A stretch of DNA of 64,000 nt from Sphaerolaimus hirsutus. Its lineage: Eukaryota; Nematoda; Chromadorea; Monhysterida; Sphaerolaimidae. The translations under genes and the position numbers were made by a program. Under the pieces are notes generated by a model. The model was not told the origin of the DNA and made no database searches. It saw only the letters and a program-made list of their open reading frames with translations. The stretch is taken from contig OZ038453.1 in the NCBI GenBank assembly GCA_964036195.1, forward strand, positions 28,400,997-28,464,996, written 5' to 3'. Each line of letters begins with the position of its first letter. The stretch's first letter is position 1. Shown one piece after another: positions 1 to 64,000 of this stretch.

Positions 1-2
1 TG

Positions 3-2813
3 CGCCGCCCCGACCCAGAGGAATTACAGGCTGATACTTTTGAGGGGCCAGAAGAGCAGCGCGTTCGGTTGCTGGAGCAGGTGAACACACAGACACAGCT
101 GTTGAACCAGGCGACGCCCATGTCCGTGTTGAGTCTGGTGCAGGCGCGACCAGATGAAGACAAACCAGCGGCGGGCAGCCCCAATTTGTCAGTGAGAATT
201 ACCAGTGTGGAGTCAGAACCAACTACCACAATGTTGCATGCAAAATTGGACATGGCGGCGTCGCAGTCAGCACTACCCCGTACCCTGGAGAGTGGAAGGT
301 ACATGGTGCGCGGCTCGAACGACTCGCCTAATTATGACCGAACCATGCGGTCACTGCAAGCCGCCCTGAACAAAGCGCCGGTCGGCTGGGTGCCAAAAGT
401 GGTTCAGGGGTCAAAAGTACTCACCCTGGAGGCGCAAATCCAATTAGCTGTGATATTGAATTTGCGTCTGCTGGATGACGAAACTGACTGGGCGCTAATT
501 AGCCGCGAGGCTAATGAATTGTACGAATCATTGTTCAGGGGAAAAAACGAACAAATGATTCAGGCCAAATTAGGTGAGTTTCTGCCGCAACAAGGACAGG
601 TAGAAGTTTTAGGAGCTGTGATCACAGCCGTACGAATGCGCAAACCCCTTTTGATTATGTGTGACTCGCCTTTCGGGTCCGGGAAGACGACCACACAAAA
701 TCAACTGGCGTATGTGTGTTCACGCGGCTATAATTATTATAACTCGAGACCCAGGGTGCGTGCGGGCTCCGACTTGCCATCGGACAAGCAGCCGAACGCC
801 AAATACCATTCGACGCTCATCACGTGCACGGTCAACTTGGCGGCTGACGAAGGCGCGCGCAGGGCCCTGACCAACTTGAATAAATTAGGGCAGCGGGATA
901 TTTTTGGGGCTTTGGAAGTTTTGCTGCGGGAGCGCGCGAAATGGACCGCTATGGCCGATACGCCATTCTCTGAAATGCAAAAATTGGAGGGTTTTGAAGA
1001 ATTTGTGAAATTAAGAGCGGCATTTCCGGTGCGCGTTTTGAGCCCCATGTGGGAAACTGACCCCACTTATAGTACCACCCCCGCGACCCAATTGCCAACC
1101 CTGCACACCCTAGCACAGCGAACCGGCCACAACATTGTCCGCCTCAGCCCCGAATGGACGGCAGCGCTGGAAAAGTACGACGGCGCCAAAAAGGACTACG
1201 AGCTGGTGGACGAAATTATCAACAACTGCACGGACGACGCCGTTATACGCGCGCAGCTGACCGAACAGGTGCCGTTTCTCACCGCCGAAGATGGAGATGA
1301 ACAGCCATTTGATGACTTCGAGGCAGGAGTGGCGGGCGCCCGGGCCGGTGAGGCTAGTTTAGCTGACCAGGGATTCTGGGGTAAGGTGCTGCGTAGGGCG
1401 CTGTCTAAATATGTCAGGGCTACGGTCAGGCTGCACCGGGTGTTTTTGGAGGTGGTGCAGCCCGGTCAAATCCATGTCACTTTAGACTCCGCCCACGACG
1501 CCCGTATAAAAAGTGTGACGGCGTGTGCGGTAATTGTCGACAAAGCGTCTTTGGCGTCAGACGCTGCCGTAATTAGCGTGGTTCAGGCGGCTCAGCTCCC
1601 AGTGAACGGCATGCTACTTCTATTCGGAGATAGTAAACAATTGACGCGTATGATTCGCGTGCAAGACTGGGTGGAGCCCGTCCTGAAACCCGACCCCACC
1701 CTCATTGATAGGCTCACCCAATATCAACTATGTCCCGTGGTTCACTTGGAGACAGTGTTCCGCGGGCATCGCCAGCTCATTCAGGCAAACTCTGTGGCGG
1801 CGTACAATGGACTGCTACGCGCCTACAACGACACAGCAGCGCACGGCGCCACCATGTTGCCCTCGCCAGGCGACTTCGAGGATGGCGTCATGCTGTCATC
1901 GACGTTGGTGCACCAGGGCTGCGAATCGAAAGAAGGCATGTCCATTATCAACAAGAAGGAGCTGCGCATCATCCTGCACCTGTACAACTACCTCGTGGCC
2001 ACGGTGAAAGAAGATCCCACCCTACCCTGGGCAGATCTCACAGATCCCGCTAGTTTGCTAATTGTGTGCTTCTATGCGGCGCAGGCGCGCGCCCTAATCA
2101 GTCGCCTAGTAGCCCATACAGAACACGACGCGGCCTACTGGGCCACCCGCGTAATTACCGCCGACAAAGCACAGGCCCGCGAAGCGGAAGTGGTCATCAT
2201 CTCCTGCGTGCGCGGCAGCCCGCCAACCGACTCCGCCCAGCTGGATGCCGATCCTAAGAAGGCGTACGGTAGAGTCGGATTTGTAGCAGAGTTGCCCCGG
2301 GGAAACGTAGCCACCTCCCGCGCCAAATGTGTGCGCATCGTGGTGGCCAATGCCGAGACCATGTTGTGGTCAACTTTTTTCCACCGGTTTCTGACGGTCG
2401 AGCACAGAGCCGACCGAATTTACTCATACGAATCGGGCCAAATCTGGGGAAACGTGCTGGGATTCTGGCCACCGGAATGGCGTCTGAAGGCCGACTTGAA
2501 AGAACTAGTCGGACCGGATAGATACCCGGCGCTTGAAGAAGAACTGCAGGCGGAAGTTTTATCCAATATTGAAACCGCCTCCTCGGGCTCTGACTCCTCC
2601 GCGGACGAGGAGGAAGGTGTGCCGGTGTTGGAGGAAGTAGTGCCCGTTGTCGAGCCAGTTTACCGCCCTAATGAAGAATATTCCCCCATTAGCAACGACA
2701 TGGCGGCCATGGCACTGCAGAACGTGGCCGAGCCCCCCTCGCCGCCGCCCGAGCACCACGACGCGATCGAGGCCATCCCACTGCCACCGGAGGAAGCCCC
2801 ACCCAACAGGTAG
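3..2813 (+). CDS. SF1 Upf1-like helicase of the retroelement, 5'-truncated by window, degraded copy
   Basis: The frame is open from the first bases and aligns collinearly with residues ~376-1323 of the full helicase at 49815-53786. Visible motifs are Walker A (GSGKTTT, near 676), motif Ia (TCTVN), motif III (GDSKQL), an FRGHRQL motif, motif V (ITADKAQAREAE) and motif VI (NVATSRAK). Superfamily-1B helicases of this type use ATP to unwind or translocate on nucleic acid. Two defects stand out. The Walker B acidic residue after Asp is Lys here (codon 1542-1544, AAA against GAA in copy 2). A 1-nt deletion near 2802 makes the protein end early, at TAG 2811-2813, instead of reading on to the longer tail of copy 2. 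ATPase activity of this copy is therefore doubtful. Differences from copy 2 are mostly third-position changes. Confidence 0.85.
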   Translation, partial: RRPDPEELQADTFEGPEEQRVRLLEQVNTQTQLLNQATPMSVLSLVQARPDEDKPAAGSPNLSVRITSVESEPTTTMLHAKLDMAASQSALPRTLESGRYMVRGSNDSPNYDRTMRSLQAALNKAPVGWVPKVVQGSKVLTLEAQIQLAVILNLRLLDDETDWALISREANELYESLFRGKNEQMIQAKLGEFLPQQGQVEVLGAVITAVRMRKPLLIMCDSPFGSGKTTTQNQLAYVCSRGYNYYNSRPRVRAGSDLPSDKQPNAKYHSTLITCTVNLAADEGARRALTNLNKLGQRDIFGALEVLLRERAKWTAMADTPFSEMQKLEGFEEFVKLRAAFPVRVLSPMWETDPTYSTTPATQLPTLHTLAQRTGHNIVRLSPEWTAALEKYDGAKKDYELVDEIINNCTDDAVIRAQLTEQVPFLTAEDGDEQPFDDFEAGVAGARAGEASLADQGFWGKVLRRALSKYVRATVRLHRVFLEVVQPGQIHVTLDSAHDARIKSVTACAVIVDKASLASDAAVISVVQAAQLPVNGMLLLFGDSKQLTRMIRVQDWVEPVLKPDPTLIDRLTQYQLCPVVHLETVFRGHRQLIQANSVAAYNGLLRAYNDTAAHGATMLPSPGDFEDGVMLSSTLVHQGCESKEGMSIINKKELRIILHLYNYLVATVKEDPTLPWADLTDPASLLIVCFYAAQARALISRLVAHTEHDAAYWATRVITADKAQAREAEVVIISCVRGSPPTDSAQLDADPKKAYGRVGFVAELPRGNVATSRAKCVRIVVANAETMLWSTFFHRFLTVEHRADRIYSYESGQIWGNVLGFWPPEWRLKADLKELVGPDRYPALEEELQAEVLSNIETASSGSDSSADEEEGVPVLEEVVPVVEPVYRPNEEYSPISNDMAAMALQNVAEPPSPPPEHHDAIEAIPLPPEEAPPNR

Positions 2814-3433
2814 AACACCACATGGAAAATGGTAATTGTGAAAATTGATACGAGACAATTTTTGGTCTAAACCAGTCATAATAATTTTGACATGTAATGA
2901 TTCATGCACAACTTTTAGTCACCAGGAGAAAACAGACAACTTTGTAACAATAAACCAGTAATTAGAAACATACTTGTTAATATTCCATGAAAACAATTAG
3001 AAAATCTTGTCGGCGATCAATTTTCACACGCACGGACTGCGACATGTCGGTCGAGCAGGTGATTTGAATGTTGACCCCAAACTGCCCGTCCAATAGTGGC
3101 ACAATGCTGTGAAGTAATACAGATTAGTAATCCGTTTAATTAGTTTCCGAAAAATCAAAAAAGAAAAGCTTTCCCTTACATCGAACCCTGAGCGGGAACC
3201 AAAATTTCGAAGTTTCGAGCACAAAAAGCTGGCACGGCAGAAAGCTGATGCCATAATTCGAATGAAGACGAGCCATATTTGCACCCCCAGGGCATGTGAC
3301 TGCCACAGCCGTCCACCGAAAAATGCAGAGAAGGCATGATTTTTGAATGATCAACCAGGTGCAAAAAACACTTTTTCTGAACATGCCGTTTTTCTTTTTA
3401 GCCCGGAGGTAAAAATTTAATGGCTGGTGGGAT
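2814..3433 (+). other. retroelement 3' untranslated region, copy 1
   Basis: Non-coding stretch between the helicase stop and the 3' LTR, conserved with 53787-54357 of copy 2. It includes a purine-rich stretch (GGAGGTAAAAA, ~3404-3414), a candidate polypurine tract about 20 nt upstream of the LTR. No purine tract abuts the LTR directly, so the plus-strand primer site is uncertain. Confidence 0.55.
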
Positions 3434-4264
3434 TGTAGGTGGAAATATGGCTAGCCAATCATGCGTAAAAACGTAACGACAACTTTGCGCAGACACTCCG
3501 ACGACTCGAGGACGACCATGTGTGACTGAATGACGGCCCGCGGTGCACAGGGAAGTCACAGTGAACGTGCGGTTCGCTGTGCACTGCAAATCCGCCAACG
3601 AAGCCGCAGCCCCAGGACGGTACGCCCGAATGGACACTACTGCGGCCATGAAATTATTAATTATTTTCTTTTCCGTTAATTACGTATTTACTTCCCGTGT
3701 GATGCTAATTTTTTCATTTCATGTTTTATTAATTAAGCTAAATAAGTTACTTGCATTTTAAGCTAATTAAGTGATTATTTTTAATTTTTAAATGCATTTT
3801 CCAATATGTACTTTCGAATGTTATAATTGTTCGGCTTTTATCAAATTTACCTTTTCGACCAAAAGGGTGCAGTGTCTGGGAATGGGTTAGAAAGGCTTTA
3901 ATGTTTCTAGTTAAGCTAAAGGGTGTTGACTCTGTTAAAAGCTTAGACGCCCCGATAGATAACATTCAGAAAATTCCCCGACCAAGTGCTTTTTACTTAG
4001 GACTAGGTAATGGGTGGAAAAGTGGCAAACGGCAATTATTGTCGACATGCGACTGCAAGACACATGCAGAGCACAGTTTACAGTGAAGAGCACAGCAGTG
4101 CCAATTAATTATTCCCATCACCCAGGGTGATTGGCGAACTCACAAGTGCTAGTGTTTTTGCAGCGTGTGTTCAGGCCCAAAGTTCCAACCCTTACCCGGC
4201 AATGCAATAACCTTGAACTACCCCCGCAAATGAGCGTTCTTTCTGTGGCCTTGGTCGGGCGCGC

Positions 4265-4272
4265 TATAAAAT
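4265..4272 (+). promoter_or_regulatory. LTR TATA box (copy 1)
   Basis: TATAAAAT in the LTR, at the position of TATAAAAA in both copy 2 LTRs; likely core promoter marking the U3/R region. Confidence 0.5.
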
Positions 4273-4712
4273 ATTTTTCACCTAAAGGGGCGCAGGTTGA
4301 TAACACGTGTCACACCACCTGCTCTAAATTGTACCGTAACCTCTGAATAAAACCCAGTTTATGACACTCACCTTTGAGATAATTTGCAGTTTAATTACGT
4401 CATTGATAATCGCAGTTACTTCAAGTCTGGTTTAATTTACGTTTGTACCCTTTTTATCTAATTAATTATTTTTCCCGCATTTAATTAAATTGCTTGTGCC
4501 TTGTACGTTACGTTAACAGTTTTCCAGTGATCATTGAATTCGCCTTATATTTCGCTCATTATGGTTAATTGTTGTGTCTCAGATTTAGTATTCATTTCTA
4601 TTATGGTAGATTTTTGGTGATTATAAAACGCGCTGATTTTACATTTTTTCACCCACTAGAGGCTATACGACTCACTTGAGCTATTGTGAAATTGACTCTG
4701 ATTATATTGCTA

Positions 4713-4718
4713 AATAAA
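4713..4718 (+). terminator. LTR polyadenylation signal (copy 1)
   Basis: AATAAA in TAAATAAAGTTCCCGTGAA, conserved in all three LTRs of the window, about 450 nt downstream of the TATA box. Confidence 0.5.
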
Positions 4719-5106
4719 GTTCCCGTGAATCCAACTTGGTCCCCCTGAAGCATACTAATTGCTTGAATTTTAATTTGAATTTTATTAACTACGGCTTATT
4801 TTTGTCTGCTGCTTATTAACAAGTAATTGAAGTACTCCGCTGGCTGCAATTACGAAAGGGAATTGGTAAGTTGCCGTGTCCATCCTCGGGAACTGTCAGG
4901 ACCCCAAGGGGTACTGGCGCCGTTCCTGATTTGCGTGTAAAATCCCCGTACCATAAAAACAACCATTTATTTAATTACGCACGCAATTAAAAGCGCAAAG
5001 GGACCGGAAATTACAATTCTCCGCCGCGGCAAAATTTGACGAGTGACGTATTTTTGTGGTAAAAACGGAAACTAGTAAAATTAGTAAAAACGTAAAATAT
5101 CTGACA

Positions 5107-5227
5107 TACACTCAATGTTAGGGGGTATTTCGAGGGGGGGGGGGTTTATTATTTCCTCAGCCGAATTTTAGGGGGGGTATTTCGAGGGGGGGTTAATTCA
5201 AGGGGGGGATAATTGGAGGTAATACGG
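5107..5227 (+). mobile_element. right-hand part of a TACCGTAT-type MITE, split by retroelement copy 1
   Basis: Begins TACACTCAATGTTAGGGGG, a sequence internal to intact copies (compare 22448 onward), and ends in GGTAATACGG followed by TA. It contains the family's iterated TATTTCGAGGGGGG blocks. The left part must lie upstream of the retroelement, outside the window. Confidence 0.75.
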
Positions 5228-5363
5228 TAGTGCAAAATAAATTCAATCCAGAAACATATTTACATATCCATCATGTGAGACAGCCAATACATTTTTATGT
5301 CGCTCTCAAAATGAGTTCCAAGCAGATTCAATTTCACGCAACACGCATACACGAATACGTTCT

Positions 5364-5604
5364 GGTGCCAGTCCCAGACCCGGTAAAATGCCATGTAAAA
5401 TGTCAAGTGTAATGCAAAACTCCAAAAGTCATGAAAATGGCCTGTAAATGTGAAATGCCATGTAAAATGTTATGAAAAACGTAAAATGACCAGTAAAAAA
5501 TATGGGACACTTTCCAGAGTACATGACTAACTTACATGACTTTTAACAATGTACATGACATTTGACATTTTACATGGCATTTTACATTGTCTGGGAGTGG
5601 CCCC
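5364..5604. mobile_element. CTGGTGCCAGTCCC foldback element
   Basis: Imperfect inverted-repeat element starting GGTGCCAGTCCCAGACCCGG and ending GTCTGGGAGTGGCCCC. The interior is built from iterated TGTAAAATGTC-like motifs in both orientations. It is one of at least ten copies in this window. No coding capacity; a non-autonomous foldback or MITE is the best reading. Confidence 0.65.
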
Positions 5605-5691
5605 TGCTTGCATCGTTCCTTGTCTTCCCCGCAACACCGCTTATCCGTATATATATTCTCAGGTTTTGCGGCTTCTCTTTCTAGAACTCCA

Positions 5692-5883
5692 GGGGGCAGT
5701 CCCAAGCCCTGTAAAGTGTAAAGTAAAGTGTCAAATGTAAAGTCAAATGCAAAGTAAAGTGTCAATCAAAACAAAAAAGAAAAAGATTTTATATCTGAAC
5801 TTTGCATGACAATTGACAGTTTACTTTGCATTTGACTTTACATTTGACACTTTACTTTACACTTTGCAGGGCTTGGGACTGCC
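5692..5883. mobile_element. 192-bp AGTCCCAAGCCCTG palindromic element
   Basis: Near-perfect inverted repeat: GGGGGCAGTCCCAAGCCCTG at the left end and its complement (CAGGGCTTGGGACTGCC) at the right. The interior iterates AAAGTGTCAAATG/CATTTGACACTTT. It is a close variant of the CTGGTGCCAGTCCC family; the same version recurs at 15347-15539 and 26132-26324. Confidence 0.7.
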
Positions 5884-6485
5884 ATCATATCTATCCGGTA
5901 CTGCGTAGAGAAAATGAAAGATTACAACTTTTTTTTTTATTTGGGCACTAATAAATATAAGGGTCGTGTCCTATAAAAATGCTGGAAACTCAGAAACTGC
6001 TGGAATTGTGCCAAATCGTAGTGAGATTAAAAGCGCCAGGACTTTGGCGCCAAGGGTGCTTTTGTCACATTTCTCTATGTCTTGCGTTTTACGTCAAATA
6101 CGAGAAACAGATAAAAGTACTGCGAGATCAAGAAAATTCTGACGAAATAATAAACACCCCCCTCCAAATTCTCACTATGAAAAAATAAACTAAATAAAAA
6201 AATGAGGGGTATTTCAAAGAAATACGGTATACCAGAATCTACAGTGCCTTTGAACGTTATTTCACCATCAAACTTTATCGCTATTTTTAAAGATAATCAT
6301 GCAAGAAAACTCACCGCAGGTATACCAGTATATTTTGGCTCGCATCAAGGCGCAAGTGTCTTCCAAATGCCTTACAATGTGATGTTTTTCACACAGAGGT
6401 AAATTCACTCTGCCACTTTGTACGGGAAATCTCTCTATGTAACTGCCGATTGTTATCTTTAATGCTGCGTAATGATAATGGTTAT
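5884..6485. other. intergenic, with one MITE end fragment
   Basis: No gene is visible. Positions ~6140-6229 hold the right end of a TACCGTAT-type MITE (AATAATAAACACCCCCC ... AAGAAATACGG then TA). The rest is AT-rich sequence without recognisable structure. Confidence 0.45.
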
Positions 6486-6807
6486 CACAGGGAAAAGTAC
6501 CTTGCTGACAACTTGCTGCCAGTTCACTTGTCAAGCAGCAAAAATCGGGCTTAGCTCGCTGAGAACTTCTTTGCACCTCACTGCCAGCTCGCTGACGCTG
6601 ACATGTTTTTTAAATGTTGTAATGTGTTTATTAAATATGTGCTTTCAGGAAGCTGACAGCTCGCTGCCAACTACACTGCAGCCTTTAACAGCTAGCTGCC
6701 AGCTCGCTGCCACACGCTGACAACTCGCTGCCAAGTGTAAACAACTGCTTGTCAGCTTGTTGTCTCCTAGCTGGCAGCGAGTTGTCAGTAAGGTACTATT
6801 CCCTGTG
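6486..6807. mobile_element. CACAGGGAAAAG TIR element with iterated AGCTCGCTGCCA motif
   Basis: 322-bp element with ~37-bp inverted termini (CACAGGGAAAAGTACCTTGC at left, complement ending CCCTGTG at right). It is flanked by TAT on both sides, consistent with a 3-bp target duplication. The interior carries many direct and inverted copies of AGCTCGCTGCCA/TGGCAGCGAG. A second copy at 35953-36250 has the same TAT flanks. Non-coding MITE; superfamily not established (a Harbinger-like 3-bp duplication is one option). Confidence 0.75.
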
Positions 6808-6970
6808 TATATATACCTTGAAAAATCCCTCTCCGTTAAAAATTCCCCCAAATCGATGATTGAAGAAAACATAATTTCCATCACCATAGTTCAAAGACAG
6901 GATCCCCTCCCTAAACTATCACAAATCCCATAATTTTTGGGATTAAGCAATCCCCATTCCGAGGCCTCAA

Positions 6971-7130
6971 CTAACCCTGGGGCCAGTTCCGCAAGTGGTA
7001 AAGTAAAAATGGAAACTTCACTCTTCACTCTTTACTTTACTGTTTACTCTACTTTTTACTTTTTACTTTACTCTTTAATTCTACACTTGTGTACCAGCAC
7101 CCCTGGGTGTAGTCCCAAAGTGTCAACTAT
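6971..7130. mobile_element. GCCAGTTCCGCAAGTGG-type foldback element
   Basis: Starts GGGGCCAGTTCCGCAAGTGG and continues into iterated AAAGTAAA/TTTACTTT motifs, related to the elements at 7453-7829 and 11507-11880. The right end is imperfect. Confidence 0.45.
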
Positions 7131-7300
7131 GTATTCAAATCATGTTTTTATCCAAATCTTATGTTTGATGATAGGGGCTGTATACAAAAACATAAGATTT
7201 GGATACAAAGACAGCAGATTAAGATACAAAAACGTCAGATCTGGATACAAAAACAACATATTTGGATACAAAAACCACAGATTTGGATACACAGTCAACA
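7131..7300. repeat. iterated GATTTGGATACAAAAAC motif cluster
   Basis: Five or six degenerate copies of GATTTGGATACAAAAAC spaced ~25 bp apart, plus an inverted copy (TATCCAAATCTTATG) at its left side. The same motif in both orientations recurs at ~12728-12825 inside another foldback element. Probably the interior of a non-autonomous element whose ends I cannot define. Confidence 0.5.
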
Positions 7301-7452
7301 CTTTGGAACTGCCCCCAGGTGCTCACATCATCACCCACAGAAAGTAAATGATAAAAAATTGAACAAATACATTCCACACAACTCACGCGTTTTATACTCG
7401 CACAGAATGTAGTGCCAGGTTGCAGCACAACCCCAGTCGCGGATGAGAAACT

Positions 7453-7829
7453 GGCGCCAATTCCGCAAGTGGAGAAGTGATGATGAAAGTGGTAAGTGAT
7501 AAGTGACGGTCAAGTGTTTTTTATTCTTCATGGGCGAGCATCATTGGACACATATCACTGTTCATGAATTAGAAATGTAACTTTAAATGTGATTTACCTA
7601 GGTGTGACACGGGCCAACAAGATATCATTGGACAACTCTACTGTTGAGGGCTTTGCCCCTTATAGTGACTAGAGCCCAGCCACATCTGTAGTCTAGTGGT
7701 TAGAGCACTTGTGTTCTGTACGAGAGGTGCGGGTTCGATTCCTGCCTGAGGCAAGTGCAATTTTGCACTCTTTCATTACCAATCACTTACCACTTTTCTT
7801 GCCACTTATCCACTTGGGGAATTGTCACC
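7453..7829. mobile_element. GGCGCCAATTCCGCAAGTGG foldback element carrying a tRNA-like sequence
   Basis: 377-bp element with imperfect inverted ends (AATTCCGCAAGTGG at left; CCACTTGGGGAATT at right) and iterated AAGTGATAAGTG-type motifs near each end. Its middle holds a tRNA-like sequence at 7682-7753. A related element at 11507-11880 has the same ends without the tRNA-like core. Confidence 0.6.
7682..7753 (+). tRNA. degenerate tRNA-like sequence (probable tRNA pseudogene)
   Basis: The A box (TAGTCTAGTGGTTAGAGC), a pairing anticodon stem (CTTGT/ACGAG) with loop GTTCTGT, and a good T arm (GCGGG TTCGATT CCTGC) are visible. Counting the loop gives anticodon TCT (Arg), but the D stem is poor and the 5' side of the acceptor pairs with the 3' side at only about four of seven positions. 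No CCA is encoded. It sits inside a foldback transposon, so a captured tRNA or tRNA-derived SINE remnant is likelier than a working gene. Confidence 0.45.
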
Positions 7830-8140
7830 TGATCATCTTGCTTCATACAGGCGCATGCTTCGAATCCGGGGCCGTTTGACCTAGTCTTTAGTTTGGCATC
7901 ATCTGGTTGACCTGCACTTTGAAAAAGCACTTTGAAATGTGCTTTGATACTTATCATTTATTGATTCAAATACTACTTCTATTTAAAACTATCTCATATT
8001 TTACCATGAACAGTACCCACACATCTGTATCTTTGAGTTATACTTTATATTTTACTGTATATTTAGGGAGACGAACATTTTCACATCACAATCCGCAGAA
8101 ACACACAAAGATTTTACTCAATGTACATTTGTACTGTATT
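7830..8140. other. intergenic, nothing recognised
   Basis: About 310 bases of AT-rich sequence with no convincing ORF, inverted repeat or RNA gene. Confidence 0.4.
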
Positions 8141-8240
8141 ATACGGGGTGGCCCACGTCAGGCGCACGGTTTTGATTGGCCCCCAACACAACAATTTTGA
8201 ATGAAAACCGCTCGAATTTGGTATGGGGGTAAATAAATGT

Positions 8241-10287
8241 AAACACCTTCCCGGTCACGTCCGGCACCCTATTTTTGATTTTACTTGTGACACCCTATCT
8301 CCAGTTCTGGGGCGCGCCAGAAGCTGAAACTTGGGGGAGTTATTGTCGCAACCCCCTCTACTTCGCATGAATTTGGGGGGTCGCGGCGACCGCTCTGAGG
8401 GTGGGTCGCCCTAAGTGCAAATTTTTTTTTGGCTTTTTTGGTGTCCCACCGCAGGTCCGGCACCCGCTGATTTCTGAGCTGTGGGAGGGCCATAAATCTA
8501 AAATTTTGGGGATGTGTAACCAACACCACTCCCCTACTATACACTATTCAATCATGTGAGATACATGTGAAAAAGTTCTAAAAAATTCTCTTTTTCTCTA
8601 AAAAACACCACTCCCCAATAGATGGATGGCAAAAAATTCACTTTTTGGAACTTTTTTATTAGACACTTGAAGAGGTGGTTTACGATACTTTGAAGGGAAT
8701 GGTTTGATGTTTAAAGTTATGTAAAGAACCATACCTCTAAAATGTATGCATTGCAAAATTTACTTGGGGGGAATTTCAAAGTGTAAATTTTGTGAAGTTT
8801 TGTTCCTGCAATGATGTCATTATGATGTCATAAAATTCGCCCTAAGTATATTTTGTAATGCATGCATTTTAGAGGTATGGTTCTTTACAAAACTTTAAAC
8901 ATCAAACCGTTCCCTTAAAAGTATCGTAAACCATCTCTTCAAGTGTCTAATAAAAAAGTTCCAAAAAGTGAATTTTTTGTCATCCATCTATTGGGGAGTG
9001 GTGTTTGTTAGAGAATAGGCGAATTTTTGAGAAAATTTTCACATTTATCTCACATTATTGAATATTGTATAGTAGGGGAGTGGTGTAGGTAACACATCTC
9101 CAAAATTTTAGATTTATACCACTCCCAACTAGTGATGTAAAGGCACCGGGGCACCGGTGCCCCGGTGCTGGGCACCAAAGGGCACCAGCACTGGTGCTGG
9201 TGCGGTGCCATTGCAATCTTCAGGGGTGCCATGCCAGTGCCGGTGCCATTTTTTTCAGAATAGCACCGGTGCCGGTGCGGTGCGGTGCCATTTTTTTGCC
9301 AGTGCCAAAGGTGCTAGCACCAGGGCCAAAGTAAAAGGCACCGGGAAAGGCTTCATGTTCTGTGCAATTTTGTCCATAGTATGTGCTTATTCATGTTTCA
9401 AAAAACAGTGGTATATTTACCCAACCATTTTTGCCTATTTTGTAAACCTCCCATCAAATAAATATACCTACTGTGAAATCCATTATACCCGATACGTCAT
9501 CTGATGAGCGAATCTAAAATTTTGTTGAATTTCAAAATATTTTTATATTTTATATTTATCTTACTTTTTTGTTCAAAATTTGTTGTCAGTTTATGACAGA
9601 GATAGTTCCATTCTCTGTACAGCAACGACTCCGATCAGTAGACAATAGTGGCTATGGACATTGCAGTGAATTAAATATTTTATCTTTCATTTGTAATCAT
9701 TGTAATTGCTTCATAAAAGTGATTGCCACATCATTCTGATCATTTTAAGTGCTCAACCATCAAAATCGGTTGAAAATTCATAGAAATATGCAAAGGTGAG
9801 AAACTGCCCGATATTTAGATCAGAAATTCCAGCCCGGTGCGGTGCCTTTCGGTGCTAGCACCGGCAACCCGCCGGTGCCCTTCGGTGCCGGTGCCATTTT
9901 TTCCAAAAGGCACCGGTGCCGGTGCGGTGCGGTGCCATTTTCTGGCCGGTGCCCCAGGGTGCCAGGTGCCCTTTTCATGCGTTGGCAAAGGTGCCGGTGC
10001 GGTGCGGTGCCATTTTTCCCGGTGCCTTTAACATCACTACTCCCAACAGCTCAGAAATCAGCGGGTGCCGGACCTGCTGTGGGACACCAAAAAAGCCAAA
10101 AAAAAATTGCACTTAGGGCGACCCACCCTGAGAGGGGTCGCCGCGACCCCCCAAATTCATGCGAAGTAGAGGGGGGTTGCGCCAATAACTCCCCCAAGTT
10201 TCAGCCTCTGGGGTGCTCTAGAACTGGGGATAGGATGTAAGAAGTGAAATCAAAAAATGGGTGCCGGACGTGACCGGGAAGGTGTTT
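8241..10287. mobile_element. long palindromic foldback element inside 8141-10760
   Basis: The left end AACACCTTCCCGGTCACGTC is matched by the complement ending GACGTGACCGGGAAGGTGTT. The arms stay complementary through most of their length: the GGGTCGCGGCGACC block, the TAGGGGAGTGGTG block, and the AAGAACCATACCTCTAAAAT block either side of a centre near 8800. Once the 910-bp insert at 9130-10039 is removed from the right arm, this is a ~1.1-kb hairpin-forming sequence. Non-coding. Confidence 0.75.
9130..10039. mobile_element. hAT-like non-autonomous element with GGTGCC-iterated interior
   Basis: Terminal inverted repeats TAGTGATGTAAAGGCACCGG and the complement (CCGGTGCCTTTAACATCACTA, one base off). 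It is flanked by a perfect 8-bp target duplication CTCCCAAC (9122-9129 and 10040-10047), the hallmark of hAT transposition. Clusters of GGTGCC/GGCACC motifs lie near both ends, and the middle is AT-rich with no ORF. A right-end fragment recurs at 33000-33213. Confidence 0.85.
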
Positions 10288-10850
10288 ACCACATTTGTTG
10301 TGTTAAGCGCACGGTTTCATATCGCAATATTTCGTATCAGAACGTGAAAGAGTTTCATATTTACGTTTTTTGAATGTGTCCCATTGTATACGGTCCTGTG
10401 TGTGGAGTGACGTTGTTTTGCATACGATGTGATAAATGTGAAAATTTAGTGATATTTATGTGTGTGCTTAACATACTGAATAGGGTATATTTATCTACTG
10501 CCATGCCAAATTTGGACTATTTTTATGAATAATTGGTGCTTTGGTAGACGATTGCCTGACATGCGCCACGCTCAAAGCATTGAATGTATTGAACTTTGCT
10601 TCACGTTCCGACATGAATTTTTGTACTGTGGAACCGTGCACTTAACGCAACAAATGGGGTACATTTATCTACCCCCATACCAAATTTGAGCAGTTGTCAT
10701 TCAAAATTGACCTGTTGGGAGCCAATTGAAACCGTGCGCCTGATGTGGGCCACCCTGTATTGATAATAATTTGTACTGTACAGTCTGAACACCTAGTGCG
10801 CCCAACGCGAGGGCTGCGCCGACACGCATCGACTGCGTTACATGCTGCCA

Positions 10851-11154
10851 CAGCAAAAAATGGGTGTGTGATGCGTCGTGAAGCGTCGTGAAGTGTCTTC
10901 ATGTCAACACTTCATGATGCTGTGAAGCACTGGTTGGCGCTTCCAGGTGCTTCACGAACAATGCAATGTATGCTGTAATTTTGTGAAGTGCACTTCATGA
11001 ACTTTGGTCATTGTGATGATAGGTGAAGTGTGTGGAAAACACTTCAAGAACAATCTCAAAAAAACTTTGTGATGTGTGGTGAAGTGTGTGGAAGTGTCTT
11101 CACAGAGGCTTAACACACATCCAGCCACATGCTTCACAAACCTATTTTTTGCTG
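10851..11154. mobile_element. CAGCAAAAAATGGG TIR element with iterated GTGAAGTG motif
   Basis: 304-bp element with termini CAGCAAAAAATGGGTGTGTG and complement ending CCTATTTTTTGCTG. The interior carries many GTGAAGTG/CACTTCAC motifs in both orientations. Related copies lie at 36256-36392 and 60693-60990. CAG...CTG ends and a 7-8-bp duplication at the second copy suggest hAT affinity. Confidence 0.7.
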
Positions 11155-11211
11155 TGTGCAAACGGCATCTTCCTTTGATGGGAAGGAGTTAGAGCAGTGC
11201 AAAATGTGGCC

Positions 11212-11282
11212 TCCTGGTAGCTCAGTCGGTTAGAGCATTCACACGCTTAGTGAAAGGTCCTGTGTTTGAGTCCGGCGAGTTC
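11212..11282 (+). tRNA. degenerate tRNA-like sequence (pseudogene)
   Basis: The A box TAGCTCAGTCGGTTAGAGC is excellent and the anticodon stem TTCAC/GTGAA is perfect, with loop ACGCTTA (a C rather than T at position 33). The T arm is poor (CTGTG TTTGAGT CCGGC) and the acceptor ends do not pair. I read it as a tRNA pseudogene or tRNA-derived repeat, not a working tRNA. Confidence 0.4.
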
Positions 11283-11506
11283 GAAAAAAATTTGTACCTT
11301 TTCTTCATATTGTTAACTTCAAGAAACCAACCTGTCACCCAAAAATCCGAGGGAATGTTTTTTCTACCAAACCACCATTCACTTGCATTTCTTGAACCAG
11401 TTCCCCTGTTAAGTCTATAGTTATTCATCGGATATGGCCCATATGGACCCCCATCTACCAGAACACAGTAATCTTTCCCTTTGAGTGCATACATTATCAA
11501 GTCCTA

Positions 11507-11880
11507 GGGGTCAACTCCACAAGTGGGGAAGTGAAAAGGTAACTTTAAAGTGACAAGTAATTTGGGATGTGGGAAAAAGCAAGTAAAGTGTCGTAAGAAT
11601 ACCTAGTCAGTTTATAAGTGGCAAGTGAGAAGAAAACTTTGTTCGTCAAATTGAAAAATAAATAATATAAAAAGATGAAATAAGTCATAGGTTTACATTT
11701 CTCATTTATTTTTCACCTACAACTTGCAATTTCACTTTTTTGGTTACCATCTCTTTCTCCACTTGCCACTTAGAAATCGACTTACCACTTTACACTTTAC
11801 CTACTTTATCACTTGTCACTTCTCCCACCACTTTTCACTTCAAGTTGTCCATTCACTTCTCCACTTTTGGAATTGGCACC
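11507..11880. mobile_element. GGGTCAACTCCACAAGTGG foldback element
   Basis: 374-bp element with inverted ends (AACTCCACAAGTGG / CCACTTTTGGAATTGGCACC) and iterated AAGTGATAAG / CACTTATCACTT motifs. It is a relative of 7453-7829 and 61104-61328. Confidence 0.6.
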
Positions 11881-12097
11881 TGTGCTGTGAGCTTGGCATC
11901 CTCAGTGTCTATAGTGGCCAAGCGCCCCAGAGAATGACCGTGACACTCCCTTTTTCGTTGCTTTTTGGTATTTTTTGGATGGTGTGTGGGTATGGTAAAG
12001 CAAATTGGTACTGTACATGCAGATGGAGCATATAAAGTGCTCGTGAAGTGCACTGAAGTGATCTCCATAATCACTTCAGAGACTGATCACAACTGGT

Positions 12098-12544
12098 CAG
12101 GGCCGTATCCAGGGGGGGGGGGGGGGGGGGGGCGGGGGGGGGCTGCAGCCCCCCCCCTCTCGGGGCGAGACCAAAAAATGACCGGACAATGTGACTTTTT
12201 CAACGTCAGCGTAAAAAATTTTGCGCGCAAGCGCGCATTCTTCACCAGACATAAGGTATTATCATCAGATTTGCTCCATGTGGGCACAAATCATTATAAA
12301 TACACTCAATGTTGTGTTTTTTTGCTGTTTTGCATGTATATTTACATACAAATACAGCATTCCATGGCGCTGACGCCAACGCCAATGGCGCCATGGCGTG
12401 GCGCCTACTAATGGCGCCAGCGCCATGGCGCCATTCCGCCACTATGTAGCTAAAATTTTAGGGGGGGGGGGGCTGAGCCCCCCCCCTCGCCGGCCTCCGT
12501 AAACAAGCAGCCCCCCCCGCTCAAAAATCCTGGATACGTCCCTG
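12098..12544. mobile_element. hAT-like element CAGGG(A/C)CGTATCCAGG with G/C homopolymer interior
   Basis: 447-bp element with termini CAGGGCCGTATCCAGG and CCTGGATACGTCCCTG, flanked by a perfect 8-bp target duplication CAACTGGT (12090-12097 and 12545-12552). Just inside the ends are runs of up to 20 G and matching C runs, which would form a strong hairpin or quadruplex. A GGCGCC-iterated cluster (12362-12438) sits inside, possibly a nested element. Terminal sequences of this kind are familiar from hAT MITEs of aquatic invertebrates. No ORF. Confidence 0.85.
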
Positions 12545-12549
12545 CAACT

Positions 12550-12957
12550 GGTGCCAGTCCCAGACCCTGTAAAACACCCTGGAGAGTGTAAAAAAACCTG
12601 TAAAATGTCATGTAAAAGACCCTGTAAAATGTCATGTGCCATGTAAAAGTCGTTGTAAAATATCATGTGTCATGTAAAAGATGCTGTAAAGTGTCAGATG
12701 TGATGTATGAGATGTAAGTGCCATGTGTATCCAAATCTAATCTAATCTTATCCTATCCAATGCATTATATGTTCAAATGTAAGATTTGGATACAAAAACA
12801 CAAGATTTGGTTACTATACAGTCAGATTGGGTTTGAACGTGACACTTTACAGGGTTTTTATACATGACCCATGACACTTTACAGGGTCTTTTACATGACA
12901 CGTTACATGGTCTTTTACAATTTACAGGGTGTTTTACAGGGTCTGGTACTGCCCCCC
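12550..12957. mobile_element. CTGGTGCCAGTCCC foldback element
   Basis: Ends GGTGCCAGTCCCAGACCCTG and CAGGGTCTGGTACTGCCCCC. The interior iterates CCTGTAAAATGTCATG and its complement, plus a GATTTGGATACAAAAAC cluster around 12728-12825. Non-coding. Confidence 0.7.
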
Positions 12958-13060
12958 GATCAGCAGTTTTTACAACATTGTATATAAGGATTCATCATTT
13001 GATTTTATTCTGGCATAATTTTGCTTCATGATATTCTTTGTGAGTATCAAATCACTTTAT

Positions 13061-13260
13061 NNNNNNNNNNNNNNNNNNNNNNNNNNNNNNNNNNNNNNNN
13101 NNNNNNNNNNNNNNNNNNNNNNNNNNNNNNNNNNNNNNNNNNNNNNNNNNNNNNNNNNNNNNNNNNNNNNNNNNNNNNNNNNNNNNNNNNNNNNNNNNNN
13201 NNNNNNNNNNNNNNNNNNNNNNNNNNNNNNNNNNNNNNNNNNNNNNNNNNNNNNNNNNNN
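13061..13260. other. assembly gap (200 N)
   Basis: Exactly 200 unknown bases, a conventional scaffold-gap size, directly preceding the first copy of the large duplicated block. The true distance and order across it are unknown. Confidence 0.99.
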
Positions 13261-13265
13261 TATCA

Positions 13266-13348
13266 GCATTTGAGTTTTCTAGAATGAGATGTCCGTCAAC
13301 TACAGTTGACGGAGATTATAAGTGACTCATTCTAGAAAACTCAAATGC
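13266..13348. repeat. short perfect-arm hairpin
   Basis: About 82 bp: GCATTTGAGTTTTCTAGAAT and its exact complement flank a smaller inner palindrome CGTCAACT/AGTTGACG. The same hairpin is at 24048-24130 in copy B. Possibly a tiny foldback element; no target duplication identified. Confidence 0.65.
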
Positions 13349-13438
13349 GTTCAAAGCTGATTTACGAGTTTTTCACATTTCGGAATAGTGAAAACTAGTG
13401 TGCGCAGAGCCAATACATACAGTGCCCTGCTTGAATTA

Positions 13439-13804
13439 CCGTATTTTTTCAGAGTGAGAATTTTGAGGGTGGTATTTCGAGGGGGGTATTATTTCGCCAG
13501 AATTTGTTTGAAATCCCAGTACCAATAACGTATGCAGACGTAGAAAAATGCAACAAAAACCACCATGTATAAGAGTCTACAGCCATATATAATATGTAGA
13601 TGGTATAAACCATCTTCTAACGTAACACAATCATTGTTTTTGATGTGTGTTATGCATTGTCCAAGGTCATAAACCGCAGCTTTGTCATTGACGTTCTCTT
13701 TACACTCAATTTGGGGGGGGTATTTCGAGGGGAGTGTATTTATTCATTGCGCCCATTCTGAGGGGCTATTTCGAGGGGGGGGGGGGTATTTCGAGGAAAT
13801 ACGG
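13439..13804. mobile_element. TACCGTATTT-type MITE (366 bp)
   Basis: TA-flanked element beginning CCGTATTTTTTCAG and ending TTTCGAGGAAATACGG. Iterated GGTATTTCGAGGGG blocks lie near both ends, and the middle is an AT-rich core containing ACGTATGCAGACGTAGAAAA. Copy B counterpart: 24221-24587. A further right-end fragment follows at ~13845-13982 and a left-end fragment at ~14144-14290. Confidence 0.75.
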
Positions 13805-14563
13805 TAACTGCCCCCACAATTTTGTCACATCTTTTACAAGTTTTGGGTATGTAAAAAACTAATCTTCCCTATGATCCTCCATGGAGATTTCTGACAAAAT
13901 AACAATACCCTCTCGAATTAACCCCCCTCAAAATTTTCGGGCGAAATTATAAACCCCCTGGGGTCATTCCAATGAAATACAGTAGATTGAATTAAGCGCC
14001 ATGCTCGAACGAAGTGTCACTTACTGTGAAGTGCAAACACGCTATGAAAAAGTGTAGTGCGGCGGTACTCAAAACAGCCAATATTACCCCATCAATGATT
14101 TGCAAAAAAAACACTTGAGATGCTGTTAAAGTGCTACATTTACCGTATGTCCTCTGAATATCACCAGAGAGTTTATTTCTTCAGATTGCAAATTTTTGAG
14201 GGGGTCTATCGATGGGGGGGGTATTTCGCGGGTTGGGGGTTTTTATTTCGCCAGATTTTTTGAACTCCCGTCCCAGTACTGTTTGTAACGTACGCTGAAC
14301 GCTCGGAGAGTGTTCTCGAATTTTTCCAGTTGTTTTTGGAGAAAATACATATTTCATATGAAAATCGAAAAAGTATCAAAAAAATCGAAAAGTGTTCTAA
14401 AACGTTTCAAAATTAGAAAATCCTAAATGTCATTTCAGAAAAAAACACAAAAATTTTAACACTTTTTCCAGGGTTCGTCATAGTTACTTCTAACCAATAT
14501 ATTATTTCTGGGTTTTTTTCTGGCATTTGGTCGGAGTACATTTTCAGCTTGATTATTATTTGC

Positions 14564-14921
14564 GTGTGTATTAAAAACAAATTTTAAGACCAAAATTGAA
14601 TCTGGTACCATGGTGGAGTTTCAATGGGGGCCACTATAATGATGTCATTGATGACGTCATTGCAGGAACAAAATTGACCTTGTGGGCAGCTTTTGTATTA
14701 ACCCCCATTGAAACTCCACCATGGTTCATTTCTGGAGCAATGTTGTTTACACAAATTTTTACCTTAAATCATCTCCTAGAGGCCATCGTAAACCAGCTTT
14801 CAAAGTGTGTATAAAAATTCAACTTAACATCGAAATTTGATCTGGAACTTGTGTGTGGGTGTAAAAGATACACAAGTACCACATTAAATTTTGGTCTTAA
14901 AATTTGTTTTTTAATACACAC
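14564..14921. mobile_element. foldback element (GTGTGTATTAAAAACAAATT)
   Basis: Outer inverted arms: GTGTATTAAAAACAAATTTT, extended by AAGACCAAAATT, and complement ending AAAATTTGTTTTTTAATACAC. An inner inverted pair is CCATGGTGGAGTTTCAATGG / CCATTGAAACTCCACCATGG. The apparent 72-aa ORF inside is a by-product. Copy B counterpart: ~25349-25706. Confidence 0.7.
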
Positions 14922-14979
14922 TTTTTACAGTGGTATACATTGTCCTTTAGGGGACTTTCTTATTTTATTTTTATTTTTG

Positions 14980-15300
14980 CTGTCCAGTGCCAAACCTGGA
15001 CGGAGAATTTTCAAAAAAAATCGGTTTATTTTCCAACGGTCCACTCTCAGGGGGGTCGCCAGGGGGTTCACCTTTCCGTCTAAAGTAGTGGGGGATGTCG
15101 TTTACACCCCCTCAAAATTTCGACCAATTCCCCCCAGCAGTTTTAGTTTGGCAGCCCGTTATATTAAACAAACACGGGGTGCCAAACCTCGCGTGGACAG
15201 TGATTTTTTCAAAAGAAGATTTATGTTTACGGTGACCCACACTCAGGTGGGTCGCCGATCTTCCCCAGCCCGTATATAGTAGCGGGGGGTTTCGAGTATA
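14980..15300. repeat. GTGCCAAACCTGG direct-repeat region
   Basis: Two degenerate copies of a ~180-bp unit, each starting GTGCCAAACCT and containing a CACTCAGG(T/G)GGGTCGCC block; a third start lies at 15571. No coding sequence is supported. Also present in copy B. Confidence 0.4.
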
Positions 15301-15346
15301 TGGCCTCAAAATGTTGAATAAATCCCCCCACTGCAGCTGGAGATAT

Positions 15347-15539
15347 GGTGGCAATCCCAAGCCCTGTAAAGTGTAAAGTAAAGTGTCAAATGTAAAGTCA
15401 AATGCAAAGTAAACTGTCAATTGTCATGCAAAGTTCAGTAATAAAATATTTTCTTTTTTGTTTTGATTGACACTTTACTTTGCATTTGACTTTACATTTG
15501 ACACTTTACTTTACACTTTACAGGGCTTGGGACTGCCCC
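15347..15539. mobile_element. AATCCCAAGCCCTG palindromic element (copy A)
   Basis: Near-perfect inverted repeat of the same subfamily as 5692-5883: CCCAAGCCCTGTAAAGTG at left and its complement at right, with iterated AAAGTGTCAAATG. Duplicated at 26132-26324. Confidence 0.7.
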
Positions 15540-15806
15540 ATGGGCTCCGGCACTGGCTCAACTTTTGGGTGCCAAACCTGGCGTGTCCGCTGTTTATAAA
15601 TAAATCTGGGACTGTTATTACAGTTGTGCTTTCACCACAAAAATTCGGCCCTTCGTCATTGCATCACTTCACAACTTTGACATTTGACAATTAGTATAAA
15701 TCTTACAGTTGACAAAAGTCAACTTAATATGTGAATGTGCACAAGTGATACCGCCTCAGTTCACAAGTAGATATATTTCAACAGAATGTTCAGGCTCACT
15801 TGACAG

Positions 15807-16257
15807 CAGAGTTGTTAAAAGTACTGAACTTTTTCAAAAGTACACGTAAACGTAAAGTATTTATTTATTTCTTTTATTCATGAGTAAATTACTTTTGTCC
15901 CTGGAAAACGTAAAAGTGGGTATTTTTGAGAAATTTTGCTCCAATTTTTGCACAAAATCACCAATTGTTTAACTTTTTCACCATCAAATTCACTAGTAAC
16001 TGTGTTTTTGTATACTTTTTCCTATTTTGGATAGTTTGACTGTATTTTGAACTTTCCTCTCCTATTGTTTCCTTTATGCCTTGAAAAAGCCTATAAAAAA
16101 GCCTGTTCGAAATACGTTTTCTGTACTCGCGTACTTTCAAAAAGTACGCGAGTAAATCTGTACCGGTATTTTTTTTGGGAGGAAGCGTAAACGTATTTAC
16201 GCAGTACTCGAGTATCCGTATTTATCAAGTAAACGTAAATACGTTTTAACAACTATG
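15807..16257. mobile_element. hAT-like element CAGAGTTGTTAAAA (451 bp)
   Basis: Termini CAGAGTTGTTAAAAGTA and TTTTAACAACTATG with a perfect 8-bp target duplication CTTGACAG (15799-15806 and 16258-16265). The interior iterates TACGTAAA and AGTACGCGAGTA-type motifs near the ends. No transposase. Copy B counterpart: 26592-27042. Confidence 0.85.
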
Positions 16258-16559
16258 CTTGACAGCAATCTGACAACCACATTTCCACGCTAATATCAAG
16301 TTCACAAACATGACAATATTATTCAGCCAGTTACCACAGGTGAAAAATTGATTACCTACGCGGGATGGGCCCCAACTAACTAGTTGACATCGCAAATCTT
16401 TGTCAACTGGATGACAACTAATGTCAACTAAATAAAACCAAAAATTTTTAAATCACACATAACAGAAACGGTCAAAATTAGTGTCACTTCACAAAATTAA
16501 CCAAAATATGTCACTCTAACACATAGAAAAGTTGAAATCACATAATTACCGTAATAATT

Positions 16560-16690
16560 ACCGTAATTCCTTCTAATAGAACGGCGCCGTTCTATTTTTT
16601 TCGTCAACTTTTTAATTTGCCGTTCTATTGGAGGTGCCGTTCTATTGGAGACTGCCGTTCTATTTATCTTATCAAACTTTTTCACACAGT
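16560..16690. mobile_element. CCGTTCTATTGGAGG-type MITE fragment
   Basis: Starts near ACCGTAATTCCTTCTAATAG and carries four copies of GCCGTTCTATTGGAG; the right terminus is missing. A complete member is at 62707-62822. Copy B has the same fragment near 27345-27475. Confidence 0.5.
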
Positions 16691-16705
16691 TTTCATTTGA
16701 ACATA

Positions 16706-17528
16706 CTGTATTACCTCGAAATACCCCCATGTTGGTTTATTATTTCGCCAGCAAAATTTGAGGGGGGGGGGGGTAATTCGAGGGGGGTCTTATTATTTCG
16801 TCAGAAATTTTCGTAAGGATCGTGGTAAAAAGTAGACATTTGCATACACAAAACAGGTAATAAATGTGTCCAAACAGGGTATATTTGGACATAAACACGT
16901 AGATAGCTACACAAACTAGTCTATGTGTAGCTGCAATGCAAATTAGCAGTAACATACATCATGTACCGTATATCCTTGAATAAGACCCCAGGGGCGTTAT
17001 TATTTCGTCAGAGGTTTTGGAGGGGGGAGTTATTCAAGGGGGGATACTATTCAAGGGGGGGAGTTATTTTTTCCTCAGAACTTCCAGGAAAACTTTCACT
17101 TTATTCATTGTTTGTATGCATTCCGTCAACACATCTAATACAGAAAATGACCAGTTCAACAAGAACAAAAACAACGTATTCATCCTAAAATTCGTGTTCA
17201 TCGGCGTCTGAATCATTCAAATACACATTGTCGTTTTACCCAGAGGGGGGACTTATTCAAGAGGGGGGAGTTATTCAAGGGGGGGCGTTATTTTTTCCTC
17301 ACCTGGCCAACAGGGGGGTGTTATTCAAGGGGGGGGGGTATTATTCAAGGGGGGAGGGTCTTATTCAAGGATATACGGTAGATTGCATACATGACGTTTA
17401 TTACTTACATGGCGTACATCATTCCGAAAGGGGGGTATTTCGAGGGGGGGGGGGTTATTATTTCCCCAGCCCATCTTGAGGGGGGGGGGGTCAATTCGAG
17501 GGGGGGGGGATAATTCGAGGTAATACGG
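16706..17528. mobile_element. TACCGTATTACC-type MITE interrupted by a second MITE
   Basis: TA-flanked, with left end CTGTATTACCTCGAAATACC and right end TTCGAGGTAATACGG. The middle of the element (AAAACAGGTAATAAATG, then GTCCAAACAGGG) is the same sequence into which retroelement copy 2 inserted at 38517/56019, which makes this a useful empty-site reference. It is split by 16966-17378. Copy B: 27491-28313. Confidence 0.8.
16966..17378. mobile_element. TACCGTATATCCTTGAATAAG-type MITE nested in 16706-17528
   Basis: 413-bp element with ends CCGTATATCCTTGAATAAG and complement ending GGATATACGG, flanked by TA on both sides. The interior is built from ~7 copies of TTATTCAAGGGGGG instead of the TTCGAGGGGGG motif of its host. 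The equivalent place in the split MITE at 56100-56115 is uninterrupted, which supports a TA target duplication. Copy B: 27749-28164. Confidence 0.85.
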
Positions 17529-17641
17529 TAGTACTTTGTAGCATACATGAGCGATATTTTAATATCAGATCGTCAATTATAACAAACCAAATGTTAAAAC
17601 AACCACTGAATCATAGTTCTGAACAGCGTGGATGTTCTTAC

Positions 17642-18584
17642 CAGAGTTGTTAAAAGTATCGAACTTTTTTCAAAGTACCGTATTACCTCGAATTAACCCC
17701 CCCCCCCCTTGAATTACCCCCCCCCCCTCGAAATACCCCCCTAAATTTCGGCTGATGAAATAATAAACCCCCCCCCCCCCTCGAAATACCCCCCCTAAAA
17801 CTGAGTGTAACGTGAACGTACATGACAAATACCGCAGTTTGTGTTCTGTACAATGCAGAACACATGTTAAAACTGATGATTAAGTGACGTTAGGGAATGG
17901 TTTTTGTGTATATACAGTTATAGATGCCTATAAACACACATACATCTATGTTTTTGTTCGATTTTTCTACGTCTGCGTATGGGGAATTTTCGAAAATTTC
18001 TGGCGAAATAATAGACCCCCCCCTCGAATAACCCCCCCCCTCGAATTATCCCCCCCTCAAATTTTGCTGGCGAAATAATAAACCCCCTGGGGGTATTTTG
18101 AGGTAATACGGTATACGTAAATGTAAAGTATTTATTTTCTACTCATCCCATGAGTACAGAAAATGTAAATTAATTTTTTTATACTTTTACTCATGAGTAA
18201 ACGTGAGTAAACGTACTTTTTCCCCTAGAAAATGTAAATGTGAGTATTTTTGAGAAAAGCCACCCCAATTTTCGCACAAAACCACTACTTTTTATAACTT
18301 TTTGCCTGTTTTAATAGCTGTTTCGCTATTTATGTGCTATGTATCCATTTTTGACAATTTGGCACTATTTTTCGCATATCCTCATCATTTTTTTCCCTCT
18401 CATGCCTTCAAAAAATCACCCTAAAAGACTACTTGAAATACGTTTTCTGTACTCGACTATTTCGGAAAAGTATATGTAAAAGCGAGTACAGGAACTTTTT
18501 TTCGGAGGAAACGTAAACGTATTTACTCTGTACTCGAGTATACGTATTTATCGAGTAAAAAATAAATACGTATTAACAACTATG
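17642..18584. mobile_element. hAT-like element CAGAGTTGTTAAAA, interrupted by a MITE
   Basis: Termini CAGAGTTGTTAAAA and ATTAACAACTATG; flanks GTTCTTAC and GTTCTAAC form an 8-bp duplication with one mismatch. It is split by the TA-flanked MITE 17678-18111. The interior iterates TACGTAAATG and GTACTCGAGTA. Copy B: 28427-29369. Confidence 0.8.
17678..18111. mobile_element. TACCGTATTACC-type MITE nested in the hAT-like element
   Basis: 434 bp, ends CCGTATTACCTCGAATTAAC and TTTTGAGGTAATACGG, TA on both sides. The related hAT-like element at 15807 reads straight through the equivalent place. Long C and G homopolymers alternate with TCGAAATA/TCGAATTA. Copy B: 28463-28896, differing mainly in homopolymer length. 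Confidence 0.85.
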
Positions 18585-18644
18585 GTTCTAACCACTAATT
18601 TCTCATATATTTTTGTGTTTGGCACTCTTAAAACGTAATTTCTA

Positions 18645-18788
18645 CCTGCCGTTCTTTTGGAGGTGCCGTCCTTTTGGAGGCTGTCGTTCTATTCTTTTCG
18701 TGGGTGTAAAAAAGTGCCAAAACCTGCCGTTCTATTGGAAGTGCCATTCTATTGGAGGTATGCCATTCTATCAGAAGAAATACGTTAA
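18645..18788. mobile_element. CCGTTCTATTGGAGG-type MITE fragment
   Basis: Five degenerate copies of GCCGTTCTATTGGAGG and a right end resembling ATCAGAAGAAATACG; the left end is not found. Also in copy B near 29430-29573. Confidence 0.45.
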
Positions 18789-18901
18789 CCCAAATTTAGT
18801 TGACATGAATTCAGTTGACATCCAGCTTGTGGCAGCTCTGTATAGTTTGTCAGTGGCTAACACATCACAAACATCATCTAGAGTGCTCAGCATGACTATA
18901 T

Positions 18902-19583
18902 GAAGGGTGTGCTTCTAAAAGTACCGATCTACAAAAAATCGATTTTGAGATAATCGCGATTGAAAGTTTGGAGCATGCAATACCCATACATGGGTATTGG
19001 GTATGGGAATTTTGGGTGTGGGTATTTCGGCCATATTGTTGGGTATCCACATGCATGGGTATAATCATTGATTATACACATATCACTAGCTATATAAAAT
19101 TTAGGGAATTGTATTTTTGTAGTACAGTACATTTTAAAGGAACAAATTGGTAATAACGTGTAGATCGGTATTTTTTAAAGCACAAAATCAGAAAGCTGTA
19201 GATCGGTACTTTTACCCATAATAAAAAAGCACAAAATGAGTTTTTGCGCAACAGGACGCCGATCTGACATCGGTACTTTTAGAAGCACAAAAAATAATGT
19301 GCAGATCGGTACATTTAAAAGAACAATTTTGAAAAAAGTGTGTAGATCGGTACTTTTAAAGACACAAAAGCTGAAAAAGCTTGTAGATCGGTACTTTTAA
19401 AATTTCAAAAACTGTATTTTGCGATTTTTTTGCTTTTTTCAACCCCCCATATCTCAAAATTGAATTTCGCACCCCCCACATATTATATATATTTTTGAAG
19501 CGCATTTTTATGGGGACCCCAAAAATGGTCCTAACTCAAATTTGAAAAATTTGTAGATCGGTACTTTTAGAAGCACACCCTTC
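18902..19583. mobile_element. GAAGGGTGTGCTTCTAAAAG TIR element with iterated GTAGATCGGTACTTTTA
   Basis: 682-bp element with ~34-bp inverted termini (GAAGGGTGTGCTTCTAAAAG then TACCGATCTACA) in ATAT context. The motif GTAGATCGGTACTTTTA recurs about eight times inside, mostly in one orientation. An inner palindrome (TACCCATACATGGGTA) is near the left end. Non-coding. Copy B: 29687-30368. Confidence 0.75.
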
Positions 19584-19966
19584 ATATTTAGTGTGAGAAA
19601 AGAACCGGTTTTGTCGTATAGTAATTGCATGAAGCGCAGAGCATGTGCATACTATTATAAGATTCTATTGTAAGCGGGGCTCATAAACAAAGAATAATGA
19701 CAAATGACAGGTGAAACGACAAATTCGGTGCCGAAAATTACGAATACAAAAGAAAGCTTAGAGATATTAATCCCTAAAATGGGATATTGAAAGCACTACA
19801 CTCCGGGAAAAATGTGTTTTTGTTCCTGGCCAGGGACAAAAAAATTAAAGTCTCCCCAATTAAGCTGTGTCGCGATATACATGGGATCAATTCTCGTAGA
19901 TTAGGGTGCCTTCATGAAACATGTCAATTTTTAGCTTTCTAGGTGCTTTGCTGCTCGTTGACGGCC

Positions 19967-20160
19967 ATCCAAAGTCAAATTTCCGGTAGTAAAAAGTCTT
20001 TACCGTTTTTGTGAAAACATTATAACAAAAATAATATGTTAAAATGATGAATAAGACCTGTACGCAACTCTTTTTCATTGTTTTAACATTTTTTTACTTT
20101 GTTATAGTGTTTTCACAAAAACGGTGAAGACTTTTCACTACGGGAAATTTGACTTTGGAT
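19967..20160. mobile_element. 194-bp foldback element
   Basis: ~70-bp arms: ATCCAAAGTCAAATTTCCGG at left and its near-complement CCGGGAAATTTGACTTTGGAT-like sequence at right, with TTTTTGTGAAAACA/TGTTTTCACAAAAA inside. The loop region is AT-rich. Copy B: 30752-30945. Confidence 0.7.
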
Positions 20161-20165
20161 CAGAG

Positions 20166-20310
20166 TTGCGAAAGTGTATTAACACTTACACGAAATACCC
20201 GGGTAAATGGGTATTCATATTTACACTTACACTTACACTTTCATAAAATACCCGTACACTTTTTTACACTTTCCTGGGCAAAATACCCGGGTACAGAAAG
20301 TGTATTTTTT
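20166..20310. mobile_element. CAGAGTTGCGAAAGTG element fragment (TACACTT-iterated)
   Basis: The left terminus CAGAGTTGCGAAAGTG is related to the hAT-like CAGAGTTG family. The interior iterates ACACTTAC and ATACCCGGGTA. The right terminus is not found. A counterpart with GCGTAA in place of GTGTAA lies at 33831-33995 on the opposite strand. Confidence 0.5.
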
Positions 20311-20344
20311 CTGTCAGATGGCCCTGTTTTATGATTCCAGGTAT

Positions 20345-20462
20345 TCTTCCCTCCATGGACATCTTACCTTCGGAGGATATGATGTCCGCGGGGACATCAT
20401 ATCTTCGCGGTCATCATACCTTCAACATTTTCGACATACGAAGGTATAATGTCCGCGGTATA
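20345..20462. repeat. GATGTCCGC / GAAGGTA iterated palindromic cluster
   Basis: Direct and inverted copies of GGATATGATGTCCGCG and CATCATACCTTC. Similar clusters lie at 22073-22135 and 32873-32965, and in copy B at ~31130-31247. Probably interiors of another foldback family. Confidence 0.45.
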
Positions 20463-20550
20463 AACACTAGTAAAATGCATATATCTGGGACATTATAGCT
20501 CTGCCGATAAATGACCCGCATTTACTAGCGTAATAGAGGCGTCTGTTACC

Positions 20551-20932
20551 GGTGCGTCCAGTTATAGGGTTGTCGCCATATTGGATTTTTGAAGGGGTCA
20601 ATGGCGTGTGCGGAAAAATACGTCCGCCGCGTGAATTATCGAATTCACGTGCAGACGTCTATAAATACAAATACATATATAAACTTCACCACGAATTCTC
20701 TTCTCCACATGAATGTTTGAACCCTGACATTTTGAATGTTCTATACCAAAATAAATATTCTATAGACAATTTTTGTATTTACTTTTACTGTGATTTACTT
20801 ATAGACTCTACTATTACTTTTAGATAAGTCTGCACGTGTATTACATAATTCACGCGGCGGACGTATCTTTCTGCACACGCCATTGGCCCCGCCAAAAATC
20901 CAAGATGGCCAGTTCTCATAACTGGACACACC
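20551..20932. mobile_element. GGTGCGTCCAGTTAT foldback element
   Basis: Inverted arms of ~85 bp: GGTGCGTCCAGTTAT...GTCCGCCGCGTGAATTAT at left and ATAATTCACGCGGCGGAC...ATAACTGGACACACC at right. The AT-rich loop holds a 91-aa spurious ORF. No target duplication found. Copy B: 31336-31717. Confidence 0.75.
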
Positions 20933-20950
20933 ATTTGCTTGTCGACTAAG

Positions 20951-21379
20951 AGCGTTCTGTGGGTGCGTTATGTATGTCAGTGTGTTATCGTCAGAATTTG
21001 GGAAAACCCAGGTACAGAATGCACCCCTGTACAGAACACAATCATGTACAGAACGCACCCATGTACAGAACGCACCCCTGTACAGAATGCAATCATGTAT
21101 AATGTCCGCAGAATGCTGTACATGGGTGCATTCTGTACATGGGTGCGTTCTGTACATGGGTGTGTTCTGTACATGGGTGCGTTCTGTACATGGGTGCGTT
21201 CTGTACATGGGTGCGTTCTGTACATGGGTGCGTTCTGTACATGGGTGCGTTCTGTACATGGGTGCATTCTGTACTTGGGTGCGTTCTGTACAAGGGTCAA
21301 CACTTGTCAACCCCTGGGTTTTCCCAAATTCTGACGATAACGCACCAACGTACATAACGCACCCATGTACAACAACGCT
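20951..21379. mobile_element. foldback element with 17-bp tandem array TGTACATGGGTGCGTTC
   Basis: The outer arms are inverted (AGCGTTCTGTGGGTGCGTTA / TAACGCACCCATGTACAACA, and TTATCGTCAGAATTTGGG / CCCAAATTCTGACGATAA). The right arm carries ~11 tandem units of TGTACATGGGTGCGTTC (about 21117-21295); the left arm carries five inverted units. The whole can fold into a long hairpin. Open frames through it on both strands (CTEHTHVQNAPMYR-type repeats) come from the 17-mer and are not genes. Copy B: 31736-32181, one unit longer. Confidence 0.85.
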
Positions 21380-22070
21380 AAACCACAAATATCTCCACCT
21401 CAAAACATTCACCCACATGGCAGCGCGCCAAAATACGGCTCTGCTGCACCAATCATGATTTCACTTGGTGTACCAAAATGCGGTTCCTCCAAGAAAAACT
21501 TTCAGAATGCCCAACTGATGTTTCTTTTGAAAGTGGGCCCAGTATTTATACTGGCCCACGGTGGTCGCGGCACTTGAGATTTGCTCAAAGGTACCAATCT
21601 ATTATGCTATTTTGTGCCAAAAAATGATATTTTCTCGGGGATTATTCTTTGTTTTGCACAAAAATCGGGGCATGTGTGCCATTTCATTATGACATAAGGT
21701 GATCGGCCTTTTGATCAAAGAGAGCGATAAAGAGAGAAATAAAATATTTATCGGCAGATTAGTGCCGAAAATTGGCGCGTGGGAAATCAATTTTTGCTGC
21801 ATGCATTTTTTGCCTCATCGAAGGCAGCCGCATAACTGCGCCAGACGTGAAGTGATCGGAACTTTTCTTTGATGAATTATGCAATGTTTGCATAATGAGA
21901 GCAGGCAACACACATGGATCTGTGGGCTGCGGCACTTGTCATATACCTAGTTGTAAAGTAAACTATTACAATTAGTAAAGTGCAATTACTTGTAAACTTG
22001 TGTGTAAATGCGGCAGGCAGGCGGAACAGGCGCCGCCGTGCTTCTAAATGCAATTTTATATTGCAAAGTG
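21380..22070. other. intergenic, nothing recognised
   Basis: About 690 bases without a supported gene or repeat boundary. Short ORFs (70 aa at 21365, 66 aa at 21602) show no recognisable domain. Also present in copy B at ~32182-32871. Confidence 0.4.
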
Positions 22071-22130
22071 ATGATGTCCGTCTCCCGAGAAGGTAAGATG
22101 TCCGCCTGGAGATATGATGTCCGCCTGGAC

Positions 22131-22785
22131 ATTATACCATTTACATAATTACCGTATTACCTCGAAATACCCCCAGGGGGTTTATTATTTCGCCAGCAAA
22201 ATTTTAGGGGGGATAATTCGAGGGGGGGGGGTTTCGAGGGGGGGTCTATTATTTCGCCAGAAATTTTCGGAAATTTCCCATACGCAGACGTAGAAAAATC
22301 GAACAATCACATAGATTTATATGTGTTTATAGGCATATATTACTGTATATGCACAACAACCCTTCCCTAACGTCACTTACCGCAGTTTTAACGTGTGTTT
22401 TGCATAGTACAGATCACAAACTGCGGTATTTGTCATGTACGTTCACGTTACACTCAATTTTAGGGGGGGGGGGTATTTCGAGGGGGGGGGGTTTATTATT
22501 TCCTCAGCCGAAATTTAGGGGGGGTATTTCGAGGGGGGGGGGGGGTTAATTCAAGGGGGGGATAATTCGAGGTAATACGGTATATAAGGCTGTAGACTCT
22601 TATATATGGTGGTTTTTGTCGCATTTAACTACATCTGCATACATTATTAGTACCGCGAGTTCAAAAAATTTCTGGCGAAATAATAACACCCTCCTCGAAT
22701 TACCCCCCCCCCCCCTCGAAATACCCCCCTCAAAATTCTCACTCTGAAAACATAAACCACCTGGGGGTATTTCGAGGAAATACAG
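22131..22785. mobile_element. 5'-truncated TACCGTATTT-type MITE (reverse) split by 22152-22580
   Basis: The flanks TTATACCATTTACATAAT and TATATAAGGCTGTAGACTC join to match the reverse complement of the core of the MITE at 13439-13804. The right end GTATTTCGAGGAAATACAG is present; the left end is lost exactly where duplicated block A ends. Confidence 0.7.
22152..22580. mobile_element. intact TACCGTATTACC-type MITE (429 bp)
   Basis: Ends CCGTATTACCTCGAAATACC and TTCGAGGTAATACGG, TA on both sides. Left side has iterated GGGGATAATTCGAGGGGG, the core contains ACGCAGACGTAGAAAAATC, and the right side has TTACACTCAATTTTAGGGGG then GGTATTTCGAGGGG. A useful reference copy for the fragments in this window. 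Confidence 0.85.
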
Positions 22786-22872
22786 TAAATATAGTGATTA
22801 ACCGGCACCGAAAATGTTGTGCTTTGAGGATTACGCCAAGGGAGCCCCAACAAGCTTCACTGGCGCCATAGT

Positions 22873-23113
22873 AGTGATGGAAAAGCGCCAGAAAAAATGG
22901 CGCCAGGCGCCAAGTGCGCCATGGCGCCATTCGGAACGTGGGCGCCAAGCGCCAAGGGCGCCACAGAAAAAGGGCGCCAGGCGCCAAGGGCGCCATGGCG
23001 CCATTCAGAAAGTGGGCGCCAGGCGCCAGGGGCGCCACGGAAAGAGGGCGCCAAGCGCCAAGGGCGCCATGGCGCCATTTGGAAAATAGGGCGCCAGGCG
23101 CCAAGGGCGCCAG
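22873..23113. mobile_element. GGCGCC-iterated TAGTGATGG element (one end)
   Basis: Starts TAGTGATGGAAAAGCGCC and consists of alternating GGCGCCAAG/GGCGCCATGGCGCC and AAAGGGCGCC blocks; the matching right terminus is absent. Frames open on all six strands translate the hexamer repeat (APGAKGAMAPF-like) and are not genes. Confidence 0.6.
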
Positions 23114-23545
23114 GATAAAAAAGTGCCTACAACACCATGTGTGTGCTAAAAATGTTTCTACAGCACCATTGTACGCGCATTCACTTCTTAATTAGCGTTC
23201 TCCAGGATGTAATGAACAAAAACCAGGCTAGCAACAAAAAAATTTCGAATAAAATCCACATGGCGAATTCAAACGCAATGGAAATTGTCATTTCACAACA
23301 ATCCATTCATTACAAATAGACCTTTCCAAACAATGTTTCCTAATTGCAACGATTTAAATCCGTTTATTTATGATTTTGCAAATTAACGATCCATCATTCT
23401 TGTCTTCTGATCCGCCAGACAGATCTGATGAACCGTTGGACGAAAGATTTCCACCCACTCACACCACTCAGTCCATTTTTCTGGCGAATTTAGATCATCC
23501 ACGGATGCGTTTTTTATTTTTTTTCTCGTTTACACAGCTCTCACC
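23114..23545. other. intergenic, nothing recognised
   Basis: AT-rich stretch without coding or repeat signal that I can support. Confidence 0.4.
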
Positions 23546-23827
23546 GTGAAACCCTGCTGGCGCCTTTTTGGCGCCCTTCTAAAGCAGGGCGCCAGGCGCC
23601 AAGGGCGCCACGGAAAAAGGGCGCCAAGCGCCAAGGGCGCCATGGCGCCTTTCAGAATGTGGGCGCCAGGCGCCAAGGGCGCCACAGAAAAAGGGCGCCA
23701 AGCGCCAATGGCGCCATGGCGCGGCGCCCTTTGGCGCCCTCAAATGGCGCCAGCGCCATGGCGCCATTCCATCACTACGCCATAGTGCGACGCCTTTCTG
23801 TGGGAATGGCGCCATTCATCACTAGTT
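23546..23827. mobile_element. GGCGCC-iterated element
   Basis: Same motif set as 22873-23113. A terminal ATGGCGCCATTCCATCACTA lies near 23776 and a second CCATTCATCACTAG near 23813, matching TAGTGATG-type ends in reverse; the left end is not clear. Confidence 0.55.
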
Positions 23828-26591
23828 CTATGACAAACAACAGCAACGTATTTTTATGACTAAATAAGCGATAGAAAAAAATTAATTAGAAATGCCTCAA
23901 GCCTTCATTGCGCCGGTATAAGTGCTGATGTTTACGTAGTGAAAATTTAATTACCATTCTGAAGTGATGCTTGGCTTTTTCAGTGTTTTCAGAAGAAAAA
24001 CGAAATTCTGTAACAATGTGCCTGAAATTTGGAAAACCCATATATCAGCATTTGAGTTTTCTAGAATGAGATGTCCGTCAACTACAGTTGACGGAGATTA
24101 TAAGTGACTCATTCTAGAAAACTCAAATGCGTTCAAAGCTGATTTACGAGTTTTTCACATTTCGGAATAGTGAAAACTAGTGTGCGCAGAGCCAATACAT
24201 ACAGTGCCCTGCTTGAATTACCGTATTTTTTCAGAGTGAGAATTTTGAGGGTGGTATTTCGAGGGGGGTATTATTTCGCCAGAATTTGTTTGAAATCCCA
24301 GTACCAATAACGTATGCAGACGTAGAAAAATGCAACAAAAACCACCATGTATAAGAGTCTACAGCCATATATAATATGTAGATGGTATAAACCATCTTCT
24401 AACGTAACACAATCATTGTTTTTGATGTGTGTTATGCATTGTCCAGGTCATAAACCGCAGCTTTTGTCATTGACGTTCTCTTTACACTCAATTGGGGGGG
24501 GGGGGTATTTCGAGGGGAGTGTATTTATTCATTGCGCCCATTCTGAGGGGCTATTTCGAGGGGGGGGGGTATTTCGAGGAAATACGGTAACTGCCCCCAC
24601 AATTTTGTCACATCTTTTACAAGTTTTGGGTATGTAAAAAACTAATCTTCCCTATGATCCTCCATGAAGATTTCTGACAAAATAACAATACCCTCTCGAA
24701 TTAACCCCCCTCAAAATTTTCGGGCGAAATTATAAACCCCCTGGGGTCATTCCAATGAAATACAGTAGATTGAATTAAGCGCCATGCTCGAACGAAGTGT
24801 CACTTACTGTGAAGTGCAAACACGCTATGAAAAAGTGTAGTGCGGCGGTACTCAAAACAGCCAATATTACCCCATCAATGATTTGCAAAGAAAAACACTT
24901 TAGATGCTGTTAAAGTGCTACATTTACCGTATGTCCTCTGAATATCACCAGAGAGTTTATTTCTTCAGATTGCAAATTTTTGAGGGGGTCTATCGATGGA
25001 GGGGGTATTTCGCGGGTTGGGGGTTTTTATTTCGCCAGATTTTTTTGAACTCCCGTCCCAGTACTGTTTGTAACGTACGCTGAACGCTCGGAGAGTGTTC
25101 TCGAATTTTTCCAGTTGTTTTTGGAGAAAATACATATTTCATATGAAAATCGAAAAAGTATCAAAAAAATCGAAAAGTGTTCTAAAACGTTTCAAAATTA
25201 GAAAATCCTAAATGTCATTTCAGAAAAAAACACAAAAATTTTAACACTTTTTCCAGGGTTCGTCATAGTTACTTCTAACCAATATATTATTTCTGGGTTT
25301 TTTTCTGGCATTTGGTCGGAGTACATTTTCAGCTTGATTATTATTTGCGTGTGTATTAAAAACAAATTTTAAGACCAAAATTGAATCTGGTACCATGGTG
25401 GAGTTTCAATGGGGGCCACTATAATGATGTCATTGATGACGTCATTGCAGGAACAAAATTGACCTTGTGGGCAGCTTTTGTATTAACCCCCATTGAAACT
25501 CCACCATGGTTCATTTCTGGAGCAATGTTGTTTACACAAATTTTTACCTTAAATCATCTCCTAGAGGCCATCGTAAACCAGCTTTCAAAGTGTGTATAAA
25601 AATTCAACTTAACATCGAAATTTGATCTGGAACTTGTGTGTGGGTGTAAAAGATACACAAGTACCACATTAAATTTTGGTCTTAAAATTTGTTTTTTAAT
25701 ACACACTTTTTACAGTGGTATACATTGTCCTTTAGGGGACTTTCTTATTTTATTTTTATTTTTGCTGTCCAGTGCCAAACCTGGACGGAGAATTTTCAAA
25801 AAAAATCGGTTTATTTTCCAACGGTCCACTCTCAGGGGGGTCGCCAGGGGGTTCACCTTTCCGTCTAAAGTAGTGGGGGATGTCGTTTACACCCCCTCAA
25901 AATTTCGACCAATTCCCCCCAGCAGTTTTAGTTTGGCAGCCCGTTATATTAAACAAACACGGGGTGCCAAACCTCGCGTGGACAGTGATTTTTTCAAAAG
26001 AAGATTTATGTTTACGGTGACCCACACTCAGGTGGGTCGCCGATCTTCCCCAGCCCGTATATAGTAGCGGGGGGTTTCGAGTATATGGCCTCAAAATGTT
26101 GAATAAATCCCCCCACTGCAGCTGGAGATATGGTGGCAATCCCAAGCCCTGTAAAGTGTAAAGTAAAGTGTCAAATGTAAAGTCAAATGCAAAGTAAACT
26201 GTCAATTGTCATGCAAAGTTCAGTAATAAAATATTTTCTTTTTTGTTTTGATTGACACTTTACTTTGCATTTGACTTTACATTTGACACTTTACTTTACA
26301 CTTTACAGGGCTTGGGACTGCCCCATGGGCTCCGGCACTGGCTCAACTTTTGGGTGCCAAACCTGGCGTGTCCGCTGTTTATAAATAAATCTGGGACTGT
26401 TATTACAGTTGTGCTTTCACCACAAAAATTCGGCCCTTCGTCATTGCATCACTTCACAACTTTGACATTTGACAATTAGTATAAATCTTACAGTTGACAA
26501 AAGTCAACTTAATATGTGAATGTGCACAAGTGATACCGCCTCAGTTCACAAGTAGATATATTTCAACAGAATGTTCAGGCTCACTTGACAG

Positions 26592-27042
26592 CAGAGTTGT
26601 TAAAAGTACTGAACTTTTTCAAAAGTACACGTAAACGTAAAGTATTTATTTATTTCTTTTATTCATGAGTAAATTACTTTTGTCCCTGGAAAACGTAAAA
26701 GTGGGTATTTTTGAGAAATTTTGCTCCAATTTTTGCACAAAATCACCAATTGTTTAACTTTTTCACCATCAAATTCACTAGTAACTGTGTTTTTGTATAC
26801 TTTTTCCTATTTTGGATAGTTTGACTGTATTTTGAACTTTCCTCTCCTATTGTTTCCTTTATGCCTTGAAAAAGCCTATAAAAAAGCCTGTTCGAAATAC
26901 GTTTTCTGTACTCGCGTACTTTCAAAAAGTACGCGAGTAAATCTGTACCGGTATTTTTTTTGGGAGGAAGCGTAAACGTATTTACGCAGTACTCGAGTAT
27001 CCGTATTTATCAAGTAAACGTAAATACGTTTTAACAACTATG
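26592..27042. mobile_element. hAT-like element CAGAGTTGTTAAAA (copy B)
   Basis: Counterpart of 15807-16257 with the same CTTGACAG duplication on both sides. Confidence 0.85.
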
Positions 27043-27490
27043 CTTGACAGCAATCTGACAACCACATTTCCACGCTAATATCAAGTTCACAAACATGACA
27101 ATATTATTCAGCCAGTTACCACAGGTGAAAAATTGATTACCTACGCGGGATGGGCCCCAACTAACTAGTTGACATCGCAAATCTTTGTCAACTGGATGAC
27201 AACTAATGTCAACTAAATAAAACCAAAAATTTTTAAATCACACATAACAGAAACGGTCAAAATTAGTGTCACTTCACAAAATTAACCAAAATATGTCACT
27301 CTAACACATAGAAAAGTTGAAATCACATAATTACCGTAATAATTACCGTAATTCCTTCTAATAGAACGGCGCCGTTCTATTTTTTTCGTCAACTTTTTAA
27401 TTTGCCGTTCTATTGGAGGTGCCGTTCTATTGGAGACTGCCGTTCTATTTATCTTATCAAACTTTTTCACACAGTTTTCATTTGAACATA

Positions 27491-28313
27491 CTGTATTACC
27501 TCGAAATACCCCCATGTTGGTTTATTATTTCGCCAGCAAAATTTGAGGGGGGGGGGTAATTCGAGGGGGGTCTTATTATTTCGTCAGAAATTTTCGTAAG
27601 GATCGTGGTAAAAAGTAGACATTTGCATACACAAAACAGGTAATAAATGTGTCCAAACAGGGTATATTTGGACATAAACACGTAGATAGCTACACAAACT
27701 AGTCTATGTGTAGCTGCAATGCAAATTAGCAGTAACATACATCATGTACCGTATATCCTTGAATAAGACCCCAGGGGCGTTATTATTTCGTCAGAGGTTT
27801 TGGAGGGGGGAGTTATTCAAGGGGGGATACTATTCAAGGGGGGGAGTTATTTTTTCCTCAGAACTTCCAGGAAAACTTTCACTTTATTCATTGTTTGTAT
27901 GCATTCCGTCAACACATCTAATACAGAAAATGACCAGTTCAACAAGAACAAAAACAACGTATTCATCCTAAAATTCGTGTTCATCGGCGTCTGAATCATT
28001 CAAATACACATTGTCGTTTTACCCAGAGGGGGGACTTATTCAAGAGGGGGGAGTTATTCAAGGGGGGGCGTTATTTTTTCCTCACCTGGCCAACAGGGGG
28101 GTGTTATTCAAGGGGGGGGGGGGGTATTATTCAAGGGGGGAGGGTCTTATTCAAGGATATACGGTAGATTGCATACATGACGTTTATTACTTACATGGCG
28201 TACATCATTCCGAAAGGGGGGTATTTCGAGGGGGGGGGGGTTATTATTTCCCCAGCCCATCTTGAGGGGGGGGGGGGTCAATTCGAGGGGGGGGATAATT
28301 CGAGGTAATACGG
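27491..28313. mobile_element. TACCGTATTACC-type MITE with nested TACCGTATATCC MITE (copy B)
   Basis: Counterpart of 16706-17528; the nested element is 27749-28164. It differs from copy A chiefly in G-run lengths. Confidence 0.8.
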
Positions 28314-28426
28314 TAGTACTTTGTAGCATACATGAGCGATATTTTAATATCAGATCGTCAATTATAACAAACCAAATGTTAAAACAACCACTGAATCATA
28401 GTTCTGAACAGCGTGGATGTTCTTAC

Positions 28427-29369
28427 CAGAGTTGTTAAAAGTATCGAACTTTTTTCAAAGTACCGTATTACCTCGAATTAACCCCCCCCCCCCCTTGAAT
28501 TACCCCCCCCCCCTCGAAATACCCCCCTAAATTTCGGCTGATGAAATAATAAACCCCCCCCCCTCGAAATACCCCCCCTAAAACTGAGTGTAACGTGAAC
28601 GTACATGACAAATACCGCAGTTTGTGTTCTGTACAATGCAGAACACATGTTAAAACTGATGATTAAGTGACGTTACGGAATGGTTTTTGTGTATATACAG
28701 TTATAGATGCCTATAAACACACATACATCTATGTTTTTGTTCGATTTTTCTACGTCTGCGTATGGGGAATTTTCGAAAATTTCTGGCGAAATAATAGACC
28801 CCCCCCTCGAATAACCCCCCCCCCCTCGAATTATCCCCCCCTCAAATTTTGCTGGCGAAATAATAAACCCCCTGGGGGTATTTTGAGGTAATACGGTATA
28901 CGTAAATGTAAAGTATTTATTTTCTACTCATCCCATGAGTACAGAAAATGTAAATTAATTTTTTTATACTTTTACTCATGAGTAAACGTGAGTAAACGTA
29001 CTTTTTCCCCTAGAAAATGTAAATGTGAGTATTTTTGAGAAAAGCCACCCCAATTTTCGCACAAAACCACTACTTTTTATAACTTTTTGCCTGTTTTAAT
29101 AGCTGTTTCGCTATTTATGTGCTATGTATCCATTTTTGACAATTTGGCACTATTTTTCGCATATCCTCATCATTTTTTTCCCTCTCATGCCTTCAAAAAA
29201 TCACCCTAAAAGACTACTTGAAATACGTTTTCTGTACTCGACTATTTCGGAAAAGTATATGTAAAAGCGAGTACAGGAACTTTTTTTCGGAGGAAACGTA
29301 AACGTATTTACTCTGTACTCGAGTATACGTATTTATCGAGTAAAAAATAAATACGTATTAACAACTATG
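28427..29369. mobile_element. hAT-like element with nested MITE (copy B)
   Basis: Counterpart of 17642-18584; the nested TACCGTATTACC-type MITE occupies 28463-28896. Confidence 0.8.
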
Positions 29370-31735
29370 GTTCTAACCACTAATTTCTCATATATTTTTG
29401 TGTTTGGCACTCTTAAAACGTAATTTCTACCTGCCGTTCTTTTGGAGGTGCCGTCCTTTTGGAGGCTGTCGTTCTATTCTTTTCGTGGGTGTAAAAAAGT
29501 GCCAAAACCTGCCGTTCTATTGGAAGTGCCATTCTATTGGAGGTATGCCATTCTATCAGAAGAAATACGTTAACCCAAATTTAGTTGACATGAATTCAGT
29601 TGACATCCAGCTTGTGGCAGCTCTGTATAGTTTGTCAGTGGCTAACACATCACAAACATCATCTAGAGTGCTCAGCATGACTATATGAAGGGTGTGCTTC
29701 TAAAAGTACCGATCTACAAAAAATCGATTTTGAGATAATCGCGATTGAAAGTTTGGAGCATGCAATACCCATACATGGGTATTGGGTATGGGAATTTTGG
29801 GTGTGGGTATTTCGGCCATATTGTTGGGTATCCACATGCATGGGTATAATCATTGATTATACACATATCACTAGCTATATAAAATTTAGGGAATTGTATT
29901 TTTGTAGTACAGTACATTTTAAAGGAACAAATTGGTAATAACGTGTAGATCGGTATTTTTTAAAGCACAAAATCAGAAAGCTGTAGATCGGTACTTTTAC
30001 CCATAATAAAAAAGCACAAAATGAGTTTTTGCGCAACAGGACGCCGATCTGACATCGGTACTTTTAGAAGCACAAAAAATAATGTGCAGATCGGTACATT
30101 TAAAAGAACAATTTTGAAAAAAGTGTGTAGATCGGTACTTTTAAAGACACAAAAGCTGAAAAAGCTTGTAGATCGGTACTTTTAAAATTTCAAAAACTGT
30201 ATTTTGCGATTTTTTTGCTTTTTTCAACCCCCCATATCTCAAAATTGAATTTCGCACCCCCCACATATTATATATATTTTTGAAGCGCATTTTTATGGGG
30301 ACCCCAAAAATGGTCCTAACTCAAATTTGAAAAATTTGTAGATCGGTACTTTTAGAAGCACACCCTTCATATTTAGTGTGAGAAAAGAACCGGTTTTGTC
30401 GTATAGTAATTGCATGAAGCGCAGAGCATGTGCATACTATTATAAGATTCTATTGTAAGCGGGGCTCATAAACAAAGAATAATGACAAATGACAGGTGAA
30501 ACGACAAATTCGGTGCCGAAAATTACGAATACAAAAGAAAGCTTAGAGATATTAATCCCTAAAATGGGATATTGAAAGCACTACACTCCGGGAAAAATGT
30601 GTTTTTGTTCCTGGCCAGGGACAAAAAAATTAAAGTCTCCCCAATTAAGCTGTGTCGCGATATACATGGGATCAATTCTCGTAGATTAGGGTGCCTTCAT
30701 GAAACATGTCAATTTTTAGCTTTCTAGGTGCTTTGCTGCTCGTTGACGGCCATCCAAAGTCAAATTTCCGGTAGTAAAAAGTCTTTACCGTTTTTGTGAA
30801 AACATTATAACAAAAATAATATGTTAAAATGATGAATAAGACCTGTACGCAACTCTTTTTCATTGTTTTAACATTTTTTTACTTTGTTATAGTGTTTTCA
30901 CAAAAACGGTGAAGACTTTTCACTACGGGAAATTTGACTTTGGATCAGAGTTGCGAAAGTGTATTAACACTTACACGAAATACCCGGGTAAATGGGTATT
31001 CATATTTACACTTACACTTACACTTTCATAAAATACCTGTACACTTTTTTACACTTTCCTGGGCAAAATACCCGGGTACAGAAAGTGTATTTTTTCTGTC
31101 AGATGGCCCTGTTTTATGATTCCAGGTATTCTTCCCTCCATGGACATCTTACCTTCGGAGGATATGATGTCCGCGGGGACATCATATCTTCGCGGTCATC
31201 ATACCTTCAACATTTTCGACATACGAAGGTATAATGTCCGCGGTATAAACACTAGTAAAATGCATATATCTGGGACATTATAGCTCTGCCGATAAATGAC
31301 CCGCATTTACTAGCGTAATAGAGGCGTCTGTTACCGGTGCGTCCAGTTATAGGGTTGTCGCCATATTGGATTTTTGAAGGGGTCAATGGCGTGTGCGGAA
31401 AAATACGTCCGCCGCGTGAATTATCGAATTCACGTGCAGACGTCTATAAATACAAATACATATATAAACTTCACCACGAATTCTCTTCTCCACATGAATG
31501 TTTGAACCCTGACATTTTGAATGTTCTATACCAAAATAAATATTCTATAGACAATTTTTGTATTTACTTTTACTGTGATTTACTTATAGACTCTACTATT
31601 ACTTTTAGATAAGTCTGCACGTGTATTACATAATTCACGCGGCGGACGTATCTTTCTGCACACGCCATTGGCCCCGCCAAAAATCCAAGATGGCCAGTTC
31701 TCATAACTGGACACACCATTTGCTTGTCGACTAAG

Positions 31736-32181
31736 AGCGTTCTGTGGGTGCGTTATGTATGTCAGTGTGTTATCGTCAGAATTTGGGAAAACCCAGGTAC
31801 AGAATGCACCCCTGTACAGAACACAATCATGTACAGAACGCACCCATGTACAGAACGCACCCCTGTACAGAATGCAATCATGTATAATGTCCGCAGAATG
31901 CTGTACATGGGTGCATTCTGTACATGGGTGCGTTCTGTACATGGGTGTGTTCTGTACATGGGTGCGTTCTGTACATGGGTGCGTTCTGTACATGGGTGCG
32001 TTCTGTACATGGGTGCGTTCTGTACATGGGTGCGTTCTGTACATGGGTGCGTTCTGTACATGGGTGCATTCTGTACTTGGGTGCGTTCTGTACAAGGGTC
32101 AACACTTGTCAACCCCTGGGTTTTCCCAAATTCTGACGATAACGCACCAACGTACATAACGCACCCATGTACAACAACGCT
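31736..32181. mobile_element. foldback element with 17-bp tandem array (copy B, one unit longer)
   Basis: Counterpart of 20951-21379. The array of TGTACATGGGTGCGTTC has one more unit than copy A, which accounts for the 17-bp change of offset between the two blocks. Confidence 0.85.
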
Positions 32182-32999
32182 AAACCACAAATATCTCCAC
32201 CTCAAAACATTCACCCACATGGCAGCGCGCCAAAATACGGCTCTGCTGCACCAATCATGATTTCACTTGGTGTACCAAAATGCGGTTCCTCCAAGAAAAA
32301 CTTTCAGAATGCCCAACTGATGTTTCTTTTGAAAGTGGGCCCAGTATTTATACTGGCCCACGGTGGTCGCGGCACTTGAGATTTGCTCAAAGGTACCAAT
32401 CTATTATGCTATTTTGTGCCAAAAAATGATATTTTCTCGGGGATTATTCTTTGTTTTGCACAAAAATCGGGGCATGTGTGCCATTTCATTATGACATAAG
32501 GTGATCGGCCTTTTGATCAAAGAGAGCGATAAAGAGAGAAATAAAATATTTATCGGCAGATTAGTGCCGAAAATTGGCGCGTGGGAAATCAATTTTTGCT
32601 GCATGCATTTTTTGCCTCATCGAAGGCAGCCGCATAACTGCGCCAGACGTGAAGTGATCGGAACTTTTCTTTGATGAATTATGCAATGTTTGCATAATGA
32701 GAGCAGGCAACACACATGGATCTGTGGGCTGCGGCACTTGTCATATACCTAGTTGTAAAGTAAACTATTACAATTAGTAAAGTGCAATTACTTGTAAACT
32801 TGTGTGTAAATGCGGCAGGCAGGCGGAACAGGCGCCGCCGTGCTTCTAAATGCAATTTTATATTGCAAAGTGATGATGTCCGTCTCCCGAGAAGGTAAGA
32901 TGTCCGCCTGGAGATATGATGTCCGCCTGGACATCATACCTCCAGAAGGTAAGATGTCCACGGAGGGAAGGTTTCCGGGAACGGATATTTACTTCCGAA

Positions 33000-33213
33000 A
33001 TTCCAGCCCGGTGCGGTGCCTTTCGGTGCCAGGACCGGCAACCCGCCGGTGCCCTTCGGTGCCGGTGCCATTTTTTCCAAAAGGCACCGGTGCCGGTGCG
33101 GTGCGGTGCCATTTTCTGGCCGGTGCCCCAGGGTGCCAGTTGCCCTTTTCATGCGTTGGCAAAGGTGCCGGTGCGGTGCGGTGCCATTTTTCCCGGTGCC
33201 TTTAACATCACTA
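33000..33213. mobile_element. right-end fragment of the GGTGCC hAT-like element
   Basis: Near-identical to ~9825-10039, from AAATTCCAGCCCGGTGCGG to TTTAACATCACTA. The left terminus is absent. Confidence 0.75.
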
Positions 33214-33522
33214 CTGAAGAGTTGACAGCATGCTTTGGAAATATAGTTATAAAATTTTGGTGAAAAAGTCATCTGATCAATTCTGTGGGGGTCATCACAC
33301 GTGAAAGTAATGAATTCTACTATGAGGAAAATTTTTGCCTAAACCAAATTTTTGTTCAAGCTTCAGATACTAAATACATGTAGTATATTACAAAGTGTGC
33401 TATGGTAGACAATATGCTGTTATCATATGAAATTGTGAATGAAACGATTAAACAACACATCATGTGCTTAATATCTACTCTCAATGGTTCAAACACCATG
33501 AAATATCGATCAAATCATAATT
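33214..33522. other. intergenic, nothing recognised
   Basis: AT-rich; no supported gene or repeat. Confidence 0.4.
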
Positions 33523-33680
33523 AAGTTGAGAGATTTTTTGAGATTTTTTTGAACTGCAAGAGATTTTCTCAGAGATTTAATTATATTTTTGAAAATGACC
33601 CAAGAGATTTAATTATATTTTTTTCTTGAGAGATTTTTTGAGATAATATTTAATTATATTTTCTCAAAATCAGTCGTTTT
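33523..33680. repeat. iterated AGAGATTTAATTATATTTT cluster
   Basis: Several degenerate copies of GAGAGATTTTTTGAGATT and AGAGATTTAATTATATTTT. A second cluster at 37255-37455 has the same motif. Probably the interior of a further motif-iterated element. Confidence 0.45.
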
Positions 33681-33830
33681 TTTCAATGCTAAGTATTAGC
33701 AATACATTCATACTGTGACATAATTTGTAAATGTGCCACTATTTCCAGCAGATTACTGCACACACGCAGTAATTTTTTTGGTACGCAGTTTTGTTCACTC
33801 TTTTTTGTGGTTATATGCTTTTTCAAAAGT

Positions 33831-33995
33831 GTAAAACTGAACCGTGTGAAAAGCTTTTTTACGCTTTTAGTACCCGGGTATTTTGGCCGGGAAAGCGTAA
33901 AAAAGCGTACAGGTATTTTTTGAAAGCGTAAGCGTAAGCGTAAGTATAAATACCCATTTACCCGGGTATTTTGGGTAAGCGTAAATATGCTTTCG
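33831..33995. mobile_element. CAGAGTTGCGAAAGC element fragment (GCGTAA-iterated, reverse)
   Basis: Ends GCTTTCGCAACTCTG and carries iterated AAGCGTAAGCGTAAGC and TACCCGGGTATTTTGG. It is the reverse-orientation relative of 20166-20310, but every GTGTAA is replaced by GCGTAA. Confidence 0.55.
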
Positions 33996-34272
33996 CAACT
34001 CTGCCACGAGTACGCAATGCGTTTAATCTCGCTCCAAACCAGTTAAGCTCATTATAGCGAACACCTTTAATTTCTATGGATGTCTCATCATTATGAGCAT
34101 TGTTTTCACTATTTACGATCATAATAACACTACTTCAGGGAGTGAAAATGCATGAAATCGGGCTTAGTTTCAACCCCGTTTTTTTTCGTGTGCGTAAATT
34201 GTATTTTATGTCTTTTCTGAATTATATAATAGTTTACTGGCTGTTGTTGAAATATTCCGCTGAACCAACGAC

Positions 34273-34564
34273 TAGTGATGTAAAAGCGCCATGGCGCTAG
34301 CGCCAAAGCAAAAAGCGCCATGGCGCTTTTGGCGCTTGGCGCTTTTTTGCTGTGGCGCCATTGGCGCTTGGCGCCATCCCATGAAAAACGCCATGGCGCT
34401 TTTGGCGCTATTTTTGAACGGCGCCAGGAACAACATGCCTGGCGCTGGCGCTCGGCGCTAGCGCCAAAGAAAAAAGCGCCATGGCGCTTCTGGCGCTTGG
34501 CGCCATTTTGCTCTGGCGCCATTGGCGCTTGGCGCCAGATGGCTGGCGCGTTTTTACATCACTA
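34273..34564. mobile_element. TAGTGATGTAAAA element with GGCGCT-iterated interior (292 bp)
   Basis: Complete inverted ends TAGTGATGTAAAAGCGCCAT and complement ending TTTTTACATCACTA, the same termini as the GGTGCC element at 9130 but with a GCGCCA/TGGCGC interior. An 8-bp duplication is not clear here (the flanks share only ACGAC). Confidence 0.7.
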
Positions 34565-34680
34565 CACGACCGAAAAAATGACGCACGATACATACGATAC
34601 AATACAACGCATGCCCGCGGGCGCCCGGGGTGCGTTTTTATCTCATCGGACTGGCGTTTTTTTCGGGCAGCCCGACATCT

Positions 34681-34851
34681 GGTGCCAGTCCCAGACTGTG
34701 TAAAATGCCCTGTAAAGTGTGAAATGTCATGTAAAATGTTCAGTAAAATTGCAAACCTACGTTTGCCATTTTACTTGTTATTTTACATGATTGTTGACAC
34801 TTAGCATGAGATTTCACATTTTCGGTTCATTTTACAGGGTGATTGTCCAGG
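34681..34851. mobile_element. CTGGTGCCAGTCCC foldback element
   Basis: Starts GGTGCCAGTCCCAGACTGTG and ends near ACAGGGTGATTGTCCAGGTG; iterated TGTAAAATG in both orientations. Confidence 0.55.
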
Positions 34852-35164
34852 TGAATTGCCCGACAAAAGTAAAATTGTCGGGTTAATTGAATGTAAAACA
34901 CGGCGGACCGCCGTGCAGAAACTAAAAATACGCAATGCGTAATATCACTATAAAAATTGTTTATCGCGCGATAAGTCTTCAGTTTGGGCATTGTAAAAAA
35001 ATCAAATTTATGACCGGGCTACTGATTTTTGCGCCCGGCGGGGATTATTTTCGACGACAACAATTTGATGCGGGGTGTCTCTTTTGAATTTTGGTTTGAG
35101 TGCGGATATTTTGCGAGCGTTTTGAGTTTTTCGGTGATGGTTCAGTATTTAAATAATTGCTATA
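34852..35164. other. intergenic, nothing recognised
   Basis: No gene, RNA or repeat boundary that I can support. Confidence 0.4.
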
Positions 35165-35550
35165 CCGTATTACCTCGAAATACCCCCAGGGGGTTTATTA
35201 TTTCGCCAGCAAAATTTGAGGGGGGTTTATTCGAGGGGGGTTTATTCGAAGGGGGGTCTATAATTTCGCCAGAATTTTTCGGAAATTCAACATAGTCAGA
35301 TGTAGAAAAATCAAACAATTACATAGACGTATATGTGTGTATAGGCATATATAACTGTATATACACATCAACCCTTCTCTAACGTCACTCAATCATCAGT
35401 TTTAACGTGTGTTCTGCATAGTACAGATCACAAACTGCGGTATTTGTCATGTACGTTCACGTTACACTCAATTTTAGGGGGGTATTTCGAGGGGGGGTTT
35501 ATTACTTCCTCAGCCGAATTTTAGGGGGGTATTTCGAGGGGGGGGGGGGT
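35165..35550. mobile_element. TACCGTATTACC-type MITE lacking its right end
   Basis: Starts CCGTATTACCTCGAAATACC after TA and follows the reference element at 22152 to the last G run. It is then replaced by a 20-bp tandem array instead of the TTCGAGGTAATACGG terminus. Confidence 0.75.
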
Positions 35551-35700
35551 TAATGGCGCCAAGCACTAGCTAATGGCGCCAAGCACTAGCTAATGGCGCC
35601 AAGCACTAGCTAATGGCGCCAAGCACTAGCTAATGGCGCCAAGCACTAGCTAATGGCGCCAAGCACTAGGTAATGGCGCCAAGCACTAGGTAATGGCGCC
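35551..35700. repeat. 20-bp tandem array TAATGGCGCCAAGCACTAGC
   Basis: About 7.5 head-to-tail units. The first five are identical; the last two full units end AGG instead of AGC. It begins exactly at the G run of the truncated MITE and leads into GGCGCC-rich sequence to ~35770. Confidence 0.9.
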
Positions 35701-35952
35701 GCAGAATTTTGAGATAAGCGCCATGGATGCCGCTAGCGTCGGCGCCAGCGCTAAACGCAATTGTATCGGGCGCCATGAAAAAAATGCCAAGAACCAAAGT
35801 GCAATGATGCTTCTGGAAAACTTGAAGCAAGGGGGCTATGGCATAGTGATCAAAATTCCCATTTTTGATGAAGGCCCTTTTTGCTCGGGTCCAGAATAGC
35901 CATATAAGAGCGCCTGGTGCTAGCGCCAAAGCAGAAAGCAACATTTCGCTAT

Positions 35953-36250
35953 CACAGGGAAAAGCACCTTGCTGCCAGCTCGCTTGCCAAGCAGCAAAAA
36001 TTTGGCCTAGCTCGCTGACAACTTTTTTGCACCTCGCTGCCAGCTTATTGACGTGTTTCTAAAATGCTGTGCTGTGTTTATAAAATATGTGCTTTCAGCG
36101 AGCTGACAACTCGCTGCCAACCACACTGCAGCCTTTTACAGCTAGCTGCCAGCTCGCTGCCGCACGCTGACAACTAGCAGCCAAGTGTAAACAACTACAT
36201 GTCAGCTTGTTGTCTCCTTGTAAGTTGTCAGTAAGGTACTCTTCCCTGTG
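35953..36250. mobile_element. CACAGGGAAAAG TIR element, second copy
   Basis: 298 bp, same termini, iterated AGCTCGCTGCCA motif and TAT flanks as 6486-6807. Confidence 0.7.
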
Positions 36251-36255
36251 TATCT

Positions 36256-36392
36256 CAGCAAAAAATAGGTTCGTGTAGTGTGTGGAAGTGGGCTGGATAT
36301 GCGTGAAGCGGCCTGTGTGAAGACACTTCCACACACTTCACCACACATCACATTATGACGTATCACGACGCATCACACACCCATTTTTTGCT
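36256..36392. mobile_element. CAGCAAAAAATAGG TIR element, short copy
   Basis: 137 bp, ends CAGCAAAAAATAGG and CCCATTTTTTGCTG, with iterated GTGTGGAAGTG. The flanks TGTATCT are repeated (36249-36255 and 36393-36399), a 7-bp duplication, or 8 bp if the terminal G is counted as target. Confidence 0.7.
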
Positions 36393-36592
36393 GTGTATCT
36401 TGCTGTGGCGCCATTGGTGCTTCGCACCTTTTTGCCTGGCGCGAGGAACAAACTACGCCAGGAACAAAATGCTTCAAAAGTTCGAACCTTTCCCAAATGT
36501 GAGACTCGTTTTGAGTGGAGGGGGTTAGCTGTTTTAAACATAACATATTTCCTCGAGATACCCCCTAGAAAGATGGCCATAAGTAGGGCTCG

Positions 36593-36740
36593 ATTAATTT
36601 GAACTCGAGTTCGAGTCACAGCCAGCAAATTGTTCCGGTCGAGTCGTCGAGTCGAGTCATGCAAGTCAGTGAAAATTCGAGTCGAGTCTCGGCAGAAATC
36701 TGGAGTCTTTGAGTCGAGTCGGATGCGTTACTTTTTGATA
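36593..36740. repeat. iterated TCGAGTCGAGTC cluster
   Basis: A dozen GAGTC/TCGAG motifs in one orientation, starting AACTCGAGTTCGAGTC. Ends not identifiable. Confidence 0.45.
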
Positions 36741-37254
36741 TAATCCTTGCATAAATTTTAGGTACTGGTTTCTCTACCAATGTTTTCACACACACACACA
36801 CTTATGAATTTTAAATGCCAACAGTTCATTTAAATATCAAGATAAAGCAACTTTATGTCAATCATGTACACTTTCTTGATGTTGCACAAATAAAGCTGAA
36901 AAACCAAAACCTAGCCTTGGGATGGAAAACAACATCTTTATTGACCTGGTTCCTTAAAAAAACAATGTTTTTTTTTGTTGAAGAAAAACCATTGAAATAC
37001 ATATTTTAAAGAAATTTGTGATTTCTGTGACTGATCTACTGATCATAGCTCTTGTGTGATCAAAAATGCATTTTTCTGTGTGCACAAAATTGTCACACAT
37101 CTCCCAAAATTTATACTGGTACTTGCATTCCCCTGAATTTTTCATTTCGCACCTGTGAAGGTGGTCTGCAGCACCCATCGGGATTAGCATTGAAAAAATC
37201 TCTGGGTGATTTATATATAAAAAATCTCAAAAATATAAGATTTTCTGAAGTTTA
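36741..37254. other. intergenic, nothing recognised
   Basis: AT-rich, with a short CA dinucleotide run near 36786. No supported gene. Confidence 0.4.
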
Positions 37255-37455
37255 TATTTTTTTCGTGATTTTCTAGAGAGATTTAATTATATTTTCTTTT
37301 TGAGAGATTTTCTGAGATTTTTAAAAATATCAGAAAATCTCTCAAATTCTGATATATATATATATTTATTTATATTTTTTCCGTGTTTTTTGAGAGAGAT
37401 TTAATTATTTTTTGTTCTTTAGAGATTTTCTGAGATTATATTTTCTAGAAATTGA
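37255..37455. repeat. iterated AGAGATTTAATTATATTTT cluster, second
   Basis: Same motif as 33523-33680, plus a short TA run near 37352. Confidence 0.45.
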
Positions 37456-38186
37456 CGATTTTTTTCAATGCTAATCGGGATACATCACTGCTGCAGTCAA
37501 AAAATATCTGTTTTTATGAAAAACTGTCTAGAGGAGGTGACAAAACACATACTGCCTAGGCATATTTATGTATTATTTATTGTAGTTGAATTCATGTTCA
37601 TTTATTCATTCAAATCTAAAAGTTAATTCAACTACATCACATATTTTTGGATCAGTGTCAACATTGTCAATGAGCTATTCTCTAATGACATCACGCCGTA
37701 CATGTTTCTGGAGGAAACACTCCATCATGACGTGATCACTTTCGTCGCCATTATCATCTCTCGCCATTACTTCTCTGTCATCACGCCTCCATAAGTTCTC
37801 GGCTGGCCGTCTGCCAGCCAAAGACATAACTCCTATCTGTTTGTAGAGTATCGTGTCTGCCGAGTATAGTGTGTGTGTTTCATTCTGTAGAATTGTATAG
37901 CAAAATGAAACTTGGGATCAGGCATCATTCAATATATATGCCAAGACAATTAATGACATATCTTGCATGTGGTGCTGAAATGCGCACTTGCACGCAAAAT
38001 TTTTGAGAGATGTTGAAAATATGCATATAAAAAGTGATATTTTTGTACATGATTCAATGGGGAACCCTGACTCAGAATTTGCCAAATTTGCTGTAACTCT
38101 GGATTAAAAATAACGTACGTAATTGTTAAAAACGCAGTGCGTGTGATCTGTGTAATGCAGAACACACTTTAAAAACGATGACATAC
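37456..38186. other. intergenic, nothing recognised
   Basis: About 730 bases with no gene or repeat that I can support. Confidence 0.4.
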
Positions 38187-38295
38187 CGTATTTGTTCTAA
38201 AAGTATGGAATACCTCCAATAGAACGGCAGGTTTTGGCTCATTTTGCACTCACGAAAACAATAGAATGCAGCCACCAATTGAACAGCACTCTCCA
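38187..38295. mobile_element. CCGTTCTATTGGAGG-type MITE, left fragment
   Basis: Starts CCGTATTTGTTCTAAAAG after TA and contains CCTCCAATAGAACGGC; the right end is missing. Confidence 0.45.
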
Positions 38296-39352
38296 ATACA
38301 AAGGCACTCTCCATCGATTTGGTAGGTCGATATTACCGTATTACCTCGAAATACCCCCATGGGGGTTTATTATTTCGCCAGCAAAATTTGAGGGGGGGGT
38401 TAATTCGAGGGGGGGGTTATTCGAGGGTTTTTTTATTATTTCGTCAGAAATTTTCGTAAGGATCATTGTAAATAGTAGGCATTTGCATACCCAAAACAGG
38501 TAATAAATGCGTCCAAATGTAGGTAGAAATATGGCTAACTAATCATGCGTAAAAACGTAACGACAATTTTGCGCAGACACTCCGACGACTCGAGAACGAC
38601 CATGTGCAACCGAATGACGACCCGCGGTGCACAGGGAAGTCACAGTGAACGTGCGGTTCGCTGTGCACTGCAAATCCGCCAACGAAGCCGCAGCCCCAGG
38701 ACGGTACACCCGAATGGACACTACTGCGGCCATGAATTTATTAATTGTTTCTTTTCCGTTAATTATTTAGTTGCTTCCCGTGTGATGCTAATTTTTCTTT
38801 TTATTTCATGTTTCATTAATTAAGCTAATTAGGTTACCCGCATTTTTGAGTTAATTAAGTGAATACTTCTGTTTTCTTTTGCATTTCCCAATATGTACTT
38901 TCGAACGTTATAATTATTAGGCTTTTATCAAGTTTACATTTTTGGTTAAAAGGGTGCAGTGTCTGGGAATGATTAGAAAGGCTTTTTATGTTTCTAGTTA
39001 AGCTAACAGGTGTTGACCCTGTTAAATGCTTAGACGCCCCGATAGATAACATTCAGAAAATTCCCCGACCAAGTGCATTTTTATTTAGGACTAGGTAATG
39101 GGTGGAAAAGTGGCAAACGGCAATTATTGTCGGCACGCAACTGCAAGGCACATGCAGAGCACAGTTTACAGTGAAGAGCACAGCAGTGCCAATTAATTAT
39201 TCCCATCACCCAGGGTGATTGGTGAACTCACAAGTGCTAGTGTCTTGTGGCGTGTGTTCAGGCCCGAAGTTTCCAACCCTTACCCGGCAATGCAATAACC
39301 TTGAACAACCCCCGCAAATGAGCGTTCTTTCTGTGGCCTTGGTCGGGCGTGC

Positions 39353-39360
39353 TATAAAAA
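39353..39360 (+). promoter_or_regulatory. LTR TATA box (5' LTR, copy 2)
   Basis: TATAAAAA ~835 nt into the LTR, conserved in all LTR copies; probable promoter for the genomic RNA. Confidence 0.5.
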
Positions 39361-39802
39361 TATTTTTCACCTAAAGGGGCGCAGGTTGATAACACGTGTC
39401 ACACCACCTGCTCTCGACTGTACCGTAACCTCTGAATAGAAACCCAGTTCCCGACACTCCCCTACGAGATAAATTGTGTTTTAATTACGTCAATGGTAAT
39501 TACAGTTACTTTACGCTCGGTTTAATTCATATTTGTACCCGTTTTATTTAATTAGATATTTTTCCCGCATTTAATTAATTTACTTGTGCCTGGTACGCTA
39601 TGTTTACGGTTTTCCAGTGATCATTGAATTTGCCTTATTGATTCGCTTATTATGGTTAATTGTTGTGTCTTTGATTTAGTATTCATTTCGTTTATGGTAG
39701 ATTTTGGTGATTATAAAACGCGCTGGTTTTACATTTTTGCACCCACTAGAGGCTATACGACTCACTTGAGCTATTGTGAAATTGACTCTGACTATATTAC
39801 TA

Positions 39803-39808
39803 AATAAA
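39803..39808 (+). terminator. LTR polyadenylation signal (5' LTR, copy 2)
   Basis: AATAAA; the equivalent in the 3' LTR (55643-55648) would direct 3' end formation of the element RNA. Confidence 0.45.
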
Positions 39809-40180
39809 GTTCCCGTGAAAACCAACTTGGTCCCCCTGAAGCATACTAACTGCTTGAATTTAATTTGAATTTTATTAATTTCGGCTTTTTAACAATTAAT
39901 CGAAGTAAACCGCCGGCAGCAGTTACGAAAGGGATTGGTAAGTTGCCGTGTCCGTCCTCAGGAACTGTCAGGACCCCAAGGGGTACTGGCGCCGTTCCTG
40001 ATTTGCGTGTAAAATCCCCGTACCATAAAACCAATTATTTATTTAATTACGCACGCAATTAGAAGCGCAAAGGGACCGGAAATTACAATTCTCTGCCGCG
40101 GCAAAATTCGACGAGTGGCGTATTTTTGTGGTAAAAACGGAAACTAGTAAAATTAGTAAAAACGTAAAATATCTGACAAC

Positions 40181-40198
40181 TGGTAGCGTAGCGAGTGG
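40181..40198 (+). promoter_or_regulatory. primer-binding site
   Basis: TGGTAGCGTAGCGAGTGG begins two bases after the LTR end. TGG complements a tRNA CCA tail, as expected of a minus-strand primer site. I cannot assign the tRNA with confidence. Confidence 0.6.
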
Positions 40199-40206
40199 TT
40201 TCCTAA

Positions 40207-41169
40207 GCAAGCCATAAAGTTTTCTGTCTGGGGCGCCTGATCAACGCCTCTACAAAAAACGGCTTCACGGATAACGAGTCACCCCAAAGGGAATTGAGAT
40301 CGAGGGGGCCAGCAAGCTTACAAGGGGACACCATAGAACAAGTTTGGCACGCTGCGTTGGAGAAGCAAAAACAAGCACGAAGGCGCGCGCGACAACAGAA
40401 GGCTGGGCAAGAAGTGGACGCACAACTTGCTGCAGCTGAGAGTCAAGCAGGAGACAGTGAGTCGAACGATTCAGTTAACCCTGAAACAGAAGCGCCAGAA
40501 GCGCTAGAGGAGAGTGAAAGTCAACGCTGGTCTGGACAGACAGCTGAGGACACCCCGGTAATCAGGTTATCAACGGTTGAAGGTGCAGGGCCTGCGCCAG
40601 ACAGTTTCAGTCAGTGGAAGACGCCAGCTGTACAGGCAGCGGCACGGCAGCTAACGTCCAGCGCAGAAGCCGAAGAAGCGCCTGGGACAAGCAGACAAGC
40701 TGCAGGAAAGGAAGCAGGTAAGACAGGTAAGTGGTCTAAGCTTCAGAGGACATTGGGTTGGAGCGCGGGCAGCTCATCCATATCGCCTGGAGTGCGATCG
40801 GGTTCTGAAGTCGGTTCAGACGGATACGTTGGTGACAGCGAGCCTCTAGGGCAGCCGTCGATTCAACGTGATTATCCTTTGATTGCAGCTGAGCTTGGAG
40901 CTACTGCAGATCAATTTCCCGTGATTGAAAATACCGTAGAGGAACTGTTGGAGACAGCGGCACAGAGTGGAGACACTTCCCCGGCGCTGCAGTTAAGCCC
41001 TCCGAAGAGCACGTCGACGCCGAGAGACGTGTCAGGCAACAGCAGTCGGAACTTATCGAGCGACCAGTCGAGATCGCAGAGCGCAACTGCAAAGGCTAGA
41101 CGCCAGTTAATTAAGACCGAATTCTCAAGTAAACCCCCCGTGATAATTATTAGCAGTTCCGCTAGCAGA
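40207..41169 (+). other. in-frame open extension upstream of the first ATG of ORF1
   Basis: 321 codons without stop or ATG, directly in frame with Gag. The composition is low-complexity and acidic (QAGDSESNDSVNPE, EALEESESQRW), with a downstream Ser-rich part. It contains a consensus splice donor, CAG|GTAAGT, at 40726/40727. It could be a CUG-started N-terminal extension, a leader exon, or both. Confidence 0.6.
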
Positions 41170-44100
41170 ATGACAAACAATGGCGCAAACCAGACGGCGG
41201 CTCCGGCGCTGGAAGACAGGTACGCAAAGGTCAATAATGCGAATTTAATTTACCAAGCTACCATAATGGACCTGGACCCGGTGCAAACAACGCCATCCTG
41301 TGCACAATGGACACCCAAAAAGGCATGTGAAGCCGCAAAGAAATGGGCAAACATGATGAGTCAGGCGAGACCGGTTGGCGCGTTCTCACAGAATGGTGAA
41401 CCAGGGGACTTGCGTATGGTGACACTAATTAAAATTGCTATGAATTTATGGGGAAGTGACCCAGTCGCCGAGGTACCTAGGGTGGAACATTTTCTGCAGG
41501 AATTCGAAGCGCACCACAGCGCACATGGCGATGATATAGTTGACCTGACGACTGCGTACCAGCAACATAATCAAGCCCTACAAAATCAGAACGCGACGCT
41601 GGGAGGAAATTCACCGGCCAGTGGCCAGCAGCCGATAGTGCTGACCAATGGTCAAACAGCGCCTTTACAGTCATCAACGGTACCAGCGGCGCCCCCGTCG
41701 GCAGCTGGAACAAACCAGGTGAGAACTGTTACGCAGCGACGCGCTCGATCCCGCTCGCCGGCGTCTTCAAGAAGCTCGTCAGCTACATCTGAAGTGGCGC
41801 GGCCCACGGACCCGGGACAAAATTGGCAATTAGAACAAAGCAATGCGGCGGTCATTACAGCCCTAGCACAACAATGTGGATATTTTCGCGGCAAACCAAA
41901 TGAGGGTTTCAGGGACTGGAGAAGGAGCTGGGATACGGTATGTGATGCGCTGCGCATAAAATTACAGGAGCGGAAGCCGCTGGTAAAATTGTTTTTAAAA
42001 GGCAGTGCTAGAGCCATTTTCAACACTCGATACAGAGAACTGCGTGACCTGAACTACAAGGACATGATGCAGGCACTGGAAAAGTTCTATGAAAACCCGA
42101 ATGACAAACATCATGCACAGAGAGAGATTTTTGAGACGCGACAGGGCGCAGATGAGTCGGTACTGGAATGGGCGGTACATTTGGAAAAATTGATAAAACG
42201 CGCCTATCCAGGCATGGGTCATGAAAAACGAGGTGACACATGCATGATAAAATTCCATGGAGGACTGAGAAATGAAATTCGGCGCAATGTACCTGTCACG
42301 GCTTCTATCACTTGGAAGGAGATGGTTGACAACGCACGCGCACAAGAAAGCTTTCTGGAAGCCGAACAGAGTCAGAATAAGGGAGAAAAATCCAAACAGG
42401 ATGTAGTTGCCAGTGCGACCGACAAGGTAATGGACAGGTTGATGGCGCTGAATATGCCCGCCATGGCTGGATTGCCGTCCCAGGCCGACAAGACGCTAGA
42501 GACAATGGAACAGAAAATGACTGAGAGTGTTGCTAAATTTGACTCGGTGCACCAAGAGATAGCGAAGAAATTAGCGCAACTGGGCGCGTTGGAAGGTAAA
42601 CTTTTGGGATTGAATAGAGACCCCCCTAAATTGCCCCCACGAAAATTTGACAAAGGATGTTGGGAATGTGGCTCTGAAGAGCACATCAGATATGAGTGCC
42701 CCAAACTAACTCCAGAACAAAGGGAACAGTATTTCAAAAGGAGCCGCGGCGGCGGAGCATCCAGAGGAAATGGACGTGGGCGCGGCGGAGGACAACGTGG
42801 TGGCTATCAGAGAAATGATCAAGCCCAAGCGATGCAGCCAGGTATGATGCCCATGCAATACGCATATCCGCAGTGGCAACCAGCTCAGCCGATGCCTGTG
42901 CAGCCGGCGCAGACGGTACAGAGGGCTGGTGATATGAACATGCAACCGCAGATGATGGCTTATCAAACGCCGCCAGCTAATTGGATGGCTATGGGGCCGG
43001 ATGGGCGCATGCAGCAATATAACATGCAACCGGTACAGGTAAGCAATCCCCACGTAGAGTCGCTGAACCCCACGCGAGTGACCAGTACGACTGGAATGAC
43101 CATGCATGTGCGCGAAGATGATCGCTGCATGATGATACGTCCCGTTAATAAATTAATCCCTGTGATGCAAGGCTTGGAATTAGAGGCAGATGAACCTGAC
43201 GAACTGGTTCCAGAGTCACCCGAAGAACAGCAGCGCACTACGGGAATGCATGTGCTCGCGCAAGAGCGGGAATTCTGGATCAAACCATGGGCCTACATGC
43301 GAACCGAGAAAGGTTACTTGTTTCGAACTACCTGGCTGGCCTTTCTACGCAGGATCAGAATGCATGATTTGAGAGAAACAGACTGTACGTTGTGGCCTAA
43401 TTGCCCTGCGGACGACCACTCGGACACGCTGACTGAGGTGCCCTTGGACGTGCTCATGAACATCAGTCTGGACCCGTTTCTGTACGCCACGCCGGCTGCT
43501 CTGCCGCCGCGTACTGGATCCAGCAACCAGGTAGACAGGTATATGGGTTTTCTGTCTACTGAGGAAGGGGTGCGCCCCGCGCCGCGCGCGTACTCAGAAC
43601 CCCCCTACATGCCCCAGGTCGCACAGTCACTGTTTTTTGTATTGGCAATTGGGTTAATTATAATGGGATTAGCTTTGTTGCCGGGTGCGGGCGCGACTAC
43701 CATGCCCTCGTTTCCACTGCTCTGCAGTGACTTGACGGATCACTACGATTTATACACGTACCCCCCCCTACCAAATTGCACGGCTATTGTGGACACTACG
43801 GCATCATTAGAACGGCCTCGAAAATTGACACTGACCATCTACAAACAAAATATGGTGGAATATCGTGCGGCAGCGCACAGGTGTGTGGCCTCTACCAGAA
43901 CGGCAAGGACGTATCAGAACTTCTGGGGCGACGTCACGCTGGAAAAGTTTGATTCTAACCCCCGATCTGTGGGCGCCGCCGAGTGCGAAGGCATGATTAA
44001 ATATCATAAATGCAATAATGGGCCTATGACCCCTGTGAGTGATTTGGACAACGCATGGGACACCCAATACCCCACCAATGTTAGCTACTCAGGACATGGA

Positions 44101-46890
44101 TTGTACTGTTGCAAATGGGTGAGTGAAACGACGCCACACTGTGGGCTGTTTCGAGGGGAAGTACGAATGAGATATGGAGCTAACACCATGCAAAGCACGC
44201 TGGGTGAGGTTAGCAAGTGCAATTATGAAATGGGTGCATGCACACTAGAAGACGGCAGCCAATTAACATGGAAACCGAACCCGAAGGCGGAATGCCCTTA
44301 TGAAAAATGGCGCGAAATGCATGGACGCATTAGACAGGATATCTGGCTAGCCGATGATCACACACTATCACTGTCTTTCAGAGCACATGAAGAGGTTGAA
44401 TCATGCGGCATCAAACTATGGAAATCGGATCAGGATATAGTAGTGGCCCCATTTGAAAAGGCAGTGATTCGAAGCGTCAGACAAAAACGAGCGCAAGGGC
44501 GACCCACGCTGGGAATAGTGAGCGCAGGCCAATTAGCAGCCAGCATGCAGGCGGTATACGAAACAGCAGAACAAACCATGCGTGCACAGGCCGTAGCCAC
44601 CTGCAAGAATGTGCAACACTTCCAAGAATTTGTGCGCCTGGCTATGAGTGAACACGCCACTACGACAGCCCGCTGGTACATGAATGATAATGAAATAATT
44701 GCCAAACCCGCGCCGGACGGATTTTTGGTTCACAAATGCTTCGCGGTAAAAACATACGAGATCATGAAAGAGGAAAAGTCTCCAGAATGTTATGAAACAG
44801 TACCTGTGCAAGTTAGTGTGCACGGGCAAAATGTGACGTTGCACATGAATAGGTTGACAAACATTTTGCACTTTCAAGCGATCCCGGGATCATGCACCAA
44901 TGCTCACAATCGTGTGGTAATGTTAAATGGACAGTGGTACAAATATCTACCGGAAGTAGGTGGCCTGGAACATTTACCTATGTATAACACACACAGTTTC
45001 CCACAGAAATGGCAACAGGAAAAGGTTAAGGATGTGCATCATCAGATTTTTGCCGCCACGACCATGTACAACTTGTCAGAACTATTGCCGACGACCACCC
45101 TAAATGACGTATGGCATGCATATTCAATCGTGCGGCAAATTACGCAGGGGGCGGAGCCAAAGGTGGAATCACACATGCAACGGCATCGAACCTTGGCAAA
45201 ATCGGTATTGGCGCTGGGATGGTGGGATTTTGACACCTGGCGCACCTGGCTACAAGTATGGATTTACCTAATATGTGCACTAGTCACCATGCAGTATCTG
45301 CTAGCCGCGCTCATGGCTGCAGCGCCGGAAATGGCCGTGACTATGGTGAACCGAGCAAAGGAAAAAATCAGAAAACGACCAAAGACAGAAGAAAAATCCA
45401 ATGTCATCGTCGAACTGGCTGAGGACCGCCCTAGCGAACAGGTGAAGGTAAGAACGGTAATTAACCCGTGCGTGGGAATGCCAAGTGGCATGCCCACACT
45501 CACGGGCGCGCGTCGTTTTCCCGCTATACAATACAGTATCAACAGAAAATGCGATCTGGAAGAAGAATCGGTATGCATGATCACTTTCTCGACGGAAGAA
45601 AGAGATAACATACATCAAGTAGCCAACCGACGTGAAGAAATCGTGCATGTGTACTACAGCCCATCCATTACCATAACCATCGATGGGAGAGAATATCGAA
45701 GATGTCTACTGGACACAGGCGCCATGCGTTCATTATGCAACAGAGACGTGCTGATGCGGCACAAGGAAAAGGCTACTAAGCATGATGAAGTTTCACCTAT
45801 TGGAGCCCTCAGGTGTGCAGCAGATTCGAAACTTTTGGTATTGGGACAGATGGAAATACCGGTAACCATGGGAAACCACACCTTCGGGATTGTGTTTCAG
45901 GCAGTGAACGGATTAGCAGGTGAAATCCTAATTGGCGCAGACGTCCTGCGGCACATGGTGGTAGACCTACCTGCAAGGGAACTACGAATCCCTACGGCTA
46001 ACGCGATAATTCCGTTTGACAACCCCGACCCGGAAGTGCAGCAGCGCAGAATGTACGCTATTGTGAACGAAAAAATAGAAATTCTGGCTAGACATGAAGC
46101 GCTAGTGACGGCGAAATTATCTGCCCCCATGGATGAAAAGTTATTTACGGTCATGGGATTGGATACGGTAGGCGAACGCTGTGGAGTTATGGCCGCTTCA
46201 GCGGCATATGAAACCAGTGCCCCCGTGTTTCAGGTGAGATGTGCAAATGTGCGAAACCAGCCCGTAGTGCTACAGGTAGGACAGCACATTGCAGTGGTCG
46301 AACCAGTGGACTGCGTGCTGAAGGTGAAACCTGGAGACCCCCCCGCTGAATGGGTGAAGCAGTGCTATGACAGAGATGTGTGTCAACAGGTTCAAGCGAC
46401 TGAACCCCCCCCCAAAGTAGCCGAAGACAAATTAGGACCCCCACTGCAAGTTGCATGTCCAGATGGACACGTGATGGAATTCACCGTGCCAGAAACATTG
46501 ACGGACGAACGCAGAGAGGAACTGAAAAAGGTGATTTTGCAGTACAAAGAAGCTTTTGCCCGACATAAGTACGACATCGGCTACAGCGAATTAGTGGACT
46601 ACCGGTTGCAATTAGTGGATAAAAAACCAATTGCATGCAGAATGTACCGGTTGAGTCTGGATGATCAGCAATACTTAGAAAATCATTTGAGATGCCTCAT
46701 CGAGCACGACATCGTGGAACCCAGTACGAGCCCGTATTGTGCCCCCACGTTGGTGGTATCCAAACCGGATGGATCGAAGCGGATGGTAATTGATTACAGA
46801 CGCCTGAACGCTGTTTTGCACGCTCCCCAATTCCCATTACCCCGCTTAGATGAAACAGTCGAATCTTTATGTAGCTGCAAGTATTTTTAG
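40207..46890 (+). CDS. gag-pol: ORF1: Gag - glycoprotein-like - aspartic protease - N-terminal RT polyprotein
   Basis: This single frame stays open from just after TAA 40204-40206 to TAG 46888-46890. Its first ATG is at 41170, so the upstream 321 codons (acidic, Ser/Gln-rich) need a non-AUG start or splicing. Order by nucleotide position: Gag capsid-like region 41820-42375 (FRGKPNEGFRDW ... FYENPNDKHH), CCHC knuckle 42658-42699 (CWECGSEEHIRYEC), RGG-rich tail 42742-42820, Met/Gln/Pro-rich linker, hydrophobic segment 43621-43690, cysteine-rich glycoprotein-like ectodomain with RQKR 44479-44490, second hydrophobic segment 45250-45320, basic tail, retropepsin (LLDTGA, 45703-45723; ILIGADVL, 45925-45948), linker, and the first RT blocks (KPDGSKRMVIDYRR, 46762-46803). 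RT stops after CSCKYF and continues in ORF2. An Env-like segment between Gag and protease is very unusual. Strong donor-like CAGGTAAG sites at 40727 and 43039 allow spliced forms. Confidence 0.88.
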   Translation, partial: ASHKVFCLGRLINASTKNGFTDNESPQRELRSRGPASLQGDTIEQVWHAALEKQKQARRRARQQKAGQEVDAQLAAAESQAGDSESNDSVNPETEAPEALEESESQRWSGQTAEDTPVIRLSTVEGAGPAPDSFSQWKTPAVQAAARQLTSSAEAEEAPGTSRQAAGKEAGKTGKWSKLQRTLGWSAGSSSISPGVRSGSEVGSDGYVGDSEPLGQPSIQRDYPLIAAELGATADQFPVIENTVEELLETAAQSGDTSPALQLSPPKSTSTPRDVSGNSSRNLSSDQSRSQSATAKARRQLIKTEFSSKPPVIIISSSASRMTNNGANQTAAPALEDRYAKVNNANLIYQATIMDLDPVQTTPSCAQWTPKKACEAAKKWANMMSQARPVGAFSQNGEPGDLRMVTLIKIAMNLWGSDPVAEVPRVEHFLQEFEAHHSAHGDDIVDLTTAYQQHNQALQNQNATLGGNSPASGQQPIVLTNGQTAPLQSSTVPAAPPSAAGTNQVRTVTQRRARSRSPASSRSSSATSEVARPTDPGQNWQLEQSNAAVITALAQQCGYFRGKPNEGFRDWRRSWDTVCDALRIKLQERKPLVKLFLKGSARAIFNTRYRELRDLNYKDMMQALEKFYENPNDKHHAQREIFETRQGADESVLEWAVHLEKLIKRAYPGMGHEKRGDTCMIKFHGGLRNEIRRNVPVTASITWKEMVDNARAQESFLEAEQSQNKGEKSKQDVVASATDKVMDRLMALNMPAMAGLPSQADKTLETMEQKMTESVAKFDSVHQEIAKKLAQLGALEGKLLGLNRDPPKLPPRKFDKGCWECGSEEHIRYECPKLTPEQREQYFKRSRGGGASRGNGRGRGGGQRGGYQRNDQAQAMQPGMMPMQYAYPQWQPAQPMPVQPAQTVQRAGDMNMQPQMMAYQTPPANWMAMGPDGRMQQYNMQPVQVSNPHVESLNPTRVTSTTGMTMHVREDDRCMMIRPVNKLIPVMQGLELEADEPDELVPESPEEQQRTTGMHVLAQEREFWIKPWAYMRTEKGYLFRTTWLAFLRRIRMHDLRETDCTLWPNCPADDHSDTLTEVPLDVLMNISLDPFLYATPAALPPRTGSSNQVDRYMGFLSTEEGVRPAPRAYSEPPYMPQVAQSLFFVLAIGLIIMGLALLPGAGATTMPSFPLLCSDLTDHYDLYTYPPLPNCTAIVDTTASLERPRKLTLTIYKQNMVEYRAAAHRCVASTRTARTYQNFWGDVTLEKFDSNPRSVGAAECEGMIKYHKCNNGPMTPVSDLDNAWDTQYPTNVSYSGHGLYCCKWVSETTPHCGLFRGEVRMRYGANTMQSTLGEVSKCNYEMGACTLEDGSQLTWKPNPKAECPYEKWREMHGRIRQDIWLADDHTLSLSFRAHEEVESCGIKLWKSDQDIVVAPFEKAVIRSVRQKRAQGRPTLGIVSAGQLAASMQAVYETAEQTMRAQAVATCKNVQHFQEFVRLAMSEHATTTARWYMNDNEIIAKPAPDGFLVHKCFAVKTYEIMKEEKSPECYETVPVQVSVHGQNVTLHMNRLTNILHFQAIPGSCTNAHNRVVMLNGQWYKYLPEVGGLEHLPMYNTHSFPQKWQQEKVKDVHHQIFAATTMYNLSELLPTTTLNDVWHAYSIVRQITQGAEPKVESHMQRHRTLAKSVLALGWWDFDTWRTWLQVWIYLICALVTMQYLLAALMAAAPEMAVTMVNRAKEKIRKRPKTEEKSNVIVELAEDRPSEQVKVRTVINPCVGMPSGMPTLTGARRFPAIQYSINRKCDLEEESVCMITFSTEERDNIHQVANRREEIVHVYYSPSITITIDGREYRRCLLDTGAMRSLCNRDVLMRHKEKATKHDEVSPIGALRCAADSKLLVLGQMEIPVTMGNHTFGIVFQAVNGLAGEILIGADVLRHMVVDLPARELRIPTANAIIPFDNPDPEVQQRRMYAIVNEKIEILARHEALVTAKLSAPMDEKLFTVMGLDTVGERCGVMAASAAYETSAPVFQVRCANVRNQPVVLQVGQHIAVVEPVDCVLKVKPGDPPAEWVKQCYDRDVCQQVQATEPPPKVAEDKLGPPLQVACPDGHVMEFTVPETLTDERREELKKVILQYKEAFARHKYDIGYSELVDYRLQLVDKKPIACRMYRLSLDDQQYLENHLRCLIEHDIVEPSTSPYCAPTLVVSKPDGSKRMVIDYRRLNAVLHAPQFPLPRLDETVESLCSCKYF
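43618..45400 (+). other. glycoprotein (Env)-like domain inside ORF1
   Basis: A hydrophobic stretch (SLFFVLAIGLIIMGLALLPG) that could act as signal or anchor precedes about 510 residues. These include eleven Cys before and four after a furin-type RQKR (44479-44490), four N-glycosylation sequons (NCT, NVS, NVT, NLS), and a second hydrophobic segment (WIYLICALVTMQYLLAALMA) followed by a basic KEKIRKRPK tail. That is the plan of a class-I-like surface/transmembrane glycoprotein. The pattern CYETVPV, later Cys, then NGQWYKYLP in the second half recalls the chuvirus/bornavirus-type glycoprotein group. I hold that family assignment only weakly. It lies between Gag and protease in one frame, so topology or splicing must separate it from Pol. 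Confidence 0.65.
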
Positions 46891-49588
46891 CAGTGCTGAC
46901 ATAAATCAAGCTTTCTATAACATTGCTTTGCATCCAGATGATCGACACATCACGTCATTCAGAAATGTTTTTGGACAATTTCAACTGAAACGTTTACCAA
47001 TGGGATTAAAATGCTCACCCAGTTTAGCGCAGCGCTGTTTTGAATTAGCTATGGCCGGCTTAATACATCGAAATGTGTTATTATACATCGACGATTTACT
47101 GATTTATAGTGCAACCTGGGAAACACATTTATATGACATAGGGCAGGTATTGGAAAGATTAATTAGGAATAATTTCAAAATTAGCCCAAAAAAGTGTTTC
47201 TTCGCACGCGTCACAGCTGTACGTTTTCTAGGATTTATGATTGGCTGTGACGGCGTGTGCGTACCAGATGATAAATGGCACATAATTCAGGACTGGCCGG
47301 TACCCACTACCGTAAAAGAGGTCAAAGGATTTCTGGGAGCTATCGGTTTTTTCAGACGCATGATTCACAGATGCGCAGAGCTAGCTGTACCCTTGTCAAA
47401 TCTCACGCGTACGGGGCCAAGAGAAAATTACAATAGCGACACCCCGGTGGATTTGACATCGAAACCCAAGGCACTGGAAGCTTTCCATAAGCTCAAGGAA
47501 GCATTGTTAGGAAGCCCATGTCTGCAATTTCCCGATCCTAAACGTATGTTTATAATTATCACGGACGCCTCTAAAATTGCTGTTGCAGGCGTGCTAGCAC
47601 AACGAGCGGAGGACGAGAAAATACTACATGCATGTGCCTTTTACAGCCAGAAGTTAGGCGCAACCCAAAGCAAATGGCCAGCAATTTCACTAGAAGCATG
47701 TGCAATCTACGAAAGTATACGTAACTGGCATTGTTATCTGGCGGGACGGCCCTTTGAAGTCTGGACCGACGCCAAGAGTATTTCATGGGTAAAAAATCCT
47801 AATTTAGAGACTACCCCGCACGCCATGCTACACAAGTTCGCTTTAGCAATTACGCCGTACCAAATCACGTTCAAGCACTTGAGGGGAAAAAGCAATGAAC
47901 TAGCTGATGCATTATCTAGAAGACAAGACGCACCAGTGGTATTCGACGAGAAAAAGGACCTGGATGAGGCTTTTGAGCAGTTTGCACAAGTTACATGCCG
48001 TGAAATCGCTATCCCGCACGATAAGCAGGTTACGGTAGCTGCGGCGCGCAGGGCAGCGTACCAGCCAATCAACGAACGAAGCGGCGTAAACGAGGAGGCG
48101 GAGTTACTGCGACCAATCAGCGACCGGACGCGCGGGCGAAAAGAGGCGGAGTCACCCGGGCTGCGAGAGCGGCAGCGGAATGCGGAAGCGCCTGGAACTG
48201 GAACAATGGCTGGTGGTTCAGGAGCCGGAAATGGAGTTGTTTCGGGTTTAACGGGTGCGACTAAGCGCAGTACAATCATGGCACTACCTCCCATGACCCC
48301 GGTTGATAAGTTGAAACGGCTACAAGCAGAAGAACCGTACATAGCCACAACTATAGAAGTGTGTCGCGCAGATAATTTTTACAGCGCCGCGCCGTATTTT
48401 ATTGATCAATACGGTTTATTACGCCGACAAGCGGGAACGTCCCAGATACCAGGTGTACAATTATACGACCCAGTGTGTATTCCATCGGAATTAGTTCCAT
48501 TCGTGTTAGAATTAGCTCACAATCACCCCACAGCGGGCCATTTAGGAATAATAAAAACATTTGAAAGATTACAGGAATTCGCGTGGTTTCCAGGAATGCA
48601 ACCAGAAAGTGCGCGCTGGGTTGCCACCTGCCCTTCGTGCAACGCCAAGAAAGGTCTCAGAGCGGCAATGCGAACTCAAATGGTGTGCCGCCAGGTAGCC
48701 AAAAGGCCAGGTGATGTGATAGCAGTAGACGCAATAGGACCTTTACTAACCACGAAACGCAGAAACCGACATGTGTTAGTATTTGTTGATCAGTGCACAC
48801 GTTTTGGAATTGCTGTGCCCGTTCCCGACATAAAACAAGACACAGTATCATTTGCATTTCTGTTGCACATTTTGCCTATATTTAGTGTGCCGGCCATTAT
48901 ACTCAGTGATAACGCCCCTAGCTTTACCGAGGGCACTTTTGCCAAGCTTTTACAATATTTGAACGCGACCCAACATACATCATTTGCGTACACCCCCAAG
49001 AGCAACGGAATGGTGGAACGTAGGAATGGTGTTCTGATGGAAATAGTATCTCACTACGTAAATCGTACACATGACGATTGGGACATACATTTAGGCGCCG
49101 CTGTACATGCGTACAATACGTCAAAACACCCTTCCTTGCAAACCACCCCCTATGCGTTGCTATTTGGCAAGCCTGCTGCGTCTATGTGGGAGCGTATGAT
49201 CGAGCCTCCCCCCGACACTGAGGCATTGCCCTCATTGCCGCATAAGCGCGCTCTTATAACCACCGCACGCGAAGCAGCGCACACCGCCTTAGCAAAGGCG
49301 CAGCAAAAGGAGCAATTTTACGCCAATCGCCGTGCGCGCCGATTGAATGTGCAACGCGGGCAAGCAGTACGCGTATACACGCCGTGTATTACTCAGTTGA
49401 CAGGCCCCAGTAAGAAATTCGCGCCTCGCTTTATCGGCCCGTATGAGTGCATTGATTATGCCCACCCATTAGTGACTTTATTCAACAATATTAATAAGAA
49501 AATTTATGTAGTTCATGCAGACCGTTGCAAGGCAACCAGTGAATATTTAATTCCCCCTTCTTACAGTGAATTATACGGCGACGACTAA
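46850..49588 (+). CDS. pol: ORF2: rest of reverse transcriptase, RNase H, integrase
   Basis: This frame is +1 relative to ORF1 and takes over RT homology at the codon after the ORF1 stop (from 46889, SSADINQAF). The ATG at 46850 overlaps RT coding of ORF1 and is probably not a real start. RT catalytic YIDD at residues 79-82 (47084-47095). RNase H: ITDAS (~238), SLEACAIYE (~282), WTDAK (~304). A ~100-residue Arg/Glu/Gly-rich spacer follows. Integrase: zinc site H559-x4-H564-x29-C594-x2-C597; catalytic D627, D687 and E723, with exactly 35 residues between the last two; C-terminal GPY module (FIGPYECI, ~862-869). This is the PR-RT-RH-IN order of Ty3/Gypsy. All catalytic residues are present. Expression most simply requires a +1 shift from ORF1, or the break is a mutation or sequence error. 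Confidence 0.9.
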   Translation: MKQSNLYVAASIFSSADINQAFYNIALHPDDRHITSFRNVFGQFQLKRLPMGLKCSPSLAQRCFELAMAGLIHRNVLLYIDDLLIYSATWETHLYDIGQVLERLIRNNFKISPKKCFFARVTAVRFLGFMIGCDGVCVPDDKWHIIQDWPVPTTVKEVKGFLGAIGFFRRMIHRCAELAVPLSNLTRTGPRENYNSDTPVDLTSKPKALEAFHKLKEALLGSPCLQFPDPKRMFIIITDASKIAVAGVLAQRAEDEKILHACAFYSQKLGATQSKWPAISLEACAIYESIRNWHCYLAGRPFEVWTDAKSISWVKNPNLETTPHAMLHKFALAITPYQITFKHLRGKSNELADALSRRQDAPVVFDEKKDLDEAFEQFAQVTCREIAIPHDKQVTVAAARRAAYQPINERSGVNEEAELLRPISDRTRGRKEAESPGLRERQRNAEAPGTGTMAGGSGAGNGVVSGLTGATKRSTIMALPPMTPVDKLKRLQAEEPYIATTIEVCRADNFYSAAPYFIDQYGLLRRQAGTSQIPGVQLYDPVCIPSELVPFVLELAHNHPTAGHLGIIKTFERLQEFAWFPGMQPESARWVATCPSCNAKKGLRAAMRTQMVCRQVAKRPGDVIAVDAIGPLLTTKRRNRHVLVFVDQCTRFGIAVPVPDIKQDTVSFAFLLHILPIFSVPAIILSDNAPSFTEGTFAKLLQYLNATQHTSFAYTPKSNGMVERRNGVLMEIVSHYVNRTHDDWDIHLGAAVHAYNTSKHPSLQTTPYALLFGKPAASMWERMIEPPPDTEALPSLPHKRALITTAREAAHTALAKAQQKEQFYANRRARRLNVQRGQAVRVYTPCITQLTGPSKKFAPRFIGPYECIDYAHPLVTLFNNINKKIYVVHADRCKATSEYLIPPSYSELYGDD

Positions 49589-49814
49589 AATTGATTAATT
49601 AGCTGATTAATTAGCCGTTACGACCATCGCCGTCGCGTCAAACAACACGGAACCAGGTATAACAGGTATGAAGCGTGTGTGAAAGTGTGCGTGTGTTTTT
49701 AGGAAGCTCGTGCACCCCTTTTGCCCACGGGCAACTGGACCGCACGAGTTCTTATTACTTTCCCCGTTCATAAAACTTCGTAATTAATTATTTTATCACA
49801 TTGTTATAATTATA
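49589..49814 (+). other. ORF2-ORF3 spacer with candidate splice acceptor
   Basis: 226-nt gap. TGTGCGTGTGTTTTTAG|GAAG (AG at 49701-49702) is a plausible 3' splice site about 110 nt before the helicase ATG. With the donor at 40726/40727 it could make a subgenomic mRNA, as retroviruses do for env. Confidence 0.4.
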
Positions 49815-52800
49815 ATGGCTTCGGCCTCTTGCAAACGCCCATTTGAAGGTGCAGACGCCCCGCCCATTAAATCCAAGGAGACAAATACACATGGTGCCTG
49901 CGGCGGCGGAACCATCCCCCCGCGACAACTCTACCGCGCGCAGCAGATGCAAAATGGACCGGAAATCTACCCCAGCAGAGGGAAATTCGAAGGTTGGGTA
50001 GATAGGGTGTATATTGACTCGGGCGCCGACGGGCATGTTGAGTATCAGTGCCATGTGAGAATTTCTGAGCAGACGATGGCGATACTCAGCGAAAACGAGC
50101 AGTGGGTGAATGCGGATGAAGCCTATCCGTATTTTTATTATTCGAATAAGCGGGCCAAGGCGGCTAGGGACAAACGGACCACCCAGCTGGTGGATTTGTG
50201 CGCGAGAATTCAGAAACAACACCCCTCGATGTTTCTGCCCCTGGTGCGCCACGGGATGCGTTTCTCGGCGACCGCAATCGCGCAAAAAATAGAAAATCCC
50301 AGGTACTGGGAGTTTACCGGCGTCGCGATATGGGGTAATCAGACAAAGTGCCCCTTAAACGTTGCCGCCCCCGTGGTCGTGAGTACGCAGGGCACGCGGC
50401 GCGTCACTCAAGCGGCACGTACATTGACGCGCGGCGACACTTCTGGCTACCAGCCCTACACGAGCGACTGGAAAACGGCGCGGCTGCGAGCGGCCTTCAC
50501 GCCGTCGAATTACAAAAATCTGGAACCGCTGGGCGCGGCGGAGCGGGGCGATGCCGGGCCGGAAAAGTTGGTCATTTTGCACAGAGAATACGTGAGTGAC
50601 AGCAGAGTGGAAAATTTGAGTGCTGGGCAGTTGGGGCTGGCCCACGTCGAATATCACGACCTGAACGATTTGGACGTGTTCGGCGACGAATTCTACGGCC
50701 ATGCGTACGGGCTGCAGGTCGCCACGGCCGAGGACATCAGCACAACGGGCATCCAGCCAGACACAGAGAACCGAGACAACATGGACGCGTTCCTCAGGTA
50801 TAAATTGGGTATTTTAGCAGCGGCCCACTGCTATAACGAGTCATTTTTGCGGTTTCGGGCGAAACGCGCAACGGATGTGTGCGCACATGTGTCCTGGGAG
50901 CACACGCCGCAGGGCACTGCATGCGATATTATGGTGCGCCGCCCGGACCCAGAAGAATTACAAGCTGACACTTTCGAAGGACCAGAAGAGCAGCGCGTGC
51001 GTTTGCTGGAGCGGGTGAACACGCAGACACAGCTGTTGAACCAGGCGACGCCCATGTCAGTGCTGAGCTTGGTGCTGGCCAGACCAGACGAAGACAAACC
51101 AGCGGCGGGCAGCCCCAATCTATCAGTCAGAATTACCAGTGTGGAATCAGAGCCAACCACTACAATGCTGCGTGCAAAATTGGACATGGCGGCGTCGCAG
51201 TCAGCGCTGCCCCGTACTCTGGAGAGTGGAAGATACATGGTGCGCGGCTCAAACGACTCGCCCAATTATGACCGAACAATGCGGTCACTGCAAGCCGCCC
51301 TGAACAAAGCACCGGTCGGCTGGGTGCCAAAAGTGGTTCAGGGGTCAAAAGTACTCACCCTGGAGGCGCAAATCCAATTAGCGGTGATATTGAATTTGCG
51401 TCTGCTGGATGACGAAACCGACTGGGCGCTAATTAGCCGCGAGGCTAACGAGTCGTACGAATCATTGTTCAGAGGAAAAAACGAACAAATGATTCAGGCC
51501 AAATTAGGTGAGTTTTTGCCGCAGCAGGGGCAGGTAGAAGTTTTAGGAGCTGTGATCACAGCCGTGCGAATGCGCAAACCCCTTTTGATTATGTGTGACT
51601 CGCCTTTCGGGTCCGGGAAGACGACCACACAAAATCAACTGGCGTATGTGTGTTCACGCGGCTATAATTATTATAACTCGAGACCCAGGGTGCGCGCGGG
51701 CTCCGACTTGCCATCGGACAAGCAGCCGAACGCCAATCACCATTCGACGCTCATCACGTGCACGGTCAACTCGGCGGCTGACGAAGGCGCGCGCAGGGCC
51801 CTGACCAATCTGAATAAATTAGGGCAGCGGGATATTTTTGGGGCTTTGGAAGTTTTGTTGCGGGAGCGCGCGAAATGGACCGCTATGGCTGATGCGCCAT
51901 TTTCTGAAATGCAAAAACTGGAGGGTTTTGAAGAATTTTTGAAATTAAGAGCGGCATTTCCGGTGCGCGTTTTGAGCCCCATGTGGGAAACTGACCCCAC
52001 TTATAATACCACCCCCGCGACCCAATTGCCAACCCTGCACACCCTAGCACAGCGAACCGGCCACAACATCGTCCGCCTCAGCCCCGAATGGACGGCAGCG
52101 CTGGAAAAGTACGACGGCGCCAAGAAGGACTACGAGCTGGTGGACGAAATTATCAACAACTGCACGGACGACGCCGTCATACGCACACAGCTGACCGAAC
52201 AAGTGCCATTTCTCACCGCCGAAGACGGAGACGAGCAGCCATTCGATGACTTCGAGGCAGGCGTGGCGGGCGCCCGGGCTGGTGAGGCTAGTTTAACTGA
52301 CCAGGGATTTTGGGGTAAGGTGCTGCGTAGGGCGCTGTCTAAATATGTCAGGGCTACGGTCAGGCTGCACCGGGTGTTCTTGGAAGTGGTGCAGCCCGGT
52401 CAAATCCATGTCACTTTAGACTCCGCCCACGACGCCCGTATAAAAAGTGTGACTGCGTGTGCGGTAATTATTGACGAAGCGTCTTTGGCGTCTGACGCTG
52501 CCGTAATTAGCGTGGTTCAGGCGGCTCAGCTCCCAGTGAACGGCATGCTACTTCTATTTGGAGACAGTAAACAACTGACGCGTATGATTCGCGTGCAAGA
52601 CTGGGTGGAGCCTGTCCTGAAACCCGACCCCACCCTCATCGATAGGCTCACACAATATCAACTATGTCCCGTGGTTCACTTGGAAACAGTGTTCCGCGGG
52701 CATCGCCAGCTCATTCAGGCTAACTCTGTGGCGGCGTACAACGGACTGCTACGCGCCTACAACGACACTGCAGCGCACGGCGCCACCATGTTGCCCGCAC

Positions 52801-53786
52801 CTGGCGACTTCGAGGATGGCGTCATGCTGTCATCGACGCTGGTGCACCAGGGCTGCGAATCAAAAGAGGGCATGTCCATTATCAACAAGAAGGAGCTGCG
52901 CATCATCCTGCACCTGTACGACTACCTCGTGGCCACAGTGAAAGAAGATCCCACCCTGCCCTGGGCAGATCTTACCGATCCCGCTAGTTTGCTAATTGTC
53001 TGTTTTTATGCGGCGCAGGCGCGCGCCCTAATCAGTCGACTAGTAGCCCATACAGAACACGACGCGGCTTACTGGGCCACCCGCGTGATCACTGCCGACA
53101 AAGCACAGGCCCGTGAAGCGGAAGTGGTCATCGTTTCCTGCGTGCGCGGCAGCCCGCCTACCGACTCCGCCCAGCTGGATGCCGACCCCAAGAAGGCGTA
53201 TGGTAGAGTTGGATTTGTAGCGGAGTTGCCCCGGGGAAACGTAGCCACCTCCCGCGCCAAATGTGTGCGCATCGTGGTGGCCAACGCCGAGACCATGTTG
53301 TGGTCAACCTTTTTCCACCGGTTTCTGACGGTCGAGCACAAAGCCGACCGGATTTACTCTTACGAGTCAGGCCAAATTTGGGGAAACGTGTTGGGATTTT
53401 GGCCTCCGGAATGGCGCCCGCGGGCCGACTTGAAAGAACTAGTCGGACCGGACAGATACCCGGCCCTCGAAGAAGAACTGCAGGCGGAATGTTTGTCTGA
53501 CATTGAAACCGCAACCGCGGGCTCTGACTCCTCCGCAGACGCGCGGGAGGAGGGTGTGCCGGTGTTGGAGGAAGTGGTGCCCGTTGTCGAACCAGTTTAC
53601 CGCCCTAATGAAGAATATTCCCCCATTAGCAACGACATGGCGGCCATGGCACTGCAGAACGTAGCCGAGCCCCCCTCGCCGCCGCCCGAGCACCACGACG
53701 CGGTCGAGGCCATCCCACTGCCACCGGAGGAGGCTCCAGCGCAACAGGTAGAACACCACATGGAAAATGGTAATTGTGAAAATTGA
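49815..53786 (+). CDS. ORF3: superfamily-1 Upf1-like helicase carried by the retroelement
   Basis: 1323 aa from ATG 49815 (MASASCKRPF). Residues 1-~560 match no domain I recognise. The helicase core begins with Walker A GSGKTTT (~599-605), then motif Ia (TCTVNSAADEGARR, ~650), Walker B IIDEAS (D887, E888), motif III GDSKQL (916-921), an FRGHRQL block (960-966), motif V ITADKAQAREAE (1092-1103, Ala where Upf1-like enzymes usually have Gly) and motif VI NVATSRAK (N1142, R1147). This order and spacing are those of SF1B Upf1/nidovirus-type helicases. The C-terminal ~150 residues are acidic and Pro-rich. It occupies the env position, after integrase. The same ORF in copy 1 differs mainly at synonymous sites. 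Function is unknown; assistance in reverse transcription, RNA handling or evasion of decay are guesses. Confidence 0.9.
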   Translation: MASASCKRPFEGADAPPIKSKETNTHGACGGGTIPPRQLYRAQQMQNGPEIYPSRGKFEGWVDRVYIDSGADGHVEYQCHVRISEQTMAILSENEQWVNADEAYPYFYYSNKRAKAARDKRTTQLVDLCARIQKQHPSMFLPLVRHGMRFSATAIAQKIENPRYWEFTGVAIWGNQTKCPLNVAAPVVVSTQGTRRVTQAARTLTRGDTSGYQPYTSDWKTARLRAAFTPSNYKNLEPLGAAERGDAGPEKLVILHREYVSDSRVENLSAGQLGLAHVEYHDLNDLDVFGDEFYGHAYGLQVATAEDISTTGIQPDTENRDNMDAFLRYKLGILAAAHCYNESFLRFRAKRATDVCAHVSWEHTPQGTACDIMVRRPDPEELQADTFEGPEEQRVRLLERVNTQTQLLNQATPMSVLSLVLARPDEDKPAAGSPNLSVRITSVESEPTTTMLRAKLDMAASQSALPRTLESGRYMVRGSNDSPNYDRTMRSLQAALNKAPVGWVPKVVQGSKVLTLEAQIQLAVILNLRLLDDETDWALISREANESYESLFRGKNEQMIQAKLGEFLPQQGQVEVLGAVITAVRMRKPLLIMCDSPFGSGKTTTQNQLAYVCSRGYNYYNSRPRVRAGSDLPSDKQPNANHHSTLITCTVNSAADEGARRALTNLNKLGQRDIFGALEVLLRERAKWTAMADAPFSEMQKLEGFEEFLKLRAAFPVRVLSPMWETDPTYNTTPATQLPTLHTLAQRTGHNIVRLSPEWTAALEKYDGAKKDYELVDEIINNCTDDAVIRTQLTEQVPFLTAEDGDEQPFDDFEAGVAGARAGEASLTDQGFWGKVLRRALSKYVRATVRLHRVFLEVVQPGQIHVTLDSAHDARIKSVTACAVIIDEASLASDAAVISVVQAAQLPVNGMLLLFGDSKQLTRMIRVQDWVEPVLKPDPTLIDRLTQYQLCPVVHLETVFRGHRQLIQANSVAAYNGLLRAYNDTAAHGATMLPAPGDFEDGVMLSSTLVHQGCESKEGMSIINKKELRIILHLYDYLVATVKEDPTLPWADLTDPASLLIVCFYAAQARALISRLVAHTEHDAAYWATRVITADKAQAREAEVVIVSCVRGSPPTDSAQLDADPKKAYGRVGFVAELPRGNVATSRAKCVRIVVANAETMLWSTFFHRFLTVEHKADRIYSYESGQIWGNVLGFWPPEWRPRADLKELVGPDRYPALEEELQAECLSDIETATAGSDSSADAREEGVPVLEEVVPVVEPVYRPNEEYSPISNDMAAMALQNVAEPPSPPPEHHDAVEAIPLPPEEAPAQQVEHHMENGNCEN

Positions 53787-54357
53787 TACGAAACAATTTT
53801 TGTCAAAAAAACCAGTTATCAAAGTTTCAATGTAATAATTCATGCACAACTTTTTGTCATCAGGAGAAACAGACAACCTTGTAACAAAAACCAGTAATTA
53901 AAAACATACTTGTTAATATTCCATGAAAACAATTAGAAAATCTTGTCGACGATCAGTTTTCACACGCACAGTCTGTGACGTGTCGGTCGAGCAGGTAATT
54001 TGAATGTTGATTCCAAACTGCCCGTCCAGCAGTGGCACGATGCTGTGAAACAGCACAGATTAATAATCCGATTAATCAGTTTCCAACAAAAGAAAAAACT
54101 TTTTCTCACATCGAGCCCTGAGCGGGAACCAAAATTTCGAACTTCCGAGCACAAAAAGCCGGCACGGCGGAAAGCTGATGCCATAATTCGAATGAAGACG
54201 AGCCATATTTGCACCCCCAGGGCATGTGACTGCCACAGCCGTCCACCGAAAAATGCAGAGAAGGCATGATTTTTGAATAACCAAAAAACGGCGCAAAACA
54301 CTTTTTCTGAACATGTCGTTTTTAGCCCGGAGGTAAAAAATTAATGGCTGGTGGGAT
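53787..54357 (+). other. retroelement 3' untranslated region, copy 2
   Basis: Conserved with 2814-3433. Contains purine stretch GGAGGTAAAAAA (~54330-54341) as a polypurine-tract candidate. No ORF is supported. Confidence 0.55.
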
Positions 54358-56018
54358 TGTAGGTAGAAATATGGCTAACTAATCATGCGTAAAAACGTAA
54401 CGACAATTTTGCGCAGACACTCCGACGACTCGAGAACGACCATGTGCGACCGAATGACGACCCGCGGTGCACAGGGAAGTCACAGTGAACGTGCGGTTCG
54501 CTGTGCACTGCAAATCCGCCAACGAAGCCGCAGCCCCAGGACGGTACGCCCGAATGGACACTACTGCGGCCATGAATTTATTAATTGTTTCTTTTCCGTT
54601 AATTATTTAGTTGCTTCCCGTGTGATGCTAATTTTTCTTTTTATTTCATGTTTCATTAATTAAGCTAATTAGGTTACCCGCATTTTTGAGTTAATTAAGT
54701 GAATACTTCTGTTTTCTTTTGCATTTCCCAATATGTACTTTCGAACGTTATAATTATTAGGCTTTTATCAAGTTTACATTTTTGGTTAAAAGGGTGCAGT
54801 GTCTGGGAATGATTAGAAAGGCTTTTTATGTTTCTAGTTAAGCTAACAGGTGTTGACCCTGTTAAATGCTTAGACGCCCCGATAGATAACATTCAGAAAA
54901 TTCCCCGACCAAGTGCATTTTTATTTAGGACTAGGTAATGGGTGGAAAAGTGGCAAACGGCAATTATTGTCGGCACACAACTGCAAGGCACATGCAGAGC
55001 ACAGTTTACAGTGAAGAGCACAGCAGTGCCAATTAATTATTCCCATCACCCAGGGTGATTGGTGAACTCACAAGTGCTAGTGTCTTGTGGCGTGTGTTCA
55101 GGCCCGAAGTTTCCAACCCTTACCCGGCAATGCAATAACCTTGAACAACCCCCGCAAATGAGCGTTCTTTCTGTGGCCTTGGTCGGGCGTGCTATAAAAA
55201 TATTTTTCACCTAAAGGGGCGCAGGTTGATAACACGTGTCACACCACCTGCTCTCGACTGTACCGTAACCTCTGAATAGAAACCCAGTTCCCGACACTCC
55301 CCTACGAGATAAATTGTGTTTTAATTACGTCAATGGTAATTACAGTTACTTTACGCTCGGTTTAATTCATATTTGTACCCGTTTTATTTAATTAGATATT
55401 TTTCCCGCATTTAATTAATTTACTTGTGCCTGGTACGCTATGTTTACGGTTTTCCAGTGATCATTGAATTTGCCTTATTGATTCGCTTATTATGGTTAAT
55501 TGTTGTGTCTTTGATTTAGTATTCATTTCGTTTATGGTAGATTTTGGTGATTATAAAACGCGCTGGTTTTACATTTTTGCACCCACTAGAGGCTATACGA
55601 CTCACTTGAGCTATTGTGAAATTGACTCTGACTATATTACTAAATAAAGTTCCCGTGAAAACCAACTTGGTCCCCCTGAAGCATACTAACTGCTTGAATT
55701 TAATTTGAATTTTATTAATTTCGGCTTTTTAACAATTAATCGAAGTAAACCGCCGGCAGCAGTTACGAAAGGGATTGGTAAGTTGCCGTGTCCGTCCTCA
55801 GGAACTGTCAGGACCCCAAGGGGTACTGGCGCCGTTCCTGATTTGCGTGTAAAATCCCCGTACCATAAAACCAATTATTTATTTAATTACGCACGCAATT
55901 AGAAGCGCAAAGGGACCGGAAATTACAATTCTCTGCCGCGGCAAAATTCGACGAGTGGCGTATTTTTGTGGTAAAAACGGAAACTAGTAAAATTAGTAAA
56001 AACGTAAAATATCTGACA
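54358..56018 (+). repeat. 3' LTR of retroelement copy 2
   Basis: 1661 bp, three differences from the 5' LTR. TATAAAAA at 55193-55200 and AATAAA at 55643-55648. Confidence 0.95.
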
Positions 56019-56375
56019 CAAACAGGATATATTTGGACATAAAAACGTAGATAGCTACACAAACTACTCTATGTGTAGCTGCAATGCAAATTAACAGTAA
56101 TATACATCATTTACATTGCGTACATGATGTATTTATTATGTACATGACGTACATCATTCCGAAGGGGGGGGGATTTCGAGGAAGGGGGGGTTATTATTTC
56201 CACAGCCCACTTTGAGGGGGGGTTAATTCGAGGGGGGGTTATTTCAAGGGGGGATAATTCGAGGTAATACGGTATGTTGGAAGCGTGCCAAAACACAAAC
56301 GTATGCAAAAATGGATGTCTGCTTAACTTACAAACTACGAATAACGTTCAAAACATTTATAAGTTCAAAAACATT

Positions 56376-56480
56376 CTGGCGTAATAAAAATCCACCACGG
56401 AATATATAATCCCTCGATTAATACCCCCTCCAACATTAACACTGTGAAAAATAACCCCCTGGGGGCAATTCAAGGAAAAA
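56376..56480. mobile_element. TACCGTAT-type MITE right-end fragment
   Basis: GGCGTAATAAAAATCCACC through GGGGCAATTCAAGGAAAAACGG followed by TA; the left part is missing. Confidence 0.5.
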
Positions 56481-56923
56481 CGGTAACTGTACTTTTAAGT
56501 GTACCCGAAAAAAGACGTGAATTATTTTGGGCACATTGCGGCAGTTCCAGGGTGATTTATCGCATGTAAAACGATGAAAAATATCTGCAGGAATCATTTG
56601 ATTTTTTTGTGTGTTTTGTGTGTTTGATTTTGATTTTGATTTTTTGAATTTTTGATTTGGCTATATTCCAAATTCGATTGTTTTGTCCTAATGTGTTTAT
56701 GCGTGTTTTAGGCTTTATTGCTGTTTCAAGTTTTTATCAGACACATTTTATAGATGTGAAATTGATCCTTATTTTTTGGTGTATTGGTTTTATTCAAAAA
56801 AATCTTTGTCGGACATAACGTTTTTCTAATTTACCAATTTTCGCAAAAAAATGTAAAAAAATCAAAAAATCTCAAAAAGTGTAAAATAAAAAAAGTTCAC
56901 ATCTTTACTGATGCCGCGACAAC
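56481..56923. other. AT-rich stretch, nothing recognised
   Basis: Contains a short GATTTT simple repeat near 56625-56655. No supported gene. Confidence 0.4.
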
Positions 56924-57416
56924 CACAGTTGTTAAAATGTACGTAAATTTACTCGAAAAATACGCGTACGCGAGTACGCGGTAAATACATTTACATATAC
57001 TTTTGAAAAAGTAATGTACTCATTTTTATGTGTACATTTAAAAAGTACACGCGTACAGAGAAAATGTATTTTGTTGCCAAAATCACAAATTTCTGTTACT
57101 AAAATAAGAAAATTTTGAAGAAATCGTATCATTTGTCATAAAAATACTCAATAATCACTAAAAAGCGACATCTACCTATTGTGTTTTCCAGTGTAAAACT
57201 AACTTTCACATGTAAAAACTAGTAACTTTTACGTTTTCCAGGGGAAAAGTACTCGATTTTACATTTTTCTAGGGAAAAAGTATTTTACGCTCATTTACGC
57301 ATGAGTACAAGTAAAAATAAAGTATTTTACATTTTCTATACTTTTTGGTGAGTAAAAAATAAATACTTACACTGACATATACTTTTGAAAAAAGTTCAGT
57401 AATTCTAACAACTCTG
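56924..57416. mobile_element. hAT-like element CACAGTTGTTAAAA (493 bp)
   Basis: Ends CACAGTTGTTAAAATGTACG and TTCTAACAACTCTG, flanked by a perfect 8-bp duplication GCGACAAC (56916-56923 and 57417-57424). The interior iterates TACGTAAA, GTACTCA and AGTATTTTAC motifs. Same family as 15807-16257. Confidence 0.85.
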
Positions 57417-57677
57417 GCGACAACATTACAATGCCTCAGTTCAGTCCCGATGGGTTGATTCAAAGTTTGTATAGTACAACTTATATTCACATGACTGCAT
57501 GTGTTTCAGTTTTCGGTGCTAATTATATTTGGATTTGATAAATTTTTTTCGGGTTTTTCGGGTAAAAATAGAGTTTTTCGGGTAATCCGATTCAACGTGA
57601 CTGAACACAGTGCGCGACATTCGACTATTGCACATTTTACAGGGTGCGGGGCTGCCGACATATCTGCATGCAGTGCA

Positions 57678-57963
57678 GGTGCCACTCCCAGACCCTGTAA
57701 AAAGCCCTGCAAAGTGTCAAAAGTCATGGAAAATGCCCTGCAAAATGGCAACTCGGTTGCCATTTTGCAGGGCATTTTCCATGACTTTTGACACTTTGCA
57801 TAACATTTGACATTTTCCATGACTTTATACACTTTGCATGACATTTGACATTTTCCATGACTTTTGACACTTTGCATGACATTTGACATTTTCCATGACT
57901 TTATACACTTTGCATGACATTTGACATGTTACAGGGCTTTTTACAGGGTCCGGGACTGCCCCC
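57678..57963. mobile_element. CTGGTGCCAGTCCC foldback element
   Basis: Starts GGTGCCACTCCCAGACCCTG and ends ACAGGGTCCGGGACTGCCCC. It contains the palindromic core ATGGCAACTCGGTTGCCAT flanked by GCCCTGCAAA/TTTGCAGGGC, and a tandem run of TGACATTTTCCATGACTTT. Confidence 0.7.
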
Positions 57964-58266
57964 AGGGTCCTCCAAATCACCCATTCGTTTGGCACACTGC
58001 CACAATTTCTAAAATTCTGAATGGCCGCCCGACGTTGGGAAGCCGCCAGGAATGGCTCCTTGGAACATCCGGAACTGCAATTGGGTGAGTGTTTAAAAAA
58101 TTAGTTTACCATATTTACTTGGATAATTCCTCCCTTGGATTTACCATATTTACTTTGATAATAATTGAATAACCCCCCTCCTCTTTTAGAGAGTGAGGAC
58201 AAATAGTCCACATTGAATATTAGTTATTATGAACATTGAATATATTATGTTATGCATAAGCAGTTA

Positions 58267-58387
58267 CCGTATTTCCTCGAAATACCCCCCCCTCGAAATA
58301 CCCCCCCCCCCTCGTTTAACCCCCTCCCCCTCTCTCGGGAGCACTATGAAACAATCACCCCCCGGGGGGTATTTAGAGGAAATACGG
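58267..58387. mobile_element. short TACCGTATTTCCTCG-type MITE (121 bp)
   Basis: TA-flanked; CCGTATTTCCTCGAAATACC at left, TTAGAGGAAATACGG at right. The core CCCGGGGGG and GTGATTGTTTCATAGTG-type sequence is shared with 61733-62189. Other MITE scraps lie at ~58108-58195 and ~58500-58575. Confidence 0.65.
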
Positions 58388-58575
58388 TATGCAGTTATAT
58401 TTCAATGTGTTGTGTCCAATTTGGCATGTTGATGTCTTAATAGAGCATATTTCGAGCAATGTGTCGATAGAAACATGCTTGAAAATTTCGACAAAATAAT
58501 AATTACCCTGCTTGAATAATCCCCCCCCCCTTAAAAAACATCTTAGAAAATAATTCCTCAGAGTAACTATTCGAG

Positions 58576-59217
58576 CAGAGTCGGTATTCACGATACTTTC
58601 TGCAGTAACAGTGCATCACGATAACATTACACGCTTTCTCGAGAATATTTTTTCTTCTAACAATTACTTCTTAGGGATTACAAAAGCTTGTCCAAAACTT
58701 ATTTTAGACTTTTGAGGACAGTTATCGAATTTAAGGTATTTTGCCCCATTCTGCACTTTAGCGATTTTTTTTAAATTTAATTTTTGACTTTCAATTTCTG
58801 ATTTTTGAAAGCACCTTTAATTTTTGACTGGATTCCAAACGGTTTTCACAGAACCAAACATCGAACGGTTTACCTTCAAAAACACCCAACAAGTTCGAAA
58901 AAAGTTTCAAATGTTCCAATTTCCACCAATTTTTAGCTTTTTTCCTATGGTGAATTAACACACCTAAATAATTTGAAAATTAGAGAACCTTCTCAAAATG
59001 TCGATTTTTATTTATCGATCACGTATTTACTGCCATTTTTTCAACGTGACACTGAGATGACATTTTGCGACGTTTCGTCAATTAAATACTTTAAATACAT
59101 TATATTTCATGCATCATTCTCGGATAATTTCACAATCGCTGCGCGGTAAATTAATCGCGTAATTCGCCTTGACACATTGACTTGGTGGTGGAAAAACGCC
59201 CGGGGAAATGGCGCCAT
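58576..59217. other. intergenic, nothing recognised
   Basis: About 640 AT-rich bases with no supported feature. Confidence 0.4.
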
Positions 59218-59401
59218 GGGGCAGACCCAGACCCTGTAAAAAGCCCTGTAAAATGTAAAATGTCATGCAAAGTGTCAAAAGTCATGGAAAATGCCCTGCA
59301 AAATGGCAACCGAGTTGCCATTTTGCAGGGCATTTTCCATGACTTTTGACACTTTGCATGACACTTGACATTTTACAGAGATTTATACAGGGTCTGGGAG
59401 G
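59218..59401. mobile_element. CTGGTGCCAGTCCC foldback element
   Basis: Starts GGGGCAGACCCAGACCCTG and ends ATACAGGGTCTGGGAG, with the same TGGCAACCGAGTTGCCA hairpin core as 57678-57963. Confidence 0.6.
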
Positions 59402-59423
59402 AAAGTCCCAATGGCGCTTACTG

Positions 59424-59738
59424 CCACTACAAGACACTGTAAAATGTCCTGTAAAATGCCAGACAATGTGTCAAATGTCATGTGAAGTGTCTAAAGTCAT
59501 GTAAAATGTAATCATAAGTTTGAAAAGTCAGGGAAAATGTCGTGTAAAATGTAAAATGGTATGCTAATCATCAAAAAGTCATCTAAAAAGCTCTGTAAAT
59601 GTAAAATGTCATGTAAATTGTCAAAAGTCATGTAAAATGTAAATTGTGTAATTGTTTTATGCTTTTGTCATTTTCACAAAATTTTACTTGACTTTTGTTA
59701 CTTTGCATTGCATTCAACATTTTACAGGGTGTGGGATC
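59424..59738. mobile_element. TGTAAAATGTC-iterated element
   Basis: Over a dozen degenerate TGTAAAATGTCATG motifs in one orientation, ending ACATTTTACAGGGTGTGGGA; a degraded member of the same family. Confidence 0.5.
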
Positions 59739-59798
59739 ATGGCGCTAATAAGGAGCAAGGCGCCAGTAGCCAAGTTCCAGTGATTATTGTGCTATTTG

Positions 59799-59885
59799 GA
59801 AAAGGCGCCAGCGCCATAAACGTGGCGCCAGCACCATAAACGTGGCGCCAGCACCATAAACGTGGCCCAGCGCCATGGCGCCAAT
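59799..59885. repeat. GGCGCCAGC(A/G)CCATAAACGT tandem units
   Basis: Three to four ~20-bp units of GGCGCCAGCACCATAAACGT, ending GGCGCCAATG; a GGCGCC-type element scrap. Confidence 0.6.
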
Positions 59886-60056
59886 GTATTTATCACTGTA
59901 TTGGCTGCAACACCGCGGGTGGGGGGCAAACTTTCTACACGCCGCAACGGTGTGTCTCTTTTCCTTATTCACATTCGAAATTAGATCGTTTATCAGATGA
60001 AAAGTAGGTTTCAATTTGGATCGATAGCAGCTCGAATATATGGCTGAGATGGACCT

Positions 60057-60247
60057 GGTGCCATTCCCGGACCCTGTAAAAAGTTCTGTCAAATGTCAAA
60101 TTTCATGCAAAGTGTCAAAAGTCATGGAAAATGCCCTGCAAAATGCCAACTCGGTTTGCCATTTTGCAGGGCATTTTCCATGACTTTTGACACTTTGCAC
60201 GACATTTGACATTTTACAGGGCTTTTAACAGGGTCTGGGAGTGTCTC
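60057..60247. mobile_element. CTGGTGCCAGTCCC foldback element
   Basis: Starts GGTGCCATTCCCGGACCCTG and ends ACAGGGTCTGGGAGTGTCTCC, with the GCCCTGCAAAATGCCAAC hairpin core. CTGGTG on both sides may be part of the family end rather than a duplication. Confidence 0.65.
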
Positions 60248-60500
60248 CTGGTGCATACGACCAGTTCGAAAATTCTCCCCACAAGTTAGGCGTCCATATT
60301 TACGAGTCGATAAATCCAAAATGTCTAAAATTAATAAGATTTCTAAGAACTAGCACGAAATCTAGCACCATTTCCGCACATTTTTCACATTCTGCAAAGT
60401 TTTTTCAAATTCCATTTTTACACTGTAGCATTTTGACCATTTTGGAACAGTTTGAAAAAGTTAAAAAAATCTGCAGAAAAAGTCGACAAGTCCATGATGT

Positions 60501-60613
60501 TAGTGATGTAACCGCGCCATGGCGCTTTTGGCGCTTGGCGCCAGTTTTATGTGGCACCATTGGCACTTGGCGCTGGGGGTTAGAAAAGCACCATGGCGCT
60601 TTTTACATCACTA
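60501..60613. mobile_element. short TAGTGATGTAA element, GGCGC interior (113 bp)
   Basis: Ends TAGTGATGTAACCGCGCCAT and GGCGCTTTTTACATCACTA; no clear target duplication. Confidence 0.65.
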
Positions 60614-60622
60614 CGTCATGGT

Positions 60623-61067
60623 TAGTGATGGAATGGCGCCATTGGCGCTTGAAACCCTTTTCCTGTGGTTCCCTCCTTCCGTGGCGCCCTTCACAGCAAA
60701 AAATGGGTGTGTGATGCGCGGTGAAGTGTCCTGAAGTGTCTTCACCCAGACGCGCAATGTCGGCGTGAAGACACTTCACTACATCCCAGATGCTTCACGG
60801 CACTTCACAAACCATGCAAAGTATGCTGCAAAAGTTCGTGAAGTGCACTTCATGAATTCCGGTCTTTGTGAAGCTAGGTGAAGTGAGTGGAAGACACTTC
60901 ACTGAAAACTTCGTGAAGTGTGTGGAAGTGAGTTGAAGTGCCTTCACAGAGCGCACTTCCACAAACTTCACGAACCCATTTTTTGCTCTGCTTGGCGCTT
61001 GGCGTCCTTTTTCTGTGGCGCCCACTTTCCGAATGGCGCCATTTTTTCTGGCGCTTTGCCATCACTA
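60623..61067. mobile_element. TAGTGATGG element with nested CAGCAAAAAATGGG element
   Basis: Ends TAGTGATGGAATGGCGCC and GGCGCTTTGCCATCACTA; flanks GTCATGGT and GTCACTGT agree at 6 of 8 positions, a possible decayed hAT duplication. It is split by the CAGCAAAAAATGGGTGTGTG...CCCATTTTTTGCT element at 60693-60990, which iterates GTGAAGTG. Confidence 0.65.
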
Positions 61068-61103
61068 GTCACTGTGTAGCCAGCGAAATGTCACCCAGTC
61101 CAT

Positions 61104-61328
61104 GTGCCAGTTCCGCAAAATGAGAAGTGAGAACTGAAATGGCAAAGGCGAAGTAAACGCGCAAAGGCCAAGTGAAACGGCAAGTGGATTGGCAAAAGCT
61201 AAGCAAAAAAATAAAAATGGAAAGTAATTTCCCTTCGCTTTTGCCAATTTCCTTCTCAATTCACTTCTCATTTCACTTCGCCTTTGCCATTTCACTTCTC
61301 ACTTCTCATTTTGCGGCAAGTTTGTGGC
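61104..61328. mobile_element. GTGCCAGTTCCGCAAAATGAG foldback element
   Basis: 225-bp inverted repeat (TTCCGCAAAATGAGAAGTGA / TCACTTCTCATTTTGCGG) with iterated GGCAAAGGCGAAGT. Related by its ends to 7453-7829. Confidence 0.65.
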
Positions 61329-61502
61329 AAAATTACCCTAAAATCTAATTACCCCCTTTAATTAACCCCCACCATCAAAATACCCCCAGGTTTGAGCGAG
61401 CTGGGGAAATAATGCCCCCCTCCCCCTTCGAAGTACCCCCCACCGAAATTGAGTGTGAAGAGAATGTACATGATGGTAAATCGGTATCCATTTTTAGAAG
61501 TA

Positions 61503-62392
61503 CCGTATTACCTCAAATTAACCCCCCCCCCTTGAATTAACCCCCCCCCTCGAAATACCCCCCTAAATTTCGGCTGGGGAAATAATAAACCCCCCCCTCG
61601 AAATACCCCCCTAAAATTGAGTGTAACGTGAACGTACATGACAAATATTTACCACAGTTTGTGATCTGTACAATGCAGAACACACGTTAAAACTGATGAT
61701 TAAGTGACGTTAGAGTAGGGTTTTTGTGTATACCGTATTTCCTCGAAATACCCCCCGGGGGGTGATTGTTTCATAGTGGTCCCGAGAGGGGGGGGTTAAA
61801 CGAGGGGGGGGGGGTATTTCGAGGGGGGGGGGGGTTATTATTTCACAAGAAAATTTTTTAAATCCCAGTACGAAATTGTCGTCTGAAACGTACGCAGACG
61901 TCGAAAAATACAACAAAAACCGCCATTTATAAGGTTATGTAGACTAATATTAGTACGTAGATGGTATAAACACTGTTCTAACGTGATTCCGACATTGTTT
62001 TAACGTGTGTTCTGCACTACGCAGAACACAAACTGCAGTATTTGGCATGTACGTTCTCTTTACACTCAATCTGGGGGGGGTATTTCGAGGGGGGGGGTGA
62101 TTGTTTCATAGTGGTCTCGAGAGGGGGGGGGTCAAACGAGGGGGGGGGGGGGTATTTCAAGGGGGGGGGGGTATTTCGAGGAAATACGGTATACAGTTAT
62201 ATATGCCTATAAACACATATACATCTATGTAATTGTTCGATTTTTCTACGTCTGCGTATGGGGAATTTCCGAAAATTTCTGGCGAAATAATAGACCCCCC
62301 CCCTCGAATAAACCCCCCCCCTCGAATTATCCCCCCCTCAAATTTTGCTGGCGAAATAATAAACCCCCTGGGGGTATTTCGAGGTAATACGG
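61503..62392. mobile_element. TACCGTATTACC-type MITE with nested TACCGTATTTCC MITE
   Basis: Outer ends CCGTATTACCTCAAATTAAC and TTCGAGGTAATACGG, TA-flanked. The nested element at 61733-62189 has ends CCGTATTTCCTCGAAATACC and TTCGAGGAAATACGG, TA-flanked. Removing it restores GTGTATATACAGTTAT, as seen uninterrupted at ~17905. A MITE scrap also precedes at 61329-61455. Confidence 0.8.
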
Positions 62393-62522
62393 TAATCAAA
62401 TTTTAAACGCTTCAAGTTTCTTTTATCACATTTTGTTCCTGGACAAAAATAGCACCAATCTCTAAAAGCATGGTACTTTCAAAGTCATGGTGCTAATGGT
62501 TTTTGATTTGGCTCTAACACCA

Positions 62523-62689
62523 GGTGCCAGTCCCAGACCCTGTAAAATGTCAAATGTCTTGCAAAGTGTCAAAAGTCATGCAAAATGCCCTGAAAAAAGG
62601 CAACCCTGTTGCCATGTTGCAAGCCATTTTACATGACTTTTGACACTTTGCATAACATTTAACATTTTACACGGTCTGGGACTGACCCC
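62523..62689. mobile_element. CTGGTGCCAGTCCC foldback element
   Basis: Ends GGTGCCAGTCCCAGACCCTG and ACACGGTCTGGGACTGACCC, with iterated TGTCAAATG and AAAAGGCAACCCTGTTGCCA core. Confidence 0.65.
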
Positions 62690-62706
62690 AGGACTACCCC
62701 AAATTT

Positions 62707-62822
62707 ACCGTATTTATTCTAATAGAAGAGCGCCATTCTTTTTTTTCATCAACTCTTTTACCTGCCGTTCTATTAGAGGTGCCGTTCTATTGGAGGCTGC
62801 CGTTCTATTAGAAGAAATACGG
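62707..62822. mobile_element. complete CCGTTCTATTGGAGG-type MITE (116 bp)
   Basis: Ends CCGTATTTATTCTAATAGAA and TTCTATTAGAAGAAATACGG; three GCCGTTCTATTNGAGG motifs inside. It shares the CCGTATTT terminus with the G-rich MITEs but not their interior. Confidence 0.7.
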
Positions 62823-63220
62823 TGTATCACCACCCCAGTACTCCCCATCACTAGTACATACATATAACCTATTTACCCCCCCCCCCCCCAATTTACAGAG
62901 TGCGGTGGGGAAGAAGGTGATGACCAGGGGGTACCCGTGGACCCGAATTTCGCCCAGCACGGGTACCCGGTTCTCGGCGAGCTGTGCGAGTATACGGATA
63001 ATAAGGAGTGGAGGGAGGCTGCTAGGTGGGCGGAGTTTGGGAAATTACTTTTACCTTTTAATGAACTCATGTGTAGACATTTTTAAAATACTTTTTCGAA
63101 TGAGTATGTGAAAGTGGATACTTTTTTCATGTAAAAAGAACATGAAAGTTAAACAAAATATTACTGAACTTTCGACTTATGCATGACAATTGACAAATTT
63201 GTGCGTCGGTTCATAAGACA
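62823..63220. other. intergenic, nothing recognised
   Basis: Includes a C run near 62877-62888; no supported gene. An end of the CTGGTGCCAGTCCC family (ACAGGGTGCGGCAGCGGGAC) follows at 63245-63272. Confidence 0.4.
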
Positions 63221-63275
63221 TTTGACACTTTCATTTACACATTACAGGGTGCGGCAGCGGGACTGCCCCCTGGGG

Positions 63276-64000
63276 CAGGATTTAATTGTCGAGAAAATAC
63301 GCCCTACACACCTGACAAATCAAGGGGCATAAATAAAACTGATCGTGAAGCAAATTTTACATCGGGTGGGCGCGCCAGCTTGATCCCTCGCTGCCGAGGG
63401 AGGGCGCAAGCGACCCACCCATAATATGGTCGGACACACCAAAATGCGGAAATCGCACATTTAAAATCGCAATAACTTCGGAACGCGACAAGCTACGGCA
63501 AAACCGATCATACCATTGAAAAGTACCCCTATGCAAATTTTCAGATCGAATGGTGTAGTTGGGAGGAAGTTATTACACATTTTCGTTTCTGGGCAGTGTT
63601 GTTGTTGTTGTTGTTGTTGTTGTTCTTCATCTTGTTCTCCCGACAATTTTCAAACTGCAATAACTTCCTTGAAACACGACCGATTTTCATGGTTGATGGC
63701 TCATATGAAAGAGCATATGATGCAATTTTTTATTTTCGGGAATTTTTTTCACAAGCTCCGCCCACTTTGGGACGGTATCTGTTTGAAATTTTCTAACCTC
63801 AATAAATTTAAAATTTGAATACAAATGCGGCAATAAAAAAATTTTGTTGATGTGCGCCATGACTAGAGCTTTCAAATGAGCCAATTTTTGGCAATTTTGG
63901 TACAGATTTACAAAAGTTATTCAAGTTTGCTTATTTTCTGTAAAATGCGCAAACATGCCTGAACTACTGCTTGATGTGATACTGAGCATGTGACCTTGCA
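63276..64000. other. intergenic with a short (TGT)n microsatellite
   Basis: (TTG)n run at 63599-63622. The surrounding CAATAACTTC and ACAAGCTCCGCCCAC sequences look repeat-derived, but I cannot define an element. The two ~65-100-aa ORFs across the microsatellite are not supported as genes. Confidence 0.4.

What the first reader, a model, noticed from the sequence alone, without database searches (positions are those of the whole stretch)
43618..45400. Glycoprotein-like domain encoded between Gag and protease in one frame
ORF1 reads Gag, then a segment with two hydrophobic anchors, about 15 cysteines, four N-glycosylation sequons and a furin-type RQKR, and only then the retropepsin and RT. In known retroviruses and env-bearing Metaviridae, env lies after pol. 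An intact open frame through the whole insert argues against a chance fusion. If translated as one chain, protease and Pol would follow a membrane anchor, implying a new way of packaging or releasing Pol, or splicing that removes the domain. If real, this is a new genome plan for a retroelement or retrovirus.
Basis: partly seen in the sequence, partly recalled or inferred. Interest (0 to 1): 0.92.

Follow-up and report, generated by a model that had tools for sequence, protein, structure and literature searches.

The report
Fusion glycoprotein inside a retroelement polyprotein
A young virus-like element in an animal genome carries a viral membrane-fusion protein in frame between its capsid and its protease, in many copies and under strong selection; this unusual order has been described before in planarian flatworms.

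Summary
Window 38518-56018 is a 17.5-kb Ty3/Gypsy-type provirus (LTRs 99.8% identical, 4-bp target duplication). ORF1 reads Gag, glycoprotein, protease, RT start without a stop. The insert matches Pfam's Monjiviricetes_fusion over its cut-off; a profile of it with three related inserts matches herpesvirus gB structures: a class III-type fusion protein. It is no chance fusion: 74 scored copies carry it; of 86 copies chosen by protease/RT, 58 keep a frame of 2200 aa or more (3 of them with a stop in the matched part); pN/pS in the insert is 0.056 against 0.045 in protease/RT; 17 cysteines, 4 sequons and the furin site are kept in 30 of 30 copies. A second family in the genome has Env, protease and RT in one giant frame. 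The plan is not new: Arkhipova and Yushenova (2019) described env in frame between gag and pol in planarian Burro. Here the host's mitochondrial code is not the flatworm one, and a helicase ORF and a conserved +1 frame change inside RT are added. How Gag and Pol are made past a membrane anchor is open: polyprotein with internal signal peptide (favoured), splicing, or both.

The parts
38518..40178 (+). 5' LTR, 1661 bp, TG...CA; preceded by CAAA target duplication
   Evidence: 99.82% identical to 3' LTR (3 mismatches)
40207..43617 (+). Gag part of ORF1 with zinc knuckle and linker; first in-frame ATG only at 41170
   Evidence: PF03732 E 1.9e-5 over cut-off, zf-CCHC below cut-off; 40550-40950 pN/pS 0.111 in 17 rows; C-part pN/pS 0.059 in 25 of 30 copies
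43609..45399 (+). Envelope-like class III-type fusion glycoprotein: in-frame ATG 43609, hydrophobic signal-like segment 43606-43704, RQKR at aa 288 (counted from 43618), anchor 45247-45327, basic tail
   Evidence: PF24664 E 9.5e-8; topology and motifs; pN/pS 0.056 in 50 copies
45400..46890 (+). Retropepsin (DTGA) and N-terminal part of RT, end of ORF1
   Evidence: pN/pS 0.047 (29 copies) and 0.045 (40 copies)
46884..46890 (+). TTTTTAG end of ORF1; RT goes on in the +1 frame (ORF2)
   Evidence: 40 of 40 collinear copies
46850..49588 (+). ORF2: rest of RT, RNase H, integrase (H2C2, rve)
49815..53786 (+). ORF3, 1323 aa: SF1 (UPF1/IGHMBP2-like) helicase domain, in the place where env usually lies
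   Evidence: PF13087 E 8e-25, TIGR00376 E 5.9e-14 but far below its cut-off; pN/pS 0.068 against copy 2; 34 of 35 scored copies without stop, 612 candidates
54358..56018 (+). 3' LTR, followed by CAAA
40727..40727 (+). Candidate splice donor CAG|GTAAGT (first intron base)
   Evidence: best donor score of 39300-46900; 17 of 17 rows
43039..43039 (+). Candidate splice donor CAG|GTAAGY
   Evidence: 39 of 40 copies
45448..45448 (+). Candidate splice donor AAG|GTAAGA just after the Env tail, next to a synonymous-diversity trough (45457-45516)
   Evidence: 40 of 40 copies, trough pS 0.0095 against mean 0.131
49567..49567 (+). Candidate splice acceptor TTCTTACAG|TGA, best-scoring of 39300-54400
   Evidence: AG in 21 of 21 rows, TGA in 20 of 21, one row only partly alignable
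1..5106 (+). 3' part (ORF3 and LTR) of a second copy of the element
   Evidence: 92.3% identical to 50935-56018; by distance its Env is the match at G000:C4:28393656-28395437, upstream of the window (inference)

Best explanation
The segment is the functional envelope protein of a young, env-bearing Ty3/Gypsy-type endogenous virus: a chuvirus/herpes-gB-like (class III-type) fusion glycoprotein captured between Gag and protease. Shown: domain order, homology, intact frame in many copies, strong purifying selection. Inferred route, favoured: unspliced RNA is translated as one chain Gag-Env-protease-RT. The hydrophobic segment at the start of Env acts as an internal signal peptide, as in alphavirus or flavivirus structural polyproteins; signal peptidase frees Gag on the cytosolic side; the Env ectodomain enters the ER and is cut at RQKR by furin; the second anchor stops transfer, so the protease and RT emerge back in the cytosol attached to the Env tail. 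That would place Pol at the budding membrane and let the protease release itself. Splicing (conserved donors 40727, 43039, 45448; acceptor 49567) probably makes further messages, perhaps Env without Pol, and the ORF3 message.
For: Homology: PF24664 over cut-off; 8 of 17 cysteines invariant in an alignment with three other inserts of the same genome at 19-21% identity; a profile of these four finds 51 PDB sequences at E 10 or less, 48 of them herpesvirus gB (some under synonyms, recalled), 20 of those at E 0.001 or less, best 8.9e-8. Selection: env pN/pS 0.050 in 30 and 0.056 in 50 copies, against 0.047 and 0.045 for protease+RT start. Motifs kept 30 of 30, ATG 43609 40 of 40. Frame: 58 of 86 copies chosen by protease/RT have frames of 2200 aa or more, 3 of them with a stop inside the matched part. 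Topology: two hydrophobic segments between Gag and protease, so the protease would end on the Gag side. A second Gypsy-like family (L072, 6806-aa frame) also has Env, anchor, protease, RT and RNase H in one frame. No strong acceptor (best 4.3 bits) lies in 45300-45700 to join Gag to protease without Env.
Against: Splice donors of 10 bits or more are in excess in ORF1 (6 against 1.0 in synonymous shuffles, 0 of 500 reach 6) and the donor behind Env lies beside a synonymous trough, which points to splicing for at least part of Env. P0002 alone finds no solved structure at E below 1 and no database protein at E 0.01 (4640 candidates). One chain implies Env:Gag 1:1, unlike retroviruses. Copies L001-L050 are the top 50 of 74 ranked by similarity to this Env, which biases pN down; protease/RT, not selected on, is as low. 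L072: no R-x-K/R-R site in its Env, no Gag match in the fetched stretch, and a third hydrophobic segment before its protease whose partner stays below 1.5, so the side of its protease is not settled.
Confidence: 0.6

Rival explanations
1. Env is a normal fusion glycoprotein but is made only from a spliced message, as in retroviruses: an upstream donor (40727) joins an acceptor before Env (43353 or 43618), and donor 45448 joins acceptor 49567, where the reading phase meets TGA at once, so Env carries no Pol. Gag-protease comes from another splice form or from low-level read-through.
For: Donor excess 6 against 1.0, 0 of 500 synonymous shuffles; donor 40727 in 17 of 17 rows while its neighbour 40718, itself one of the six, is absent in 14 of 17; donor 45448 in 40 of 40 with low synonymous diversity behind it; acceptor 49567 is the best of 15 kb, its score reached by 6 of 500 shuffles of ORF2, kept in 21 of 21 rows, TGA in 20 of 21.
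Against: It does not explain why Env and protease share one open frame here, in L072 and in Burro. By position arithmetic donor 40727 is not in phase with acceptors 43353 or 43618, so Env would need an internal ATG. The acceptors before Env are mediocre (9.0 and 7.6 bits). A donor of 10 bits or more falls within 45400-45500 in 32 of 500 shuffles. The lowest trough (pS 0.0062) lies between the 1st and 5th percentile of shuffled minima, and troughs may have other causes (RNA packaging, structure, gene conversion).
Confidence: 0.33
2. The segment is a membrane anchor for Gag-Pol assembly inside the cell and no longer an entry protein.
For: The copies multiply inside one genome; entry cannot be seen in sequence.
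Against: Cysteines, sequons and the furin site are kept (30 of 30), and the first five of six 99-aa stretches are more constrained (pN/pS 0.031-0.063) than the last, which holds the anchor (0.106); an anchor alone would not need that.
Confidence: 0.07
3. A chance fusion, assembly artefact or dead insert.
Against: 74 scored copies on many contigs, pN/pS about 0.05, 58 of 86 frames of 2200 aa or more.
Confidence: 0.01

Closest known systems
Burro giant Gypsy elements of planarians (Arkhipova and Yushenova 2019, PMC6431247)
   Same: Gypsy-type; env with similarity to mononegavirus fusion proteins, in frame between Gag and protease; [quoted passage not shown]
   Different: Burro: ORF1 4873-5140 aa, over 30 kb, BCL2, BIR, ankyrin and dUTPase parts, dugesiid flatworms. 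Here: ORF1 2227 aa, 17.5 kb, none of those domains in the Pfam scan, +1 frame change within RT, separate helicase ORF3, host mitochondrial code not that of flatworms
Anakin, BEL/Pao element with chuvirus glycoprotein (Dezordi 2020, PMC7642597; passages)
   Same: chuvirus-type glycoprotein captured by an LTR element
   Different: BEL/Pao, not Gypsy; the passages seen do not state the glycoprotein's place outright, a figure legend lists it last, after integrase. The 2023 follow-up (PMC10084718, passages) reports no clear capture by Gypsy elements in its survey
Dingle, Gypsy element of the annelid Dimorphilus (PMC7854359; passages)
   Same: Ty3/Gypsy with herpes gB-like Env
   Different: Env lies downstream of integrase
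Alphavirus and flavivirus structural polyproteins (recalled)
   Same: capsid, then internal signal peptide, then glycoprotein, in one chain (proposed here by analogy)
   Different: no reverse transcription; no sequence relation tested
Cer1 of C. elegans (PMC10309623; passages)
   Same: no stop between gag and pol, extra ORF after pol, spliced message used
   Different: its 3' ORF encodes CERV, neither an Env nor a helicase by that paper

Membership tests
Ty3/Gypsy (Metaviridae) | LTRs with TG..CA and short target duplication | tested here: met
   1661-bp LTRs, CAAA duplication
Ty3/Gypsy (Metaviridae) | Gag, then protease-RT-RNase H-integrase in that order | tested here: met
   (protease models below Pfam cut-off, DTGA seen)
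Ty3/Gypsy (Metaviridae) | RT groups with Ty3/Gypsy on a tree | tested here: inconclusive
   18 rows, 11 of 15 inner branches open, no outgroup; the 16 relatives carry Gypsy-type domains
Monjiviricetes (chuvirus-like) fusion glycoprotein | match to PF24664 over curated cut-off | tested here: met
   30.9 bits against 27
Class III fusion protein (gB-like) | sequence relation to solved gB | tested here: met
   by a four-sequence profile; the window protein alone has no such hit
Class III fusion protein (gB-like) | fold with central helix and two fusion loops | not testable with these tools
   structure prediction switched off
Burro | Env in frame between Gag and protease | tested here: met
Burro | giant ORF1 near 5000 aa with BCL2, BIR, ankyrin, dUTPase parts | tested here: not met
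   ORF1 2227 aa; none of these in the Pfam scan
Burro | flatworm host | tested here: not met
   mitochondrial COX1 of the assembly has AAA at conserved lysine sites; that flatworm mitochondria read AAA as Asn is recalled
Infectious retrovirus | enveloped infectious particles | not testable with these tools
   no experiment

The most novel reading that the evidence does not exclude
A retroelement lineage that uses an alphavirus-like membrane polyprotein: Gag, internal signal peptide, class III Env, stop-transfer anchor, then protease and RT tethered to the Env tail, so that Pol is packaged through Env rather than through a plain Gag-Pol fusion. The plan has arisen or spread in two Gypsy-like families of one non-flatworm genome as well as in planarian Burro.
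Probability: 0.4. Interest if true: 0.82.

Novelty: new variant of a known kind. Interest (0 to 1): 0.62.

Why it matters
Textbook retroelements put env last and express it by splicing. The published exception (Burro) left open whether env in frame before pol was an oddity of giant elements. Here the same order is under strong purifying selection, in dozens of young copies with open frames, in another kind of animal, and Env before protease in one frame recurs in a second family of the same genome. That turns how Pol gets past a membrane anchor into a testable question, with a recently active family to examine by RNA and protein methods.

Tried and rejected
Chance ORF or pseudogene: rejected by copies and pN/pS. 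Env-skipping splice giving Gag-protease: candidate donors exist, but the acceptors in 45300-45700 score 4.3 bits or less; not excluded. Common origin of the window Env and the L072 Env: BLASTP between them is weak (E 0.009) while the window Env matches a BEL/Pao Env better (E 5e-11); the RT tree does not resolve it, so one or two captures cannot be told apart. Nematode SL1 in the window: none. Relatives in IMG/VR and phages: none. Helicase ORF in the protein database: none at E 0.001 among the 8000 candidates scored (capped). One pN/pS figure for the Gag end (0.217, 40 copies) is probably inflated by four rows that I take to be out of register there (L015, L029, L030, L045, with 5 to 13 in-frame stops in Gag each); the cleaner set gave 0.059 with five of 30 rows dropped for indels. 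The first run was wrong because minus-strand loci had not been turned. Ten of 50 copies were left out of the collinear set of 40, and 14 of the 40 hold an in-frame stop somewhere in the stretch. The 14 control genomes gave no match, but the eight named are prokaryotes, so this says little. The count of env against protease by DNA patterns did not complete (below), and a search with the RT family PF00078 was dropped.

Full report
What is there. The window lies in a 348-Mb assembly, an animal's by its mitochondrial genes. At 38518-56018 sits an LTR retroelement of 17,501 bp: LTRs of 1661 bp with three differences, TG...CA ends and a CAAA duplication on both sides, hence a young insertion. ORF1 (40207-46890) holds Gag, the finding's segment, retropepsin and the first part of RT; ORF2 (46850-49588) the rest of RT, RNase H and integrase; ORF3 (49815-53786) a 1323-aa protein with an SF1 helicase domain. 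The helicase occupies the place where env usually lies.

The segment. 594 aa: hydrophobic N-terminal segment with an ATG just before it, 17 cysteines, four sequons, RQKR, hydrophobic anchor and basic tail. Pfam's Monjiviricetes_fusion matches it over the cut-off and collinearly (protein 189-447, profile 188-448). Other inserts of the same genome match more strongly (68 scored of 1557 candidates, E 3.5e-12 or less, open frames up to 6806 aa; the window's own place is not among the 68). An alignment of four inserts keeps eight cysteines, and its profile finds herpesvirus gB among solved structures (48 of 51 hits at E 10 or less, 20 of the 48 at E 0.001 or less, best 8.9e-8). So a class III-type fusion protein is well supported, though the window protein alone does not reach gB and no model could be made.

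Is it kept? The segment search scored 74 full-length copies of 1238 candidates; 44 of the 74 have open frames of 2200 aa or more, 3 of these 44 with a stop in the segment, and 6 of the 74 have such a stop. Chosen instead by protease/RT, 86 copies were scored of 1345 candidates; 58 have frames of 2200 aa or more (3 with a stop in the matched part), 10 have 1157-2118 aa and 18 are below 1090 aa, too short to judge. pN/pS: env 0.050 (30 copies), Gag end 0.059 (25), protease+RT start 0.047 (29); env 0.056 (50 copies), protease+RT start 0.045 (40), Gag end 0.217 (40, probably inflated by misaligned rows). The 17 cysteines, 4 sequons and RQKR are kept in 30 of 30. Within-genome variation of bdelloid env-like ORFs was described as mostly neutral (PMC5408684, passages), so this is a marked contrast. 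A dead or ornamental insert is ruled out.

Not a single freak. L072, from a frame of 6806 aa, shows fusion glycoprotein, anchor, protease, RT and RNase H in one frame (RT and RNase H 29% identical to the window's); no Gag match lies in the 8 kb fetched. L071 and L073, from frames of 2900 and 2911 aa, look like BEL/Pao elements (DUF5641, integrase) with the glycoprotein fused behind integrase. One search found the mitochondrial contig; its COX1 has AAA at conserved lysine sites, AGA at serine and TGA at tryptophan sites, which by recalled code tables excludes flatworms, echinoderms and tunicates. The host is otherwise unnamed.

How it may work. Protease and RT can only be made by reading through Env or by skipping it by splicing. 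Between Env and protease no good acceptor was found, and Env and protease share a frame in three families (this one, L072, Burro; Gag too here and in Burro), which favours read-through of Env as a membrane polyprotein: two hydrophobic segments bring the chain back to the cytosol before the protease. L072 has a further signal-like segment between its Env anchor and protease; its partner is not clear, so the side of that protease is unsettled. On the other side, ORF1 has six strong donors where synonymous shuffles give 1.0 (0 of 500 reach six), though one of the six, 40718, is absent in 14 of 17 rows. The donor just behind Env is invariant (40 of 40) and borders one of five synonymous troughs below 0.03 (28 windows below 0.02 against 1.6 in shuffled codon order, the single lowest value being between the 1st and 5th percentile), and the best acceptor of the element precedes ORF3 and meets TGA in that phase. 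Both routes may operate. I put the polyprotein route at about one half, exclusive splicing at one third.

What is known. Env in frame between gag and pol was announced as a first case for Burro (PMC6431247 section 7, read in full), with env hits to mononegavirus fusion proteins. Chuvirus glycoprotein capture is known for BEL/Pao (Anakin; PMC7642597, passages), and a 2023 survey saw no clear Gypsy capture (PMC10084718, passages). Searches for further cases (open-access papers only, top of each listing seen) showed no other Gag-Env-protease element, which does not prove there is none.

Verdict. Real, functional by selection, not categorically new: a new variant of the Burro-type plan in a different animal group, with a helicase ORF and an RT split by a conserved +1 frame change as added oddities.

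Noticed in passing
46850-46890: RT is split between ORF1 and ORF2 in the +1 frame at TTTTTAG, unchanged in 40 of 40 collinear copies; this looks like programmed +1 frameshifting inside RT, an unusual place.
   Followed up: partly
49815-53786: Large SF1 (UPF1/IGHMBP2-like) helicase ORF in the usual env position; 34 of 35 scored copies without stop, pN/pS 0.068 against copy 2; no relative at E 0.001 among 8000 scored database candidates.
   Followed up: partly
40207-41170: ORF1 looks coding upstream of its first in-frame ATG at 41170 (pN/pS 0.111 at 40550-40950, 17 rows): a non-AUG start or a spliced 5' exon is implied.
   Followed up: partly
42727-42786, 43090-43149, 45457-45516, 46636-46695, 46795-46854: Troughs of synonymous diversity in ORF1, hinting at RNA signals; the last two lie shortly before the +1 site.
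   Followed up: partly
L072 (G000:C1:17079000-17087000): Giant 6806-aa frame with Env before protease and a further signal-like segment in between.
   Followed up: partly
L071, L073: BEL/Pao-like elements with the glycoprotein fused in frame behind integrase; the window Env is closer to the L073 Env than to the L072 Env.
   Followed up: partly
13261-22138 and 24043-32940: Direct duplication of 8.9 kb, 99.5% identical, beginning right after a 200-N gap (13061-13260): recent duplication or assembly artefact.
   Followed up: no
8482-9127: Self-complementary stretch of about 650 bp, 87% identical.
   Followed up: no
window-wide: Many short tandem arrays of a few related units (G-run/TTCGA, GGCGCC, TGTAAA/GTCA motifs).
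   Followed up: no
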